NCBI RefSeq assembly: GCF_009753675.1
Contig: NZ_WQLV01000007.1
Coordinates: 1 to 64,000, forward strand
Direction: 5' to 3'
DNA: 64,000 nucleotides
DNA from: Parasedimentitalea huanghaiensis
GTDB taxonomy: Bacteria > Pseudomonadota > Alphaproteobacteria > Rhodobacterales > Rhodobacteraceae
Positions 1 to 64,000 of the stretch are shown here, piece after piece; the first letter of the stretch is position 1, and every line of letters starts with the position of its first letter. Below the pieces are notes generated by a model. The model was not told the DNA's origin, made no database searches, and worked only from the letters and a program-made list of their open reading frames with translations. A program made the position numbers and the translations under genes.

Positions 1-91
1 GTCTATAGACAACTTCACCTCAACCCAGCAATCGCCACAACAGACCCAAAACTTGCTTAAAGTGACAAAATTGGGCAAGCGCTTAATAGGC

Positions 92-1252
92 TTACACCCT
101 GCCCCGTGACTGCATTAGTTTCACCCAGAACGACATACCTGTGAGAAGAACATCGTCGTTAAAATCAAAGGCTGGATTGTGAAGTTCCGGACCCGGACCT
201 TGATCCATGAAGATCATTGCCCCAGGCCGTTTCTGCAGCATAAATGCAAAATCTTCACCTCCCATACTGGAGGGAAAATCTCGATCCACGTTGTCGTCTC
301 CGACCAGGCTTGCAGCCACATCAGCGGCTATCATTGCCTGTACAGCGTGATTGCTCATCACCGGGTAGTCGCGTGTATAGTTCACCTTAGCAACAGCGCG
401 GTGTGCAGCGGCTGTTCCAGTCACGATCCGGGTCAGTTGCGCCTCGGCTAAATCCCGCACCTCGGCAGAAAGAGAACGCACAGTCCCAGTTAAGAGTGCT
501 TTTTGTGGGATAACATTTGTTGCCTGACCCGCGTTGAACGTGGTTACAGAAACCACCAACGCCTCTTTTGGATCAACACCGCGAGAGGTAATTGATTGTA
601 ACGACTGAACGATGTTTGAAGCGATAACAATAGGATCGACCGAGGCCTGCGGCTTGGCCGCATGGGCACCCTTGCCGGCAATCTGTATTTCAAAGGTATC
701 AACCGAAGCGAGGGCAGCCCCAGACCGAATAGCAAAGGCCCCACATCGTGTGTTTGGAAATGTATGCAGCCCATAGACTTCTTGAATGTTGAACCGCTCC
801 ATCATGCCATCTTGAACCATCTCTCTGCCACCGCCGCCACCTTCTTCGGCCGGTTGAAAGATGACCACAGCAGTGCCCGAAAAATCACGCGTGTCTGACA
901 GATATTTTGCGGCTCCCAAGAGCATGGCCGTATGACCATCATGGCCGCAAGCAGGCATCAGGCCAGGTTTGACGGAAGTATACTCCACCCCGGTTTCTTC
1001 TGGAATTGGCAAGGCATCCATGTCCGCCCGCAGGCCAATTGTACGCCCTGGGCTTGACCCTTTGATCACCCCGACCACGCCGGTCTGGCCAATGCCTGTC
1101 ACAACTTCATCAACACCAAACTCGCGCAGTTTCTTTGCGACCAAGGCTGCGGTCTCGTGTACGTCAAACAATAGTTCGGGGTTGGCATGTATCTGACGTC
1201 GAAGCGCTACAAACTCGTCTTCATAGCCATAGAAATTTGGATTACTTTGCAT
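92..1252 (-). CDS. M20 family metallo-amidohydrolase (hippurate/N-acyl amino acid hydrolase type)
   Basis: A 386-residue cytosolic amidohydrolase of the M20D group (HipO/AmhX/IAA-amino acid hydrolase relatives), expected to split an N-acyl or peptide amide to a free amino acid. Visible signatures are GLRADMDALP (about 73-82), the metal-site ACGHDGH (101-107), the FQPAEEGG glutamates (about 132-139), a GLHT histidine (163), and the late GGEDFAFML block. Length is normal for the family. It is the last gene of the leftward peptide-transporter operon, but a terminator-like hairpin separates it from the binding-protein gene, so it may be read through or have its own promoter. The context suggests it processes an imported acylated or gamma-linked peptide. 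The exact substrate cannot be told. Confidence 0.9.
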   Translation of the reverse strand: MQSNPNFYGYEDEFVALRRQIHANPELLFDVHETAALVAKKLREFGVDEVVTGIGQTGVVGVIKGSSPGRTIGLRADMDALPIPEETGVEYTSVKPGLMPACGHDGHTAMLLGAAKYLSDTRDFSGTAVVIFQPAEEGGGGGREMVQDGMMERFNIQEVYGLHTFPNTRCGAFAIRSGAALASVDTFEIQIAGKGAHAAKPQASVDPIVIASNIVQSLQSITSRGVDPKEALVVSVTTFNAGQATNVIPQKALLTGTVRSLSAEVRDLAEAQLTRIVTGTAAAHRAVAKVNYTRDYPVMSNHAVQAMIAADVAASLVGDDNVDRDFPSSMGGEDFAFMLQKRPGAMIFMDQGPGPELHNPAFDFNDDVLLTGMSFWVKLMQSRGRV

Positions 1253-1276
1253 GATCCGTCAGCCTAAAGAGTACAC

Positions 1277-1302
1277 AAAAAAGGGGCCGAAATCGGCCCT
1301 CT
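1277..1302 (-). terminator. Rho-independent terminator after the substrate-binding protein gene
   Basis: Read on the minus strand, a GC-rich stem (AGGGCCGA / TCGGCCCC) is followed directly by a run of six T. It lies between the binding-protein stop and the amidohydrolase start, so it probably lowers expression of the amidohydrolase relative to the binding protein. Confidence 0.75.
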
Positions 1303-1322
1303 TCTGTTTCATTTTTGAACAT

Positions 1323-2933
1323 CTAATCGGGGAAATGCAGCCGGTTTTCGGCATCCCAGGTAAAGCCTGCTTCAGTCAGAATTTTACGCGCCTTGTCCAG
1401 ATTGTAGTCTGGTACCTCCAACTCAGGATTGCTCCAATAGGCGTTGGAGGGCACAATCGACGAAGGTGTGGGCGCGGCATCTCCACCAAGAACTTCTTCG
1501 ATGATGGCCTCAAACGGAATGGCATGTGACAACGCTTGGCGAACTGCTTTGTGGGAAAACAATTCTGTGTTCAGATTGTAGCGGGCGGACATATAGCCGT
1601 TGGACTCTGCCTGCACCAATTCCAGCTGATCGAGGGCCTTAAACTCTTCAATCACCGTTGGCACCAATGGCTGTAACGTGATGTCGATGTCACCTTTGGT
1701 CAGGGAAGAGGACAGAATTTCAGCTGATCCAAACTGGATCATCAGCAGGTCCGCCTTTGGTGCCTTGAAGTGATCTTGGTTGCGCTCGAAGTAGATTTCC
1801 CGGCCTTCTTTCCAATACTTCAGATTATAGGCGCCGCTGCCGACTATCTTGGTATTGCGGTAGTCCTGAGGCTTTTCCAGCCCGGTTTCTTCAAGAATGT
1901 TAGACCATATATGTTTGGGAAGAATTGGGATTTGACCCAGTGCAGCAGCAACAAAAGGAGCTGACGGCGTCGACAGTTCAAAGCGAATTTTTTGACCATC
2001 CACCGTGATGTTGGCCAGGTTTTCCAGATACTGCTGGAAGTAGACTGCGTTGTTTTCCTTTAGATAATTGAATGTGAATTTCACATCTTCTGGAGTCAGG
2101 GCGACACCGTCATTGAACGTCAAATCGTCCCGCAGTGTCACTTCGAACGTAGTCTCATTGATTGCATCAAGCGACTCTGCCGCCCACATTTCAGGCTTCC
2201 CGGAGGGCCCTACCACCACAAGGCGGTCGTAAACCAAGCCAAGCCGACCCAGGTCTTCAAGCGTTTTGAAAGACAGAGGGTTCCAGCTATCCTGATCGAT
2301 GGTCCAGCCAAGGCGTACGATCTTATCTTCGTTCAGGGGTTCGACTTTCAACAGGTTCCAAATTGAACGCAGCCCTTCGGGGGTGCTTTCATAACCTTCA
2401 ATCTTAACATTCTCAGTATTGTACGCAGTGGTGTTGACGACATAGGCGACCAGTGCCTCTGGTTGCTGGTCGTACAGCACTTCTTGCAGCTCATAAATAA
2501 CTTCGCGACGATCGTCTAAGTCGTAGGTCCTCATTTGCCTGGCACCTAAAGCATCGACTTCCGGTGATGAAAAAGATCCAACATTCATACCGCCCGGACG
2601 GGAGTTCTCTGTCTTGAACTGATTGTTGGAGTAGAAATCTGGCTCAAAGCGTGCTGATGATCCGGATAAGACTGACATGACAACGTCGAATTTGTGATCG
2701 GTGAACCACATTCCCAGCATCGGTGCGGGAAAGGGCTGCGGGTCCAATTTGATATCAAGCCCCAGCTTGCGCCACGATTCTGCCAGATATGCACTGGTTT
2801 CATAGTAATGCTGGTACTTGGTAGACGGCCAAGTCAGAAAATTGATTTCGGGTACCAAACGGCCCTCAGCAACCCCTTGTATTGGCGCGACTAAGAGCCC
2901 CACAGCCATTGCGGTCATTGTTGCTAGCTTCAT
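1323..2933 (-). CDS. ABC transporter substrate-binding protein, family 5 (peptide/opine type)
   Basis: A 536-residue periplasmic solute-binding protein of the Opp/Dpp SBP_bac_5 family, which delivers peptides or similar ligands to its permeases. A signal peptide covers about residues 1-23 (positively charged start, hydrophobic core, cleavage near GVAEG). The mature part has the usual features: a FNDGVALTPEDVKFTFNYL block and a VGSGAYNLKYWKEGREIYFERN block. The start is supported by a strong AGGAGG seven bases upstream. Having the binding protein after the membrane and ATPase genes is unusual but seen in other loci. The ligand is unknown. A neighbouring gamma-glutamylcyclotransferase-like gene and the amidohydrolase hint at modified peptides. 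Confidence 0.93.
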   Translation of the reverse strand: MKLATMTAMAVGLLVAPIQGVAEGRLVPEINFLTWPSTKYQHYYETSAYLAESWRKLGLDIKLDPQPFPAPMLGMWFTDHKFDVVMSVLSGSSARFEPDFYSNNQFKTENSRPGGMNVGSFSSPEVDALGARQMRTYDLDDRREVIYELQEVLYDQQPEALVAYVVNTTAYNTENVKIEGYESTPEGLRSIWNLLKVEPLNEDKIVRLGWTIDQDSWNPLSFKTLEDLGRLGLVYDRLVVVGPSGKPEMWAAESLDAINETTFEVTLRDDLTFNDGVALTPEDVKFTFNYLKENNAVYFQQYLENLANITVDGQKIRFELSTPSAPFVAAALGQIPILPKHIWSNILEETGLEKPQDYRNTKIVGSGAYNLKYWKEGREIYFERNQDHFKAPKADLLMIQFGSAEILSSSLTKGDIDITLQPLVPTVIEEFKALDQLELVQAESNGYMSARYNLNTELFSHKAVRQALSHAIPFEAIIEEVLGGDAAPTPSSIVPSNAYWSNPELEVPDYNLDKARKILTEAGFTWDAENRLHFPD

Positions 2934-2981
2934 AACTTCCTCCTGATGGTCAAATTGGGTGTTTCTTGTTCGTGAGGTCTT

Positions 2982-3431
2982 TCAAGTTTGCGCGTGCGCG
3001 ATCATCGATCGCAGGCCATGTTTGTATTCTTCTGGAAAGGCGCAGTGGGTCAGCCCCAGCAGGATTGGTTCGACATATTTGTCTGTCGGTGCCCAGTTTT
3101 TATGCTCGCCTGGAATGATGTAGGTGCTGGATTGAACCTTCTGACCATTTTCATCGGTCAGAGTGACAGGGAAATGGACCCACTGTTCTTCGTCAACATG
3201 CGCCGCTTTATCCAAGACAGCCATCGATTCATCTGACAATTCATATTGGATGCCGTATGTGACAGCGCCTTCCTGAGGGATCAAAGTGCAGCCCGCCACA
3301 CCGGGTTGGCTACACTCGCCAAATCCAAGCGCATAATTGTCGAGCCGCATATATCCAACATTGCGGGCACCAGCGGCCACCTTGCGCATCACATCTTCGG
3401 CCAACAAAGTACCATATGCGAAGTAATTCAT
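2982..3431 (-). CDS. Gamma-glutamylcyclotransferase-like protein
   Basis: A 149-residue protein starting MNYFAYGTLL, with the YGTLL motif (residues 6-10) that forms the substrate loop of the GGCT/AIG2 fold. These enzymes release 5-oxoproline from gamma-glutamyl amino acids or amines. The frame is open far upstream (to 3713), but the start at 3431 is chosen because AGGAG lies nine bases upstream and the YGTLL motif is normally at the extreme N terminus. The extra upstream residues lie antisense-like over the ATPase gene and are not family-like. It sits between an ATPase and the binding protein of a peptide importer, which suggests that gamma-glutamyl compounds are imported and opened here. The exact substrate is inferred. 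Confidence 0.82.
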   Translation of the reverse strand: MNYFAYGTLLAEDVMRKVAAGARNVGYMRLDNYALGFGECSQPGVAGCTLIPQEGAVTYGIQYELSDESMAVLDKAAHVDEEQWVHFPVTLTDENGQKVQSSTYIIPGEHKNWAPTDKYVEPILLGLTHCAFPEEYKHGLRSMIAHAQT

Positions 3432-3486
3432 ATTTGTTTCTCCTAATTTTTTTGTCTTGGAACAGCGCCGTATGCCGAGGCTGAAC

Positions 3487-4518
3487 TCATGTTGTTGCTG
3501 TGGTGCTTTGCATCCAAGTCTCTGGAGACTTGGCAAGTTTTGAAAACTCGTCGGCCTTACTCCAATGGTGACACAACACCTTCTGGCCATTTTCCAACGT
3601 GGTTGGTTCGGGGATTTTCTGGTGGCAGAGCGCAGAGGCAAATGGACAGCGAGGCGCAAACCGGCAGCCTTCCAGATTCTCAAACAGGTTGGGCGGTGAG
3701 CCGGGAATTGCAATTGGCGCCGTGACTGACCCTAAGACCGACACCGCGTTGATCAGGCCAATTGTATAAGGATGGCGTGGCTTTTGGATAATATCGCGGG
3801 TGTTGCCTGCCTCGATGATCATGCCAGCATACATCACACAGATCTTCTGACAGTTTTCGACGACCAACGCGATATCATGGGTCACCAGGATCATGGCGAA
3901 ACCACGATCTTGCTGAAGTTGTCGCAACCGCGAGAAGATCTGATCCTGTACGATCACATCAAGCGCCGTTGTTGGTTCGTCAGCAATGATCAGTTGCGGT
4001 GAAAGGGCCAAGGCCATGGCAATCACTGCCCGCTGCCGCATGCCACCTGAGAACTGATGCGGATAGTCCCGCGCCCGAGCCGGATCTACGCCCACCATAC
4101 CAAACAGCTCTGACACCCTCTCTGCAGCTTGTTCTTTCGACATAGCTTGATGGGTTCTAATGGCTTCGATGATCTGCCTGTCGATCCGCTGTACCGGGTT
4201 CAGCGCATTCAGGGCGCTTTGAGTGATCATCGAAATTTCTGCCCAACGGGTCTGGCGCCGCAGTTTTTCATCCATTTCGATCAGATTGCGGCCGTCCATT
4301 TCTATGCTGCCGCGGTTCACTTTCCCGTTGGGCGGCAGTACGCCCATGATGGTTTTTAATAGGGTGCTTTTGCCACACCCGGATTCTCCCACCAGCCCCA
4401 GGCGTTCGCCTGGCAGAATTTCCATTCCGATATTGTGCAAAGCCTTGGCTTGAACGCCTTTGGTGTAATAGCTCACGTCGAGGTTCTGGATTTGAACAAG
4501 AGGATCAGTTCCTTGCAT
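3487..4518 (-). CDS. Peptide-type ABC transporter ATP-binding protein (DppD/OppD-like)
   Basis: A 343-residue cytosolic ATPase of an Opp/Dpp importer. It has Walker [10 protein letters not shown] (44-52), ABC signature SGGMRQR (157-163), Walker [13 protein letters not shown] (from about 176), an H-loop THD, and the C-terminal cysteine-containing oligopeptide-transporter extension (CRFAPRCPF...CHQ) that can carry an iron-sulfur cluster in the family. It follows the permease genes after only three bases and precedes the cyclotransferase gene. It pairs with the second ATPase at 6363-7376 to drive import. Confidence 0.95.
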   Translation of the reverse strand: MQGTDPLVQIQNLDVSYYTKGVQAKALHNIGMEILPGERLGLVGESGCGKSTLLKTIMGVLPPNGKVNRGSIEMDGRNLIEMDEKLRRQTRWAEISMITQSALNALNPVQRIDRQIIEAIRTHQAMSKEQAAERVSELFGMVGVDPARARDYPHQFSGGMRQRAVIAMALALSPQLIIADEPTTALDVIVQDQIFSRLRQLQQDRGFAMILVTHDIALVVENCQKICVMYAGMIIEAGNTRDIIQKPRHPYTIGLINAVSVLGSVTAPIAIPGSPPNLFENLEGCRFAPRCPFASALCHQKIPEPTTLENGQKVLCHHWSKADEFSKLAKSPETWMQSTTATT

Positions 4519-4521
4519 CTC

Positions 4522-5385
4522 CTACATCCTTTCCTGCAATCGCGGATTGATAACTTCTTCGTAGGCGCGGCCAATGAAATAGACCGAAGTCACCAGGATC
4601 ATGATCGCGATGCCGGGCGGGAACACCCACCATGGGGCGCGGTACATCATCTGTGAGGCGTAGGCGTCGTACAGGATTGACCCCCAGCTCACGACATCTG
4701 GATCCCCAAAACCAAGGAAGCCGATGCTCGCCTCTGTGATAATTGCCCAGGCAAGAGCAAAGGTAATCGATGTCACTGCCAAGGGCATGATGTTAGGTGC
4801 AATTTCGCGATACAGAATGTCGGTATCATTGGCGCCAGTCGTGCGGGCAGCAGCAATGAACTGGCGTTGACGCAAGGACATCACCTCGGCCCGAACAATC
4901 CGCGCAGTTGAGCGCCACATGACAAACATCATTGCCAGAATGATGGTCCAGATGTTGCGGTCGGTCAGCGACAACAAGACGATGATAAAGGGCAGGAATG
5001 GTAGTCCCAACAGGATATCGGTAATCCGCATCAAAATGGCGTCAATGCGACCACCAAAGTAACCTGCAATCAGACCAAAGTTGAGACCAATCACCACTGT
5101 TCCCAGTGCAGTCAGCAACCCGACCAGCATGGCGGTCTGCGCGCCCCACAACATCTGACTTAAAATATCGCGGCCCAAAACAGTTGTGCCCAGCCAATGA
5201 TCCCAGCTTGGACTGGCCAAGCGCAGCAATTTTCCAGCCGCATCATAGCAGCGCTCATTTGGTCCGTAGGGGGCAATATGCGGCCCAACAACAGCCAGTA
5301 CTAAACAAAAGCCAAAGATGATGAGACTGATGCGACCGCTCGTTGACTTCCAGGTTATCTGAATGAAAGATTTGAAGATATTCAT
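4522..5385 (-). CDS. Peptide-type ABC transporter permease (DppC-like)
   Basis: A 287-residue inner-membrane permease. It has an N-terminal membrane helix (about 17-37), the family sequence GTTVLGRDILSQMLWGAQTAM, further helices, and the EAA loop (EVMSLRQRQFIAAARTTGAND...), which docks to the ATPases. The C terminus has the usual GRAYEEVINPRLQERM. It lies nine bases after the DppB-like gene in the same operon, and the pair forms the translocation channel. Confidence 0.94.
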   Translation of the reverse strand: MNIFKSFIQITWKSTSGRISLIIFGFCLVLAVVGPHIAPYGPNERCYDAAGKLLRLASPSWDHWLGTTVLGRDILSQMLWGAQTAMLVGLLTALGTVVIGLNFGLIAGYFGGRIDAILMRITDILLGLPFLPFIIVLLSLTDRNIWTIILAMMFVMWRSTARIVRAEVMSLRQRQFIAAARTTGANDTDILYREIAPNIMPLAVTSITFALAWAIITEASIGFLGFGDPDVVSWGSILYDAYASQMMYRAPWWVFPPGIAIMILVTSVYFIGRAYEEVINPRLQERM

Positions 5386-5394
5386 GGAGATTGC

Positions 5395-6366
5395 TCACTC
5401 ATTGACGATGCGCGGATCAAGCAGGGTGTAAAGAAAGTCTGCGATCAGCGTGCCGAGGACCGTCAAAACGGCGATCAACAAAAATGCAGCCTGAACCACC
5501 GGATAGTCTGACCGGCCGACGGCCTCGACCATCAGCAGCCCAAGCCCGGGCCAGGAAAACACTGTTTCGATTACAACTGACCCTGCGACAGCCCAGCCCA
5601 ATGTCATTGGCAAGGTCGTGGCCAACGGCAATAGAGAGTTGCGCATTGCGTGCCGGTAAAGAACGCTTCGCTCTGAGAGACCCTTCATCCGTGCCAGTTC
5701 GACGTAATCTTCGCCAACGGTGGCCAAAATGCTGGATCGCATCAGCAGGAAGGGAAAGCAGAACTGATACAGCGTATTCACCAGAAACGGCAGCGCCAAA
5801 TGGTGTAGAAAGTCCGCCGAGAAATACATCCGCCAGGTTTCATCAGGGAATTTCCCAGGCGAGACGATGTGACCGATGGGGAAAAGGTCCAGCTGGATGG
5901 AGAAATACAGGATTGACAACATCGACAGCCAGAAAACCGGAGCCGATTGCAGCGCAGTCGAGAGGAAAACCAGAATTGTCTCAGTTTTGGAACCGCGGCT
6001 CCACCCCACCACAGCGCCCACAATCGAACCCAGCGCGTAGGCCGTGATTAGGGATGGAAACACCAACAGCACGGTATTTAGCAGGCGGCTGCCTATTTCA
6101 TCCGCAACTGGGCGTCCGGTGTGAAACGACAGGCCAAAATCAAAAACAGACAGGTTTTTGACATAGACAAAATACTGCTCCCACAACGGTTTATCTAGGC
6201 CAAACTGCATACGCAGGATCTCCTGCGCCTTGGGATACAGTGCCGGGCTGATCACCGTTGCGGTTGGATCACCGGGCAACATCCGAAACAGGAAAAACAT
6301 CAATGTCAGCATAGTGAACAACGTCAAAGCCGACTGCCATAGGCGTCGGAACCAGAACATACTCAT
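5395..6366 (-). CDS. Peptide-type ABC transporter permease (DppB-like)
   Basis: A 323-residue inner-membrane permease of the BPD_transp_1 family. It begins with a membrane helix (about 10-30) followed by RMLPGDPTA, the typical DppB/OppB segment. The EAA loop (YVELARMKGLSERSVLYRHAMRNSLLP) and a C terminus ending in LLDPRIVNE are present. Its ATG overlaps the stop of the upstream ATPase gene by four bases (ATGA), so the two are translationally coupled. Confidence 0.95.
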   Translation of the reverse strand: MSMFWFRRLWQSALTLFTMLTLMFFLFRMLPGDPTATVISPALYPKAQEILRMQFGLDKPLWEQYFVYVKNLSVFDFGLSFHTGRPVADEIGSRLLNTVLLVFPSLITAYALGSIVGAVVGWSRGSKTETILVFLSTALQSAPVFWLSMLSILYFSIQLDLFPIGHIVSPGKFPDETWRMYFSADFLHHLALPFLVNTLYQFCFPFLLMRSSILATVGEDYVELARMKGLSERSVLYRHAMRNSLLPLATTLPMTLGWAVAGSVVIETVFSWPGLGLLMVEAVGRSDYPVVQAAFLLIAVLTVLGTLIADFLYTLLDPRIVNE

Positions 6367-7376
6367 TGAACCACCTCATTGGGGCATGCGTCGTCAAGAT
6401 CAGCGAACGAATAGCGACAGGCCGCCTGATGTTCGCCATTGCGCAATGTTGGTGGCACTGTTCGGGCACATTCTGGTTGTGCCACCGGACAACGTGGGTG
6501 AAACCGGCAACCGGATGGCATATCCGCAGCGTTAGGAATGGCCCCCTTAATCTGAGCAGCCTCGCGTCTCAGGTCAGGATCAATCTTGGGTGTCGAAGCC
6601 AGCAAAGCCCTTGTGTAGGGATGTTGCGGGTTGTTGATGAGTTCCAACGTTGGGCCGCATTCAACAATTTGCCCCAAATACATCACTGCCAGTCTGTCAC
6701 AGATCGAAGCTGCTGAAGACAGATCATGGGTGATATAGACCATCGCAAGATTTCGATCCTGCACCAGCTTTTTCAGGAGCTGGATAATCCCCCACTTGAT
6801 CGAAACATCCAGCATAGAGATCGGTTCATCCGCAACTAGCAGTTCCGGTGCCAGCACAATGGCCCTGGCGATACAAACACGCTGACGCTGGCCGCCGCTT
6901 AACTGATGAGGAAATTTTTCTAAATAATCCGAAGGCGGCGTTAAGCCCGCCTCCTCTAATGCAGTTATGGCAAGTTGATGTACCTCATTCAGGGACTTCT
7001 TAGCCCTCTGATAAATCAGCGGTCGGGTAACAATCTCACCAATCTTGTGCTGAGGGTTGAGCGACCCATAGGGATCCTGAAACACCATTTGCACTCGCCG
7101 GTGAAACGCTCGCCGATCCTGATCCTTCAGAGTTATTGCACTGTCTTCACCAAAGTAGACATCGCCAATAGTCGGCGCCTCGAGCCCAACAAGAAGCCGA
7201 GCCAGGGTCGATTTTCCACAACCGCTTTCACCAACCAGCCCCATGACCTCACCGGCGGAAACTGAGAAGTCAACGCCATCGACAGCGCGCAGCTTGATAC
7301 CTTCTCGCCCTCGTAGGACATCTCGAAATGAACGGGAAATCGGATAGTGCTTACTAAGATTTTCAACTTTTATCAT
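6363..7376 (-). CDS. Peptide-type ABC transporter ATP-binding protein (DppF/OppF-like)
   Basis: A 337-residue ATPase, the first full gene of the leftward importer operon. Walker [10 protein letters not shown] is at about 49-57. It also has signature SGGQRQRVCIARA, Walker B LLVADEPISMLD, an H-loop THD, and the C-terminal Opp extension CRFHPRCPVAQPEC. The frame is open upstream to a TTG at 7433, but that codon has no ribosome-binding site. The ATG at 7376 gives the usual family N terminus (MIKVENLSKHYPIS), and it overlaps the stop codon of a 13-codon leader ORF that has an excellent Shine-Dalgarno. I therefore infer a start by translational coupling. Confidence 0.93.
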   Translation of the reverse strand: MIKVENLSKHYPISRSFRDVLRGREGIKLRAVDGVDFSVSAGEVMGLVGESGCGKSTLARLLVGLEAPTIGDVYFGEDSAITLKDQDRRAFHRRVQMVFQDPYGSLNPQHKIGEIVTRPLIYQRAKKSLNEVHQLAITALEEAGLTPPSDYLEKFPHQLSGGQRQRVCIARAIVLAPELLVADEPISMLDVSIKWGIIQLLKKLVQDRNLAMVYITHDLSSAASICDRLAVMYLGQIVECGPTLELINNPQHPYTRALLASTPKIDPDLRREAAQIKGAIPNAADMPSGCRFHPRCPVAQPECARTVPPTLRNGEHQAACRYSFADLDDACPNEVVQ

Positions 7377-7414
7377 CCGGCGCGCGCTAACCAATGTGGC
7401 TTTACTGGCTGCAT
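7373..7414 (-). CDS. 13-codon leader ORF coupled to the ABC ATPase gene
   Basis: A minute ORF encoding MQPVKPHWLARAG. It is preceded by AAGGGGGAG with seven bases to its ATG, the best ribosome-binding site in this part of the window. Its TGA stop overlaps the ATG of the ATPase gene (ATGA). The arrangement is seen directly in the sequence. A role as a translational-coupling or regulatory leader peptide is inferred. It has no run of one amino acid that would suggest classical attenuation. Confidence 0.5.
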   Translation of the reverse strand: MQPVKPHWLARAG

Positions 7415-7519
7415 TTCTAGTCTCCCCCTTCAACGTAAATCCGACGACTGCGGCCTGTCAGATCTCAGCGTGAACCTAGCGACGCAAAACCAAATTGCAT
7501 AATTCAGTTTCCTCCGGTA

Positions 7520-7540
7520 TTCATTCCAAAATGGAATGAA
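7520..7540. promoter_or_regulatory. Perfect inverted repeat over the LysR start codon (candidate operator)
   Basis: TTCATTCC and GGAATGAA form a perfect 8-base inverted repeat around a five-base spacer (AAAAT). The right arm covers the ATG of the LysR-type gene. Position and symmetry suggest autoregulation and control of the divergent importer operon. The binding protein is inferred. Confidence 0.5.
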
Positions 7541-8456
7541 GAGACCCAAAATGCGTAGAACGTTACCCTCCACCAGCTCACTCGCATGTTTCGAAGCGAC
7601 CTTTCGCCATCGCAGTGTCACCCGAGCTGCGGAAGAGTTAAACATGACACAGAGCGCAGTAAGTCGGCGCATTCAGTCGCTAGAAGAGCTATTAGGAAAG
7701 TCGCTTTTTCGGCGTGAAAACAGGCAGTTAATTCCTGATATTGCGGCCATCCAATACGGGAAAGATCTGGGGCGCCTTCTGGGTGAGCTTGAAGCAGTTA
7801 CCACGAGGTTCATCTCGCAAGGGCATGAACTCGGACTACTGACTGTGGCTGTCCCCCCAACACTTGCTTCACGCTGGTTGATACCAAGACTGAATGATTT
7901 CATTACAAAACACAGCCATATTGACCTGAATTTGGTCTCGAAAATCAAACGCTTTGACTTCGACAATGAAGATATTGATGTTGCTGTTTACCTAGGAGAT
8001 GGCAATTGGCCAGATGTACATCTGCAACCGTTAATGAGCGACTTTGTAGTCCCGGTTTGCGCCCCCAGCCTGTTGAATGGCCAAGAAATTAAGACAGCAA
8101 AAGACCTGCTTAAATTCCCCCTCATTCAACACACGACACGCCCCCTGTTGTGGAAAAACTGGTTCACAGAACTGGGCATCGAAACCGCCAAGGCCACGAG
8201 CGGTCCGAAATTTGAATTCCACTCTCATGCAATTGGAGCCGCCACTAGTGGTATTGGCATTGCTTTGATGTCCGATCTGGTTGTCCAAAGAGAAATCAAT
8301 TCTGGGGATTTGATCATACCATTTGGTGGGCGAACAAAATTTGAAGACGGTTACTTTTTTGTCTACCCACCCAAAATGAAGAACGACGTGAATGCCCAGA
8401 CATTTGGCTTTTGGTTGCAACAGCAATGCGCCAGTTTTCTTGCGACGACCCCATAG
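7536..8456 (+). CDS. LysR-family transcriptional regulator (GcvA-like)
   Basis: A 306-residue DNA-binding regulator. The winged helix-turn-helix is near residues 14-70 (LACFEATFRHRSVTRAAEEL, then NMTQSAVSRRIQSLEELLG), followed by a LysR substrate-binding domain with typical blocks (LTVAVPPTLASRWLIPRL, GIGIALMSDLVV). It is transcribed away from the leftward peptide importer, the classic arrangement for a LysR activator and its target. The start at 7536 is used; a second ATG at 7551 is possible. A perfect inverted repeat covers the start codon. The inducer is unknown but is probably a component of the imported peptide. Confidence 0.92.
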   Translation: MKRPKMRRTLPSTSSLACFEATFRHRSVTRAAEELNMTQSAVSRRIQSLEELLGKSLFRRENRQLIPDIAAIQYGKDLGRLLGELEAVTTRFISQGHELGLLTVAVPPTLASRWLIPRLNDFITKHSHIDLNLVSKIKRFDFDNEDIDVAVYLGDGNWPDVHLQPLMSDFVVPVCAPSLLNGQEIKTAKDLLKFPLIQHTTRPLLWKNWFTELGIETAKATSGPKFEFHSHAIGAATSGIGIALMSDLVVQREINSGDLIIPFGGRTKFEDGYFFVYPPKMKNDVNAQTFGFWLQQQCASFLATTP

Positions 8457-8684
8457 GACCTTGGAGCAGGCTAACCCGCAACAATTGACCCAAGGCAAAC
8501 CGTGCAAGGGAACGGCACAGACTAAAAATTAATTTAGAATGCCTAAATATGCTCAACTTTGTGATATTAAGCCAGAAAAGCGGCCAACCAGCGCAGCCAA
8601 AACACGACCTCATTTGACACATTGCCTGTATGGCCCTGTTCCATAGTAGGTAGTGATTGCTCTTAGAATACAAAGGACAGACGG

Positions 8685-9287
8685 ATGGACGGACCAAACA
8701 AACGACGTAAGCGTACAGCTGGCCCAGAGCCTACCCAATTGGGAAACGCCATTCGTTACCGCAGGAAGGCGCTTAAAAAAACTTTGGAAGATGTTGCCAA
8801 CGAAGCAGGTCTGACCACGGGCTTTATCTCTCAAGTTGAACGCGGCATCAGTTCACCTTCGCTGTCATCTTTCATGAGCATTGCATCGTGCCTTCAGACC
8901 AACATCGAACAACTTTTGAGCGTGCCGGAAGAGCTACGCGAATATACTCCTAAAGATAAACGTCAGACATATTCGTTAGGTACGGCTGGCCGCCTATATG
9001 AAAAACTGGGGCCGGGTTTTGCTGGATCATTGCTTTATTCATCAATCATTCACCGGCCACCGGGGCATGTATCGGAGAAGATGCAACATGATGGTGAAGT
9101 GTTTTGTTACCTGCTGGCCGGCCAGCTGGAGTATCACTTAGGTGACGAAATATTCGTTGTTTCTCCGGGCGACACTATTCACCATGACACTTCTAAACCG
9201 CATTTTTCCAAAGTTCTGAGCGACACCGAAGCTGTAGAGCTTTGGGTTTGCACCTCGCCAATGAGCGATGCCAACAGCAAAATCTGA
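8685..9287 (+). CDS. XRE-family regulator with C-terminal cupin domain
   Basis: A 200-residue regulator. Residues about 19-73 form an XRE helix-turn-helix (LGNAIRYRRKALKKTLEDVA, then NEAGLTTGFISQVERG). Residues about 115-190 form a small cupin with QHDGEVFCYLLAGQLEY and VSPGDTIHHDTSKPH. This architecture (PuuR/MarR-cupin type) usually senses small amines, amino acids or their derivatives and represses transport and catabolic genes. The gene lies directly upstream of the rightward peptide importer, its most likely target. The ligand is not visible in sequence. Confidence 0.9.
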   Translation: MDGPNKRRKRTAGPEPTQLGNAIRYRRKALKKTLEDVANEAGLTTGFISQVERGISSPSLSSFMSIASCLQTNIEQLLSVPEELREYTPKDKRQTYSLGTAGRLYEKLGPGFAGSLLYSSIIHRPPGHVSEKMQHDGEVFCYLLAGQLEYHLGDEIFVVSPGDTIHHDTSKPHFSKVLSDTEAVELWVCTSPMSDANSKI

Positions 9288-9296
9288 TCTGCCAAA

Positions 9297-9342
9297 CCCC
9301 CGCTGAATTTGATTCGAAAATGCAAATCTCTGTCAGTGGGGG
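9297..9342 (+). terminator. Stem-loop after the XRE-cupin gene
   Basis: CCCCCGCTGA (9297-9306) can pair with TCAGTGGGGG (9333-9342), with one G-U pair and a 26-base loop. It begins nine bases after the XRE-cupin stop. There is no U run, so termination is only possible, not proven. The rest of the roughly 300-base gap to the binding-protein gene shows no gene. Confidence 0.35.
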
Positions 9343-9485
9343 CACTATTGAAGTTGTGTCGGTTGGCAGGGCCTCTTGTCCGGGAAGACCCGCGAAGCGG
9401 AGCTTCATGAGTGCCCTTCCACCATGTTCGCGCCGCTACAAGCATCTGAAAAAACAATCAAAAACAAGTCAACTTCAACCCGATC

Positions 9486-9500
9486 ACACTCGATCAGTGT
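9486..9500. promoter_or_regulatory. Inverted repeat upstream of the second importer (candidate operator)
   Basis: ACACT-CGATC-AGTGT is a perfect 5-5-5 inverted repeat about 90 bases upstream of the binding-protein start at 9593, followed by AT-rich DNA that could hold a promoter. The XRE-cupin regulator next door is the obvious candidate binder. This is inference. Confidence 0.35.
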
Positions 9501-9592
9501 AGATATTCAGCGTTGCTAAAAAAAATTATAGTATGACTAATAAAACGTCTTATACTCCGGCTCACAGTCAATCGTCTTGGGAGGACACGACT

Positions 9593-11179
9593 ATGAGAGG
9601 CAAGTTACTAGCGGCGGCCATTGCTGCAGCAACGGCAATTACGACGCCCGCTATGGCGCAAGACCGCGGCGGGGTTTTGAATTTCGCCCGCTATGACGGT
9701 TCAAAGCTAATTGATCCAATTTATGCTGACCGCAATCCGGATATCTGGATGGTTGGCAGCCTATTTGACACATTATTGCGGTCCAGCCCCGACGGGAATT
9801 CAGTGGTTGCGGGTCTAGCCGAAAGCCACGAAATGTCGGACGACGGCCTATCCGTGACGCTAACCCTACAAGAGGGGCTGCAATTTTCAGACGGCGCGCC
9901 GTTAACTGGCGATGATGTAATTTTTTCACTGAACCGGGCACGCAATCCAGACCTCAGCCCCTGGGCGGGCCTGCTAGGGTCAATCGACGATGTGTCGGCA
10001 AGCGACCTTACCGTTACCATCTCACTGAAGGCGCCTGATCCCACAATCCTGTCGATGCTGGCTACTTTCAATACAGCGATTGTTTCAAAATCCGTATTTG
10101 AGGCCGCAGATGGAGCCAACGATCAGGAAAAGTCTGCCGCAATTTTTGCCGCAGGTGGCGCCGGGGTTGGGTCCGGACCTTTCTACCTCTCAGGCTTTGA
10201 ACAAGGCTCTTCAATGAGCTTTTCTGCAAACCCGAACTATTGGAAAATGGGCGCCGACGGCAAGGCCTTGCCGTATGTTGACGGTGTTGAATTCCAGATC
10301 ATACCAGACGACGCGACACGGATCCTAAAGCTGCAAGCCGGTGAAGTTGACGCTGCCGAGTTCATCCCGTTTTCGCGGGTTGCAGAGCTTGAAGCAGATC
10401 CGTCGATCAACATGAACCTCTATCCATCAACCCGGATCATCTATTCGCCGATCAACACACGTGAAGCCCGCGCAGACGGCACTCCGAACCCGCTGGCCGA
10501 TGTACGCGTACGTCAGGCGATCAACTATGCGACTAATAAGGACGCGCTAATTGGGTTGGTTCTACAGGGCGCAGGTAAACCGATGACCTCACCGCTGATG
10601 GCCGCTGCCACACAACTGTCGTCAGATCTTGGCCCACTCTACGGCTATGATTTGGAAAAGGCTAAATCTCTGATTGCCGATGCAGGTGTCGCACCGGGGA
10701 CCAAGATCACCTTTACCACACTGGCTGGTTCAGCCGATGACAGCACTATCTTTGCGGCGCTCCAGCAGATGTGGGCCCCTTTGGGAATTGCACTGGAAGT
10801 TGAACAGGTTGATGGAGCGACCCGTGGTGCCAAGAACCGGTCAGGTGAGTTTGACATCCACACCTATGGCTGGGTGAACGATGTAAACGATCCTAGCCAA
10901 GTGGTTGGCTGGTTGGGTCATACACCCACCGCTAAAGCAGTAGGCACTGGGTGGGAGAACCCAGAGTTCAACAGTCTGTTCGAAGCTTCAGCGACCGAAA
11001 TCAACGCTGAAACACGTGCAGATCAGTATGCCCAAATGCAGAAACTCTATGCAGACTCTGCGCCTTTGCTGTTCATGTATGAAACTCCATTTGCCGTGGC
11101 AGTATCCAATGCCGTCGAAGGTTATGTCCAAACGCCTCTAGGCAACAATATCTTCGAAGAAGCAACTGTCAGCCGCTAA
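9593..11179 (+). CDS. ABC transporter substrate-binding protein, family 5
   Basis: A 528-residue periplasmic binding protein of the peptide SBP_bac_5 family. A clear signal peptide occupies residues 1-23 (cleavage after TPAMA, before QDRGG). Family blocks include LQFSDGAPLTGDDVIFSLNR and GSGPFYLSGFEQGSSMSF. The start at 9593 is preferred to the in-frame ATG at 9533 because it places the signal peptide at the N terminus and has GGGAGG upstream. It is the first gene of the rightward importer operon. A stem-loop separates it from the permease genes, which fits higher expression of the binding protein. It shares the family, but few local details, with the binding protein at 1323-2933. Confidence 0.94.
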   Translation: MRGKLLAAAIAAATAITTPAMAQDRGGVLNFARYDGSKLIDPIYADRNPDIWMVGSLFDTLLRSSPDGNSVVAGLAESHEMSDDGLSVTLTLQEGLQFSDGAPLTGDDVIFSLNRARNPDLSPWAGLLGSIDDVSASDLTVTISLKAPDPTILSMLATFNTAIVSKSVFEAADGANDQEKSAAIFAAGGAGVGSGPFYLSGFEQGSSMSFSANPNYWKMGADGKALPYVDGVEFQIIPDDATRILKLQAGEVDAAEFIPFSRVAELEADPSINMNLYPSTRIIYSPINTREARADGTPNPLADVRVRQAINYATNKDALIGLVLQGAGKPMTSPLMAAATQLSSDLGPLYGYDLEKAKSLIADAGVAPGTKITFTTLAGSADDSTIFAALQQMWAPLGIALEVEQVDGATRGAKNRSGEFDIHTYGWVNDVNDPSQVVGWLGHTPTAKAVGTGWENPEFNSLFEASATEINAETRADQYAQMQKLYADSAPLLFMYETPFAVAVSNAVEGYVQTPLGNNIFEEATVSR

Positions 11180-11192
11180 TTGCAGCAGATCT

Positions 11193-11223
11193 GGTGCCGT
11201 CGGCCGATCGTGTCGGCGGCACC
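11193..11223 (+). terminator. Stem-loop between binding-protein and permease genes
   Basis: GGTGCCGTCGGC and GTCGGCGGCACC form an imperfect GC-rich stem around a short loop, followed by TTCTT. It lies 13 bases after the binding-protein stop and 20 before the permease start. Such hairpins often stabilise the upstream mRNA or partly terminate in importer operons. Confidence 0.6.
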
Positions 11224-11242
11224 TTCTTAAAGAGAGGCAACG

Positions 11243-12184
11243 ATGGCCATCATCCAATACACACTCAAGCGATTGCTGTTGATGATCCCGACCTTTTTTC
11301 TGGTCATGATCATTATTTTCCTCCTGGTACGGTTTCTACCCGGAGACCCGGCGATTGCGATAGCAGGTGATCGTGCCTCTGATGCCGATCTGGCCGCGAT
11401 CCGCGAACGTCTGGGCTTGAACCAACCTCTACTTGTGCAATTCTGGCTGTTTGTGACGAATACCCTACAAGGTGATCTGGGCCGTTCGATCCTGATGCGT
11501 GCACCGGTTACGGACATAATCTACGACCGTTTGCCCACTACAATTTTCCTAACAGTTTATGCCGTTTCCCTGTCTCTGCTCATTGCCGGCCCATTGGCTT
11601 TTGTCGCAGCTCTGAACCGCAATAAATGGCCGGATGCGGTGATCCGCACTGTGTTTCAGGTCGGGTTATCAATGCCGGTTTTCTATATAGGTTTGATCCT
11701 GTTGACTTTTCTAGCCGCACAACTGCGTTGGTTTCCGGTCGGCGGCTATGGAGATACCTTTATCGAACGGCTGCATCACTTGTTTCTGCCTGCCGTGACC
11801 GTTGCGCTCTATACCTCTGCGATCATCATGCGCAACCTGCGGTCTGCAATCATCGAAGTTTTGGATGCCGAGTACGTTCAGTTTGCTCGTGCCAAAGGAT
11901 TGCCGGACCGACTTGTGCTGGGTCGGCATGTCCTGCGCAACGCGTTGATTTCAACCGTCACCCTGCTGGGCCTGTCGATCGGCAACTTGATGAGCGGCAC
12001 ACTGGTGACTGAAACTGTGTTTGCAGTGCCAGGTGTCGGGCGACTGATGCTTGAGGCGATATTTGCCCGTGACTATCCGCTGATCCAAGGTCTGACTTTG
12101 ACTTTCGCAGTTCTGGTTTCAGTGGTCTTCCTGCTGACTGACCTGTTCCAAAGTACTCTTGATCCCCGGATGCGCCTGACATGA
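11243..12184 (+). CDS. Peptide-type ABC transporter permease (DppB-like)
   Basis: A 313-residue inner-membrane permease. It has the N-terminal helix (about 10-30) followed by VRFLPGDPAIAIAG, the typical DppB segment. The EAA loop (YVQFARAKGLPDRLVLGRHVLRNALI) and a C terminus STLDPRMRLT are present. An AGAGAGG ribosome-binding site precedes the ATG. It overlaps the next permease gene by four bases (ATGA). Confidence 0.95.
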   Translation: MAIIQYTLKRLLLMIPTFFLVMIIIFLLVRFLPGDPAIAIAGDRASDADLAAIRERLGLNQPLLVQFWLFVTNTLQGDLGRSILMRAPVTDIIYDRLPTTIFLTVYAVSLSLLIAGPLAFVAALNRNKWPDAVIRTVFQVGLSMPVFYIGLILLTFLAAQLRWFPVGGYGDTFIERLHHLFLPAVTVALYTSAIIMRNLRSAIIEVLDAEYVQFARAKGLPDRLVLGRHVLRNALISTVTLLGLSIGNLMSGTLVTETVFAVPGVGRLMLEAIFARDYPLIQGLTLTFAVLVSVVFLLTDLFQSTLDPRMRLT

Positions 12185-13047
12185 CTGATATCACCGCACT
12201 CTCCGCTGAAGCCACCATCCCCCAGAAAACCCGCATTGAGTTGGCTCTGCGCAAACCTGGCTTTCTGGTCGGCGCCCTCATCATCGGGGTGTCAGCCATG
12301 CTGGCGTTGATGCCGGGAGTTTTTGCACCCTATGACCCCAACCTAATCGACTATGTCGCCGTGAAGCAGCCGCCAAGCTGGGCCCACCCATTTGGCACTG
12401 ACATGTTAGGCCGGGACAGTCTGAGCCGGGTGATTTTTGCCTATACGGTCAATATGCAGATGGCGATTTTGGCCACGGTGTTCGCAATGACAATCGGTGT
12501 TATTGTTGGCGCTCTGGTCGGGTATTACCGCGGTGTCGCTGATATGGTGTTTGGCCGGGTGGTCGATGCTGTAATCACGTTTCCATTTCTGGTTCTGGTG
12601 ATTTCGGTTGTCGCCGTGCTCGGGCCTGGATTGATCAATATGTATATCGCGATCACGCTGGTGGGCTGGGTATACTACGCACGCCTGATGCGGGCCGAAG
12701 TGATTGCCCAGATGGGAAATGACTATGCCGGCGCTGGTATCGTGATGGGATACTCCGACCGGCGTATTATCTTTCGTCATCTGCTGCCCAACGCGATCAC
12801 CCCGGTGATTGTGTATTGGATGACCGATATGGCTCTGGCGATCCTGCTTGGTTCGTCGCTGGGTTACTTGGGCCTTGGCGCCCAACCACCGCAGGCCGAA
12901 TGGGGCGTGTTAATCGCAGAAGGCCGTAACTTCATTACCACTGCCTGGTGGCTCAGTCTGATGCCCGGCATCGCCATTGTCCTGACGGGTCTTGGCTTTT
13001 CCCTGCTTGGTGACGGTCTTGCAGACCTGCTGCGCCCCCGTGGATGA
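12181..13047 (+). CDS. Peptide-type ABC transporter permease (DppC-like)
   Basis: A 288-residue inner-membrane permease of the DppC/OppC class. It has a first helix at about 31-50, the family motif HPFGTDMLGRDSLSRVIF, further helices, and an EAA loop (RAEVIAQMGNDYAGAGIVMG). It is coupled by ATGA overlap to the DppB-like gene and ends nine bases before the first ATPase gene. Confidence 0.94.
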   Translation: MTDITALSAEATIPQKTRIELALRKPGFLVGALIIGVSAMLALMPGVFAPYDPNLIDYVAVKQPPSWAHPFGTDMLGRDSLSRVIFAYTVNMQMAILATVFAMTIGVIVGALVGYYRGVADMVFGRVVDAVITFPFLVLVISVVAVLGPGLINMYIAITLVGWVYYARLMRAEVIAQMGNDYAGAGIVMGYSDRRIIFRHLLPNAITPVIVYWMTDMALAILLGSSLGYLGLGAQPPQAEWGVLIAEGRNFITTAWWLSLMPGIAIVLTGLGFSLLGDGLADLLRPRG

Positions 13048-13056
13048 GGAACGAAA

Positions 13057-14049
13057 ATGAGTGATACCCAGCCAATACTTGAGGTCGAAAACCTCTGCAC
13101 GACCTTCACTCGGGGGGGCGTCGCACTCCCTGCAGTGCGCGATGTCAGCTTTAATGTCGGCAAGGGCGAAGTGCTTGGTCTTGTTGGTGAAAGTGGATCC
13201 GGAAAAAGCGTCACCCTGCGTTCTATCCTCGGTCTATCGCGTCGCTACGGCGATGTTACCGGCAGTGTTAAATGGATGGGGCAGGATATTGCTCAGATGC
13301 CGGAACGCAAATTACGCCACATCCGGGGCCGCGACATTGCTATGATTTTTCAGGAACCGATGACCTCGCTCAACCCGCTGTTGACGGTTGGCCTGCAACT
13401 GACCGAAACCCTAAAAGCCCATACTGACATGGGCCGCGCCGCTCGCCGGGATCGCGCGATCGAAATGCTAGATCACGTTGGTATCCCAGCCGCCGCCTCG
13501 CGACTAAACGAGTACCCACACCAGTTTTCCGGAGGCATGCGCCAGCGGGTGATGATTGCTATCGCACTGGCGGCTAGCCCGAAGCTGTTGTTGGCCGATG
13601 AGCCAACCACGGCGTTGGATGTCACAATTCAGGCACAGATCCTTGATCTGATCCTGTCGCTGGCAGATGAGTTGGAGATGGGGGTGATCCTAGTTACCCA
13701 CGATCTGGGTGTTGTCGCCCAAACCTGCAAAAAGGCTGCAGTCATGTATGCCGGGCGCATTGTCGAACAGGGTGATGTGCGCCAAGTTTTGCGCGCGCCG
13801 CGCCATCCCTACACTGTGGGCCTAATGCGCTCCGTACCGCAGGATGTTCCACCGCGTAGCCAATTGTATACGGTGCCTGGCACCCCTCCCAGTCTCGAAG
13901 CACTACCGCAAGGATGCGCTTTTGCGCCTCGCTGCCAAGGCCGGACCGAAGGCTGTCTTGTCGCGCGCCCTCCGCTTGCAACCATCGCGCAGGGCCGGTC
14001 GGTTGCCTGCTTCAATCCTGTCACCGATGCACAGGGAGCCGCCGCATGA
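13057..14049 (+). CDS. Peptide-type ABC transporter ATP-binding protein (DppD/OppD-like)
   Basis: A 330-residue ATPase. Walker A is GESGSGKSV (about 44-52), with Q-loop [10 protein letters not shown], signature [14 protein letters not shown], Walker [13 protein letters not shown] and H-loop THD. The Opp C-terminal extension with GCAFAPRC is present. The last residue of Walker A is Val where Ser/Thr is usual after GKS, which is a common variation in this family. The stop overlaps the next ATPase start as ATGA. Confidence 0.95.
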
Positions 14050-15044
14050 CCCAGCCCGTAATGGACATCAAAGATATCGAGCTGGAATTCCAGGTGTCCC
14101 GTACACTCACCGACTTTGTAAAACAGCGTCCGGGGCGGGTAGTTCGGGCGCTCAATGGCGTCAGCTTGCAGCTGAATAAGGGAGAGACCCTTGGCGTCGT
14201 TGGGGAATCCGGTTGTGGAAAGTCAACACTGGCCCGTTGCATCGTTCGTCTTTACGAACCCAAACGCGGTTCCATTCACTTTGATGGCAAAGACATTTTC
14301 GCTGCAGGTGCAAAAGCTGACCGAAGCTATAACCGCCGCGTTCAGATGATGTTTCAGGACCCGTACTCGTCTCTTAATCCACGCATGACCACTGGACAGA
14401 TCCTGTCCGAGGCTCTCAGCGTGCACAACATGCGCCCGAAAGACGAAATTGCCACGCGCGTCGCCGAATTGTTAGATCTTGTTCGTCTGCCGCAGGATGC
14501 TGCGGGCAAGCTACCGCATGAATTCTCTGGCGGGCAACGCCAACGTATCGCTATCGCCCGGGCACTCGCGGTAGAGCCTGAGGTTCTGATCGCCGATGAA
14601 CTGGTGTCAGCACTGGACGTTTCCGTGCAAGCGCAGGTGGTCAACCTGCTGCTGGAACTGCAGGATCGGTTGAACCTAACAATCCTGTTCGTCGCCCATG
14701 ACTTGCGTCTGGTCCGCCATGTCTCGAACCGCGTGGCAGTGATCTATCTGGGCCGAATTGTCGAAGTGGGTGATAGCGAAACGTTGTTCTCCAACCCCTC
14801 ACACCCTTATTCGCAAGCCCTACTTAGCGCCGCACCGTCCCTTGATCCCGACGACAAAGGGAGTGCGATCCGACTTCAAGGTGAATTGCCTTCTCCTTTG
14901 AACGTGCCGTCGGGCTGCCCCTTTCATGTGCGTTGTCGCCATGCGACCGATTTTTGCAAAATTGAAGTACCAGAGCTGCGTGCGCTACCCGGACGCGGTG
15001 AAGTTGCTTGCCACCACGCTGAAGAGGTCAGTGAACATGCCTGA
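14046..15044 (+). CDS. Peptide-type ABC transporter ATP-binding protein (DppF/OppF-like)
   Basis: A 332-residue ATPase forming the second nucleotide-binding subunit. It has Walker [10 protein letters not shown], signature [14 protein letters not shown], Walker [17 protein letters not shown] and H-loop AHD, and the C-terminal GCPFHVRC extension. Walker B reads ADELVSALD instead of the usual ADEPVSALD; the catalytic Glu is kept. The start at 14046 ([15 protein letters not shown]) is chosen because it gives the ATGA overlap and the family N terminus; the frame is open upstream to 13914 without merit. It overlaps the aminopeptidase gene by eight bases. Confidence 0.94.
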
Positions 15045-16854
15045 TACTTCTATCCCTAGGGCAACTCAGCATATTGCTGCCTTGCGTACCGAGATGTCTG
15101 CGCGAGGTTTGGATGCCTTTATCATTCCCCGTTTTGATGCACATTTGGGGGAATATGTAGCACCTCATGATGAACGGTTGAAATTTATCACTGGTTTCTC
15201 TGGATCGGCCGGCATGGCCATCGTCACTCATGATACCGTCGCAGTTTTTGTTGACGGGCGCTACACAGTGCAGGTTGCAAATGAATGTCCAGGTGATCTG
15301 TTTACACATTGGCATTTGCACGATGCACCGCCGTCACAATGGTTGGTAACAAACGCTATGGCGGAATGGGCAGTAGGGTTCGACCCAATGCACTTGCCAA
15401 CCACATGGCATGACCAGTTCCATCAGAGCTGCGCCAATGTGGGGGCAAAGCTTGTACCGCAGAACAGCAATCCAGTGGATGCGATTTGGCACAATCAACC
15501 CAAGCCGCCAAAGGGGCTCATCTCAACCTTCCCGCTGCAATTTTCCGGTAAATCCAGTGCGGATAAGTTGTCAGACCTGTTCGCGCACATGGTGAACGCT
15601 GGCGCAGATTTCTTTGTCGAAACCCAGCCAGACAATATTGCCTGGCTTATGAATGTACGCGGCGAGGACCTAACCTACACTCCGATACCACATTCCTTTC
15701 TTCTGGTGGCACAATCGGGACAGGTATTCTGGTCGGTCGATCAATCGAAATTTGATGATCTGGTGCACGATAGTATTCCCGAAAAAGTTGAGATCTTACC
15801 GCATGGCGATTTTTTAAAATCAATTTTGGAACGGGTTGGCGCTGGAAAAGTCGTTTTGCTGGACCCCGGGTTTTCACCTATTGCCGTACGCTTGGCACTT
15901 GCGGATGTTCAGGCGGTTGAAGTCAACGAAACTAGCTCTCTGACTTTGGCAAAGGCCAAAAAGAACGCGACAGAACTGGAAGGGATACGCGCCTGCCATG
16001 TTCAAGACGGTGTTGCTTTGACGGAATTCTGCGCGTGGATTTCCAAAGCTGTCCCCATGTTATCTGCCACCGGAAGCCCGTTGCGTGAACGCGACGCAGA
16101 AGAGAAAATCCTTGCTTTGCGAAAGGCCCGACCTGGTTTCATTTGCGAAAGCTTCGACACGATCTCGGCCGCTTCGGGTAATGCCGCAATGTGCCATTAC
16201 TCCACAACCCCTGAGCAGAATGCGCCAATCTTGCCTGAAAACCCTTATCTTCTGGACAGTGGTGGCCAATACGACACTGGCACAACCGATGTGACCCGTA
16301 GTTTCTGCTTTGGGGCGGCTTCCGAAGAGTACCGGCGGGCCTATACTGCTGTCTTCAAAGCATTTCACGCACTGGCCACCTTGCGTTTCCCCAAAGGCAC
16401 ACAAGGTCACCATATCGACGCAATCTGCCGTCGTCCGCTTTGGGATCTAGGTTTGGACTATGACCATGGCACCGGTCATGGGATCGGTCATTGTCTTTCA
16501 GTTCATGAACATCCCCACAGGATTGGCAAAGATGTAAACCCAGTCGATCTTATTCAGGGAATGGTCCTTTCGATCGAGCCTGGGTTTTATGCAGCTGACC
16601 AATTTGGCATCCGTATTGAAAACCTTTTTGAAATTATCGAGGAAGCTGATGGGTTTCTGTCCTTCCAAAATCTGACGTTTGCTCCGATCCAGACCGATAT
16701 GCTCAACCTCAGCAACCTGACCCCATCAGAGCTCGATTGGTTGAACACCTATCACGAAGAGGTGGTCAGCAGATTGTCGCCCTTTCTAACCGAAGTTACA
16801 CGTGACTGGTTGGTTTCGGTGTGCAGTGCTTTGGCTCTGTCAAAAAGTCATTAG
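15037..16854 (+). CDS. Xaa-Pro aminopeptidase (M24B family)
   Basis: A 605-residue metallopeptidase that removes an N-terminal residue preceding proline. N-terminal creatinase-like domains are followed by the pita-bread catalytic domain. Its metal ligands are visible: DSGGQYDTGTTDVTR (two Asp), GTGHGIGHCLSVHEHP (His), SIEPGFY (Glu) and GIRIENLFE (Glu). The start at 15037 has the usual family N terminus and overlaps the ATPase gene end; the longer frame from 14926 is rejected. It is the last gene of the importer operon, so imported proline-containing peptides are a likely substrate. No signal peptide, hence cytosolic. Confidence 0.94.
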   Translation: MPDTSIPRATQHIAALRTEMSARGLDAFIIPRFDAHLGEYVAPHDERLKFITGFSGSAGMAIVTHDTVAVFVDGRYTVQVANECPGDLFTHWHLHDAPPSQWLVTNAMAEWAVGFDPMHLPTTWHDQFHQSCANVGAKLVPQNSNPVDAIWHNQPKPPKGLISTFPLQFSGKSSADKLSDLFAHMVNAGADFFVETQPDNIAWLMNVRGEDLTYTPIPHSFLLVAQSGQVFWSVDQSKFDDLVHDSIPEKVEILPHGDFLKSILERVGAGKVVLLDPGFSPIAVRLALADVQAVEVNETSSLTLAKAKKNATELEGIRACHVQDGVALTEFCAWISKAVPMLSATGSPLRERDAEEKILALRKARPGFICESFDTISAASGNAAMCHYSTTPEQNAPILPENPYLLDSGGQYDTGTTDVTRSFCFGAASEEYRRAYTAVFKAFHALATLRFPKGTQGHHIDAICRRPLWDLGLDYDHGTGHGIGHCLSVHEHPHRIGKDVNPVDLIQGMVLSIEPGFYAADQFGIRIENLFEIIEEADGFLSFQNLTFAPIQTDMLNLSNLTPSELDWLNTYHEEVVSRLSPFLTEVTRDWLVSVCSALALSKSH

Positions 16855-16884
16855 CTGCGAAAGACCTAAGCGGCTGAATTTTTT
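16853..16884 (+). terminator. Weak terminator-like hairpin after the aminopeptidase gene
   Basis: AGCTGC and GCGGCT can pair (one G-U) around an 11-base loop, followed by GAATTTTTT. It starts at the stop codon of the aminopeptidase gene and would end the rightward importer operon. Confidence 0.45.
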
Positions 16885-16944
16885 AAGATTTCCGACCTCG
16901 CAACCAAGCAAGTGTCAGAACGATCTTGCGCACACTTAGACTAA

Positions 16945-16959
16945 ACTATACCAGATAGT
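16945..16959. promoter_or_regulatory. Inverted repeat upstream of the TetR gene (candidate operator)
   Basis: ACTAT-ACCAG-ATAGT is a perfect 5-5-5 inverted repeat, 24 bases before the TetR ATG, overlapping a TATACC that could be a -10 element. TetR repressors commonly bind such sites in their own promoters. Inferred, not shown. Confidence 0.4.
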
Positions 16960-16982
16960 ACAGAGCTTCAAACTGGTGAAAC

Positions 16983-17549
16983 ATGCCTCCTAAATCCAAA
17001 CGCATCTCTAGGGAAACCTGGCTGCAAACCGGCCTTATGCTGCTAAAGACAGAAGGGCCCACCGCCCTAACGGTTGATCGGCTCTGCAAAGAAGTGGATC
17101 GCTCCAAAGGTTCATTTTACTTCCACTTTGGTTCGATTGATCCCTACAAAGAGACGCTGCTCCTCTATTGGGAGGCACAGCACACACAGGTGGTCGAGGA
17201 CTATGTTGCCTCACAACCCAACCCACAGGCACAGCGCCTTTCCGTCCCGGTTATTGCTGCAGAACTCGACGACGGGGTGGAGCGTGCCATTCGGGTTTGG
17301 GCTCATACAGAACCCCCTGCCCGTCAGCTAATCGCAAGGGTCGACGCACGCCGCATCGGGTTTGTAGCGCAGTTGATTGTAGAAACTGACGGGCTGGAAC
17401 CGTCTGAGGCGCGTGAATTGGCTACCATTGAATATGCTGCATTTCTTGGCTTTCAACATTTGATGAGCGGAAGCTCTGCAGACCAACGTCAATCGATGTT
17501 TCAGCGCGTATTGCACCTGATATCCCCTAACAATTCGAAAGACACCTAA
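16983..17549 (+). CDS. TetR-family transcriptional regulator
   Basis: A 188-residue repressor-type protein. The N-terminal helix-turn-helix is typical (ALTVDRLCKEVDRSKGSFYF, about 27-46, with HFGSIDPYKETLL after it). The C-terminal ligand domain is not recognisable to a named subfamily. Its stop is immediately followed by the ATG of a small membrane-protein gene, so the two form an operon and the membrane protein is a likely target. A perfect inverted repeat lies just upstream. Confidence 0.9.
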   Translation: MPPKSKRISRETWLQTGLMLLKTEGPTALTVDRLCKEVDRSKGSFYFHFGSIDPYKETLLLYWEAQHTQVVEDYVASQPNPQAQRLSVPVIAAELDDGVERAIRVWAHTEPPARQLIARVDARRIGFVAQLIVETDGLEPSEARELATIEYAAFLGFQHLMSGSSADQRQSMFQRVLHLISPNNSKDT

Positions 17550-17945
17550 ATGACCAAACTTTTCCTTGCCACGACGCTACTCTCTGGAGTGTTGCAGTGC
17601 TACCTGAGCTATGCGCTTCTTACTGACCCTGAGACTATGATTGCATCCTTTGGTCTGCCAACCGATGCATCAGTCGCGTTTGTCGCCCGCCGCGCCGGTG
17701 CGATGTTCCTTGGCCTAGCGGCACTTTCTTTTGCTGCAGCGTTTCTATACCGCAATCAGCAGATTGCAGCTCTGGCTTTGGCGATGCCTTGGCTTTGCTT
17801 GGCGCTCCTCGGCAGTTATGAACACATGCGCGGTGCTGTGGGAGCGGAGATCTACCCAGCTCTTGTAATCGAAACGATTTTTGCCCTGCTTTTCCTGATG
17901 ATTGGCCTGTTCGGACGAGACCACCCAACCGCCAAAGCCAACTAA
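17550..17945 (+). CDS. Small four-helix inner-membrane protein of unknown function
   Basis: A 131-residue protein with about four hydrophobic segments (near 3-25, 43-67, 72-90 and 103-124). A short motif, VAFVARRAGAMFLGL, recalls the DUF4345-like membrane proteins that often follow TetR genes. Its ATG directly abuts the TetR stop. The function is unknown. Regulation by the TetR protein is inferred from the arrangement. Confidence 0.75.
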   Translation: MTKLFLATTLLSGVLQCYLSYALLTDPETMIASFGLPTDASVAFVARRAGAMFLGLAALSFAAAFLYRNQQIAALALAMPWLCLALLGSYEHMRGAVGAEIYPALVIETIFALLFLMIGLFGRDHPTAKAN

Positions 17946-18087
17946 ACGTCTCCAGCAGTCAAGGTTTCTGACCGGCCTCAACGGGTGCGCCTGTCAGTTT
18001 TCCAATATGGAGCAAATAGAGATCGGTCGACAGGTCTGGCGCGTATTTCAGCAGGGCTAGCGGTTTCACGCGTGAGATAGCCAACGA

Positions 18088-18117
18088 ATAAACCCCGACC
18101 ATTGGGCCGGGGTTTAT
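18088..18117. terminator. Strong bidirectional terminator hairpin
   Basis: ATAAACCCCGACC and GGCCGGGGTTTAT form a 13-base stem (one G-U) with an ATTG loop, flanked by A/T-rich ends on both strands. It lies between the TetR operon (plus) and a secreted small protein gene (minus), and could serve both. Confidence 0.75.
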
Positions 18118-18157
18118 CGGAATATCGAACCGCCTTTAAGCGTCAGTTGCAACAAGA

Positions 18158-18475
18158 TTACGCGTCGTTACCCGGTGGAGGCAAAGCCTCAGCTAATTCT
18201 TCCCAAGACCGTCCTGACGCCACAAGGCAAGTCTGACCAGTTGGGGTCGTCACCGTGATAGTCCAAGTACCGGTACTGGAAGAGGCAAAGGTTTCGATGA
18301 CCATTCCCTGTTCACCCAAGCCAATGCTCTGACGACTTTCGCCATATGTATTGGCCAGCCGTTCGATAACGGCATCACGCGGGGCACATTTTCTATTTTG
18401 CTGAGCGGTTGCTTGCTGGGCAACCATTACGGTGAGACCAAGGCTCATTGTCAATTTAATCATAGTCTTCATCAT
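18158..18475 (-). CDS. Small secreted protein of unknown function
   Basis: A 105-residue protein with an N-terminal signal peptide (MMKTMIKLTM start, hydrophobic core, cleavage after QQATA, before QQNRK). The mature part has two cysteines (RKCAPRD and GQTCLVASG) that could pair, and a central segment GTWTITVTTPTGQTCL reminiscent of small periplasmic hypothetical proteins in this group. The start at 18475 is preferred over the longer frame from 18613 because of the signal peptide and an AAGGTAA upstream. A strong terminator lies 40 bases downstream. Function unknown. Confidence 0.7.
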   Translation of the reverse strand: MMKTMIKLTMSLGLTVMVAQQATAQQNRKCAPRDAVIERLANTYGESRQSIGLGEQGMVIETFASSSTGTWTITVTTPTGQTCLVASGRSWEELAEALPPPGNDA

Positions 18476-18552
18476 GGCTTTTACCTTATTTTTGACTGCT
18501 GATGTTGCTCGGACGTTTGAACATTTGAAAGTTAGCTGAACTAAAGATTCTC

Positions 18553-18720
18553 CTAGGAGGCGGTGACGCAGCCCCTGACAGCTGCGCGCTTTGAAGACCT
18601 GTTCTCGCGGCACATCCGCAAGAAAACATTCGTTTTTGTACTCGAGCTCTTGCTGACCAAGGTGGCCTGCATAAGGGTTACATCGTGTTGCTCTTGCTCT
18701 TTGGCGTGTTTGGCGAACAT
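18553..18720 (-). CDS. Possible 55-residue small ORF
   Basis: An ORF starting MFAKHAKEQEQHDVTLMQAT, with AAGGGAG eight bases upstream of its ATG and basic composition toward the C terminus (CRENRSSKRAAVRG). It lies upstream of, and in the same direction as, the small secreted protein gene. The ribosome-binding site is good, but no family is recognised and the codon pattern is not convincing. It could equally be a leader region. Confidence 0.3.
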   Translation of the reverse strand: MFAKHAKEQEQHDVTLMQATLVSKSSSTKTNVFLRMCRENRSSKRAAVRGCVTAS

Positions 18721-19091
18721 GACGGGCTCCCTTTTGTTAGTGTGCCTCTCTGCAATTAAAATACATAAAATTGTCACTATTTGTCTATTAGTGCATAAGT
18801 CGAACAATCCCGTCTTTCGAGTTTTCGGCCTGTCCAAAAGGATAGTTCGCCTCACCAAAATGCAGGCGAGCTGCCTTGCTGTCCGCAAAAAGGCAACAAT
18901 GACGGCGACAATTTTTTGAACTTTTCCACACAAGCATCACCCCCACGAAACAAATGATCTCGTGTTTCTACATGAACGTTAGCGGGCATCATTATTATTC
19001 ACCCTGAAACATGGACATGACCGGCCTGCTTCGCCGCCTCAACTAGAAACGCTTGAACGCTGCCACCTTTCAGGTTTGCTAAATAGCCCGT
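18721..19091. other. Intergenic stretch without a recognisable gene
   Basis: The DNA is AT-rich near 18750-18800, where the minus strand has TAGACA and TATTTT spaced about 18 bases apart, a weak candidate promoter for the small ORF and secreted protein genes. The remainder up to the GMC oxidoreductase stop shows nothing I can support. Confidence 0.4.
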
Positions 19092-20714
19092 TCAGCGTGC
19101 GTCATTGAAAATCATATCAGCGGCTTTTTCGGCGATCATCACCACGGGGGACGCGGTATTGCCCGAAACGATTTTGGGCATCACCGAGGCATCAACAATG
19201 CGCAGTCCATCAAGCCCGCGTAGCCGTAACTGCGGGTCCACCACCGACTGCTCGTCACTGCCCATACGGCATGTGCCCACAGGGTGGAAAATGGTGGTAG
19301 CAATGTTACCGGCTTGCTGCAGAATTTCCTCATCTGTTTGGGTCTCTGGACCGGGCAGGATCTCTTGTGGCATGTGGGGGACCAGCGCCTTGGCTGTCAT
19401 TATCTGACGGGCCTGTTTTATGGACTGCACCGCAATGCGCCTGTCTTTTTCCGCCGACAGGTAGTTCAGGCGGATATTCGGCTGGGTGCCCGTTTGGGCG
19501 CTGGATATATGACAATCACCGACGCTTTCAGGACGCAGATTACACACTGACACAGTGATAGCTGGAAACGGATGCAACGGATCACCCAGTTTATCAGTGG
19601 ACAGCGGTTGTACGTGGTATTCCAGATCGGGCATCTCAAGCGACGGATCCGATTTGGTAAACATACCAAACTGACTTGGTGCCATCGACATGGGACCGCT
19701 TTGGTTAAAGGCATATTGCATCGCAATCCGCGCCTTGCCAAACAGACTGTTGGCCATAGTGTTCAACGTCTTGGCATTCTCTACCTTGAACACGGTCCGA
19801 ATTTGCAGATGGTCTTGCAGGTTCTCTCCGACCGCGGGCAAATTATGCTCCACATCCACCCCCAGCCCCCTCAGCAAGTCTGGATTGCCGATGCCTGACA
19901 GTTCCAGCACCTTGGGTGAGTTGATTGCACCAGCGGCCAACAGCACCTCAGCACTGGCATTGGCTTGCAGCAACTTGCCTTTGTGGCGGAACAGAACGCC
20001 GGTGACGCGGTGATTTTCGATCACCAGCCGTTCCGTCTCGGCCTTGGTGATCACACGCAGGTTGGGCCGTTTCATTGCCGGGCGTAAAAAACCCTTGGCG
20101 GTATTCCAGCGCACGCCGTTGTTTTGGTTGACCTCAAAAAAGCCGCTGCCTTCGTTGCTGCCATCATTGAAATCTTCGCGCGGCATAACGCCAAATTCCT
20201 TGGCTCCCACCTGCACCGCCCGCAGGATGTCCCATTCAAGCCGCTGCTTTGAGACCTTCCATTCACCGCCCGACCTGTGCAGATCAGTGCTTCCACCGTG
20301 GTGGTCCTCGGACTTAAGGAAATAGGGCAGCACGTCGTCCCAGGCCCAGCCAACATTGCCCAGCTGACGCCAATGGTCATAATCCGTGGACTGGCCACGC
20401 ATGTAGATCATGCCGTTGACGGACGAACAGCCGCCCAGCACTTTACCCCGTGGATACACCAGACTGCGTCCATTCAGTCCGGGCTCGGGCACGGTTTTCA
20501 TCATCCAGTCGGTACGTGGGTTACCGATGCAGTAAAGATACCCCACTGGGATATGTACCCAGTGGTAATTATCCTTCCCCCCAGCCTCTAGCAACAGAAC
20601 CCGAGTAGTGGGGTCCTCGCTTAGCCGGTTGGCCAACACGCAGCCGGCAGTGCCAGCCCCTACGATAACATAGTCATATTGCCCATCAAGGGGCTGCGCC
20701 TGCGCCATAGTCAT
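19092..20714 (-). CDS. GMC-family FAD-dependent oxidoreductase (choline dehydrogenase-like)
   Basis: A 540-residue flavoprotein that oxidises an alcohol to an aldehyde or ketone. The N-terminal FAD motif is YVIVGAGTAGCVLANRLSED (about 14-33). GMC signature 1 (GKVLGGCSSVNGMIYMRG) and signature 2 (GAINSPKVLELSGIG) are present. The C-terminal catalytic His and Asn lie in HPVGTCRMG and VSGNTASP. No signal peptide is seen. It is the last gene of the leftward sugar/polyol operon, 17 bases after the quinone-oxidoreductase-like gene. Sequence alone cannot distinguish choline from other alcohol substrates. The operon context argues for a polyol or a derived alcohol. Confidence 0.9.
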   Translation of the reverse strand: MTMAQAQPLDGQYDYVIVGAGTAGCVLANRLSEDPTTRVLLLEAGGKDNYHWVHIPVGYLYCIGNPRTDWMMKTVPEPGLNGRSLVYPRGKVLGGCSSVNGMIYMRGQSTDYDHWRQLGNVGWAWDDVLPYFLKSEDHHGGSTDLHRSGGEWKVSKQRLEWDILRAVQVGAKEFGVMPREDFNDGSNEGSGFFEVNQNNGVRWNTAKGFLRPAMKRPNLRVITKAETERLVIENHRVTGVLFRHKGKLLQANASAEVLLAAGAINSPKVLELSGIGNPDLLRGLGVDVEHNLPAVGENLQDHLQIRTVFKVENAKTLNTMANSLFGKARIAMQYAFNQSGPMSMAPSQFGMFTKSDPSLEMPDLEYHVQPLSTDKLGDPLHPFPAITVSVCNLRPESVGDCHISSAQTGTQPNIRLNYLSAEKDRRIAVQSIKQARQIMTAKALVPHMPQEILPGPETQTDEEILQQAGNIATTIFHPVGTCRMGSDEQSVVDPQLRLRGLDGLRIVDASVMPKIVSGNTASPVVMIAEKAADMIFNDAR

Positions 20715-20731
20715 TGATCCGAGTCTTGAGG

Positions 20732-21742
20732 TTAGTATTTGATCACGAGTTTGCCGATCATGGCAGCACCTTCGATGATCCGGTGGGCCTCTTTCAAGGT
20801 GTTCGAAGACAGTCCATGCAGAACCTTGGTTTCGGTTGTGGCAATGGTCCCATCATCAACCAACCGCGCCATGTGCGTCAGGATCTGGCCCTGCTTGTAC
20901 ATGTCCGGCGTCCCAAACAGCGAGCGTGTGAACATCAGCTCCCACATCAGCGCGGCAGATTTACCTTGCAGCGCCGAAACATCCAGCTTTTCCGAGGTCT
21001 CGACAATGGTACCGATCCGGCCCTGAGGCGCGATCAACTCGCACATGGCATCCCAGTGCTGGGCCGTGTCGGCATATTGCACGATGTAATCGGACTGCTC
21101 GAACCCGGCCTGCTTCATATCCTTGACCAGATCGCGGTGGTTCACCACATGATGAGCGCCCATTTGACGGCACCATTTGGCCGTTTCAGGCCGCGAAGCT
21201 GTGGCGATTACTGTTGCATTGGTCAATTTGCGGGCAATCTGCGCGGTTATTGATCCAACACCACCAGCGCCACCAATGATCAACAATGAAAACGGAGTTT
21301 CGCCCTGTGGCACCTGCAGCCGTTCAAACAGGATTTCCCACGCGGTGAGCGAAACCAGTGGCAGAGATGCCGCAGCCTCGGGAGAGACGCTTTTGGGTGC
21401 ATGGGCGGCAATGCGGTGATCGACACATTGCATCGATGCATAAGAGCCGGGGCGATTGGCATCACCTGCGTACCACACCCGGTCACCCGGTTTGAAACCC
21501 GTCACGTCAGCTCCGCATTCGACCACAATGCCCACCGCATCATAGCCAAGGATAAATGGCGTCTCGTGTGGTGTGTCTACAGCGGTGCGAATGCGCCGTT
21601 TGGCATCCGCCGGGTTGACCGAGACAGCCTCAATCTCGACCAACAGATCATTCATTTCTGGTTTAGGATCCGGCAGGTCCACATCGAACAGGCTTTCAGC
21701 TTCTTCGATTGGTAGCGAATTCAAAAATCCAACAGCACGCAT
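20732..21742 (-). CDS. Zinc-independent medium-chain dehydrogenase (quinone oxidoreductase-like)
   Basis: A 336-residue MDR-superfamily protein with a GroES-like N-terminal domain and a Rossmann domain carrying LLIIGGAGGVGSITAQIARK (nucleotide binding). It lacks the structural-zinc cysteine cluster of true zinc alcohol dehydrogenases, which places it near the NADPH:quinone reductase (Zta1/QOR) branch. It reduces or oxidises small carbonyl compounds in that family. It lies between the kinase and the GMC oxidoreductase in the leftward operon; its role in the pathway is unknown. Confidence 0.88.
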   Translation of the reverse strand: MRAVGFLNSLPIEEAESLFDVDLPDPKPEMNDLLVEIEAVSVNPADAKRRIRTAVDTPHETPFILGYDAVGIVVECGADVTGFKPGDRVWYAGDANRPGSYASMQCVDHRIAAHAPKSVSPEAAASLPLVSLTAWEILFERLQVPQGETPFSLLIIGGAGGVGSITAQIARKLTNATVIATASRPETAKWCRQMGAHHVVNHRDLVKDMKQAGFEQSDYIVQYADTAQHWDAMCELIAPQGRIGTIVETSEKLDVSALQGKSAALMWELMFTRSLFGTPDMYKQGQILTHMARLVDDGTIATTETKVLHGLSSNTLKEAHRIIEGAAMIGKLVIKY

Positions 21743-21768
21743 GGCTGTACTCCTTACTTGTCAAATTT

Positions 21769-21799
21769 GGTGTCAGGACTGGTTAGGTGTCAGGACTGG
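21769..21799. repeat. 17-base tandem duplication at the kinase stop codon
   Basis: GGTGTCAGGACTGG occurs at 21769-21782 and again at 21786-21799, with period 17. The right copy contains the stop codon of the FGGY kinase (minus strand). It looks like a recent small tandem duplication of the gene end. Confidence 0.75.
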
Positions 21800-23286
21800 G
21801 TCCACAGCGGTTTCATGGCTTCGCTTAACTGCAGATAGCGGCTGTAGCGTTTGTCATAGTGGGACTGCATCCCGGCGTCCGGCGTGAACGAGGCACGCCA
21901 GCGGGTCATTGCAGCAATACCCGCCTCATAATCGGCAAACAGCCCAGCCCCCAAACCCGCGCCGATGGCAGCCCCCAGGGCACCGGTCTCCTGTGCTTCG
22001 GCGACTGTCACCGGCACACCTAACCCATCAGCAAACATCTGTGGCCAGATAGGGCTGCGCGACCCACCGCCGGACAGCACCGCCGAGTTGAATTCCACTC
22101 CAGCACTGCGCAGCACCTCAATATGGCGGCGATGTTCGAACATCACGCCCTCAAACAGGGCGCGCAGCATGTGGCCTTCGCCGTGCCAGCCGGCAACGCC
22201 ATAGAACCCAGCGCGATAGTCTGCCCCCTGCCCTGATCCATATAGGAAGGGGTGGAAATACGGATCGTCTGCCGCAGGCGTGATTTCTGCTACCTTTGCA
22301 TTGCTATATCCAAACGGGTCGTCATGGTGTGCGCCGCGTTCTATGAACTCTCGGACGTACCACTCCAAATTGGCTGCCGAGGTCGCACTGGCCTCGATAT
22401 TCACAAATCGAGCGCGACCAAAACCGGCAACCATGAACACACCCGGATCGACCACAGGCGCGGATGAAAACACCTGATTGATGCTCCAGGTGCCACAGAT
22501 GATCGAGGCTTGTCCTGCCTCAACCACGCCAGATCCCATCGCGCTAGAGACCACGTCAAAATACCCGCCCACCACGCGTGTACCTTCCGCCAATCCTGTG
22601 GCCTCAGCACACTGGGCGCTGACTGTTCCCGCGACATCAGCAGGGTCAAACAACCAGGGCAACATCGGGCGTGCATCTTCAAGCCCATATAGCGCCAGCA
22701 GATCGTCATCATAAATGCAATCCGGCATTCGCAGCAGCCCACAGCCGGACATGTCCGAAATGTCGCTTGTGCGAAGTCCTGTCAGTTTGAAGTTGATGAA
22801 ATCCTTGCACAACATCACAGATCCAACCTGCGCATAGATTTCAGGGCGGTGCCGTTTGATCCATGCCAGCAACACAGGCGTTTGCGAGGGCCAGGGTTTT
22901 TGCAAGCAAATCTCATGCAGGGCATCACCGTGTGCCTCGGCCAGCTCCGCCGCCAGATCCGCCGCACGGGTGTCCAGCGACTGAATGCCAATCAGTGGTT
23001 CGCCATCGCGGTCCACCAGATACAGCCCGTTGCCATGACCGGCACAGCCAACCGCTGCAATCTGGCTTGGTGCGATACCTGCCGCATCAATACAGTTACG
23101 GATTGCCGTTTTGGCATTGGCCCACAGCTCGTTCAGGTCACGCTCAACATATCCCGGCTGCGGCGTCGAGGATTGCCCATCCAGTGCATGCATCGCGACC
23201 TGACGTCCCTGCAGATCAAACAACACCGCCTTGATCACAGTGTTGCCCGCATCCAGCCCCAGCAGATATGTCTGTTGATCACTCAC
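21790..23286 (-). CDS. FGGY-family carbohydrate kinase (L-xylulose/erythritol kinase-like)
   Basis: A 498-residue sugar or polyol kinase. The N-terminal phosphate-1 motif is LGLDAGNTVIKAVLFD, followed by QPGYVERDLNELW. The FGGY C-terminal domain has AVLSGGGSRSPIWPQMFADG and GALGAAIGAGLGAG. The sequence around VVGGYFDVVSSAMGSGV resembles L-xylulose kinase (LyxK) and erythritol kinase (EryA) more than glycerol kinase. The GTG at 23286, overlapping the aldolase stop, is chosen; an in-frame ATG at 23325 would add 13 residues unlike the family. It should phosphorylate the sugar or polyol brought in by the ABC importer. Confidence 0.92.
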   Translation of the reverse strand: MSDQQTYLLGLDAGNTVIKAVLFDLQGRQVAMHALDGQSSTPQPGYVERDLNELWANAKTAIRNCIDAAGIAPSQIAAVGCAGHGNGLYLVDRDGEPLIGIQSLDTRAADLAAELAEAHGDALHEICLQKPWPSQTPVLLAWIKRHRPEIYAQVGSVMLCKDFINFKLTGLRTSDISDMSGCGLLRMPDCIYDDDLLALYGLEDARPMLPWLFDPADVAGTVSAQCAEATGLAEGTRVVGGYFDVVSSAMGSGVVEAGQASIICGTWSINQVFSSAPVVDPGVFMVAGFGRARFVNIEASATSAANLEWYVREFIERGAHHDDPFGYSNAKVAEITPAADDPYFHPFLYGSGQGADYRAGFYGVAGWHGEGHMLRALFEGVMFEHRRHIEVLRSAGVEFNSAVLSGGGSRSPIWPQMFADGLGVPVTVAEAQETGALGAAIGAGLGAGLFADYEAGIAAMTRWRASFTPDAGMQSHYDKRYSRYLQLSEAMKPLWTQS

Positions 23287-24121
23287 GGTTGTAAATATCC
23301 CATGCTTCTTCGCCACTGGCGCCATCGTGGATCATCGCCATCAGTGAGGCGACCACCGCTTTAGGATTGTCATGCTGATAGATATTGCGACCATAGACCA
23401 TGCCTTTGGCGCCCTGCCCCATCAGCGCCGCTGATTTCATCAGCACGGTTTTCAGGTTTTCCTTGCCGCCGCCCCGCACCAACACAGGCACCCGAGCAGC
23501 CTCAACTACGCGATGGAAATCCTCGGCATGTTCGGTTGGGTCGGCCTTGATAATGTCCGCGCCCATTTCACTGGCCAGCCGGGTCAGCGTGACAATCTTG
23601 TCGGCATTGCCATCCACCTGATAACCACCACGGATGTCATTGGGCAGCATCACCAGTGGTTCGATCATCAGCGGCATGCCGTATTTTTCGCAGGCCGCCC
23701 GCACCTTTGAGATGTTCTCGACACACTGGCGGAACAGCTCGGGCTCGTCCGGCAACATGAACAGGTTCACCACCACCGCAGCAGCATCCATTTCCAGCGC
23801 GCCGATAATCGGCTCTTCCGCGTTTTGTAACAGGGACCACATCACCCGGTGGCGTTGGTCGTTATAGGGATTGCCCATGTCGATCCGCATCACCAGCGCC
23901 GGTTTGTCTTTCTCGGGCCGGGCTTGCAGCAAATCAGCCTGACCATAGGCCATCTGAATTGCATCCGGGCGGGCGTCGATCAGGGTGTTCACAACACTGC
24001 CCATGTCCTCTAGCCCGACCATAAAGCTGGGTTCGTTGCAGACCCCGTGATCAATCGCGACATCCAGACAGCCACCATTGGTGAACATCCGATTCATGCG
24101 GGCTTTGGTGCTTACACGCAT
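23279..24121 (-). CDS. Class I aldolase, DeoC/LsrF-like
   Basis: A 280-residue TIM-barrel aldolase of the DhnA/LsrF (class I fructose-bisphosphate aldolase-like) group. Visible signatures are CLDVAIDHGV, MGADIIKADPTE with the expected Schiff-base lysine, VPVLVRGGGKENL, and GMVYGRNIYQHDNP. It would cleave or transfer a ketose phosphate or thiolase-type substrate. It overlaps the GlpD-like gene by ten bases and the kinase by eight, so it belongs to the same translationally coupled set. It is closer to LsrF-type proteins than to fructose-bisphosphate aldolase of glycolysis, but the substrate is unknown. Confidence 0.88.
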   Translation of the reverse strand: MRVSTKARMNRMFTNGGCLDVAIDHGVCNEPSFMVGLEDMGSVVNTLIDARPDAIQMAYGQADLLQARPEKDKPALVMRIDMGNPYNDQRHRVMWSLLQNAEEPIIGALEMDAAAVVVNLFMLPDEPELFRQCVENISKVRAACEKYGMPLMIEPLVMLPNDIRGGYQVDGNADKIVTLTRLASEMGADIIKADPTEHAEDFHRVVEAARVPVLVRGGGKENLKTVLMKSAALMGQGAKGMVYGRNIYQHDNPKAVVASLMAMIHDGASGEEAWDIYNRE

Positions 24122-25842
24122 TCCATTCTCCTTGATTTTGCATTCGGCTCTTGCTCTGACAGCAAGACACCGTGGAATTTTTCCAACTCATTCAACAATG
24201 ATGTCCGCTCGGCCACCAACTGATCTTGGCTCCAATCCAGGTCCTGCGCCATCAGGTCAGCGATGGCATCAATCAGGGGCAGGCTTAACCGGCCCGTAAT
24301 GGCCAGATCTGTGCGCCGAAGCACGATGTCGGACAGGTGCACAACATGTTCCCGTTGCACCAGAAACCTGATTTCTGCAGCCGTATAGTGACAGTCCTGC
24401 GTCAGCGTCTGATCATCGCCACTGGCAACGCTATATCGCATAAGCTCACGTGATCGGGTGCCATAAACCTGCACCAGATGCTCGGCCCTGTCTGCCGCCA
24501 GTGAGAACTCCACCATCAGCGCCCGCGCCATCGCACCATCGCCCGCCGGGAAATCAGCTCCTCCACCGATGGGCAGGTCAATTGTATCCTGCTTGCGAGG
24601 CTTACTCAACTCGGCCAGCACTTCGTCCGTTGTCTGTTGCGCAAAGGCGCGAAACGTCGTCCACTTGCCCCCGACCATGCAGAACTGCGGCACCGTGCCG
24701 TCGATCTTTTGGGTGAAATGTCCGCGTGAAATGCGACCGGTGAAATCATGATCGCTCGACGGCAGTGGCCGGATACCACTGTAGCTAAACATAACCTCGT
24801 CCTCGCTCACCGGGACCTGCGGAAAGATCAAACGCAGTGACGTCAGGATATAGTCCATTTCCTCTGGCTCGCAGCGGGTCCGTGAGGCTGCGGTCACCCG
24901 GATATCAGTCGAGCCGGCCAGTACCTTGCCCAGATAAGGAAACACAATGCAAACCCGGCCATCAGTATTTTCGAAATACATCATGTGGCCGTCCAACGCT
25001 TGCAGCAGTGCCGGGTTGTCCAGGATCAGATGCGACCCTTTGGTGCCGGACACCAGTGGTGGTGGCTTGGTCTCTGATGACGATAGCTGCGCTATCACTT
25101 CGTCTAGCCAAGCCCCCGAAGCATTCACCACCGCCCGCGCGGTCACTGAGAATTGGTCACCAGTTTCTACGTCGTTTACCAAAAATGCCCCATCCATCGC
25201 ATTCAATTCAGCATAGTTTACCGCAACCGAATCCGGAGCCAGCGTTTCGGTGTCCGTGATCAACTCCACCCCTAACCGCTCTGGATGCGAAATCCATGCA
25301 TCGTAATAGGTGGCCGAGAACAACAGCTTGCGTGTCAGGTTTGGCCATTGCCTCCAAGTTGATTTGGCGCTGCGAAACTTATGCTTAGGCAAGATCCGGC
25401 GTTTGCGGGTCACCAAATCATAAAGCGTCAAACCGGCCTTGATCGGTAACGCGCCACGGTTCGACGGCTTGCCCGATCCGCCAAAGAAACTGGTCGCAGC
25501 ATTAAACAACCCCGAAAACAGCGAGGTGATAGGGATCGTGGTTGGCAGCGGCCGTACCATATGCGGTGCGTTGCGCAAAAGTGCATCCCGCTCCGCCAGT
25601 GACTCGCGCACCAAGTCAAACTCGCCATTTTCCAGATAGCGCAGTCCACCGTGGATCATCCGCGATGGTGCCGCGCTGCAGCCTGAACAAAAATCGTTGC
25701 GCTCGACCAGCAGCACCCGCAGCCCTTGCAGGGCCAGTTCGCGGTAGACGCCCAGCCCATTGATACCGCCGCCGATGACGACGACGTCAAAGGCACCGTT
25801 ATCGCGGATGCGCTGAAAGCTGTTGTGTCGTTGCGCAGACAT
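24112..25842 (-). CDS. FAD-dependent glycerol-3-phosphate dehydrogenase family protein (GlpD/EryB-like)
   Basis: A 576-residue flavoprotein. The N-terminal FAD site is VVVIGGGINGLGVYRELALQ, followed by the family block SGCSAAPSRMIHGGLRYLE and RPLPTTIPI. A C-terminal domain typical of GlpD is present. Members oxidise glycerol 3-phosphate, or in erythritol loci a tetritol phosphate, and pass electrons to quinone. With an FGGY kinase and aldolase beside it, oxidation of a phosphorylated polyol is the natural inference. The FSGCSAAPSRM block is a variant of the GlpD 'TSSxSxKLIHGG' region, suggesting a substrate other than glycerol 3-phosphate. Confidence 0.9.
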   Translation of the reverse strand: MSAQRHNSFQRIRDNGAFDVVVIGGGINGLGVYRELALQGLRVLLVERNDFCSGCSAAPSRMIHGGLRYLENGEFDLVRESLAERDALLRNAPHMVRPLPTTIPITSLFSGLFNAATSFFGGSGKPSNRGALPIKAGLTLYDLVTRKRRILPKHKFRSAKSTWRQWPNLTRKLLFSATYYDAWISHPERLGVELITDTETLAPDSVAVNYAELNAMDGAFLVNDVETGDQFSVTARAVVNASGAWLDEVIAQLSSSETKPPPLVSGTKGSHLILDNPALLQALDGHMMYFENTDGRVCIVFPYLGKVLAGSTDIRVTAASRTRCEPEEMDYILTSLRLIFPQVPVSEDEVMFSYSGIRPLPSSDHDFTGRISRGHFTQKIDGTVPQFCMVGGKWTTFRAFAQQTTDEVLAELSKPRKQDTIDLPIGGGADFPAGDGAMARALMVEFSLAADRAEHLVQVYGTRSRELMRYSVASGDDQTLTQDCHYTAAEIRFLVQREHVVHLSDIVLRRTDLAITGRLSLPLIDAIADLMAQDLDWSQDQLVAERTSLLNELEKFHGVLLSEQEPNAKSRRMECV

Positions 25843-25903
25843 AACTTCTCCGTTCGCCAGAGTTGCCCTCTGACGCCTTCTTGTTGTCGATTTTTAGTTC
25901 TGG

Positions 25904-26899
25904 TTAGCCGTCGAGGTTGGTCAAATGTGTCCCGGCGGCGACGGTAATGGTTGCGATGTCCTGTTGTGAAAGTCTGATGCGCCCTGCGGCGGCATTCTCG
26001 CGGGCCTGGTCCGCGTTGCGGGCACCACAGAGTGAAAAGGTGATGCCGGGTTGTTGCACAGTCCAGGCAATCACCGTCTGCGCCAAGGTTGCGTCATGGG
26101 CATCGGCAACAGGTGCGATTTCCACCATCAGTGCCGCAATCTTTTGGCGGTTTGCCATGGAAAATCGCGGGTTGTCCTTGCGCTGATCATCGCCCGAGAA
26201 TTCCCGATCCGGTCCAACCTTGCCACTTAGCAGTCCCAGTGCCAGCGACGAATAACTTAGCGCCGAAACACCGTGTTCCGCACAAAGCGGCAGTAGCGAG
26301 GTCTCAATATCGCGTTTGACCATGCTGTATTCTTCTTGGATGGCATCCAGCTGCCCCCCAGCCACATAGGCAGCAACATCATCTGCACTGGTGTTGCTGG
26401 CCCCGATCGAACGAATTTTGCCCTGTTGTTTCAGTGTTTCCAGCGCCTCCATCGTCTCGGCGATAGGGGTGGTCGGATCCTGCCAGTGGGTGATGTAGTG
26501 GTCAATATAGTCAGTTTTCAGCCGTGTCAGGCTTTGCTCAACCTCATAAATGATCGCATCTTTACCCAGATAGCGGTGCACTGGCTGACCGTCGTAGTCA
26601 AAGAAATGGTTGCCCTTCTGGCTATGCCAGACCAGCCCACATTTGGTTGCCAAAACAACTTTATCACGGCGCCCAACCAAAGCTTTGCCGACGATCTCTT
26701 CGGCCAGTCCCTGACCATAAGCAGGAGCAGTGTCGATCAGGGTGACACCTTCGTCTACGGCGGTTTGAATAGCCTCGATTGACTGTGCTTCGTCAGTGCC
26801 GCCCCACATCCAGCCGCCAATGGCCCATGTGCCCAGACCAATCACCGAGGCTTCGATCCCGGATGCCCCAATTGGGCGTGTTAGCATTTCATGCGACAT
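25904..26899 (-). CDS. Aldo/keto reductase
   Basis: A 331-residue NAD(P)-dependent oxidoreductase. The AKR catalytic tetrad is recognisable: Asp and Tyr in LIDTAPAYGQGLAEE, Lys in VVLATKCGL, His in DYIDHYITHWQDP. A cofactor-binding tail is present (SLCGARNADQARENAAAGRIRL). It reduces aldehydes or ketones or works in the oxidative direction on sugars. It overlaps the SorC-family regulator gene by 11 bases and is part of the leftward polyol/sugar operon. Confidence 0.92.
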   Translation of the reverse strand: MSHEMLTRPIGASGIEASVIGLGTWAIGGWMWGGTDEAQSIEAIQTAVDEGVTLIDTAPAYGQGLAEEIVGKALVGRRDKVVLATKCGLVWHSQKGNHFFDYDGQPVHRYLGKDAIIYEVEQSLTRLKTDYIDHYITHWQDPTTPIAETMEALETLKQQGKIRSIGASNTSADDVAAYVAGGQLDAIQEEYSMVKRDIETSLLPLCAEHGVSALSYSSLALGLLSGKVGPDREFSGDDQRKDNPRFSMANRQKIAALMVEIAPVADAHDATLAQTVIAWTVQQPGITFSLCGARNADQARENAAAGRIRLSQQDIATITVAAGTHLTNLDG

Positions 26900-27869
26900 G
26901 TTTTGACCTTTCCATAGTCTCTAGCACCGCGTTGACGGTCTCTTCGTCCAGGACCAGTGAATCCAGGAAATTTCCATTCAGGACTGCCCGTATGGGCCGT
27001 GTTTTCTGTTCCCCGGCAGCGATGCCAATCACGGTGCGGCAGGTTTCCAGCTCGCTCGGGTCCAGTGCCACCAGACGCGAGTTCAGTTCATACTCAGCAA
27101 GACGCCCGTTTTCGCCGATCAGATGCGCCATGAATTCAGCCGCAACGCCCATGCCAACCAGCATCTTGCGGTCCGCCTCGGGTACTGGGTTCAGATCGTA
27201 GTAGCTGGAGCCGCGTGGTTCGACCGAGCCAACCCCAACCAGCGCCACATTGGCACGGCGAGCCAGGTCGAACACCTCTTTGGTCGAGGCCATGCTTTTC
27301 AGCATGTCGCGCTGATTACGGCTTTCGGCAAACAGCGGCGCGTGGATCAACATCGGTGTGCCGCCCAACCGTTCGGCCATTTGCGTCGCAAGATGGTTCA
27401 CATCCGTATAAAACTTGCCCTGCACCCCGCCGGTCAGCGGCACGACAGTCACGTCTATCTTACGCTCAGGTGACAGGTTCTCGACTACGGCACTCACCGC
27501 CTTGCCGCCGGTGATCGCAATGACATCACCGTCCCGGATGGTCTCGAGCAGCATGTTTGCAGCCGCCCGACCAACCTGTTGCAGCGTGGTGTTCGGATTG
27601 CCTGACACTGTTGGTGTTACCATCGCGCCATTTAGCGCAGTTGCCCCAACCAAGCGGTTTTCCAGATCTGCCAGCCGCTGAAACGGGCTTGTGACGTCAA
27701 TCTTGACCATGCCCTGCTTGCGCCCTTGCGCAATCAACCGGTTCACCTTGGACGTTGACAGGTTCAGTCGTTTAGCAATCTCTGACTGCTTTAAGCCTTC
27801 GACGAAATGCAACACCAGTACTGTATGGATCTGTCGCGAGAGTTCAAAATCTGGGATACGTTCTGACAT
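26889..27869 (-). CDS. SorC/DeoR-family sugar-binding transcriptional regulator
   Basis: A 326-residue regulator. The N-terminal helix-turn-helix reads GLKQSEIAKRLNLSTSKVNR (about 25-44). The large C-terminal domain is the SorC sugar-phosphate-binding domain (blocks VVPLTGGVQGKFYTDVN, LVGVGSVEPRGSSYYDL). Such proteins (LsrR, EryD, SorC) sense a phosphorylated intermediate of the pathway they control. It lies inside the operon, 14 bases after the permease gene, so it is probably self-regulated. Candidate binding sites lie upstream of the binding-protein gene at 31581-31691. Confidence 0.92.
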   Translation of the reverse strand: MSERIPDFELSRQIHTVLVLHFVEGLKQSEIAKRLNLSTSKVNRLIAQGRKQGMVKIDVTSPFQRLADLENRLVGATALNGAMVTPTVSGNPNTTLQQVGRAAANMLLETIRDGDVIAITGGKAVSAVVENLSPERKIDVTVVPLTGGVQGKFYTDVNHLATQMAERLGGTPMLIHAPLFAESRNQRDMLKSMASTKEVFDLARRANVALVGVGSVEPRGSSYYDLNPVPEADRKMLVGMGVAAEFMAHLIGENGRLAEYELNSRLVALDPSELETCRTVIGIAAGEQKTRPIRAVLNGNFLDSLVLDEETVNAVLETMERSKHVA

Positions 27870-27883
27870 GTCTTTGCCCTCCC

Positions 27884-28882
27884 TTATCCGCGTTTCTTGT
27901 GCAGGTAGTGGTCAATCGACACCGCCGCCAACAAAATCGAGCCGCGAATGATGTCCTGCCAGTAGACCGACACATCCAACAGTGCGAGCGAGCTGGACAC
28001 CACCGACAGCAGCACCACACCAAGGATGGCGCCAAAGATGGTGCCGGACCCGCCCGTCAGGCTGGCGCCGCCAATCACCGCTGCGGCGATCACGTTCAGC
28101 TCCATCCCCAACCCAAAGGTGGGCTGCGCCGAGCCAAACCGAGCCATGTAGATAATGCCAGCAAACCCAGCCAATGCAGAACACAGAGTGGTGGTCAGAA
28201 AGATCACTTTCTTAGTGCGAATACCGGAATAGGCTGCGGCCTTTTCATTGCTGCCGGTATAGAAAACTTTGCGAAATACAGTGGTACGGCGCAGCATGAA
28301 GTCGAACACGAGCACCACCACCAAGAAGATGATAATCACCAGCGGTATTGGCCCTATTGTGCCCTGACCAATGAATTTGAACTCAGGCGGCAGCGTGTAC
28401 AGCCCCAGCGGTCGCCCGCCAGTACCCAGCAAACACGCCCCCCGTGCGATCACCATGATCGCCAGCGACACAATGAAGTGATGCAGCCCAACGCGGGTGA
28501 CAAAGAACCCCATAAAGGCCCCAATGGCAGTACAGGCCGCAATCGCGATGGCCGAGGCCACCCAGGGGTCAATGCCCTGCAGGAACAGCCAGCCGGCAAT
28601 CACCATCGACAGCGCGGTGACCGAGCCAACTGACAGGTCGATCCCGCCAGAGATCAGCAAGATGGTCATTCCAACCACCACGATACCCTCGACCGCGAAG
28701 GCCATCACCATGGCCCTCATATTCACCCAGGTCAGGAAATAAGGCGAGGCAAAGGACATAATCACAAACATCACCAATATGATCGCAATCAGCCCGGTTT
28801 CACGCATCCGCAGCAATTTGTGCAACGTGCTGGTCGTTGGCTCTGCGGGCGCCGAAGCTGTTATTTCTATCGAGTTCTCCAC
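27884..28882 (-). CDS. Ribose-type sugar ABC transporter permease (RbsC-like)
   Basis: A 332-residue inner-membrane permease of the BPD_transp_2 family with about nine to ten hydrophobic segments. Family blocks are EGIVVVGMTILLISGGIDLSVGS and NVIAAAVIGGASLTGGSGTIFG. A single permease gene is present, so a homodimer is expected. It is 11 bases after the ATPase gene in the leftward operon. Confidence 0.94.
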   Translation of the reverse strand: MENSIEITASAPAEPTTSTLHKLLRMRETGLIAIILVMFVIMSFASPYFLTWVNMRAMVMAFAVEGIVVVGMTILLISGGIDLSVGSVTALSMVIAGWLFLQGIDPWVASAIAIAACTAIGAFMGFFVTRVGLHHFIVSLAIMVIARGACLLGTGGRPLGLYTLPPEFKFIGQGTIGPIPLVIIIFLVVVLVFDFMLRRTTVFRKVFYTGSNEKAAAYSGIRTKKVIFLTTTLCSALAGFAGIIYMARFGSAQPTFGLGMELNVIAAAVIGGASLTGGSGTIFGAILGVVLLSVVSSSLALLDVSVYWQDIIRGSILLAAVSIDHYLHKKRG

Positions 28883-28893
28883 CGTGCTCTCCC

Positions 28894-30414
28894 TCAGCCC
28901 GTCAGTTCTTGGGCATCCAGGCCCGAAGCCAGATGCATAATGTTTTCTTCAGTAATCATGTCGCCTTCGACCACTCCGCCGATGCGCCCCTCGCGGACCA
29001 CCAGCACCCGGTCACTGACCCCGATCAGCTCAGGCAGTTCAGACGAGATCACCACAATGCCCACGCCACTGCGGGCCAAATCGCGCAGAATGCGGTGAAT
29101 TTCGGCCTTGGCGCCAACGTCAACACCGCGCGTAGGTTCATCCAGAAAGATCAGTTTGGGGTTCACCGACAGCATCTTGGCAATCGCGACCTTTTGCTGA
29201 TTGCCACCCGACAGTGACGAAACTGGATCCGATAGCTGACCACACTTCAGGTTCAGCTTGTTGCCCAATCTTTCGGCCTGCCCGTCCTCTAGCTCACGAT
29301 TGATCAGCCCCAACGGACTGGCCACTTGGTCCAGCTTCAAGGCGGACACATTGTTAGAGATCGGCATATCCAAAAAGATACCGTCGCCTTTGCGATCTTC
29401 GGACAGATAGACCATGCCTGCAGCGATACTGTCTTGATAGTGCTTCAGATCAAGCTGTTCGCCGTTCAGACTAACATCACCGGAAATATCACCTTCCAAC
29501 CGGCAAATGCCTTTGACGATTTCGCTGCGTCCCGAGCCGATCAACCCGGCAATGCCGAGGATCTCACCCTTTTTCAGCTGGAACGAGACATCGCTGAATC
29601 GTTTGTTATCCGTCAGCCCCTGCACATCGAGAATAATGTCTTCTGATTTATCAACCTGCGCCTGTTTGTCCGGATATAGGTTCTCGATCACCCGCCCCAC
29701 CATGGCGTTGACCACATCCGCAGGTTCAATCTCGGCCACATCACGCGTGGTGATATATTGACCATCGCGAAATACCGTCACCCGATCACAGTTGTCGAAG
29801 ATCTCGATCATGCGGTGTGAAATGTAAATGATTGCGATACCGCTGTCTGCCAGCCGCCGCATGATACCAAACAGCACCTGCGCCTCTTTCTCGGTCAGTG
29901 CAGCGGTGGGCTCATCAAGGATCAAGACCTTACAATCCAGCGTTAACGCCTTGGCGATCTCAACCAACTGCTGGTTCGAAATCGAAAGATCCCGCACCAG
30001 AACCGAGGGATCAATATCGCTGAGTTGGCGGAACACTTCACGTGCCTTGGCCTCCAGCCCTTTGTAATCCATCAAGAACGAGCGGCTGATATTGGTGGTC
30101 GACATGAATATGTTTTCAGCCACAGAGACGTCCGGGCACAGGGCGATCTCTTGATGCACAAATCCGATACCCAGCTTCTGCGCCTTAGTCGGAGAACTGA
30201 TCCGGACAGGTTTTCCATCCCAGTTAATCTCGCCGCTGTCCGGTTTTAGAATGCCATCGATGACATTCATCAGCGTGGATTTCCCCGCGCCATTTTCGCC
30301 CGCCAATGCGTGGATTTCACCGCGACGCAGTTCAAAATCAACACCCCGAAGCGCGCGAATGGCGCCAAAGGACTTGCTGACGTTTGAAATACTGAGGATC
30401 ACGTCATCTGGCAT
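28894..30414 (-). CDS. Ribose-type sugar ABC transporter ATP-binding protein (RbsA-like, two ABC domains)
   Basis: A 506-residue ATPase with two fused nucleotide-binding domains. The first has Walker [10 protein letters not shown], a weak signature ([13 protein letters not shown]) and Walker [12 protein letters not shown]. The second has GLIGSGRSE (the usual degenerate Walker A), signature [14 protein letters not shown] and [16 protein letters not shown]. Length and layout match RbsA/XylG/AraG. It powers the importer with the permease at 27884-28882 and binding protein at 30498-31517. Confidence 0.95.
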
Positions 30415-30451
30415 GGGCGGGTTTCAGTCCATTTGAATTGCAAAATGTGAC

Positions 30452-30474
30452 GGGCCGCAATTGGCAAACGGCCC
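30452..30474 (-). terminator. Stem-loop between binding-protein and ATPase genes
   Basis: GGGCCG and CGGCCC form a perfect six-base stem around an 11-base loop just after the binding-protein stop. There is no long U run. As in other importer operons it may stabilise the binding-protein mRNA or partly terminate. Confidence 0.5.
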
Positions 30475-30497
30475 ATCAAGAATGTTTAGATCAACAA

Positions 30498-31517
30498 TCA
30501 GCTGGGATCGCGGCCATCCATGTAGACATTCAGATCAAAGCTATCTGCATTTTCTTTAGTGATGACGGAAAAACCGTTGTCAACAAAAGGAATTTGCATC
30601 GGGTTATATCCTGATACCTTGTAGTCGTTGAACGGATCAAAGACTTCGGAATGTGCCGCCAGGAATGTGGACATAAAGCCCATGAATCCCTGCATGGCTT
30701 GGTTCGGGTTCAGCGCCATGTGGATATTGCCTGCCTTGATGTGCTCCAGCGTGGTAGGCGTGATATCGGCATGCATGACCAAAACCTCGGCTTTGGCTTC
30801 CAGAATGGCGGCAACTGCACCTTCAGCCGAGCCTGCCTCGGGGATCCACAAAGCGCCCAGATTTGGGTTGGCTTGCAAGATCGACGCTGTGGCGCGATAG
30901 GCTGCAGTGCTATCCTGATTGGTGGCCTGACGTCCGACCAACTTCATGTTGGGATAGTGCTCTTCCATATAGGACAGCAGTGCGGTGACGCGCAGGTCGT
31001 GGTTGGACTGACCTGGGTTCTCCAACACCGCAAATTCAGCACTGTCACCAATCTGGCTTACAATCTCTTCAGCAGCAAACTTGGCCTCGGCCAGATTGTC
31101 CGACGTAATGTAAGCGGTGCGCTTTGACTTGGGCGAATCCGCCGCAAAGGTTGCCACTTCGGTGCCACTGTCGATTGCACGATCGATTGGCTCAATAAAC
31201 GGGTCTGACTGCATCGGATGCACCAGAATGCCAGCCGGCTGTTTGACCATATCCTGTTCAAACGACGCGATCTGTTTGGTGATGTCGTAGTCCGGAGTGC
31301 CCGAGAACACAGTCTCGCAACCAAAGGCCTCGGCGGCCTGTTTGAACCCCTGGTAGACCGGGACCCAATAAGGGTGCCCCGACACCATGACGTTCATGAT
31401 ATATGTCTCTCCCGGTTCGCAGCGCAGTCCGCCTTCGGCCTGTGCCGAGGAAACAGAAATAACCGAGGCCGTCATGGCGAGAGACGCCAGAATTCCAGTA
31501 ACGTTATGCTTCATCAT
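30498..31517 (-). CDS. Ribose-type sugar ABC transporter substrate-binding protein
   Basis: A 339-residue periplasmic binding protein of the RbsB/LsrB class (Peripla_BP_4). A signal peptide spans about 1-27 (cleavage after SSAQA, before EGGLR). It has the two-lobe repeat typical of the class (VSGHPYWVPVYQGFKQAAEA, GILVHPMQSDPFIEPIDRAI, LGALWIPEAGSAEGAVAAIL). GGAGG precedes the ATG. It is the first gene of the ten-gene leftward operon. The ligand is unknown; the enzymes downstream point to a polyol or rare sugar. Confidence 0.93.
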   Translation of the reverse strand: MMKHNVTGILASLAMTASVISVSSAQAEGGLRCEPGETYIMNVMVSGHPYWVPVYQGFKQAAEAFGCETVFSGTPDYDITKQIASFEQDMVKQPAGILVHPMQSDPFIEPIDRAIDSGTEVATFAADSPKSKRTAYITSDNLAEAKFAAEEIVSQIGDSAEFAVLENPGQSNHDLRVTALLSYMEEHYPNMKLVGRQATNQDSTAAYRATASILQANPNLGALWIPEAGSAEGAVAAILEAKAEVLVMHADITPTTLEHIKAGNIHMALNPNQAMQGFMGFMSTFLAAHSEVFDPFNDYKVSGYNPMQIPFVDNGFSVITKENADSFDLNVYMDGRDPS

Positions 31518-31562
31518 CTTACTCCTCCCTAGAGCATCTGAATTGAAGGTCCTTTACACGAT

Positions 31563-31691
31563 GGCACGAATGTGCCGAGCTGCGGTATTTATTTCAGGCA
31601 CCGCAAGAAACTTCGCCTTTGATTGGTAGGAGGCAAAATGAAACCGGTCAACGAGCTGGTCAAAAAAAATCACTAGATGAAATTTATTTCA
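31563..31691 (-). promoter_or_regulatory. Operon promoter region with repeated TGAAATAAAT elements
   Basis: On the minus strand, TGAAATAAAT occurs twice (31596-31587 and 31691-31682), exactly 95 bases apart. The distal copy is part of a 14-base inverted repeat TGAAAT-TT-ATTTCA (31678-31691). The proximal copy sits inside a TGCGGT...ACCGCA repeat (31581-31605), and GGCAC-GAAT-GTGCC (31563-31576) lies next to it. A TTGACC near 31650 could be a -35 element. The SorC-family regulator of the operon is the likely binder. Confidence 0.45.
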
Positions 31692-32265
31692 CACCTGAGG
31701 AGCGGGCGACACCTCGCCCGCTGCCCATCATATGCAGTTGGGCATCAGCGATTTGAGCTTGATAGCTAGCAAACGAGACAAAGCTGGAACCAAAACGGAT
31801 GCAATGGTTCGGCGAACATCCATTCGAACGCCGCTGCCCACCGGATGAACCAAAGTCCGGCAATCGAAATGTAATCTCGATGAGACCTGCGTAAGCACTT
31901 GGCTGTTTAACTTGTCGTTCCATAACAAGTCAGGGAAAGAGCCCTGCAAAGCTTTCCGGAGCCGCCCAGCCAGCCGCAGATAGCGATCTGTTTTGGTTGC
32001 CTTGTCACAGAGCAAAGGCTTCGTCGCTTTAACTTTGGCTGGTATGGACTGCCACGAATAACAAAAAGGCTGAAAGATATCCTGTGGGCCGTTATCACCT
32101 TATGTCCCCAGTCAAAGGCGACATCCATCACACCGGATGGCGGTTGGTCCAAACAACTTCGAGCAAGGTTTTGAACTACCGACAGGGATCAAGGATCAGC
32201 AGGCTTCGATGCTTATGGATCACCCTACCCGCCTTATCCTGATATCCCCTGACAAAGCTCAAATA
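31692..32265. other. Intergenic stretch without a recognisable gene
   Basis: Roughly 570 bases between the sugar operon promoter and the alginate-like operon end. Three overlapping minus-strand ORFs of 79-95 codons compete here, in different frames. None has a clear ribosome-binding site or family motif. It may hold a decayed gene, but I cannot identify one. Confidence 0.4.
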
Positions 32266-32288
32266 CCGGTTGAACAGTAAGCAACCGG
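32266..32288 (-). terminator. Hairpin after the AlgL-like gene
   Basis: CCGGTTG and CAACCGG form a perfect seven-base stem around a nine-base loop, starting nine bases after the AlgL-like stop (minus strand). There is only a short T-rich tail. It probably marks the end of the alginate-like operon. Confidence 0.5.
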
Positions 32289-32296
32289 AACTCACG

Positions 32297-33346
32297 TTAT
32301 CTGTCCCAGATCAGTGTTTGGTTGCCACCCAGTTTAGAAAAGGACAAAGGCCGACGCGGGGCGGCGAAATCTTCGGCCAAGGGATCCGATGTTAACGTCA
32401 GATAGGCCTCCAGCCACGCCAAATGATGTTTGCCGAGCTCTGCACTACCATCGAAGAATGACTGCACCTTCCCTGTCATTGCCTCAGTCTGTGCGCCATC
32501 TTCTAGATCGGACAGAGCAAAATGTACTGCCCGTTTTAGGGCTTGATCACATTGATCGACTATTGGTGTACCTTGTTGTTCCAGCAACAAAATTGAAGTC
32601 ACCAAGGGGGCCAGCGCGTAAAGTTGATAATGCAACGCGAATTTTCCGCGGGTCATTTCTTGGGGCAGACTTCCATCCGGATTGGCAGAACAGAGCACAT
32701 ATGTCGTCGACCAGATCGCCCAGGAACGCATGACTATGTCATTTCTCAATTCTGCAGTTGCTGTTGCGGCAAGTCCAGCCCAGGCCCGCAAATTCCCCGA
32801 AGCAGCACCTTTAGGAGCCTGTTCCCAAAACTTCATTTGCTCACTGACACGACGGGATAGCCAGGCGACCACTGTCTCCAATCCCTGTTCGTCGGCGGAA
32901 AATTGCGCTGCTTGACCTGTGACGATAGCAAGACCGGCCAAGCGGGCACCGATAGTCAGCTGAGCGGTTTGGGTGCTCAGATCAGACAACGCATCTGCTT
33001 CGGCCCAGACTGCGAGCTGGCGGATAAGACAATCGGCCTGATCGGGGCGTTGGCTCATCTCAGATTTCAACAGTGTCTCAAGCCCTTCGGCAAGATCGCG
33101 CAAAAAATCATCCAGTGGCTTTAGCGAGATCTCAGCTTTCGCCTGCGCTTCTTTGTTCAGCGTCGCGCGGCTGGCATCACTGCCTTCATAGCGGCTTTGG
33201 ACTGACAGGCTTTGTATAGGTGGTGGCGCCGGGGCACAGATCGATGCGTCTTGAGCCGCAGCTGCGCCTGCCCCAGATAACACGGCAAAGGATAGACCTA
33301 TGAAAAGCGCTCCCGTTTCAAACCTTTTGAGTGTGTTACTTCCCAT
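32297..33346 (-). CDS. algL: Periplasmic AlgL-like (alginate lyase fold) protein, catalytic His apparently lost
   Basis: A 349-residue exported protein (signal peptide about 1-31, cleavage near AAAAQ). After CAPAPPPIQSL it has SRYEGSDASRATLN (51-64), which matches the AlgL/PL5 block YEGSDSARATLN. The region HYQLYALAPL (239-248) matches the AlgL block with the catalytic tyrosine. However, the NNHxxW motif that carries the catalytic histidine reads GNLRAW here (184-189), so His is Leu186. In Pseudomonas AlgL clears stray alginate from the periplasm and is part of the export complex. I infer a structural or altered role here. The gene overlaps the AlgK-like gene by 11 bases and ends the operon. 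Confidence 0.8.
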   Translation of the reverse strand: MGSNTLKRFETGALFIGLSFAVLSGAGAAAAQDASICAPAPPPIQSLSVQSRYEGSDASRATLNKEAQAKAEISLKPLDDFLRDLAEGLETLLKSEMSQRPDQADCLIRQLAVWAEADALSDLSTQTAQLTIGARLAGLAIVTGQAAQFSADEQGLETVVAWLSRRVSEQMKFWEQAPKGAASGNLRAWAGLAATATAELRNDIVMRSWAIWSTTYVLCSANPDGSLPQEMTRGKFALHYQLYALAPLVTSILLLEQQGTPIVDQCDQALKRAVHFALSDLEDGAQTEAMTGKVQSFFDGSAELGKHHLAWLEAYLTLTSDPLAEDFAAPRRPLSFSKLGGNQTLIWDR

Positions 33347-36107
33347 GAGCAGCCCCTAACAACTGGGCAAGTTCACCGGCACGCGGGTGACTTAGATTTT
33401 CGGCGCGTGCCAGCCAATCCAGTGCAACTCCAATGTTACTTTGGGTACCAAGACCAAAGCCCAGGGCAAAGCCCAGCTCGACCATGGCTTCATCATACCC
33501 GCCTTCGGCAGCCTTTTGTAACCACTGTGTAGACTGGCGCAGATCTTCGGGCGTTCGAGCGCGATCTCGCAAATGCATCGCATACTCGAACCGCGCTCTG
33601 TTGTCGCCAGCATTGGCCGCGTTACGCAATACAGCCGCCATATCGCGGCGCTGATCAATCTGTGCACGCACATCTTCATGCGCAGTGCGATAACTGGACA
33701 TCACCCAGACCAACTCATCACCCTGAGCCTCTTCCAAAACGGCCAACAGATGGCTCGCCGCCGCCTGAGCATCAAAGCCCGGCAAATCAGGGTTTCCGGT
33801 CAAACGGTAAAGGCGCAAATTGGCATTGGGCTCGCGCTCGGTCAGGTTGCGGGCCGCGACACCCTGCATATCAGGCGCAGAACCGGCATCAAACAGTCTG
33901 ACTTGACTGTCGACCAGCTTCAATTTCGACAACAAATGCCCGCCGTCAAAATCCAGTATCACGTTGCGCCAATGATAGACCATTTCCGGGTCCTGGCGAA
34001 TGGCATAGGCATCGCCCATTTCATCGGCGTCTTTGTTTTCACAACCCATCAAAGATGCTGCGCGGTCAAAATAGTCATCCACCCGGTTTGCCGGCAGAAA
34101 CGGAATAGCAAAGATCAGCCCTAGAAAATCGCCACGCTCTTCGATCACATCCTTGAATTCATTATATATAACAAATGCACTGGCGGCGTAGTCTTCTGGG
34201 CTGGTGCTTTTTGCCAACAGCCGTGACTTCAACCGAATTGAGGCCCCTTCGCCGCGGTTCCCGGCGATGGTCAACATCTTGATGATGTCTTTTGCCACAT
34301 CAGGTTCGCGCGCTTGATCCTCAAGTAATGCAACCGACAAATCCAAGGCCGACGTCACGCCATTGTTCAAATACACTCTGCGAAAAAACTCTATTGCCAA
34401 GGCCCGCTCTGCTGGCGTTCTGGATAGCTCCATTTCCATGCGAACAAAGGTTTCCAACGCTTTATCAGATGGCGAAAGGCGCTTGGCCCAAAGTCGCAGC
34501 GCCGCCTCTGACGTCAGTGGGTTTGACTGCAACAGTTGCGCCAGTTCTGCCCGTGCCTGTGTGCGCCCTTGCAAGGCTTGCGTTTGAATCCGTGCCAGTA
34601 ATTCAGGGGATCGAAACGGGCTCAGCGTCAAAATGTCGGTGGCCGATGCCTGCACCGCAGCTTGCCCAGTTGCGGCATAGTTGCGGGCCCACAGATCGGC
34701 GGCGTCCTTATGTGGCGCATCATTCAACTGGCAACGATACAAACCTTCCAGAACCTGCATGGAACTGGCCATGCCGAAGCGCGACACAGTATCAAGCAAA
34801 AGATTCTCCGCCCGATTGATACGCACAGGATCATCACGATAGCGGATCAGAAAACGTGCCAGCATTTGCATGCCCGTCTCGTCGCCACGGGTGACCGCAA
34901 CCTCAAGCAGGTCCATAGCCTCAGCCTCACCAGCCCAGCGACCTTTGCGGGCAATCACCTCTTCGGCGAGATCCGTGAAAACAAACCCCGGAGCCTCTGG
35001 CATCGCGGACAGTTCGCGAAGATACTGCAGGCGAACGCTGTCTTCATTGACAACGACGTCATTCTTGCGCACCCCAAGGTCAAAATAGGGGATCATAGAG
35101 TTTTGGACTCGCCGGCGGTCTTGACTTTGGTTGAAGCCCAAAATGTCTTCGATTTCTTGCGCTGTGATCACGCCACTAGCCAAAAGCTGGCTGGTTTGGC
35201 GTTCGTCAGGCGACAGACCCAGTTGTGCAGCACGTCTCAGATAGGTGCGCATTTCGTCTAGATCTTTGCGATCCGCGTCGGCGTTCAAATGGTATTCCAC
35301 AACGCGCCACGCGGCCTTTACCCCGCCCATATCCGCCGCAAACTTGCGCCAGGCATGTGCCATATCAGGATTGGCGACCACAAGATCACCCTTCAGATAC
35401 TCCTGTGCAATGCGTTCGGCCCGCTTGCAAACACTCGGGGTCAATTCACCCAGCAATCCACCAAAGGCCAGCGTGACCGTCAAGTCCAACGGTGCGTCCC
35501 AACCTTCGAGCATTTCACCCCGTATTTGCATGCGGGCGATCTCAGTCAAGGCGCGGGCATTGCCACCAAAGGCTGCCTCACGCAGCATTTCCTGGGCAAA
35601 AGGAAGATCAGTGGGCACCAGAATGCCTTCGCGATAATAGCGCGCCAAGACAAGTTGCTGATTGTTTGATAGCTCGTCAGACCGGACACGTAGCTGTCCA
35701 ATCAGATTTATGCTGCGCAATTCATCAAGGCGTCTGGCCTTAAGATACAAGGCCACACGAGCAAACTCTTCACTCACCCCAGCGAATGAATCGTCCAACT
35801 GAGCGCGGCGAGTGATTAATGCGTTGATAAAATCGAACCAACGATCCGCGTCCTGTCGTTGCAGGCGATGAATGTCGCGGACCAAAAATTTCAACCGCAA
35901 CTCATGGGTCAAAACCAGATCACCCAGTCCATGTTCTGTGTGAAACTCTGCCTCACCAGCCGCAGGGGCATTGCACAAATCGCGTGACGAAATGCTGGGC
36001 GGCAAAAAATCGATCGGAAGGGGATTGGCCGAGGCGCCAAATGGCAACAGGATGCCAAGTATCCCTAAACTCAGTCCTATTTCCAGACCTGCAAGTTTAC
36101 GCAGCAT
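33336..36107 (-). CDS. algK: Large periplasmic Sel1/TPR-repeat protein (AlgK-like scaffold)
   Basis: A 923-residue exported protein (signal peptide about 1-27, cleavage near GASAN) composed mainly of Sel1/TPR-like helical repeats. Examples are GNARALTEIARMQIRGEM, GDETGMQMLARFLIRY and, near the C terminus, GGYDEAMVELGFALGFGLGT. AlgK of Pseudomonas is a roughly 450-residue TPR lipoprotein that holds the alginate export complex together; this protein is about twice as long and has no lipobox cysteine. Its place between the AlgX-like and AlgL-like genes supports the scaffold role. Assignment to AlgK rests on context and repeat type, not on a specific motif. Confidence 0.7.
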   Translation of the reverse strand: MLRKLAGLEIGLSLGILGILLPFGASANPLPIDFLPPSISSRDLCNAPAAGEAEFHTEHGLGDLVLTHELRLKFLVRDIHRLQRQDADRWFDFINALITRRAQLDDSFAGVSEEFARVALYLKARRLDELRSINLIGQLRVRSDELSNNQQLVLARYYREGILVPTDLPFAQEMLREAAFGGNARALTEIARMQIRGEMLEGWDAPLDLTVTLAFGGLLGELTPSVCKRAERIAQEYLKGDLVVANPDMAHAWRKFAADMGGVKAAWRVVEYHLNADADRKDLDEMRTYLRRAAQLGLSPDERQTSQLLASGVITAQEIEDILGFNQSQDRRRVQNSMIPYFDLGVRKNDVVVNEDSVRLQYLRELSAMPEAPGFVFTDLAEEVIARKGRWAGEAEAMDLLEVAVTRGDETGMQMLARFLIRYRDDPVRINRAENLLLDTVSRFGMASSMQVLEGLYRCQLNDAPHKDAADLWARNYAATGQAAVQASATDILTLSPFRSPELLARIQTQALQGRTQARAELAQLLQSNPLTSEAALRLWAKRLSPSDKALETFVRMEMELSRTPAERALAIEFFRRVYLNNGVTSALDLSVALLEDQAREPDVAKDIIKMLTIAGNRGEGASIRLKSRLLAKSTSPEDYAASAFVIYNEFKDVIEERGDFLGLIFAIPFLPANRVDDYFDRAASLMGCENKDADEMGDAYAIRQDPEMVYHWRNVILDFDGGHLLSKLKLVDSQVRLFDAGSAPDMQGVAARNLTEREPNANLRLYRLTGNPDLPGFDAQAAASHLLAVLEEAQGDELVWVMSSYRTAHEDVRAQIDQRRDMAAVLRNAANAGDNRARFEYAMHLRDRARTPEDLRQSTQWLQKAAEGGYDEAMVELGFALGFGLGTQSNIGVALDWLARAENLSHPRAGELAQLLGAAHGK

Positions 36108-37441
36108 CAGTATGCCTCCTCTTGCTGACAGGCGGTTAGACTGGCGGCAGGGCCAAAGGAACCACCACCCAATTGGACGTCCACATGAGATGCCCCCTCA
36201 GGCCACAGCCCTGACATCGGCATGTAGAACCGCCCAGTCAGAACCTGATCAGGAGTGCGGTAGACTGTTCGGGCACGAACACTCTTGTTCCGGGCGGCAA
36301 AAATAAAGCGAGCCGCTTGTACCTGAACGCCATCATTATCGAAGAACAAGGTGTAGCGTTTGGCTGGATCAAGGCCGCTCAGATCCGCCTGAAAAACCTT
36401 GCGGCCCTTATCAAACCGCAAAGGTAAGACAATCTCGCATCTCGGCCCGGCTGCTGTAATCAATTCCCGCAGGGGTTGCTCTCCAAATTCACCAGAGTTT
36501 ATCCAAATGGGCTGTTCCCAAATTAGAAATAACGGCCTGTTGGCCTGAAACTGTTGTGAAGTCAGATAGGCGGTCATCGCCGCCAGGGAGCCACCTTTGG
36601 CAAGGCTGTAGTGACCAGCGGACAGGCCGGTGGCCTCTTGCAAATGATGCGCAAAACCCAATGTCGATCCACCAGTCATCTCTGAACTGACCACTGCAAC
36701 TTCAATGGGCGCAACCGAGTTGAACAGATCCTGCGGGGCCGCCCCTTGACGCATCAGAACTTGATCAAATGTCAAACCAGGCAGGTCTTTTTCGCAATGA
36801 TCTTGCAAATCAAGGCGCCTGTCTGAGTGCATAGCTGCTTTACCACTAAGCCCGCTGAGAAACGCCGTTTGTGGCAATGCAGCATACCCGGGCGATCCTG
36901 CAACCATTTCCGCCGCAGCCCGCACCATGGTGCGCACACCGTGCGAGTTCAACCGCGGGTCAGGTCCAAAAAATACCGGGGCATCCATAGCAGCGCGCGC
37001 CAGGATATGACGGACATTTGGAGCAGCCACCCCATGGTGATTCAAGCGCTGAATGTTCTCATCATAGACCGTAGCAGCAATATCAATGTCAAAGCCCAAA
37101 TCAACTGCGGCCCAAGGTAAATTTTGAGGTTGTCCCAGGGCCTTAGTTGGCGTCGCCAGATAGATTAACGTTGTTCCCTGTGCTGCGAGAGTGTCAGACA
37201 GTTCCGCAAGGTCTTGGGCAATTTCTTCGGTGATCTCATGTGACATCATCAGGTCAGGAGACACGCTGTAGAACATGCCCTGCGATCCTTCCACACTCGG
37301 GCTGGTTCCTGAGTTCATCAGCCCAGAACAAGCATATTCAGAGCTTTGCGCGGCCAGAGGTGCGCCGAATAGCGAAAGCAACAACGCAGCGCACTGAGCC
37401 CGTGCGTTACATTTGAAAAATTTGACCATGTTGCCCGTCAT
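36107..37441 (-). CDS. algX: AlgX/AlgJ-like periplasmic protein with degenerate acetyltransferase motif
   Basis: A 444-residue exported protein (signal peptide about 12-31). The N-terminal half has the SGNH-hydrolase-like fold of AlgX/AlgJ (LIYLATPTKALG, then VAVVSSEMTGGSTLGFAHHL). The C-terminal half looks like the carbohydrate-binding module of AlgX. The DxHWxxxG motif that carries two of the three catalytic residues reads DPRLNSHG (161-168): Asp and Gly remain at the right spacing, but His is Arg163 and Trp is Leu164. In AlgX the enzyme O-acetylates the polymer. Here I infer a polymer-binding scaffold. It shares one base with the AlgK-like gene. Confidence 0.72.
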   Translation of the reverse strand: MTGNMVKFFKCNARAQCAALLLSLFGAPLAAQSSEYACSGLMNSGTSPSVEGSQGMFYSVSPDLMMSHEITEEIAQDLAELSDTLAAQGTTLIYLATPTKALGQPQNLPWAAVDLGFDIDIAATVYDENIQRLNHHGVAAPNVRHILARAAMDAPVFFGPDPRLNSHGVRTMVRAAAEMVAGSPGYAALPQTAFLSGLSGKAAMHSDRRLDLQDHCEKDLPGLTFDQVLMRQGAAPQDLFNSVAPIEVAVVSSEMTGGSTLGFAHHLQEATGLSAGHYSLAKGGSLAAMTAYLTSQQFQANRPLFLIWEQPIWINSGEFGEQPLRELITAAGPRCEIVLPLRFDKGRKVFQADLSGLDPAKRYTLFFDNDGVQVQAARFIFAARNKSVRARTVYRTPDQVLTGRFYMPMSGLWPEGASHVDVQLGGGSFGPAASLTACQQEEAY

Positions 37442-37474
37442 AAGCTAGCCCCTGCTGCCCTGTTATTCTTTAAG

Positions 37475-38233
37475 CTATTCATTAGCTGCGTATGTCTTGT
37501 CCATGAGCGCCACCAGATTCTGAGCTGACGTCATGATACCCAGATGCGATGACGTCTGCGCACGCTGCAAATAGGACCTCGCCCAGCCTTGCTGTTCTTT
37601 AGTGAGGTTAACTTGCTCCAAAAGAGCCACCGCCAAGCGCAACTCGACCCTGCCATCACCATTGCGTTGGCTTTGTTCTAGGATTTTGTCTCTTGTACTT
37701 TCACTGAGCTCACCGAACAGCTTGCCCTTACCATTGAATTCAATGACCGCATCCAGGGCCAGTGTATTTCCGGCCCAAGCATACGGATAAAGCACCTGAA
37801 TATACTTTCGAAGACGGTCGCGTGGCTCTGTGGCTGGATCAAGGCGCATCATCGCCTTGATCATGTCGGGCAACGTCCAGACCCGCCCGGTGCCCACCGC
37901 AATTGCGCTGTAATAGGCCACGTCTGACGGCGTGTTCACCGTCGCGCCGGCGGAGATCAGGCGACGCGCATAGGTCTGAGCCGCCAGTCCATAGCCGGCC
38001 TCACTCAGTTTTATCAGATTAGCGTCGCTTACAGGTTGATGTGCATGCAGCTGCTGACGCGCAGCGACCAGCGATGGCGACAACCCCTTCATGCTGAGAG
38101 GATCAGGTGTAATCGTGACGCTGATCCGCGAGGCCTTGGTATCGTCTGCAAACGGCAGCGGCATGTTTTGCGCGACTGCTGCCGTGGCGCAAAACACCCA
38201 AAGGCCTAGAAAAAAGCGTAATATCATGATCAT
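37475..38233 (-). CDS. Periplasmic TPR-like helical protein of the alginate-like operon
   Basis: A 252-residue exported protein (signal peptide about 1-21, cleavage after AAVA before QNMPL). The rest is predicted helical with Sel1/TPR-like spacing (DANLIKLSEAGYGLAAQTYA, RVELRLAVALLEQVNLTKEQ). It overlaps the AlgG-like gene by four bases (ATGA). No specific family is recognised. It may complement the AlgK-like protein in the periplasmic complex. It is not AlgF by any motif I can see. Confidence 0.72.
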   Translation of the reverse strand: MIMILRFFLGLWVFCATAAVAQNMPLPFADDTKASRISVTITPDPLSMKGLSPSLVAARQQLHAHQPVSDANLIKLSEAGYGLAAQTYARRLISAGATVNTPSDVAYYSAIAVGTGRVWTLPDMIKAMMRLDPATEPRDRLRKYIQVLYPYAWAGNTLALDAVIEFNGKGKLFGELSESTRDKILEQSQRNGDGRVELRLAVALLEQVNLTKEQQGWARSYLQRAQTSSHLGIMTSAQNLVALMDKTYAANE

Positions 38234-39777
38234 GACTCACATTCAGCCAAGCCAACCTGCACAGGGTATTGGGTACCACCGGCTGACATCAGCATCGGAG
38301 TCTCGCCGCTCAAATTAGTGGCGACAGCTCTGTTTTGCAGCGCAATATCACCGTCAATCAAACGTGGAAGTTGATCTGACAAGTCGTTTCCTACTAGCAT
38401 AAGCTGTCCACCTGTGGCCGTAGATAGCCCTGCTTTGTTCTGGCGCAGAGTATTGTCTGAAACATAGGTCACTGCATCTCTAGGCTGATCTGAAACCCAA
38501 ATCCCAGCGCTACGGCTTCCACTGATTTTATTTGCCTGAACCGTAGTTTGGCTACTGGAGCGAATATCAACCCCCTTTTGGCGGCTGTTCAGAATCACAT
38601 TGTCGCGTACAACAGCACAATTTGAGCTGGAAATTTTGATTGCACCGCCGCTGCGCCGCCAAATCACATTCCCCGACACCAGGACGTGATTGCTTTGGCC
38701 CTGCACCAAAATGCCAGAGCGGTCACCTTGTAGCAGAACATTCCCCTGGAGAGTGCTGTGGTCGGACCCGCGCAAAACCCGTATCGCATTTGTCGGACCC
38801 GAACCAAAAAACAGGTTACCCTGTACATTGGTACCCAACGAGGTCGACAGCAGCAAAGCATTGTTACGCATATTATAAAACTGGCTACCAGAGACCTCAC
38901 CACCAGATATCCCAGTCAATGACACCGTCTGCACATCATCAAAATAAGTATCTGTGATCCACGTTTCCCCGACCGTTGGCAAAAGCGGATGAGCCACAAC
39001 CGACAGGCCGGAAAACTTTGGTGACTTGCCAAAGCCAAGTCCCTGAAAGACAGCCTTGTCAACTTGCAGTGCACCACCACCACCGATGGTGAAAAAGGGA
39101 ACAAAATCCCCGCTGCTTGGAGAGGCTTCCCCAACAACGCTAACGCGACTGCCGGTTATCTCCACGCGGCCAAAGCTGATGATAAACGCCCCATCCCCAC
39201 GGCTAAGTTGCAGATGGTCTTCTGGGCCCAACTGCAACACCGTGTCATCCCAGAGAATGACCGGAACCCGCAAAGTGTTGTTCCTTGGCTGCATTTGGGC
39301 TTGTGGAAAAGTTTGTGCCTGGCTGGCACGGATGTGGTCCAGCGTCACCAATCCGGAGCGAAATGTCAGTGCCTGGGTTCTTTCACCTGGATGTGCGTTC
39401 AAGACATCAAGATTATCTTGCCCACCGTGCACCTGCGTCAGCAGCGCCAGCGCTGTGCGAAAATCTTCAACGCTTGTGTTGGCCAACTGGGTCGGAGAAT
39501 CTGTGGTTTTTACGCCAGTCACTGGGATTTGGTACGAAGATGGCAAGTCTGGTGTCAGGCCCGACAATCCAGTGCGATGCATCAACTGCCCCAAGGGCAA
39601 ACGCAAGGTAGCTCTGTCCTGAACCAAGAAATCGGACAGCTCGGTCAGTTGCTGATCTAGTTTCGTCAAATCAGAGTTGGGCCCAGCCCAAGAGGGGCTG
39701 GGCACCAGAAAGGAGACACAGAACATCAACGCAACCCAAAGAGCCCGGATCTGTATTTGTACCTGCCTGTCAGCCAT
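38230..39777 (-). CDS. algG: AlgG-like right-handed beta-helix protein (mannuronan C5-epimerase family)
   Basis: A 515-residue exported protein (signal peptide about 1-31, cleavage after SPSWA). Residues about 250-450 are rows of NOS/PbH1-type beta-helix repeats (STLQGNVLLQGDRSGILVQG, CAVVRDNVILNSRQKGVDIR), as in AlgG. AlgG converts mannuronate to guluronate in the polymer and also shelters it in the periplasm. The catalytic DPHD motif is not visible; the aligned region reads RVLRGSDHSTLQGN. I infer a chaperone-like role or a changed activity. It overlaps both neighbours (eight bases with the AlgA-like gene, four with the TPR gene). Confidence 0.75.
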   Translation of the reverse strand: MADRQVQIQIRALWVALMFCVSFLVPSPSWAGPNSDLTKLDQQLTELSDFLVQDRATLRLPLGQLMHRTGLSGLTPDLPSSYQIPVTGVKTTDSPTQLANTSVEDFRTALALLTQVHGGQDNLDVLNAHPGERTQALTFRSGLVTLDHIRASQAQTFPQAQMQPRNNTLRVPVILWDDTVLQLGPEDHLQLSRGDGAFIISFGRVEITGSRVSVVGEASPSSGDFVPFFTIGGGGALQVDKAVFQGLGFGKSPKFSGLSVVAHPLLPTVGETWITDTYFDDVQTVSLTGISGGEVSGSQFYNMRNNALLLSTSLGTNVQGNLFFGSGPTNAIRVLRGSDHSTLQGNVLLQGDRSGILVQGQSNHVLVSGNVIWRRSGGAIKISSSNCAVVRDNVILNSRQKGVDIRSSSQTTVQANKISGSRSAGIWVSDQPRDAVTYVSDNTLRQNKAGLSTATGGQLMLVGNDLSDQLPRLIDGDIALQNRAVATNLSGETPMLMSAGGTQYPVQVGLAECES

Positions 39778-41191
39778 TGATCACAATAGGCTCGTTTTGC
39801 TTATCTAAGTCCGCATTTTCCAGCGTCACAAACAGGAGTTCCGCAGTGGTATCGCCACTGTTAAGGATGCGAACACTACCGGCCTCATCTGCATAGATAC
39901 GCCCGCCTTCCACCGCTGCCTTGCTCCAGTCTGGGCCTGTGGCATGAACGGTCCCCTGAACCACAATGACCTGCTGGCTGCGCGAGCCACGGTCGAGCAA
40001 AATCGTCCGCCCCACTTCGATTTCGGCGGTTCCCAGGTGAAACCGGTCTGTTTCGACTATCTTTTCCAGTTGGTCTTGTTTGTGGAACGGCACCATGGTC
40101 GGAGTGGAATTGACGTGAACTTCTGCCTCGGAGCGCTTGCTGGCTTTGAGCAGATCAACAACCGCTTTGACGTTCTGGGTTTCATCCATTTTTGCCACAA
40201 GCAGTGCGTCTGGCGTGTCGATGACAATGATATCGCTCAGTCCGACCACACTGACCAAACGAGTATCGGTAGAGACCATCGTGTTTATCGAATTCAGCGC
40301 GACAACATCGCCTTGCAGGACATTGCCATCTTTGTCGGGCTGCGAAATATTGTACATCGCCAACCAGCTGCCTACGTCATTCCACGACACATCCAAAGGC
40401 GCCAGAGCGATACGGTCTGTTTGTTCAAACACTACACTTTCGGTGGGCTGGGCAGCGGATTCGGCGAATTCTGCCTCGTCGAGATACAAGGCTTCGGGCG
40501 TATCAGAACCAAAGTCCACAGAGGCACTCACGTGGCCCGCGGTCGTTGGATCAAATTTCTGGTATTCTTCGATGATAGTTTTGGCGGAAAACATCGACAG
40601 TCCTGACGCCCAATAGGCCGACTTACTGTCAATCAATGCCTGAGCTTCCTCCTGCGGAGGTTTTTCGACAAAGCCGCCAACCTGTCGAACTGTGTCAAAC
40701 CCAGCCAAAGGTCCGGCATCGGTGATGTAACCAAACCCGGTTTCCGCATAACGCGGCGGAATACCGAAGGTGATGATATGACCAGCCTGAGCCGCTGGAA
40801 TGCACGCCTCGATTGTTTCCGTCAAACGACCTTCAATCACGTGATCCGCAGGGATCACGACAAATAAGGCGTCTGGATCTTTGCGCGCAATAGCATGGGC
40901 AGCCGCGAGGACAGCTGGACCGGTGTTGCGTCCAACGGGTTCGCAAATTATCTGCGCCTTGGACTGAATTTCACGCAGTTGTTTCACCACGGTGCCACGA
41001 TGAATGCCACCGGTGACAATCACAGGATCCTGGTAAACTGGCCCGCGATGGCGTTGCACGGCGACCTGGAAAAAGGTCATCGACTCAGGGCCGCTGATTT
41101 TTTGGAACTGCTTGGGGCTTTGAGTTCGTGACAAAGGCCAAAGGCGGGTGCCTTTTCCGCCGCAGATGATCAGTGGATAAATCGTGGTCAT
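39770..41191 (-). CDS. algA: Mannose-1-phosphate guanylyltransferase (AlgA/ManC-like) with degenerate isomerase domain
   Basis: A 473-residue cytosolic enzyme making GDP-mannose, the precursor for the polymer. The nucleotidyltransferase motif is CGGKGTRLWPLSRTQSPKQF (10-29), followed by typical blocks (VIPADHVI, FVEKPP, WNDVGSW). The C-terminal cupin-like region keeps the fold (RTILLDRGSRSQQVIVVQGT), but the QMHHHRxEHW zinc motif of bifunctional AlgA/ManC is absent. It is therefore probably a guanylyltransferase without phosphomannose isomerase activity. The start at 41191 has GAGAGG nine bases upstream; a TTG-type start at 41218 is rejected. Confidence 0.88.
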   Translation of the reverse strand: MTTIYPLIICGGKGTRLWPLSRTQSPKQFQKISGPESMTFFQVAVQRHRGPVYQDPVIVTGGIHRGTVVKQLREIQSKAQIICEPVGRNTGPAVLAAAHAIARKDPDALFVVIPADHVIEGRLTETIEACIPAAQAGHIITFGIPPRYAETGFGYITDAGPLAGFDTVRQVGGFVEKPPQEEAQALIDSKSAYWASGLSMFSAKTIIEEYQKFDPTTAGHVSASVDFGSDTPEALYLDEAEFAESAAQPTESVVFEQTDRIALAPLDVSWNDVGSWLAMYNISQPDKDGNVLQGDVVALNSINTMVSTDTRLVSVVGLSDIIVIDTPDALLVAKMDETQNVKAVVDLLKASKRSEAEVHVNSTPTMVPFHKQDQLEKIVETDRFHLGTAEIEVGRTILLDRGSRSQQVIVVQGTVHATGPDWSKAAVEGGRIYADEAGSVRILNSGDTTAELLFVTLENADLDKQNEPIVING

Positions 41192-41214
41192 TGTAATTGC
41201 CTCTCGCTTCAATC

Positions 41215-42426
41215 TCAAAGGCCCAACAGGCCCTTCGACAGCCGCAATCTTGCGGATTTGCCGATATCCTTTGTTGTCAAAGCACCCTCTTCAGAAACAA
41301 GTTCGACAGGGACAAAAACGTCACCACGCAGGCTCGCTGCTGTGGTTGCCTCACTGGCGATAACCTCGACAGGAATGCTTCTCCCGTCATTGAGATCCAT
41401 ATGAACCTGATCTCCGTTCATCGCCCGATTCAGCCCTTCTATGCTCATCAGAGTCTGTGCTCTGATTAATGAAGTATTAACATAAATTGTCAGAATTAAG
41501 TCCGTTTGAAGGACAGTTGTGCCATCTGAAATTCCTTTTGTAACAACCACTTCACAGTCACATGGCATCGTGAAGTTCAATACATTGCCGGTATTGGCGT
41601 TAACCGAATACAGCACCTCTCCCTTGGCGGCGTTAGGATTTAGGTAAGAAATTTGCCCGGCGGCTGTAGCGCGCATTTTTTGACCGGCTCGCTCCACAAA
41701 CACCGGATGCATTTCGTAACTCGTTGAATAGCGTTGAAGTAGCACACTGCCTGCTACAATAATTAGCAAAACCGACAACGCGGCCACACCAAGTGAGCGC
41801 ACCCGGTTCATGAGTGAATGCCCCCTCGCCTCACCCTTTGGCTTTTTGGGTGCGGTCGGCCCAGTATAGCTGATCATACCGTCTACGGATACAAAATCCC
41901 CGCCAATATGGCTGTTCACTATATAGCGTAGCTGCGGCAGGTGCCCGCCGGTGGGATCTGTAAACTGAAAGACTGATTTGCCCTGAACGTCTTCACTAAT
42001 CACCATAACTTCGGGATGCAACGAGAGTACAAAGCTCTCGAATGCAAAGTTGATAATAGCGATATGCCGCGTGCCGTTCCCCAGCATCCCACCTTCTGTC
42101 GCCTGTGCATGGATCTGCATAAGCGAGATACTGTCACCGGTATATCGTTGCCCGGCGACAGTCACCGAATACGGAATTTTCAACAGTGGATGCTCATCAT
42201 CGTAGCCAAAATCTACCGGTAAAGGCTGGCTCTGTGTTGTGCCTGACGGGGATTGAGGTTCGCGATGAACTGGCTGGGGTGCAGGTTCCGGGGGACTGGC
42301 TTCGCCCGGGTTGTAGTTCTTGCTCATACTGGCAGTCCGCTGGACAAGAGGACGACGGGCTTCGGCCCGTGGTTCGGGTGTTTCAGGCTTGTCAGAGGGA
42401 GCCAGTCGAAAAAGGTTGTTGTCCAT
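41215..42426 (-). CDS. alg44: Alg44-like membrane-fusion protein with degenerate PilZ domain
   Basis: A 403-residue inner-membrane protein. About 70 proline-rich residues precede a cytoplasmic PilZ-like domain (about 80-190). One membrane helix follows (211-230, SLGVAALSVLLIIVAGSVLL), then a periplasmic HlyD-like barrel (about 235-400). This is the Alg44 architecture. In Alg44 the PilZ domain binds c-di-GMP through an RxxxR motif and a D/NxSxxG motif and switches on Alg8. Here the second motif reads DSISLMQ (98-104), and no RxxxR precedes it; the place holds HPLLKIPYSV. Control by c-di-GMP is therefore doubtful. It follows alg8 after 21 bases. Confidence 0.85.
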   Translation of the reverse strand: MDNNLFRLAPSDKPETPEPRAEARRPLVQRTASMSKNYNPGEASPPEPAPQPVHREPQSPSGTTQSQPLPVDFGYDDEHPLLKIPYSVTVAGQRYTGDSISLMQIHAQATEGGMLGNGTRHIAIINFAFESFVLSLHPEVMVISEDVQGKSVFQFTDPTGGHLPQLRYIVNSHIGGDFVSVDGMISYTGPTAPKKPKGEARGHSLMNRVRSLGVAALSVLLIIVAGSVLLQRYSTSYEMHPVFVERAGQKMRATAAGQISYLNPNAAKGEVLYSVNANTGNVLNFTMPCDCEVVVTKGISDGTTVLQTDLILTIYVNTSLIRAQTLMSIEGLNRAMNGDQVHMDLNDGRSIPVEVIASEATTAASLRGDVFVPVELVSEEGALTTKDIGKSARLRLSKGLLGL

Positions 42427-42447
42427 AAGGGTACCTCGTCGTGCCTA

Positions 42448-43926
42448 TTAGAGAGTGTTCAGAAACATTACGGCGATGGTCAGCCATGACAGGGCAAGCG
42501 CGTGGTGAGCAAAGGATTCCCAAGCTTTGACACGGTCCTGCAGGGCCATAGCCTTGCCCGAACCGCCGCTGCCTTGCCGCGTCCATTTCTGTTTATCCAG
42601 TCGAAAAAGAACAAAAGTTTTGATGATGGCCCCAGCAACCTGCCCGAAATACAAGATCGGGGGATGAGTGATGGGGAACCATTCTTTGTTAAACAGGGCG
42701 ATAAAGATACAAAACATATAGCGGGTCGCCATAACCCAAGCGATGTAGAGTGGGATCACCGAAAGCGAAACTGTTGCCGCCGCTACAATAACTGAGATCG
42801 GGCCAACAAGTGTGGTCCACATAGAAACCCGCTGATCAAGGATCGACCACCAGGTAAAAAATCCGATTTTGCGCGGATCTTCACGAAGTGCCCGACCATT
42901 TGTGCGCATCATATTGCCAAACCATCGGATCATCAGCGTTTTGGCACTGTCATAAAACGTGTCACGCGGTTGGTCTTCCGCGGATTGTGACTGGATATCG
43001 GGCATATAGGCCATCTGATATCCATTACGAAGTAGCCAATACCAAGTGGATTTGTCATCACCGGTTAGGAAATTCACCCGACCAAGACGCCAATGATCAA
43101 GAAAGTCAAAACCAACACCTTTGATAAAGCCTGGATCTGTCGCAAGGGAAGCGCGAAACACTGACATACGCCCCGTCAGCGTCAGCACCCGGTTGCCCAG
43201 TCCCATTGAACACATCATCACCTGACGCTGGTTGAAGCGCAGTGTGAACCAGTCTTTGAACAGATTCTGTTTGTCGATGATTGCGGCCTCATCGGTGGTC
43301 AGCGCCCCCATGCGCGGATCCGAAAAGAAAGGAGCCGCTTGGGCCCAGATATCAACCGGCACCACAGTATCCCCATCGACAAACACCATAATGTCATCTT
43401 TGGTCGGGGCCTTATCAGCCAAGATGCGTAAAGCCTTCTCCATGGCGTCACGTTTACCGCTGGATTTGATTCGATCGATAACCAGTTCGACATTGCTCAT
43501 ATCGAACTTCGAAGACGCATAGAGCTGCTGGATCAGACGCTCATCTTTACCGTCCACAACTGAGGCCACAATCGTCGCGCCATCGCGAGCTTTTGACGCT
43601 GCCTCAAACAAACGACGATAAACCATGATCGTCACTTCGTTATCGACCATATAGCTGGTCAGCATAAAGTAGCAGTGCGATTTAACGTTGCTGGCCCAAA
43701 AACGCCTGTGGTGACGCCGCTTCCAGATTGGATAGGCAATGCGGCGAAAAAAAACGGCCCGACCAAAATTGGTCACCGCCCAAGTATAGCGCCAAGTCCC
43801 CAAAAAGCCGACGATGAACACCGCATTAGATGCGTGATGCAACTCCCCCAGGAAACCCTGGGGGACAACGGCCACCAACAAATAGATGACCGCAAAATAC
43901 GCCGTATGAGTAAGGACCATTGTCAT
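42448..43926 (-). CDS. alg8: Alginate-type polymerase, family 2 glycosyltransferase (Alg8-like)
   Basis: A 492-residue inner-membrane polymerase that links mannuronate units from GDP-mannuronate in alginate producers. N-terminal helices (about 6-24 and 33-50) precede the GT domain. It has a VDGDT metal site (183-187), TGDDKSTW (288-295) and QRVSMW. C-terminal helices lie around 375-450 and 468-490. All catalytic signatures look intact, unlike many partners in this operon. It lies seven bases after algD and before alg44. Confidence 0.9.
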   Translation of the reverse strand: MTMVLTHTAYFAVIYLLVAVVPQGFLGELHHASNAVFIVGFLGTWRYTWAVTNFGRAVFFRRIAYPIWKRRHHRRFWASNVKSHCYFMLTSYMVDNEVTIMVYRRLFEAASKARDGATIVASVVDGKDERLIQQLYASSKFDMSNVELVIDRIKSSGKRDAMEKALRILADKAPTKDDIMVFVDGDTVVPVDIWAQAAPFFSDPRMGALTTDEAAIIDKQNLFKDWFTLRFNQRQVMMCSMGLGNRVLTLTGRMSVFRASLATDPGFIKGVGFDFLDHWRLGRVNFLTGDDKSTWYWLLRNGYQMAYMPDIQSQSAEDQPRDTFYDSAKTLMIRWFGNMMRTNGRALREDPRKIGFFTWWSILDQRVSMWTTLVGPISVIVAAATVSLSVIPLYIAWVMATRYMFCIFIALFNKEWFPITHPPILYFGQVAGAIIKTFVLFRLDKQKWTRQGSGGSGKAMALQDRVKAWESFAHHALALSWLTIAVMFLNTL

Positions 43927-43933
43927 TGCGGTT

Positions 43934-45253
43934 TTACCAGCAAATGCCTTCGTAGTTTTCGTCTGACACCATATCGCGATGCAATCGGGTCAGGTCGACA
44001 ACTGTCTGGGTTTTGGCTGCTTCTTTAAGCTTTTCAACGGTCTCGTTGTAGTAGTTCCCCACCAAAACCGCACCGGCGTCATTGATTAGCTCATCAAGAT
44101 CGCCGACCAGTCGGTTTTCAAGATTTGGGACGCTTTCATTGCCACGCCCCGCACCTGGGGTACCGCTGTCATAAGCTTCTTTGACAAATGGGTCGTAGAT
44201 ATTGACCTCTATGCCTTTGTTGATCAGGCGTGCCGCAAGGCTGACCAGGGGACTTTCGCGCAGATCATCAGTACCTGGTTTAAAGCTGATACCGACAAAG
44301 CCAACTGTCTGTGCGCCGCTCTTTTCAACCATGGCTTCTGCCTTGGAAATCTGAGCTTCGTTGGCCTCTAAGACTGCATTCAACAGATGCGCTGGTGTAT
44401 CGTTCTGACTGGCGAGGTGGCGCAACGCACGCACATCTTTTGGCAGACAAGAACCACCAAAGGCAAAGCCCGGGCGCATGAAATAGGGCGACATCGCCGC
44501 CTTTTTGTCACTGCACAGAATTTCCATAACGCTTTGACCGTCAATCCCGCAGGACTTGGCAATGTTACCGATTTCGTTGGCAAAGGTCACCTTGACCGCA
44601 CGCCAAGTGTTAGAGGTGTATTTCACCATTTCAGCGGTACGAATATCGACTTTGTTGACCGCACAGGGCATGTCTTTATTCAGATCCGCCAGGATCTGGC
44701 CGGTCGGCTCATCCATAAAGCCAAAGACCACCAGACCGGGGTCATAGCTGTCGGCAATGGCAGTGCTTTCGCGCAAGAATTCCGGGTAATAGCCAACCCC
44801 GAATCCCACACCAGCCTTTTTGCCAGATGTCTGTTCCAAAACCGGAATACATGCGCTTTCAGTGCTGCCCGGCACAATGGTCGAGCGGATAACGACCGAA
44901 TGATAGACGTCTTTTTCACGCAATGCTTTGCCAATGTCTTCGCAGACACTGGTTACGTACGATAGTCCTACAGATCCGTCAGCTGCTGAAGGTGTTCCAA
45001 CACAGACGAAGGACATCTCCGTCTCGTGCACTGCTCTGCCAAAATCGCTGGTTGCGCGCAGCTTACCTTTGGCCACCATTTCTCGGACAAGATCATCGAT
45101 CCCTTCCTCAACAATGGGGGACATACCCGCATTAATTGCATCAATTTTACCCTGGTCTACATCAACTGCAATGACTTCATGACCGTCCTGCGCAAGACAC
45201 GCAGCGGACACGACGCCAACATAGCCAATGCCAAAGACACTGATCTTTGCCAT
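43934..45253 (-). CDS. algD: GDP-mannose 6-dehydrogenase (AlgD-like)
   Basis: A 439-residue cytosolic enzyme that oxidises GDP-mannose to GDP-mannuronate with two NAD+. The N-terminal Rossmann motif is FGIGYVGVVSAACLAQDGHE. The catalytic cysteine is in GGSCLPKDVRAL (Cys269), and the lysine/asparagine block KYTSNTWRAVKVTFANE is present. A C-terminal UDP/GDP-binding domain has GISFKPGTDDLRESP. Length is close to that of Pseudomonas AlgD (436 residues), and it is the first gene of the alginate-like operon, as in Pseudomonas. UDP-sugar dehydrogenases share the fold, but the neighbours favour GDP-mannose. Confidence 0.9.
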   Translation of the reverse strand: MAKISVFGIGYVGVVSAACLAQDGHEVIAVDVDQGKIDAINAGMSPIVEEGIDDLVREMVAKGKLRATSDFGRAVHETEMSFVCVGTPSAADGSVGLSYVTSVCEDIGKALREKDVYHSVVIRSTIVPGSTESACIPVLEQTSGKKAGVGFGVGYYPEFLRESTAIADSYDPGLVVFGFMDEPTGQILADLNKDMPCAVNKVDIRTAEMVKYTSNTWRAVKVTFANEIGNIAKSCGIDGQSVMEILCSDKKAAMSPYFMRPGFAFGGSCLPKDVRALRHLASQNDTPAHLLNAVLEANEAQISKAEAMVEKSGAQTVGFVGISFKPGTDDLRESPLVSLAARLINKGIEVNIYDPFVKEAYDSGTPGAGRGNESVPNLENRLVGDLDELINDAGAVLVGNYYNETVEKLKEAAKTQTVVDLTRLHRDMVSDENYEGICW

Positions 45254-45351
45254 ATCGTTCTGCCTCTCAATATCGGCGCCATCTGATGCAGCGCTCGACT
45301 CGCAATGTATGGAGGAGAATCGAAATCAGACAAGCAAGCGGGTTTTCTAGC

Positions 45352-45368
45352 GTTAACTTTTTGTTAAC
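45352..45368. promoter_or_regulatory. Candidate operator in the algD / lyase divergent promoter
   Basis: GTTAAC-TTTTT-GTTAAC: a self-complementary hexamer repeated at 11-base spacing, one helical turn apart, in the gap between the algD start and the divergent lyase gene. Downstream are GCTACAG (45381), GTTACAG (45414) and GTTACAG (45456), spaced 33 and 42 bases. These suggest regulator binding. No regulator is identified. Confidence 0.4.
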
Positions 45369-45537
45369 TGTGCCCCGTTCGCTACAGTTAGTTCCTTATT
45401 TCATGCGCGTTGCGTTACAGATCACCCTCTTTCGATTTGTAATTTTTATCGTTATGTTACAGTGTATTAGCTCATTCTGTTGCGCCACCTATTTTTGACG
45501 TCTATAGAATGCCATCTAGACTTTAGATCAACGAAGA

Positions 45538-46479
45538 ATGAGACGCCCAATGCAGCGAATGGCCCGGATTGCATTTTTTCTCAGCGCTTTCTTAACCGGC
45601 TGCACCGGTGCGATTCCCAATTCGACCAGTGGAAGTAACGAAGTGTTTACGCCCGGAGACGGCTACGAAAGGTTTTACAGTTCAGCCGACCACAACTTCC
45701 GATACGCATTTGCTGAACACCAGGCGCCCACCCGCCGGGGCAGCCGTAGTGAGCGGTTCGAACTGCGTGATGGCGATTGTGGCGGTGGTGATTGCGGTAA
45801 TCCCCGCTACCGCACCGAAATTCAGATGCCAACCAAGTCGAACCCTGCCAACGTCGGCAAAGATATTTGGTATGGCTGGAGCTTCCTAAACTCTGGCGTC
45901 CCCAGTTTTACTCGCGAAAACTCTTTGCGACTTGTCTTTGGTCAATGGGGCATGCCTGGCGGGGCAACACCTTCGATCCGGCTGATCCAATTGGGCACGG
46001 ACGAAGGCAATTGGACGGCCTGCCAAAACACCACCTGTGCCGGGTCAGCCATAAATCACGGCGACGTTGTCATTCAGCTCGCGGATATGAATCGTGCCTT
46101 CGACTGGGGTAAACACAAGAATGAAGGTTATGTGTGCCGCTTATTTGAGATGCAGGAGCATAAAGACCGGTGGGTTGACTTGGTTATGAACACTAACTTT
46201 TCAGACGGTGAAGACGGCTATTTGCAGGTCTGGGTCAATGGTGATCTACGGTGTAACTATAACGGCCCAATCGTTTCTCCCAACAGCTTGCTCAAAGGAG
46301 CAAAACCGGGGCATCGCCGTGGTATCTTTTCAAGCTACACAGAACGCTGGACAAAAACACATGGCGCAAAACCCAAGCCAACTCTGGTCGTGTACTATGA
46401 CGAATTCGCGGTTGGGTCATCGCGCAGCCAGGTCGACCCATTGTTGCGCGAGCAATCTAATAAGCCGGCAATCGACTAG
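45538..46479 (+). CDS. Secreted polysaccharide lyase-like lipoprotein (Polysacc_lyase / PL20-like)
   Basis: A 313-residue protein with a lipoprotein signal (hydrophobic AFFLSAFL-type core and lipobox LTGC near residue 21). The mature domain resembles the jelly-roll polysaccharide lyase family (heparin lyase I / glucuronan lyase-like): GSRSERFELRDGDCGGGDCG and NPRYRTEIQM early, YCDEF-like VVYYDEFAVGSS at the end. It would cut a uronate-containing polymer at the cell surface. It is divergent from algD across a 284-base shared promoter region, so it may act on the operon's product. The annotated start at 45538 includes a second Met at 45550, which also works. Confidence 0.75.
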   Translation: MRRPMQRMARIAFFLSAFLTGCTGAIPNSTSGSNEVFTPGDGYERFYSSADHNFRYAFAEHQAPTRRGSRSERFELRDGDCGGGDCGNPRYRTEIQMPTKSNPANVGKDIWYGWSFLNSGVPSFTRENSLRLVFGQWGMPGGATPSIRLIQLGTDEGNWTACQNTTCAGSAINHGDVVIQLADMNRAFDWGKHKNEGYVCRLFEMQEHKDRWVDLVMNTNFSDGEDGYLQVWVNGDLRCNYNGPIVSPNSLLKGAKPGHRRGIFSSYTERWTKTHGAKPKPTLVVYYDEFAVGSSRSQVDPLLREQSNKPAID

Positions 46480-46503
46480 CATTTTCCACAAGGAGTGCGC
46501 AGC

Positions 46504-46533
46504 AAAAAGGCCCGTATCCCTACGAGCCCTTTT
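46504..46533. terminator. Bidirectional terminator-like hairpin
   Basis: AAAAAGGCCCGTA and TACGAGCCCTTTT pair at 11 of 13 positions around a TCCC loop, giving A/T runs at both ends. It lies between the lyase gene (plus) and a small gene (minus), and could serve both. Confidence 0.65.
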
Positions 46534-46560
46534 GAATTTCAATCCAAAACTAAGCTTCTG

Positions 46561-46749
46561 TTAAAGATTGGCAATCGTGACAGCAGTACCATCCGAGTAG
46601 CATAGCACAAGATCATTACCTTCTCTGTATGCATGCACATTGCTGGTAAAGCGCTTGCCATCCTTTGGGATGATTTTCATCACAGTATTATCGACCATAT
46701 CAATGGTTTTATGACCAGATTTGGCAATCGTATGGGTCTTCGTACACAT
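46561..46749 (-). CDS. Small protein of unknown function
   Basis: A 62-residue protein starting MCTKTHTIAKSGHKTIDMVD. It ends in DLVLCYSDGTAVTIANL, which resembles by eye the short beta-strand segment (DLVLTLADGTVITIENF-like) of the N-terminal BapA/LapA-type adhesin prefix domain. The ATG at 46749 is chosen because GGAG lies 11 bases upstream; an in-frame GTG at 46794 is possible. Being so short it may be a stand-alone domain or the remains of a larger gene. The adhesin likeness is tentative. Confidence 0.55.
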   Translation of the reverse strand: MCTKTHTIAKSGHKTIDMVDNTVMKIIPKDGKRFTSNVHAYREGNDLVLCYSDGTAVTIANL

Positions 46750-46794
46750 AGGGGCAGCTCCTAAGTCAGTGCGATTAGAGGCGGCACGATACAC

Positions 46795-47245
46795 ATAGTC
46801 AGCGGGATCCTTTCCAGTAGCTGTGCAGCCAGCTTCCGCAAAAAATCTTCATCAGGACCGGGGAGGTCCAGCGCTGCAAGGCCCATCGTGGCAGGAAAAC
46901 ACCTTCATTCGCTTCAGTTCATTTGTGCCCGTAAAATCGTGCTCGGGCAATCCAATTTAAGGTAAAATTGCGGCGAAATGGGGCAAAGAGGCCTTATTTC
47001 GCCAATTGTGGGCACAGTTTTGACAATAGAAGCCCCGAGACGAATGGGCTGATTTCATCGTTTGGAAACAGATTACCTAGCATGTCAGAACTGTTTCGTT
47101 GTCGTCATTACAATTAGCGCGCATATGACCGTTCAGACGCGAATCAACTTCTACACGACAGCATAATACCCTCTCACCTCGCCCCTGCCTGCAAGAATGG
47201 CGATGCGGCTAAGCTGGAATTCTCATGTAAAAATATGTGCTCTGC
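46795..47245. other. Intergenic stretch without a recognisable gene
   Basis: About 450 bases between the small gene and the polymerase stop. Only ORFs below about 45 codons are found here, the longest starting MGLAALDLPGPDEDF on the minus strand, without a clear ribosome-binding site. The region must hold the small gene's promoter and any terminator of the polymerase operon; neither is obvious. Confidence 0.4.
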
Positions 47246-48508
47246 TCATTTCGTCATTTCTTTGGCGTGTATTCCCAAGAGCAAGAGACTTGGCCAAAGT
47301 AGATAGACCTCGATCTCGATGTTCTCACCAAAAGACAGCAGCACAAAAACCAGAATGATCCCAAAAGGCAGCGTTCCGCGGTTCGATTTTATGGTGTCAG
47401 TCACTGCCAACACCAATTGCCACAGCAGTGGGATCAATAGTGCGAGAAACCCGGTGACGCCTTTTACAAAGAGCAACCCATACCAAGTGTGGTGGCTGCC
47501 GATGGGCATGTATTCAACGATGTGAGACCCCGGCGCGACCCTACCGTGGCCAAACCACACCGCTTCATTCTCCCAGCGTTCAGTTGCAATACGTTGCAGG
47601 GTGGCGCGCACGCGGGAGCTGTCGGCACGGGCAGATTTGAAGGCGCGGACACTAGACTGGGCCGAGGTGATCAACCCGTCAGCAACCATTGAGGCCACCA
47701 CCAAACAGCCTGCCAACCCCTGCCAGGCCCAAGATTGGGCGGACAGACGCAACAGACGTGGGATCGCCGGACAGACGACCAGCCCAACCAGCCCCATGCG
47801 CGATTTAGAGGCAAGTATTAGGAAAATACCAGCAGTCACGCCGATGGCTTTCCAGCGGGTGCATTTTTCTTCGAGTGCAAACAGCACCATCAACACCCCC
47901 AACAGCGCCGCAAAAGGCGACCATGGCGCGTAGAATTGCCAACGTGGTGTGCCGCTGGCCGGGTCCAGCGTATACAGGAAAACAGTAAAATACTCGGGCC
48001 CCGGCCCGCCAACCACCTTGAGCGGAGATGTGAAAATCTTTTCAGGCAGGCCAATATAGGGCGCAACCAGCATCAGGGGTGCAAGAACAAGAACCCACAG
48101 GCCAACAACACATTGGCCACGGATCAGGATCGCGCGCCGGATGGGCAAGACGGCTCCGGCCAGTGGGAACAGTGCCATCAACGCCCAGCCCTTGGCCCAG
48201 CCGATGGTCGAACGGATAATCGTCTTCGTGCCGAAATCGAAATTGATCAACCCAACCCAAAGAATGATCAGCATGGCGGTCATACCGATAATCCAGGCCC
48301 AGACAACGGCTGGTATCGGGGTGTCACACCGTAGATCCTCGCGCACAGCTGCCCCGAAATAGACCACGAGCGCGGCCAATCCACCTAGCATCCAGCCCAG
48401 CACCGGACCAACAATATACAGAGCGCCAACGGCATAGAACGGCCAGGTCCAGATCAAAACTTTGTAGACGATGTTTTCAGCCGGGTTACGTGGAGTGATA
48501 TCGCTCAT
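47246..48508 (-). CDS. O-antigen ligase/polymerase-like membrane protein (Wzy/WaaL type)
   Basis: A 420-residue inner-membrane protein with about ten to twelve hydrophobic segments. The central periplasmic loop and the motif VWFGHGRVAPGSHIVEYMP, then GSHHTWYGLLFVKGVTGFLA, are typical of the Wzy_C (O-antigen ligase) family. It should polymerise or ligate the repeat units of the exopolysaccharide. It overlaps the Wzz-like gene by four bases (ATGA), so the two are translated together. Confidence 0.87.
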   Translation of the reverse strand: MSDITPRNPAENIVYKVLIWTWPFYAVGALYIVGPVLGWMLGGLAALVVYFGAAVREDLRCDTPIPAVVWAWIIGMTAMLIILWVGLINFDFGTKTIIRSTIGWAKGWALMALFPLAGAVLPIRRAILIRGQCVVGLWVLVLAPLMLVAPYIGLPEKIFTSPLKVVGGPGPEYFTVFLYTLDPASGTPRWQFYAPWSPFAALLGVLMVLFALEEKCTRWKAIGVTAGIFLILASKSRMGLVGLVVCPAIPRLLRLSAQSWAWQGLAGCLVVASMVADGLITSAQSSVRAFKSARADSSRVRATLQRIATERWENEAVWFGHGRVAPGSHIVEYMPIGSHHTWYGLLFVKGVTGFLALLIPLLWQLVLAVTDTIKSNRGTLPFGIILVFVLLSFGENIEIEVYLLWPSLLLLGIHAKEMTK

Positions 48509-49986
48509 GAGCGGTGCTCTTCACGGCGGGCAATCAACCAGTTGATCATCCCAAAGCGGGCCCAACCCAGCGCCAACGCAACCATGACGCAAAACGTGGC
48601 GGCAACACCGGCAACAATGGTGAGCATGCGCCGGGGGGATGACGGTTTCAGCGGCAGCGAGGGGGCTTCGAGTACCTGAACCAGTGGATAAGACGCATAA
48701 ACATCAACCTTGGAGGACTGCCCCCGTGCAATGGCCGAGGTGAAAACTGCCTCGGATACGCGGAAGTCACGTTGCAGATCTTCCAGGCGCGCCGCCATGG
48801 GGGCAATGATTTCCAGCTTCTGGCGTTCTTCCAGACAGCGTTTGTGCAAGGTGTGATATTCAGCGTTCGCCCCTTGCCTCTCAGCCTCGGCGCGCACCAG
48901 ATCCGCCAGCAAGGCCGTCCGATCGCCTCGCTGTGACATCTCGAGCCCAATAACTTCTGGTTCGGTCAACCCGGTACGTGCCACGGCAATTGTCACCAGT
49001 GTTCCCTGCGCCAAATCATGCTGCGCCTTGGCCTCAAGCACGCGCGGGTGCTGGGAGCCATAGTGCGAACGCATTTCGGTCAGCAGGGCCGCCTTGTCCG
49101 ACGCATCTTTCACATAGGTGAGATAGTTGTTGTCGGAATAGAGGTTCAGAACCCTTGCGGCCTTGGCTGCTGGCAAGCCCAGGGTTACCTCCAGTGCGTT
49201 GACATAGGCTGTCTTCTCCAGCAGCCGGGCCTGAGCATTTTCGGTCAAAACCCGCAGGGCATCATTATCGCGTACCTGCGCGGAAAACTGATCCTTGGAC
49301 AGGAAACCGGTTTCCTGTTGCAGCCGGTCAATATCAATACGCGTGGCGGCAACCGAGCTGCGGTATTCCTCAATCGCGGAAACCGCACTTTGCTCGCGCA
49401 TGCTGAGTTCATCATTCCGCAGCAGGGTTAGTTCGCTTTGAAAGGCTTGCAGAATAGCCTCGGCCCGCAGCTGTGCCTCTTGCGCGCTGGGGCCTTTCAT
49501 TTGAACCCGGATCAGGCCGGTTTGATCCACTAGATCAATCACCGGCGCAGGCAATTCAGTCACCGGCATATCCAGACTAACGGCTGCGGCCAATCTGATC
49601 CGATTGGCTGTAATTAGCCGTTTGTAGGTCTGGGTAGGGCTGACGGAATCCGTGGCAAAGGCTGACGACGCATAAGACGATGCCTGACCGATGCTTTCCA
49701 AATTGACCGAAGCTGAAGCCCCGGATCCCGGCAGGATCAACGCCATTTGGGAAGTATACTTGGGCGGAGTGGTTGTCAGATAGGTGAAAATAGGCATCCA
49801 GATGCCAGCACACCACATCAGAAAAAACGTAGTGTAACGACTGCAGCGCCAGAAGAAATTACGTGGTTTGCGTGGCAAAAACTGGGCGTTTGGGTAGCCG
49901 TTGTTGACCGCCTTGCTTTGCTTCAGCGATACTTTGGTCGCTCCGCTTTTTCCGAAAATTTTGCTGGATGCAGCCAAAAACGCCAT
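48505..49986 (-). CDS. Wzz-like polysaccharide copolymerase (chain-length determinant), no kinase domain
   Basis: A 493-residue inner-membrane protein. An N-terminal helix (about 52-72) precedes a long periplasmic coiled-coil region (about 180-420), and a C-terminal helix follows (LTIVAGVAATFCVMVALALG, about 455-478), preceded by LPLKPSSPRRM, the proline-rich block of Wzz/Wzc proteins. The tyrosine-kinase domain seen in Wzc/ExoP is absent. It controls polymer length and works with the polymerase it overlaps. It reads leftward from a palindromic site at 50088-50103. Confidence 0.85.
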   Translation of the reverse strand: MAFLAASSKIFGKSGATKVSLKQSKAVNNGYPNAQFLPRKPRNFFWRCSRYTTFFLMWCAGIWMPIFTYLTTTPPKYTSQMALILPGSGASASVNLESIGQASSYASSAFATDSVSPTQTYKRLITANRIRLAAAVSLDMPVTELPAPVIDLVDQTGLIRVQMKGPSAQEAQLRAEAILQAFQSELTLLRNDELSMREQSAVSAIEEYRSSVAATRIDIDRLQQETGFLSKDQFSAQVRDNDALRVLTENAQARLLEKTAYVNALEVTLGLPAAKAARVLNLYSDNNYLTYVKDASDKAALLTEMRSHYGSQHPRVLEAKAQHDLAQGTLVTIAVARTGLTEPEVIGLEMSQRGDRTALLADLVRAEAERQGANAEYHTLHKRCLEERQKLEIIAPMAARLEDLQRDFRVSEAVFTSAIARGQSSKVDVYASYPLVQVLEAPSLPLKPSSPRRMLTIVAGVAATFCVMVALALGWARFGMINWLIARREEHRS

Positions 49987-50087
49987 TATGTCATCTCACT
50001 GAAAAACTGTTTCAATGGATGATACTGCGCGTCAGGCGTGGCTCGGTGATCCCATTCGCATTGCGCCTGTCACAGTTGGATGCTGGC

Positions 50088-50103
50088 CTATCCGTTGGGA
50101 TAG
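50088..50103. promoter_or_regulatory. Palindrome CTATCC-N4-GGATAG upstream of the Wzz-like gene
   Basis: CTATCC-GTTG-GGATAG, perfect six-base arms, lies about 100 bases before the Wzz-like start and just beyond the response-regulator stop. The same arms recur at 50811 and 52417. It is a candidate site for the LuxR-type response regulator encoded between them. Confidence 0.5.
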
Positions 50104-50110
50104 CCTAAAC

Positions 50111-50725
50111 TCAAAATATTCCCGCATCCCTTGCAACAAGAGCCGCCTGTGTGCGGTTGCCAACCTCAAGTTTTCGATAGAGCGTTTTGACATGCAGTTT
50201 GATCGTCGGCTCGGATAAGTCGAGGTCTCGAGCAATTTCCTTATTGGATTTACCCTCGGTCAACCCATGTAACACTTGTCGTTCGCGTTCGGTCAATTTA
50301 TCCAAAATGGGATGGCTGACCTTACCCTCTTCAGCGGTCATGAAATCCAGCGGCGCATATTTTTCACCCATGGCCATGAACTTGATTGCATTGACCAGAG
50401 ATTTCGCCGGCAGTGTTTTGGGGATGAATCCAATGGCGCCCATCTCAAGTGCCTGTTCAGCAATTTCGCGACTGGCCTCGCCTGACATCAGCGCGACCCG
50501 GTGGACCCCGTTGATTTCATTAGCGACAGAAATGCCATCTAAACCATTCATACCTGGCATATTGTAGTCCAAGAGAACTAGATCATAGGTCCACTCCCCC
50601 TTTAGCAAGGCACAAGCTTCGTCAAAATCAGCTGCTGTGTGCAACTCAATTCCATCTTCGCTTTGCATAAATGCACCCAGCGCATCCCGCAGGAGTTCGT
50701 GGTCATCTGCAATAAGAATTCGCAC
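50111..50725 (-). CDS. LuxR/NarL-type response regulator
   Basis: A 204-residue regulator. The receiver domain (about 1-118) has ILIADDHELLRDAL and the phosphorylatable Asp53 in VLLDYNMPGMNG. The C-terminal LuxR helix-turn-helix reads LTERERQVLHGLTEGKSNKE, then IARDLDLSEPTIKLHVKTLY. It sits between exopolysaccharide genes, about 2.3 kb from the hybrid histidine kinase at 53058, its most likely partner because the kinase carries an Hpt domain able to pass a phosphate on. The target genes are inferred from the palindromes in the region. Confidence 0.93.
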   Translation of the reverse strand: MRILIADDHELLRDALGAFMQSEDGIELHTAADFDEACALLKGEWTYDLVLLDYNMPGMNGLDGISVANEINGVHRVALMSGEASREIAEQALEMGAIGFIPKTLPAKSLVNAIKFMAMGEKYAPLDFMTAEEGKVSHPILDKLTERERQVLHGLTEGKSNKEIARDLDLSEPTIKLHVKTLYRKLEVGNRTQAALVARDAGIF

Positions 50726-50810
50726 TACAAAACCTCATCAAAATATAGCTTCTATAGCCATCACTCTAAGAGCAAATGGTAGGGGTTAGGTATAAATTTA
50801 GGTCAGATTT

Positions 50811-50826
50811 CTATCCAAATGGATAA
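50811..50826. promoter_or_regulatory. Palindrome-like site CTATCC-N4-GGATAA
   Basis: CTATCC-AAAT-GGATAA, with five-base perfect arms TATCC/GGATA, lies between the response-regulator start and the divergent glycosyltransferase-fusion gene. It is the second member of the three-site series. Confidence 0.45.
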
Positions 50827-50967
50827 TCCTCCCCTGCAGGCGGGTAAATTCACAGCCGGTCGCGCCGTTTGGGCACTTTCGTCTCACCTTTAATCCTGAT
50901 GCCCTGAACTGCCAACCCCATTGATGGTGCACAGTTATTCGTGAAGCAAGCCACGAGGAGCCACGCC

Positions 50968-52356
50968 ATGCAGCATCGATCCAACGTTGAAAAGTTTTTC
51001 GCCCAGGGAGCCAAACCTGTATTTCCTAAGTTGGATCAATGCTCTGTCGTGAATGTTGATCTGGTCGATGCGACAGCTGAAGCAGTTATCAACACTTTGC
51101 TCCAGCCAGGACGGAACCGGGTCTTTTTCTACAACGCCCATTGCGCGAACCTGAGAGCCACGGATGCAGACTATGCGCAGGCACTGACGCGCGCAGATTT
51201 GATACTACCCGATGGCATCGGTATAGAGCTGGCCGCCCGGATGCGCGGCGATGCGCTGACGTCCAACTTAAATGGCACTGACCTGCTGCCCTCCCTTCTG
51301 GCGTCAGCCGCAAAACAAAACAAAAGTGTTTTCTTGCTCGGCGGGCGACCCGGCACGGCGCAAAAGGCTGCTACTCACCTTCAGTCCCTCATTCCTGGGC
51401 TTCACATTGCCGGTACTCGCGATGGATATGGTGGCGCTGAAGACGCAGAAGATGCGATCTCTGTCATCAATGCTTCAAGGGCCGACATCTTGCTGGTCGC
51501 CATGGGGGTCCCAATGCAAGAGTTGTGGTTGGACCGCCATGGGCACAAGCTTGATGCGGATCTCATGATGGCGGTTGGCGGGCTGTTTGATTTTTGGGCG
51601 GGGAATGTAAAACGCGCGCCACTATGGTTGCGGCAACTCAAAAGTGAATGGGTCTGGCGGCTTGCAATGGAGCCACGCCGACTGGCACAGCGCTACCTGC
51701 TTGGAAATTTCGCCTTCATGTGGCGTGCAGCCCGACATGCAATGCGCTCCAGTTCCCAATACGCTATCCACAAACGGATATTGGACATCGTGCTCAGCCT
51801 AGGGGCACTGATTGCTCTGTCACCGCTCCTTTTGCTGATCTGTGCTGCCATCAGGTTAGAAAGCCCCGGTGCAGTGATTTTCCGCCAAAAACGCGTTGGT
51901 CGAAATGGCAAGCCCTTCACCCTGTACAAATTCCGCTCTATGCATGTTGACGCCGGTGCGAGACGCCAAGAGTTGCTAGCGACCTCGGATCGCGGAGGCA
52001 TCTGTTTCAAAGCGCGTAATGATCCGCGGGTGACACGGGTTGGCCGGTTCCTGCGCCGGTTCTCGTTGGACGAGTTGCCGCAAATTGTGAATATCCTGTC
52101 TGGTAAGATGTCAATCGTCGGCCCCCGCCCTGCGCTGCCCGAAGAAGTTGCCGCGTATTCCCGACGCGCGCATCGCCGCCTTAGCGTCAAACCCGGACTG
52201 ACCGGCATTTGGCAAGTCTCTGGTCGCGCGGACATCGATTTCGACCGCATGGTGGATATGGACATCGCCTATGCCCGCTCCCGCTCAATCCTGTTGGATC
52301 TGATGCTGATCGCGGTGACGTTTCAGGCGGTTTTCAAAGGTCGCGGAGCTTACTGA
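50968..52356 (+). CDS. Fusion of WecG/TagA-type glycosyltransferase and priming sugar-phosphate transferase
   Basis: A 462-residue protein. The N-terminal part (about 20-235) is a WecG/TagA/CpsF-family glycosyltransferase (NAHCANLRATDADYAQALTR, DLILPDGIGIELAARM, GGRPGTAQKAA). The C-terminal part (about 260-462) is a bacterial sugar transferase of the WcaJ/PssY class: one membrane helix near RILDIVLSLGALIALSPLLL, then FRQKRVGRNGKPFTLYKFRS, LPQIVNILSGKMSIVGPRP and KPGLTGIWQVSGR. One protein would thus load the first sugar on undecaprenyl phosphate and add the second. The ATG at 50968 has GAGGAG eight bases upstream; the GTG at 50941 is rejected. Confidence 0.9.
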   Translation: MQHRSNVEKFFAQGAKPVFPKLDQCSVVNVDLVDATAEAVINTLLQPGRNRVFFYNAHCANLRATDADYAQALTRADLILPDGIGIELAARMRGDALTSNLNGTDLLPSLLASAAKQNKSVFLLGGRPGTAQKAATHLQSLIPGLHIAGTRDGYGGAEDAEDAISVINASRADILLVAMGVPMQELWLDRHGHKLDADLMMAVGGLFDFWAGNVKRAPLWLRQLKSEWVWRLAMEPRRLAQRYLLGNFAFMWRAARHAMRSSSQYAIHKRILDIVLSLGALIALSPLLLLICAAIRLESPGAVIFRQKRVGRNGKPFTLYKFRSMHVDAGARRQELLATSDRGGICFKARNDPRVTRVGRFLRRFSLDELPQIVNILSGKMSIVGPRPALPEEVAAYSRRAHRRLSVKPGLTGIWQVSGRADIDFDRMVDMDIAYARSRSILLDLMLIAVTFQAVFKGRGAY

Positions 52357-52416
52357 ACCCTCCCCGGTCGCGGGGTTCGCCCTGCGGCCAACTTTTCCCG
52401 AACAGCCATCACTGCC

Positions 52417-52434
52417 CCTATCCGATCGGATAGG
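52417..52434. promoter_or_regulatory. Perfect 18-base palindrome upstream of the kinase operon
   Basis: CCTATCC-GATC-GGATAGG is perfectly symmetrical. It lies 75-92 bases before the start of the periplasmic partner and hybrid kinase genes. It is the strongest copy of the three-site series and a candidate operator. Confidence 0.55.
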
Positions 52435-52508
52435 TCCTAATACTTGAGGGAGGCAGAAAGATCTGCAGGCAATGTGCAAAACTCAAGATGAAAACACAAA
52501 GGTGCATC

Positions 52509-53015
52509 ATGAAAACCAACGGAATATTCTCTTTCGCCCGCGCGATGTTTTTTGCTGCAATAGTCGCAACACAGGGTTCGGCAGGAACGACGGATGCCAC
52601 CGAGCCCTCAGTGCTGGAAGTAACCGGCGGCCAACTTCTTGATCAACCTGTCTCGCTGGGTGTTCAGGACCTTCGAGATATTGCCGTCCGGAACATCGTC
52701 ACATCAACTATCTGGACCGAAGGGGTACATGAGTTTTCTGGTGTGCCACTTTACGAGCTTCTGCAACATCTAGACGTAACAGGAAGCACAATCGAAGCTA
52801 TCGCACTTAACGATTACTCTGTATTCATCCCAATAAGTGATGCGCGGGAAGGCGGGCCGATAGTGGCCTTTGCTATCGACGGGCAACCGATCCCAAGACG
52901 CGAAAAAGGCCCACTGTGGATCATATACCCCTTCGATCAGTCGCCTGAGTTCCGAACAGAAACAGTCTATTCCCGCAGCATTTGGCAGCTCAATCGATTA
53001 AACATTATTGAATGA
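52509..53015 (+). CDS. Periplasmic molybdopterin-oxidoreductase-fold protein without the cofactor cysteine
   Basis: A 168-residue exported protein (signal peptide about 1-26, cleavage near GSAGT). The mature part resembles the oxidoreductase molybdopterin-binding (sulfite oxidase-type) fold fragment: VSLGVQDLRDIAVRNIVTST, FSGVPLYELLQHLDV, IPISDAREGGPIVAFAIDGQ. The molybdenum-binding cysteine expected near TSTIWTEGVHEFSG is missing. Its gene is 42 bases upstream of the hybrid kinase gene, so a role as a periplasmic sensing partner is likely. The start at 52509 has AGGTG upstream; the ATG at 52488 has no site. Confidence 0.72.
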   Translation: MKTNGIFSFARAMFFAAIVATQGSAGTTDATEPSVLEVTGGQLLDQPVSLGVQDLRDIAVRNIVTSTIWTEGVHEFSGVPLYELLQHLDVTGSTIEAIALNDYSVFIPISDAREGGPIVAFAIDGQPIPRREKGPLWIIYPFDQSPEFRTETVYSRSIWQLNRLNIIE

Positions 53016-53057
53016 TGCTATAGTAGGATCACTACATCGGTTAGAAAGTATCGCAAT

Positions 53058-55628
53058 TTGCCACGTTATCCTAGGTTATTTCTCTTCCTCAAGAATTGGT
53101 TTTTCCTACCCCTGGTTGTCCTGTGCCTGCCGCTTTTGGTCTTGCTGGGCCAAGAGGTTTACCGGGATCTGAAATTGCTGCGGTCAGCCGATACCGACTC
53201 AGTTCAATGGACATTGTCGCAGGTCGAGATCGAGTATCTCGACTTTTTGCTGACGCTAGAAAGAAACAGTGATCCACAAAGAGCTGACCTCTCTGTTGTT
53301 CGAAAGGATTTTGACATTCTTTACAGCCGCTTGGGGATACTTTCCAACGGAAAACTATTTGCCTCTGTACGTGAAATTGACAGTTTTTTGAACTCAGTTG
53401 ATAAATTACAACTCTTTCTGGATCAGACCATTGCTTTTATAGATGGGCCAGACGACACACTGCGCTTAGCTATCCCAAGTCTGTTACAACAAACTGCTAC
53501 GTTGCGCCCAGAAGTGCGAAGCCTGTTTATTTTGGGGCTTGCGCGATTTGCCCGTGATTCCGACATGCAGCGGTCACAGGTATTTTCAACCCTGACACAG
53601 CTAGCGATTGTTTCACTCACAATATTGGTCGGACTGGGGGTGCTATTTATTTATTCTTTAATGGCCAACGCTCAAATCCAGGCCCGAGGGCGTGCATTGA
53701 CCCGCGCCAACGCACGGATGCGGACGATCCTTTCTACCACACAAGAGGCCGTAATTGTTGCCGACACCATGGGAAATGTAGTGGATTTGAACACTGCAGC
53801 AGAATCTACATTCGGCTACTCATTAGCTGAGGCCAAGGGCCAGAGTATCGGTGATTTGATAGTCCCTGCTGAGCAACAACAAGCGCACCGAATGGGATTT
53901 GAACGCATGGTACGCACCGGGAAAAGCCAGCTAATAGGAACAGGCCGTGTTCGACTTGACGCCCGCAATGCCGATGGAAAGCGCTTTCCTGTCGACCTTG
54001 CCATGCAGTCAGCCCAAACTGAAGATGGCGATGTGATTATTGGTTTTCTCAGGGATATCTCTCAACAGTTAAATACCGAGGCAGAACTGCGCAAGGCACG
54101 AGATCAAGCGTTGGCCGGTGAAAAAGCCAAGGCGAATTTCCTAGCAGTAATGAGCCATGAAATTCGTACCCCCCTAAATGGCCTGCTGGGCAACCTGACT
54201 TTAATCAGCAAAACTCAGTTAGATGCGGATCAAACGACGTTCACACGTAACATGGAGGTATCTGGGCGGCAATTGATGCATCACGTTAATTCAATTTTGG
54301 ATATTGCCAAGTTCGAGTCCGGTAAAACATCGGTGACTCAATCGGTCTTTCATCTTGGACGTTTTCTGCAGGAAATTATCGACAGCCAAAGCGGTCACGC
54401 GGGGCACAACCAAACCACCATCGAATGGGAATGGCTCGGGTCTAGTATGGCTTGGGTCAAGGCTGACCAAACCATACTAGAACAGATCCTGTTGAATCTT
54501 GTGGGCAATGCGATCAAGTTCACCCATGCCGGTCGCATCAGTATTGAAGTAGAGCAGCTGACCCCACATGACGGCGACTGCAATGTGGAATTGCGGATCA
54601 TCGACAGCGGCATTGGCATCTCCGAAGCGGATCAAGCCAGAATTTTCGAAGACTTCGAGACCTGCGATTCAACCTATACCCGCGACAGCAGTGGAACCGG
54701 GCTGGGTCTGGGCATTGCCAGACGCATGGTTCAACTGCTTGGTGGCAAGATAGGTGTCGAAAGCACACCGGGCGAAGGCAGCGTTTTCTGGCTGCGCCTG
54801 CCTTTCCTGTCGGTTGCAGAACCCGCCAGCGTCGGAGGCGAGGAAAAGGTCAAAGCCTCTGACCGCTCGCTTTCGATCTTGATTGCCGAGGACATCGAAA
54901 CCAACGCCTTTGTTGCGCGCCGACTGTTAGAGCGGGACGGCCACACAGTGACGATTGTCACCGATGGATTATCTGCTGTCGCAAGGGCCAAACTCGAACT
55001 GTTTGACGTGATATTGATGGATATCAGCATGCCCGGCATGGATGGCCTTCAGGCCACGCAGGAAATACGAAATGCGCCATCGCCCTTCTGTGACATCCCA
55101 ATACTGGCATTCTCGGCAAATGTGCTGCCCGAACAGACCGACCATTTCCGCGCCAGTGGTATGAACGGGTTTATTGGCAAGCCATTGCAATTGCCGGAGC
55201 TGCGTCGGGCGCTGCAGGCGGTGCTTAAGAAATCCCTTTCAATCAACTCGGCTCCACCGGAAAACCCACAGCCTAATTCAGTGGACGAGAACGCAACGAT
55301 GGCTCAGGATCTGCTGGACCAGAGCGAATATGACACCTTTCTGGGCCGCTTTCTGGCCGAAGGCGATGCGTTGTTGGCCGAACTGGCGCAGGAGCCGTTG
55401 GAAACGCTGGGGTTGGAGACCATTGCTTCAAAGTGCCACCAGATACGCAGCACCGCCAGCCTGTTTGGCGCCACAGATTTTGCCATCAGCCTCGGACATA
55501 TTGAGACCGCCGCCAAACAGGAAGACGCGGTGGTCAGCTTGATCGAGATTGCCAAGCTATCTGATGTGTGGGCTGCAACATGCAAAACGCTGGATCCAAA
55601 CCGCACGTCAGCGCCTGTTGCCGAGTAA
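53058..55628 (+). CDS. Hybrid sensor histidine kinase (sensor-PAS-HisKA-HATPase-REC-Hpt)
   Basis: An 856-residue inner-membrane kinase. Two membrane segments (about 14-31 and 185-208) flank a periplasmic sensor domain. A PAS domain (about 225-335), HisKA with MSHEIRTPLNGLLG, an HATPase domain (NLVGNAIKFTHAG, GTGLGLGIARRMVQLLGG), a receiver domain with VILMDISMPGMDG, and a C-terminal Hpt with CHQIRSTASLFGA follow. The multi-step relay could pass phosphate to the LuxR-type regulator at 50111-50725. The start is TTG at 53058; no better start is seen before the first membrane helix. It converges with the Wza-like gene with only two bases between the stops. Confidence 0.92.
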   Translation: MPRYPRLFLFLKNWFFLPLVVLCLPLLVLLGQEVYRDLKLLRSADTDSVQWTLSQVEIEYLDFLLTLERNSDPQRADLSVVRKDFDILYSRLGILSNGKLFASVREIDSFLNSVDKLQLFLDQTIAFIDGPDDTLRLAIPSLLQQTATLRPEVRSLFILGLARFARDSDMQRSQVFSTLTQLAIVSLTILVGLGVLFIYSLMANAQIQARGRALTRANARMRTILSTTQEAVIVADTMGNVVDLNTAAESTFGYSLAEAKGQSIGDLIVPAEQQQAHRMGFERMVRTGKSQLIGTGRVRLDARNADGKRFPVDLAMQSAQTEDGDVIIGFLRDISQQLNTEAELRKARDQALAGEKAKANFLAVMSHEIRTPLNGLLGNLTLISKTQLDADQTTFTRNMEVSGRQLMHHVNSILDIAKFESGKTSVTQSVFHLGRFLQEIIDSQSGHAGHNQTTIEWEWLGSSMAWVKADQTILEQILLNLVGNAIKFTHAGRISIEVEQLTPHDGDCNVELRIIDSGIGISEADQARIFEDFETCDSTYTRDSSGTGLGLGIARRMVQLLGGKIGVESTPGEGSVFWLRLPFLSVAEPASVGGEEKVKASDRSLSILIAEDIETNAFVARRLLERDGHTVTIVTDGLSAVARAKLELFDVILMDISMPGMDGLQATQEIRNAPSPFCDIPILAFSANVLPEQTDHFRASGMNGFIGKPLQLPELRRALQAVLKKSLSINSAPPENPQPNSVDENATMAQDLLDQSEYDTFLGRFLAEGDALLAELAQEPLETLGLETIASKCHQIRSTASLFGATDFAISLGHIETAAKQEDAVVSLIEIAKLSDVWAATCKTLDPNRTSAPVAE

Positions 55629-55630
55629 GC

Positions 55631-56830
55631 CTACTCGTTCAGCAACAGGCCCACGCCGATCAACCCCAGCACGCGTGCAACCTCGGCGACATTGGTCAAG
55701 GTGCTGTCATAACAGGCGACCGCATCACCTGGCAGGATATAGGGATCATAGTCATCCCGATCCGCCCGGCGCAACATGTCCTCGATATCGCGTTCGATAG
55801 CGATCGACACTTCTGTCATCGGGTTACGCGACAACAGTAACCCCGACCGGTGGGCGCTGCTGGCGCGCGCACCGCCAACGCAATTCAAATCCACAATGGC
55901 CTGCAAATAGCGAGTGCCATAGGGCATTTCGCGCACGTTGCGGCCAATGGCCGAAATGGCATTGCCGGTTGCCGGTTGGGTCAGGTTCGACATAAACACA
56001 CTCACCCCCGGAGGGCTGACGGGGCTGGGGCGCATCAGATCGTCCTGAAAACACTGGCGGGATGGCACAAAAACCTGATCACCCGTCAGCAACATGACAT
56101 CCACCATGTTGTGACCTTGAAAGACGCCACGTAGATCCAGCGTGTACAGTCGGCCATTGCGCCGTAGTTCCACCGCAGATAGATCGGCGTCTGGACGAAC
56201 CCCGCCGGTTGCGCGCAGGGCTGCCGACAAGTTTCGGGCCTCGGTTGACGCGCCCAGCGCCTCTTGTCGGCCGACATCGCGCTGATCGCCAGCAACGCCA
56301 CCCAGTTCGACCTGATGCGGTTCAAACACAGCGCCGGATACCCCAACCAGGGCCGAAGCAACATCCATGATCCGGACCGAAACCAAAGGGGCCGTATCAT
56401 ACAGCTGTTTTTCTACGAGTATGGTGTTGAGATCCCGTTCAACATCAGCGGTACTGCGACCCTGTGCCCGGATCGACGGCAAGTAAGGTATTTTCAGCGT
56501 GCCATCGCGCGAGACCACGTAGTTGCCGCCAAGATCTTCATCGTTGCCAATTCGGACCTCGACCAGATCATTACGAGACAGTCTTTCACCCAACAGAGTA
56601 TTGGCGACTCCACTGACCTTGGTGCCATAGGCTCCGCCACGATAAGGCAGGCAGATCTCGGAATTCAGACGAGCTGATTTAAGGAACCCAGCATCAGCGC
56701 GGCTGACCTCGATGTCACGGTATTGCGCTTGATAGCCGTAATCACCGGACTTGGTTTCAATATTGTCAGGGTGGCCAGTTGCTGCACAGCTGGCAAGCAG
56801 CACAACAGAAAGCGTGCTGAGACGTTTCAT
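55631..56830 (-). CDS. Wza-like outer-membrane polysaccharide export lipoprotein
   Basis: A 399-residue lipoprotein with lipobox LASC (near residues 12-15 of MKRLSTLSVVLLASCAATGH). It has a poly-export (PES) domain with VVSRDGTLKIPYLPSIRAQG and later SLBB-type blocks (GDQVFVPSRQCFQDDL). It forms the outer-membrane exit channel for the Wzy-type exopolysaccharide. Two starts are possible: ATG at 56830 (used here, best lipobox spacing) and TTG at 56845. It is the only outer-membrane exporter in the window, so it belongs to the Wzy locus and not clearly to the alginate-like operon. Confidence 0.88.
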   Translation of the reverse strand: MKRLSTLSVVLLASCAATGHPDNIETKSGDYGYQAQYRDIEVSRADAGFLKSARLNSEICLPYRGGAYGTKVSGVANTLLGERLSRNDLVEVRIGNDEDLGGNYVVSRDGTLKIPYLPSIRAQGRSTADVERDLNTILVEKQLYDTAPLVSVRIMDVASALVGVSGAVFEPHQVELGGVAGDQRDVGRQEALGASTEARNLSAALRATGGVRPDADLSAVELRRNGRLYTLDLRGVFQGHNMVDVMLLTGDQVFVPSRQCFQDDLMRPSPVSPPGVSVFMSNLTQPATGNAISAIGRNVREMPYGTRYLQAIVDLNCVGGARASSAHRSGLLLSRNPMTEVSIAIERDIEDMLRRADRDDYDPYILPGDAVACYDSTLTNVAEVARVLGLIGVGLLLNE

Positions 56831-57033
56831 CCACTGTTCAACCAAAACGTGCCCTACCTCGTTATTTTTTTCACTTAATCAAACAATAGACCAAGCCTGA
56901 GTCTAGTTCGCCTTATGCAGGTGGATCGTTTTCCTATCCCAATGGGTCAATTGCGCACCAGAATTGTCCGGTTCTCTCCGTATGTGGGTCCATCTTCGAC
57001 GGACGTGCGTCGTTAGGTTGGAGGAAACAACAG

Positions 57034-57081
57034 ATGAGTTTCCGATGTCCCACGTCTCTTCAGGCACTTCCTCCCTCCTAG
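57034..57081 (+). CDS. 15-codon ORF overlapping the flippase start out of frame
   Basis: Encodes MSFRCPTSLQALPPS. GGAGG (57020-57024) lies nine bases before its ATG, making it the best-placed start here. It overlaps the flippase ATG at 57045 in another frame, so its translation would compete with the flippase. A real product is unproven. Confidence 0.3.
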   Translation: MSFRCPTSLQALPPS

Positions 57082-58280
57082 CAAATTTGCTGGCCTTTGG
57101 GGCATCGGAAATCTCGGCCAAGTCCACCCGGTTGTTGGTTGTTGTCGCTATTTCACGAAATTTGAGCGCAGAAAGTGTTGGTTATGCTGCCGCCGCACTG
57201 GCCATCGGTGAAGTGCTAAAGTCGCTGACCGAAAACGGCATTGGCCAACGGATCATCGCTGCGCACAAAGACAATCTTGAGGCGGTATGCCATTCGGCAC
57301 ACCGTTTGTTTTGGGGCTATTGCGTTGGACTGGCGCTGCTCCAGATGGCCATCGGTCTTGGGCTTTATTTGTCGGGCCAAACCACTGTTGGGGCACTGGT
57401 TGGGCTGATGGCTATCGAATATCTGTTTATGCCTGCGGGTCTGGTGCAGGTCGCACTGGCCATGCGCGAGAACCGACTGAAGCGGGTTGCGATGATTTCT
57501 GCCACGCAGGTGTCGGGGGCAAACCTAATCACCGTTGCATTGGCCTTCACCTGGGCCTCGCCAATGGTGTTGGTCCTGCCACGTATTTTAACCGCGCCGG
57601 TCTGGTTGGTGGCGGTGCGCCATCTACGCCCGTGGCAGCGTATCAGCACCGCACCGTTGGCTCCGCGGCACCCTTTCCTGACTTACGGTCTGCCCGTGAC
57701 TGGCATCGAATTGGTCAAGGCACTGCGGCTACATGCGGACAAGATTGTGGTTGGTGCTTTGCTGGGCCCCAAGGTGCTGGGGATCTACTTCCTGGCCTTC
57801 AATGCAGGGCTGAGCCTGGCCACGTCTTTCTGCGCCGCGCTGGGCATCGTGTTGTTCCCGCATCTCTGCCAAGAGACTGATCAACAGGCCGCGCTGCGGC
57901 GCACCGTGAAACTATCCTTGGCCTGTATTTTGCCCTTTGTGCTGCTGCAGTCCCTGTTTGCTCCGATTTACGTACCCCTGCTATTGGGGGCAAAGTGGGC
58001 CCATATTGCCCCCACCGTTGCGGTGCTGTGTTTTGCCGCCCTGCCCCTGACCATTTGGACCGCCGTTGCGGCCAGCCTGCGGGTCAATGGTCGCCCCAAG
58101 GTCGAGTTCATCGTGACCCTGATCCTGACCATTGCGCTGGTTATCTCGGCCGTCATCGCCGCCCCCTACGGATTGGGTACCATGGCGACCGCCTATGTGT
58201 TCACCACCACCATCATACTGATCGCTGCGGCCCTGCCGCACCTGATGAAACCCTCCCCCCAGGAACTGAGAAAGGTCTAA
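57045..58280 (+). CDS. Oligosaccharide flippase (Wzx/polysaccharide transporter family)
   Basis: A 411-residue inner-membrane protein with about twelve hydrophobic segments, of the PST/Wzx family that flips undecaprenyl-linked repeat units. Characteristic blocks are RLLVVVAISRNLSAESVGYA and, in the middle, ADKIVVGALLGPKVLGIYFL. The ATG at 57045 is chosen for its N terminus; the frame continues to a TTG at 56964 without a ribosome-binding site. A GGAGG lies 20 bases upstream of this ATG, better placed for a short overlapping ORF. First of four plus-strand sugar-assembly genes. Confidence 0.9.
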   Translation: MSHVSSGTSSLLANLLAFGASEISAKSTRLLVVVAISRNLSAESVGYAAAALAIGEVLKSLTENGIGQRIIAAHKDNLEAVCHSAHRLFWGYCVGLALLQMAIGLGLYLSGQTTVGALVGLMAIEYLFMPAGLVQVALAMRENRLKRVAMISATQVSGANLITVALAFTWASPMVLVLPRILTAPVWLVAVRHLRPWQRISTAPLAPRHPFLTYGLPVTGIELVKALRLHADKIVVGALLGPKVLGIYFLAFNAGLSLATSFCAALGIVLFPHLCQETDQQAALRRTVKLSLACILPFVLLQSLFAPIYVPLLLGAKWAHIAPTVAVLCFAALPLTIWTAVAASLRVNGRPKVEFIVTLILTIALVISAVIAAPYGLGTMATAYVFTTTIILIAAALPHLMKPSPQELRKV

Positions 58281-58283
58281 GCC

Positions 58284-59201
58284 ATGCCAAAATTTACAAT
58301 CATCATGCCGTGTTTCAACGCCGCAAAAACATTGAGTGAATCCATCGGAGCGCTTTTGTCTCAGACGATTAGAGATTGGGAGTTGATCTGCATCGATGAC
58401 GGGTCAACAGATGATACCCCCAAACTGCTAAAGGGTTGGGAGGACGCTGACCCGCGTATCAAGATGTTGCGCAACATCGGCAAGGGGCCCAGCGCCGCAC
58501 GGAATATGGGGGCACATCACGCCACCGGGGAAATACTCTGCTTTTGTGATGCCGATGATTTGTGGGTGCCATCCAAATTGGAAACCCTGCACCGGGCCTT
58601 TTTGGATGACAGTACAGATGGTCTGTTCGGCCGCGTTGCCTTTTTTCGCCGACGCGGCAAGGCCGACGCACATTCAACCGTTCCCAAGGCGCCGCTGTCT
58701 GTACCTCTGCTGATGGGTGAAAATCCAGTCTGTACTACCTCCAATATCTCGCTGCGGCGCAAGGTCTTTCTGCAAAGTGGCGGTTTCGACAGCAATATGG
58801 TTCATAACGAAGACTTGGAATGGCTGATCCGGCTGGTTGGCAGCGGCGCATCCATCAATGGGCTTGATCAATTACATGTTTGGTATCGCACCAATCCACA
58901 GGGGTTGTCGTCTGATCTGGTCGCCATGTCCCGATCACGACAGCGGGTTTTAGCAACCGCACGCAGCTTTGGCTTCCAACCAGACCGGCGCGCCGAAGCA
59001 ATCTATATGCGCTACCTGGCACGCCGCGCCCTTCGGTTGGGTCACTATGGGTCTTCGGCCATCTACCTAACGTTCTCAGGCCTTATGCAAAGTCCGCGCG
59101 CATTTCTGTTTCCACTGCGCCGGGGATTACTGACAGCGATCGGTTCGTTGTGTGCACCGCTGTTGCCCAAATCCCTGCGCCGTTCTCTGTTCAATCGCTA
59201 A
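58284..59201 (+). CDS. Family 2 glycosyltransferase
   Basis: A 305-residue cytosolic GT-A enzyme that adds one sugar to the lipid-linked repeat unit. The N terminus is FTIIMPCFNAAKTLSESIGA, with the nucleotide-binding CIDDGSTDDTP and metal-binding FCDADDLW. It starts three bases after the flippase stop, so the genes are one operon. The specificity is not predictable. Confidence 0.92.
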   Translation: MPKFTIIMPCFNAAKTLSESIGALLSQTIRDWELICIDDGSTDDTPKLLKGWEDADPRIKMLRNIGKGPSAARNMGAHHATGEILCFCDADDLWVPSKLETLHRAFLDDSTDGLFGRVAFFRRRGKADAHSTVPKAPLSVPLLMGENPVCTTSNISLRRKVFLQSGGFDSNMVHNEDLEWLIRLVGSGASINGLDQLHVWYRTNPQGLSSDLVAMSRSRQRVLATARSFGFQPDRRAEAIYMRYLARRALRLGHYGSSAIYLTFSGLMQSPRAFLFPLRRGLLTAIGSLCAPLLPKSLRRSLFNR

Positions 59202-59219
59202 TTCCCAAAGGAGTATCTG

Positions 59220-60224
59220 ATGCCCAGAGCAAGTATTGTCGTCCCCGCTTTTAATGCCTCTGCAACTATCGCGGAGACACTGAGTTCTCTCCAGAGCCAA
59301 ACTTTTCGCGATTTTGAAGTAATCGTGGTGAACGATGGGTCCACGGATCACACAGTGGACATCATCCAACCATTCTTGAAAGATAGCCGATTTCACATTG
59401 TGAACCAACCAAACCGGGGCTTGGCAGGGGCGCGAAACACCGGAATTGCCGAAGCAACAGGCTACTACATCGGTTTTTGTGACTCGGATGATCTCTGGGT
59501 AGCAGACAAGTTGGCGCGTCACATCCTGCATCTGGATTTATCACCGGACGTCGGATTGAGCTATGCAGGCTCGATACTGATTGATGGTGAAGGCCAACCT
59601 CTGGGCCTGAAACAGTCCCCACGACTGCACGCGATAACCGCTGCTGAAGTGTTCAAAAGAAACCCAGTGGGCAACGGCTCGGTGGCTATCTTTCGCCGCG
59701 CCGCGCTAATGGACATAGCTTATACCCCGCAGAAAGATCGGCCACGGCAGTGGTTCTTTGACGAAACATTTCGCCAGTCCGAAGATATCGAATGCTGGTT
59801 GCGTCTGGCACTGACCACTGATTGGGAAATCGAAGGCATTCGTGGTCATCTGACCAAGTACCGGATTGCAGGCGGCGGTTTGTCGGCCAACACCAACAAG
59901 CAGTTGGCATCTTGGAACCGCATGGTCGAAAAACTGCGCCCGTTGTCCCCAATTTTCTTTGCCAAACACGAACCCGCGGCCCGTGCATATCAGTTACGCT
60001 ATCTCGCCCGCCGCGCTGTTAGCGCAGGCGATGAACACAAAGCTAAAAAATATGCGCGTGAATTCCTCAAGGCCTCTTTTTCTCCGTTTTTTGAGGAACC
60101 ACTGAAAACACTAACCACACTCGCCGCTACCGTGTGTCTCTCCTGGACCGGATATGACCCAATGCGATTTGCAGCGATATTACGGCGCGGAACCTTAAAT
60201 CCGCGTCCACAGAAACAGACATAG
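59220..60224 (+). CDS. Family 2 glycosyltransferase
   Basis: A 334-residue GT-A glycosyltransferase, related to the neighbouring upstream gene. It has SIVVPAFNASATIAETLSSL, VVNDGSTDHTVD and GFCDSDDLWVADKLARHIL. AAAGGAG lies seven bases before its ATG. It ends with a basic, arginine-rich tail of the kind also seen in the preceding transferase. It should add another sugar of the repeat unit. Confidence 0.92.
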   Translation: MPRASIVVPAFNASATIAETLSSLQSQTFRDFEVIVVNDGSTDHTVDIIQPFLKDSRFHIVNQPNRGLAGARNTGIAEATGYYIGFCDSDDLWVADKLARHILHLDLSPDVGLSYAGSILIDGEGQPLGLKQSPRLHAITAAEVFKRNPVGNGSVAIFRRAALMDIAYTPQKDRPRQWFFDETFRQSEDIECWLRLALTTDWEIEGIRGHLTKYRIAGGGLSANTNKQLASWNRMVEKLRPLSPIFFAKHEPAARAYQLRYLARRAVSAGDEHKAKKYAREFLKASFSPFFEEPLKTLTTLAATVCLSWTGYDPMRFAAILRRGTLNPRPQKQT

Positions 60225-60233
60225 GAGACCACA

Positions 60234-61217
60234 ATGAGCCATGCTTCCATTCTGCACTTAACCGACGATACAACGCCAGGTGGCGTCATGAGAGTTATCG
60301 ACACAATTCTTTCGTCAAAATATCTTGCCAAGACCGGCAAGCACCGCATGGCAGTTGTTGAGAACAGCAAGCTGACACTGCCCAAAGGTGGCGTTGATGT
60401 TATTGTTTCACATTTAGCGTTGAACTGGCGCAATTTTGCAGCCCGTGCTCGGCTCAGGGCAATGTACCCAGATACACCAATGATCCATGTCGAACACAGT
60501 TACACTCAGGGCTTCGTGGCGCAGAAAGTCCTGAACAAAACTCGTTTTTTTTCCATGCTGCGCAGCGCATTTTGTCTGTTCGACCGCGTGGTCGCAGTCA
60601 GCAATGCACAAAAAGACTGGCTGATCCGACGCGACCTGATCGACGAAGACAGGTTGTCAGTCATCCATTCTTCGGTCGACCTGACCGGATTTGAAACCTT
60701 ACCCAAACCTGCCACCAGCCCTCGGATCTTTGGACTGGTAGGGCGTCTACACGAACAGAAAGGATTTGATATTGCGATCCGCGCCTTTCGCGAATGCAGC
60801 GGGCTAGATCTGCGACTTATGGTGTTTGGCGATGGTCCATTGCGGTCAGAACTGGAAGCGCTTGCCTTTTGTGATCCCAGGATCACCTTCCATGGCCATT
60901 GCGACGATCCGCTGGAACCCATGCGCTCCATTGATGCCTTATTGATGCCGTCTCGCTGGGAAGCTTATGGGCTGGTTGCACACGAAGCCCGTTCAGCCGG
61001 TCGCAAGGTCATTGTTGCGACGACAGACGGCCTGAAAGACCACATTCAGGCGGGCGCAACCAATGTTCATGATCATAGTATTGCTGCGTGGAAACAGGCG
61101 ATAATTCAAGCAACCCAGACCCTGGACAAAAACAGTCGCAACAACCGATCAAACAGCAATATGGAAGCAACCCGGTTCGAAAGTGACTGGAAAAAATGCT
61201 TGAGCAGCCTCCAGTAA
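60234..61217 (+). CDS. Family 4 glycosyltransferase
   Basis: A 327-residue GT-B enzyme of the GT4/GT1-like group. The C-terminal donor domain is clear: FGLVGRLHEQKGFDIAIRAF and SRWEAYGLVAHEARSAGRKV with the EX7E motif. AGGAG lies seven bases before its ATG. It follows the second family 2 transferase after nine bases and is the last gene of the sugar-assembly operon. Confidence 0.92.
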   Translation: MSHASILHLTDDTTPGGVMRVIDTILSSKYLAKTGKHRMAVVENSKLTLPKGGVDVIVSHLALNWRNFAARARLRAMYPDTPMIHVEHSYTQGFVAQKVLNKTRFFSMLRSAFCLFDRVVAVSNAQKDWLIRRDLIDEDRLSVIHSSVDLTGFETLPKPATSPRIFGLVGRLHEQKGFDIAIRAFRECSGLDLRLMVFGDGPLRSELEALAFCDPRITFHGHCDDPLEPMRSIDALLMPSRWEAYGLVAHEARSAGRKVIVATTDGLKDHIQAGATNVHDHSIAAWKQAIIQATQTLDKNSRNNRSNSNMEATRFESDWKKCLSSLQ

Positions 61218-61888
61218 AACTTACTGAGTTCTTTGCTTAAAGCCTCGGTACAAAAAACCTCGGCCTTGCTGGTGGTGTTGCCAGACCTATTTGAACTCGC
61301 CTGAACTAAATCAACACCACTGCCCTTTGTCCCACATCGACATTACACAACTCCACTCGAACAGCGGTTCTAGATAGCTCTAAATACTCACGTTTCAAAA
61401 GACTGCACTTTGACTTAAGCGGTTGAAATCGGACATTTATATGGACGAAAATTTCAACCGGATCCGCATTCAATGCAAGCGATGCTTTACCCCTTATCGC
61501 TGTCGAAACGGCCGATGCGAATTATTACATCACTTGTTTAACCAGTCACTGGTTTCGTGATTTTCCGCATTGCCAATGATCTTCATTGCAGCGCAGCAGG
61601 ATCTAAATTTGTCCGTTCTGATCACATTGCGAAACGGTATGTCATTCATACAGAAATGTACATTTCTCGCAGGAAAAGTGTTTCGATTTCCGACCCTACT
61701 TATGCCCGCTATGCGGGAGATTTCATCAGTCGATAGCCGTATAATCACCTACGATAAGTCACTCACATAACAGCTCCAAACCTAGTAACAGAATCGGGTG
61801 GTTTTTTCAACAAAAAGTTAGCTAGTTCAATTGGTTCAGGCTATACACAAGTGTAGTAATTCACCTAAAAATTAAAGGCTGAGAAAAG
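61218..61888. other. Intergenic stretch without a recognisable gene
   Basis: About 670 bases with only short ORFs on either strand, none with family likeness. It contains an inverted repeat GTTGAAAT (61422-61429) and ATTTCAAC (61451-61458). TATACA near 61850 could be a -10 element for the short-chain dehydrogenase gene. Nothing else is supported. Confidence 0.4.
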
Positions 61889-62653
61889 ATGTATGGATTG
61901 CAAAACAAGGTGTGTTTGATTACTGGTGGCGCCGGATCTATTGGCTTAGCAACTGCTCAATCTTTGATTGAATATGGTGCACGGATCGCACTGGTAGACC
62001 GTGATACCGAAGCGCTGGAAAAAGCCGCAGAAAAATTGAACTGCTTGCCGGACAACCTGTTGCTTTTGACCGCCGATGTTTCGGTTGAGGCAGAAGCGGA
62101 GAAATATGTAAATGCAACAGTCGAGGCCTTTGGTAGAATTGATGTGTTGTTCAGCAATGCAGGCAACTTTGGCACCATCGCTCCAATTCAGGACTATCCG
62201 ATCGAAGCCTTTGACAGTGTTTATGCAGTCCATGTTCGTGGAGCATTTTTGGCAGCCAAATATGCGGTGCCACATATGACCCGTGGCAGTAGCATTATCA
62301 TCACCTCCAGTGTTGCGGGGCTGCGAGGGGATCCTGGTGTTTATGCCTACATCACAGCCAAACATGCGCAGACCGGTCTGATGCGGGTGATGGCAAAGGA
62401 ACTGGCTCCTCAGGGAATTCGCGTAAATACTATCAACCCTGGCCCCGTCGACAACGGCTTTCAAAAGCGGGTCGAGGACGGATTATCCGAAGAAATCGGT
62501 CGTGATGGCACCGAATTCTTTGACGAGATCATTCCCATGGGGCGACACGGTCAGCCCGAAGAAATTGCACAATCAGTTTTATATTTGGCGTCAGATCAAA
62601 GCAGTTATACCACTGGAACTGTGTTGTTGGTAGACGGCGGTATGAATATCTAA
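61889..62653 (+). CDS. Short-chain dehydrogenase/reductase (SDR)
   Basis: A 254-residue NAD(P)-dependent classical SDR. Cofactor motif GGAGSIGLATAQSL, SNAGNFG, catalytic Ser in SSVAGLRGD and YITAK (Tyr and Lys), and the terminal YTTGTVLLVDGGM are all present. It stands alone downstream of a long untranslated gap and is followed by a strong convergent terminator. The substrate is unknown; the adjacent branched-chain-type transporter is on the other strand. Confidence 0.93.
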   Translation: MYGLQNKVCLITGGAGSIGLATAQSLIEYGARIALVDRDTEALEKAAEKLNCLPDNLLLLTADVSVEAEAEKYVNATVEAFGRIDVLFSNAGNFGTIAPIQDYPIEAFDSVYAVHVRGAFLAAKYAVPHMTRGSSIIITSSVAGLRGDPGVYAYITAKHAQTGLMRVMAKELAPQGIRVNTINPGPVDNGFQKRVEDGLSEEIGRDGTEFFDEIIPMGRHGQPEEIAQSVLYLASDQSSYTTGTVLLVDGGMNI

Positions 62654-62655
62654 TG

Positions 62656-62708
62656 CGAGAATAGGCACCGTTTCTGATCCACGTGTTCGGTAACGGTGCC
62701 TATTCTCG
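62656..62708. terminator. Long perfect hairpin between convergent genes
   Basis: A 17-base perfect inverted repeat, CGAGAATAGGCACCGTT (62656-62672) and its complement (62692-62708), with a 19-base loop. It begins two bases after the dehydrogenase stop and ends seven before the stop of the convergent ATPase gene. It is a strong bidirectional terminator structure, though without a long U run. Confidence 0.7.
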
Positions 62709-62715
62709 ACTGGCC

Positions 62716-63489
62716 TTAGGTACCATCCGTCGAGGCGCCCTTTCCCATTGTTGTCGGATTGGGATCAGTCTGCACATGATCTGCTCCGAAATAGGCGGTC
62801 TCTAATAGAACAGGATCAGCCTGCAACGCAGCGGCCGAACCGCTATAGCTTGTTTGCCCGCCACGCAGCACCATTGCCTGCTCGGCGACTCCAAGGGCAA
62901 GATCGGTAAACTGCTCGATCAGCAACACACCAACACCCCGCGCTTTTAGGCTGTTCACAACCCCCATCAAGCGTTTCACCACCAAAGGCGCCAAACCAAG
63001 CGACATTTCATCAATCAACATATACCGCGGGCGGCACATCAACGCATGCCCCAGGGCCACCATCTGCTGCTGCCCACCAGACAATGTTCCGGCGATTTGA
63101 TTTTTGCGTTCTGCCAGTTCAGGGAACAATTGATAGACATCCATCAGGGTTTCCCGCGCCCCCTCGGGCAAAATCGCACCAGCAGCCCGCAGGTTTTCAT
63201 CAACCGACAACTTGGTCAAAACACGGTGACCTTCAGGGACCGCTGCAACGCCAGCAGCTCTGATCACATCGGGGCCTTGCCCGGTCATCGCAACACCATC
63301 AACAATCATTGTGCCGAACGCGATTGGCAACATTCCGGCCATGGCCAGTACCAATTCGGATTTACCCGCCCCATTTGATCCCAGCACTGCGGTGACCTGA
63401 CCAGGTTCCAGGGTCAGACTGACCTGCGAAACCAATGTACGAAATCCATCTTTGACGACAATATCTTTCAGTTCCAACGCCATGATCAA
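62716..63489 (-). CDS. Branched-chain amino acid-type ABC transporter ATP-binding protein (LivF-like)
   Basis: A 257-residue ATPase of the HAAT importers. It has Walker A GSNGAGKSE, signature LSGGQQQMVALGHALM, and Walker B YMLIDEMSLGLAP, as in LivF. The final Ser/Thr of Walker A is replaced by Glu, which is uncommon. The start overlaps the LivG-like stop by four bases. The substrate may be a branched-chain amino acid, amide or urea-like compound. Confidence 0.92.
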   Translation of the reverse strand: MIMALELKDIVVKDGFRTLVSQVSLTLEPGQVTAVLGSNGAGKSELVLAMAGMLPIAFGTMIVDGVAMTGQGPDVIRAAGVAAVPEGHRVLTKLSVDENLRAAGAILPEGARETLMDVYQLFPELAERKNQIAGTLSGGQQQMVALGHALMCRPRYMLIDEMSLGLAPLVVKRLMGVVNSLKARGVGVLLIEQFTDLALGVAEQAMVLRGGQTSYSGSAAALQADPVLLETAYFGADHVQTDPNPTTMGKGASTDGT

Positions 63490-64000
63490 ATATCCTCGGT
63501 ACCAAGATAGGCTGCTTTGACCTTGGGATCTGACAGCACTTCAGCTGTTGGACCAAAGGCGATTTTTCTACCAAAATCCAAAACCAATGTTTCGGAACAG
63601 ATGCGCGCAATCAGATCCACATCGTGATCAATTACCAGGGTCTGCGCCCCGGTTCTTGCATGGATTTCCAGGATCAAATCACCCAGACGGGCCGTCTCTT
63701 CCACCGACAGCCCCCCCGCCGGTTCGTCAAACATGATCAATTTGGGATCGCCCACTAGACATTTGGCGACATCGGTCAAACGCCGCTCAAATGAATTAAG
63801 TCTTGCTCCGGGCCTATCGGCCTGTTCAGCCATGCCCACGATTTCTAACACGCGGGCGACATCTTTGCTTTTGTGCGCAGAGGTCAGTGTCGAGTGATCC
63901 ACCTGGACAAGCACATTTTCTGCAACCGTCAGGTCATCCGCAATTTCTTCTTTTTGAAAAGACCGCCGCAGACCCCAATGTGCACGTTTGTATGGGGCTA
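63486..64000 (-). CDS. Branched-chain amino acid-type ABC transporter ATP-binding protein (LivG-like), partial
   Basis: The C-terminal part of a second HAAT ATPase. The reading frame continues to the end of the window (upstream residues APYKRAHWGLRRSFQKEEIA), so the gene starts beyond 64000. Recognised here are FERRLTDVAKCL (signature region) and MFDEPAGGLSVEE (Walker B), then DHDVDLIARICSETLVLDFG, the LivG/LivF C-terminal region. It pairs with the LivF-like gene by ATGA overlap. Confidence 0.9.
   Translation of the reverse strand, partial: APYKRAHWGLRRSFQKEEIADDLTVAENVLVQVDHSTLTSAHKSKDVARVLEIVGMAEQADRPGARLNSFERRLTDVAKCLVGDPKLIMFDEPAGGLSVEETARLGDLILEIHARTGAQTLVIDHDVDLIARICSETLVLDFGRKIAFGPTAEVLSDPKVKAAYLGTEDI

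Follow-up and report, generated by a model that had tools for sequence, protein, structure and literature searches.

The first 64,000 nucleotides of contig NZ_WQLV01000007.1 from Parasedimentitalea huanghaiensis, hereafter the window, contain an operon with the gene content of an alginate system in which several modifying enzymes lack their catalytic motifs. What polymer such an operon makes, and what the altered proteins contribute to it, is the question addressed here. A preliminary description proposed one consistent loss of function across all tailoring steps and a distinct, unmodified or non-alginate polymer that is secreted by a machine in which old enzymes serve as scaffolds. The explanation that we consider probable is that an alginate-type synthase-dependent secretion operon was pared down in two steps during its evolution.

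Operon layout and the likely polymer

In the host genome (4.86 Mb in 40 contigs, 99.99% complete), nine minus-strand ORFs, with intact reading frames and neighbors that overlap or sit at most 33 bases apart, run from position 45253 down to 32297, confirming the single operon of alginate-like order described earlier. The gene order is algD-alg8-alg44-manC-algG-tpr-algX-sel1-algL, and a polysaccharide lyase gene lies upstream in divergent orientation (45538..46479, plus strand). The algD-like gene (43934..45253) encodes a GDP-mannose 6-dehydrogenase that retains Cys269, as noted previously, and matches the GDP-mannose dehydrogenase 1mfz over residues 3-439 with 437.8 bits, compared with at most 234.4 bits against UDP-glucose dehydrogenases. 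The assignment of the alg8-like product (42448..43926) rests on membership in the GT2 family (PF13641/PF13632), motifs, and position, with no match to a PDB sequence; the VDGDT and TGDDKSTW signatures are kept, again as claimed, and their columns are invariant in 20 aligned sequences, including that of the window. The alg44-like product (41215..42426), which was modeled structurally, as was the lyase, combines a PilZ domain (approximately residues 73-176), a single long helix (205-234), and a MexA-like periplasmic part; neither Alg44 nor Alg8 nor the lyase gave a useful match to the sequences of solved structures. The manC/algA-like product (39770..41218) scores 354.6 bits against TIGR01479, slightly below the cutoff of 372.95, and keeps the GDP-mannose pyrophosphorylase motifs. 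Finally, the small conserved protein encoded at 37475..38233, previously labeled TPR, has a signal-like N terminus and no match in Pfam or NCBIfam.

Because AlgD is, by sequence, a GDP-mannose dehydrogenase, the likely product is an unacetylated, unepimerized polymannuronate. Of the earlier proposal of a distinct polymer, the unmodified part stands, as both the acetylation module and the epimerase motif are missing (see below), whereas the non-alginate part is disfavored by the AlgD bit scores, which point to GDP-mannose.

The divergent lyase matches the PF14099 profile (66.4 bits against a cutoff of 29.9) and carries a lipobox-like signal. Among operons with enough upstream sequence, such a lyase adjoins 18 of 26 with the architecture of the window (type II, below) and none of 43 that retain the acetylation genes (type I). 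Most aligned relatives have a lipobox-like Cys, as judged by eye; two, L084:3958-4935 and L099:7451-8536, have a seemingly ordinary signal peptide with no such Cys by the same judgment. The fold is similar to those of heparin lyase I and the Trichoderma glucuronan lyase 2zzj (~15% identity to the latter). That its nearest fold is endo-beta-1,4-glucuronan lyase counts against mannuronate and would fit a polymer without a mannuronate base, such as a beta-1,4-glucuronan, for which the PF14099 protein would be the matching degrader. In view of the AlgD scores, this alternative is improbable. If the polymer is mannuronate, the adjoining lyase probably trims or recycles its unacetylated chains.

A seemingly separate Wzx/Wzy-type polysaccharide cluster neighbors the locus (47246-60224). 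It includes WecG and a sugar transferase (50941-52356), a Wza-type export protein (55631-56845), a flippase-family protein (56964-58280), and, under the Pfam cutoff, a protein with weak resemblance to Wzc (48505-49986).

Operon architectures and changes shared with acetylating relatives

Within the same bacterial family, 41 of 295 genomes encode an Alg8 relative at E ≤ 1e-20, and 21 of these have the close form (53-100% identity). These yielded 20 operon stretches from 20 genomes besides that of the window (G183 gave two and G021, with a 3.5-kb contig, none), and the nine genes stand in identical order in 15 of the 20, an order kept across genera. A scan of public genomes with an Alg8 alignment found at least 570 relatives, of which the best 80 constitute the named sample; within it, the Alg8 of the window shares 99% identity with the protein of Zongyanglinia marina DSW4-44 and 93% with the one from Pseudophaeobacter leonis. 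Two main architectures were distinguished: type I, with algI, algJ, and algF, and type II, that of the window, with none of the three. Type I was called when AlgI was found; J and F are also present in 47 of the 49 such rows, which include two genome repeats (L043/L101 and L045/L104), and the remaining two (L109 and L113) are near contig ends. For example, the type I locus L042 matches MBOAT (112.9 bits), PF16822 (AlgJ, 181.1 bits), and PF11182 (AlgF, 44.2 bits). More distant type III loci (L146 and L148-L151) encode an AlgG-like protein of 1041-1276 amino acids; a PL7 lyase gene is found near L151. Types I and II coexist in G183 (L039 and L043) and in strain CCMM004 (L088 and L103), which suggests that these genomes specify two polymers or a single polymer in two forms. 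The bacterial family also has a second, distant Alg8-like family (L051-L070; 27-38% identity); most of its 20 fetched loci have a nucleotide-sugar dehydrogenase, ten a ManC relative, and five an AlgI-like MBOAT.

Several of the changes described for the window turned out to extend far beyond it. The algG-like gene (38230..39777) encodes a parallel beta-helix protein (NF038177, 41.4 bits; 4ozz, E = 2.2e-8) that indeed lacks the DPHD motif, and DPH is absent from all 88 rows aligned for types I and II and Martelella (51 from type I); of the five type III proteins, four carry DPH and one DAHD. Alg44 retains the PilZ fold and has lost the c-di-GMP-binding RxxxR, as described, in the window and in all 88 rows that are not type III (48 belong to type I), compared with its presence in 4/4 type III rows. 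By the residue table, the isomerase metal motif of the ManC/AlgA-like protein, likewise described as lost, is retained by all three type III rows but by none of the 87 others, 49 of which are type I. The algL-like gene (32297..33346) encodes a protein of the PL5 family (PF05426, 80.4 bits; 4ozv), with Leu in place of His202 in the window and in 40/40 rows of types I and II and Martelella, a set in which some rows repeat genomes and only six are type I, most named loci being cut there; His is kept in three of four type III rows.

For AlgL, the described loss of the catalytic His is correct, but the proposed inactivation does not follow. Equivalents of N201, W205, R249, and Y256 are kept in all 40 rows, and Pseudomonas aeruginosa AlgL H202A, although inactive in vitro, is reported to leave growth and appearance like those of the wild type (PMC8829089). 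Because the acid/base Tyr and Arg are kept, the AlgL-like protein may retain activity and perhaps removes stray polymer.

In the vicinity of 10 type I rows (9 of them distinct; e.g., L045:432-2459) are large proteins with RTX repeats and partial similarity to parallel-helix epimerase folds. These were considered as secreted epimerases beside type I operons and rejected: none of the 10 has DPH and one has DTHD, so no epimerase is claimed.

Loss of the acetylation module and of the AlgX triad

The genes algI, algJ, and algF are absent from every type II locus. The host genome was searched with profiles PF03062, PF16822, PF13372, NF038177, PF05426, and PF14099, a set without AlgF or RTX-type epimerases. 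No MBOAT (PF03062) was detected, PF16822 matched only the AlgX of the operon, and the AlgE porin (PF13372) had no match at E ≤ 1. Thus, the reported absence of algI, algJ, algF, and algE from the operon holds and, for MBOAT, a second PF16822 protein, and PF13372, extends to the whole genome; hidden relatives elsewhere were rejected, as the profiles match nothing beyond the operon locus. Likewise, of the 12 type II genomes in the family sample, 9 have no MBOAT anywhere, the others having it on another contig (G072 and G264) or within a second, type I operon (G183). Profile searches can miss distant families, and the searched set had no secreted RTX-type epimerase, so acetylation or epimerization could conceivably be supplied by genes elsewhere; however, with no MBOAT, one AlgX-family protein, and one AlgG-like protein in a 99.99% complete genome, such a supply is very unlikely.

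The algX-like gene (36107..37441) encodes an SGNH protein (PF16822, 87.3 bits; 4knc, E = 2.9e-16). In AlgX, Asp174, His176, and Ser269 are reported to be needed for acetylation (PMC4148444); the aligned residues of the window are Asp-Arg-Glu, bearing out the described loss of the active-site His. With the duplicate row L045 dropped and the cut AlgX of L113 set aside, all 45 type I loci, in which algI/J/F are present, have Asp-His-Trp-Ser at the active-site places, whereas the complete triad is found in 0/27 type II and 0/3 Martelella loci, the latter keeping neither His nor Ser. Among the 27 type II proteins, the His place is occupied by Arg (25), Gln (1), or Lys (1), never by His, and the Ser place by Glu (17), Asp (5), Ser (2; L084 and the perhaps misaligned L080), Ala (2), or Arg (1), leaving five rows outside the Glu/Asp pattern. 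Two further type II rows (L032 and L040) also have Arg/Glu. All four residues are present in L151, the sole type III row, where a cut in the locus at this point hides whether algI/J/F follow. Because the Arg ranks at the 90th percentile for column conservation and 21 of the 27 rows combine a basic residue (R/K) at the His place with an acidic one (E/D) at the Ser place, the triad change in type II does not look like decay. In most members, the alignment replaces Asp-His-Ser with Asp-Arg-Glu/Asp, which would allow a salt bridge.

Such conservation could also mean that the altered sites were rebuilt, so that the AlgL-like (NLRAW and HYQ-x-[HY]A) and AlgX-like (D-R-E) proteins catalyze or bind something new. 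The invariance of the four AlgL equivalents and the Arg kept in 25/27 AlgX rows are in line with this idea, but the AlgX nucleophile is lost in 25/27 rows, and the AlgG columns conserved at 95% are chiefly Gly, Asn, Phe, and similar residues; we regard rebuilt sites as unlikely.

The operon genes are under purifying selection. Between the window and Zongyanglinia (L072), dN/dS for all ten genes ranges from 0.012 to 0.138, with 0.012-0.051 for algD, alg8, alg44, manC, and the Sel1 gene, 0.124 for the lyase, 0.131 for algX, 0.134 for the small protein, 0.135 for algG, and 0.138 for algL. Values are also low for the nine genes found in Pseudophaeobacter leonis (L073); against L074 and L075, dS is saturated or undefined. 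The L073 draft has alg44, manC, and the Sel1 gene each broken into two frames, by sequencing error or decay, and no PF14099 lyase within 2.8 kb upstream. The loss of several catalytic motifs might point to a decaying, nonfunctional operon, but the low dN/dS, the intact frames, and the order kept across genera make this explanation barely credible. Because the acetylation module and a recognizable epimerase motif are missing and yet the old folds are under purifying selection, the scaffold roles initially proposed for the old enzymes are probable.

The history of these losses was examined with a tree of 90 Alg8 proteins, which was built by a quick method with SH-aLRT support only and includes a single long branch in Martelella. 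One clade (SH-aLRT 100), nested within type I, unites the 27 type II loci and one cut contig, and the three Martelella loci form a clade (SH-aLRT 97) beside Roseibium type I loci. A joint clade of type II and Martelella is rejected (p-AU = 2.5e-7), so the acetylation module and the AlgX triad seem to have disappeared jointly on at least two occasions, separately in type II and in Martelella. The 27 rows of type II, as members of a single clade, contribute one event, and only two losses are counted. Of the losses described for the window, only those of AlgI/J/F and AlgX catalysis are specific to its clade. One loss across all tailoring steps is therefore not borne out, and two layers emerge instead: the changes in AlgG, Alg44, the ManC isomerase site, and the AlgL His are common to relatives with the module (51, 48, 49, and 6 rows, respectively), and AlgE, too, is missing from the genomes of most of these relatives.

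Export, proposed mechanism, and relation to known systems

At the place of algK, the operon encodes a 923-amino-acid protein with Sel1 repeats (33336..36107; PF08238, 39.6 bits) and without a lipobox, none of whose 11 PDB matches is AlgK. Of 21 genomes, only G279, which is type II, encodes members of the AlgE family; both of its matches lie away from the operon contig, on C17 and C20, and such a distant AlgE may serve the type II operon of G279. A porin downstream of algL was sought by comparing 15 fetched stretches (two shorter than 5 kb) all against all, and none was widely conserved. Four groups occur in at least three loci; the two largest (10 and 6 loci) are, by position and sequence, overlap with algL and Sel1, groups of 5 and 3 loci were also found, and beyond that overlap, no gene is present in more than 5 of the 15 stretches.

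In the two-step explanation that we favor, ManC and AlgD would provide GDP-mannuronate, and Alg8 and Alg44 would polymerize and extrude poly-beta-D-mannuronate, as their families indicate, through a putative periplasmic conduit of the AlgG-like and AlgX-like proteins, both presumably silent as catalysts, and the small and 923-amino-acid Sel1 proteins. The first step would be represented by an ancestor, common with the acetylating relatives, that lacked the AlgG DPHD, Alg44 RxxxR, ManC isomerase site, and AlgL His and probably made no use of AlgE. In the second step, the clade of the window would have lost AlgI, AlgJ, and AlgF, and AlgX would have turned from an acetyltransferase into a structural protein. 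In Pseudomonas, disruption of algI, algJ, or algF is reported to leave alginate production, and loss of AlgX, AlgG, AlgK, or AlgE to result in release of fragments only (PMC3815931); the AlgK-AlgX interaction is likewise described as needed for production (PMC9734138). Because AlgX is needed for production and AlgI/J/F are not, a lineage that drops acetylation is expected to keep AlgX without its triad, in agreement with the observations. More tentatively, and with clearly more doubt than belief, the system can be pictured as a plain-polymannuronate machine with AlgX and AlgG as a pure conduit, a conserved Asp-Arg-Glu clamp derived from the AlgX triad, an undescribed, non-AlgE exporter, and a dedicated lipoprotein lyase.

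Like the Pseudomonas/Azotobacter operon, reported as algD-8-44-K-E-G-X-L-I-J-F-A (PMC3815931), that of the window brings together relatives of AlgD, Alg8, Alg44, AlgX, AlgG, AlgL, and ManC/AlgA; it differs in gene order, in having the Sel1 protein for AlgK and an extra PF14099 lyase, and in lacking AlgI/J/F/E, the AlgX triad, the AlgG DPHD, the Alg44 RxxxR, and the isomerase site. Type I operons (Rhodobacterales, Rhizobium, Devosia, and Roseibium) equal it in gene order and in the AlgG, Alg44, ManC, and AlgL changes but keep algI, algJ, algF, and a complete AlgX triad, with no adjoining PF14099 lyase found. Bundalovic-Torma et al. (2020) listed 64 alginate operons in 1733 genomes, including "atypical" ones without algKE or modification loci in environmental and deep-sea bacteria (PMC7112194); in the excerpted text of that study, an AlgX that is retained but has lost its catalytic residues is not reported, nor is a coupling of such a change to algIJF loss. 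In the open-licence PMC literature, among the matches listed, no title or abstract beginning concerns Rhodobacterales alginate-type operons or coupled AlgX inactivation. Within these excerpts and listed matches, loss of algKE and of modification loci is already on record, and the coupling of algIJF loss to replacement of the AlgX active site does not appear.

AlgX has two roles, acetylation of alginate and membership in the export complex, that are hard to part by deletion. Evolution appears to have parted them at least twice, with AlgI/J/F gone and AlgX staying without its triad, and the scaffold role of AlgX thereby becomes directly testable. The type II operons also point to a source of unacetylated, probably guluronate-free mannuronan, and an outer-membrane exporter, possibly other than AlgE, is implied across this whole branch of alginate-type systems.
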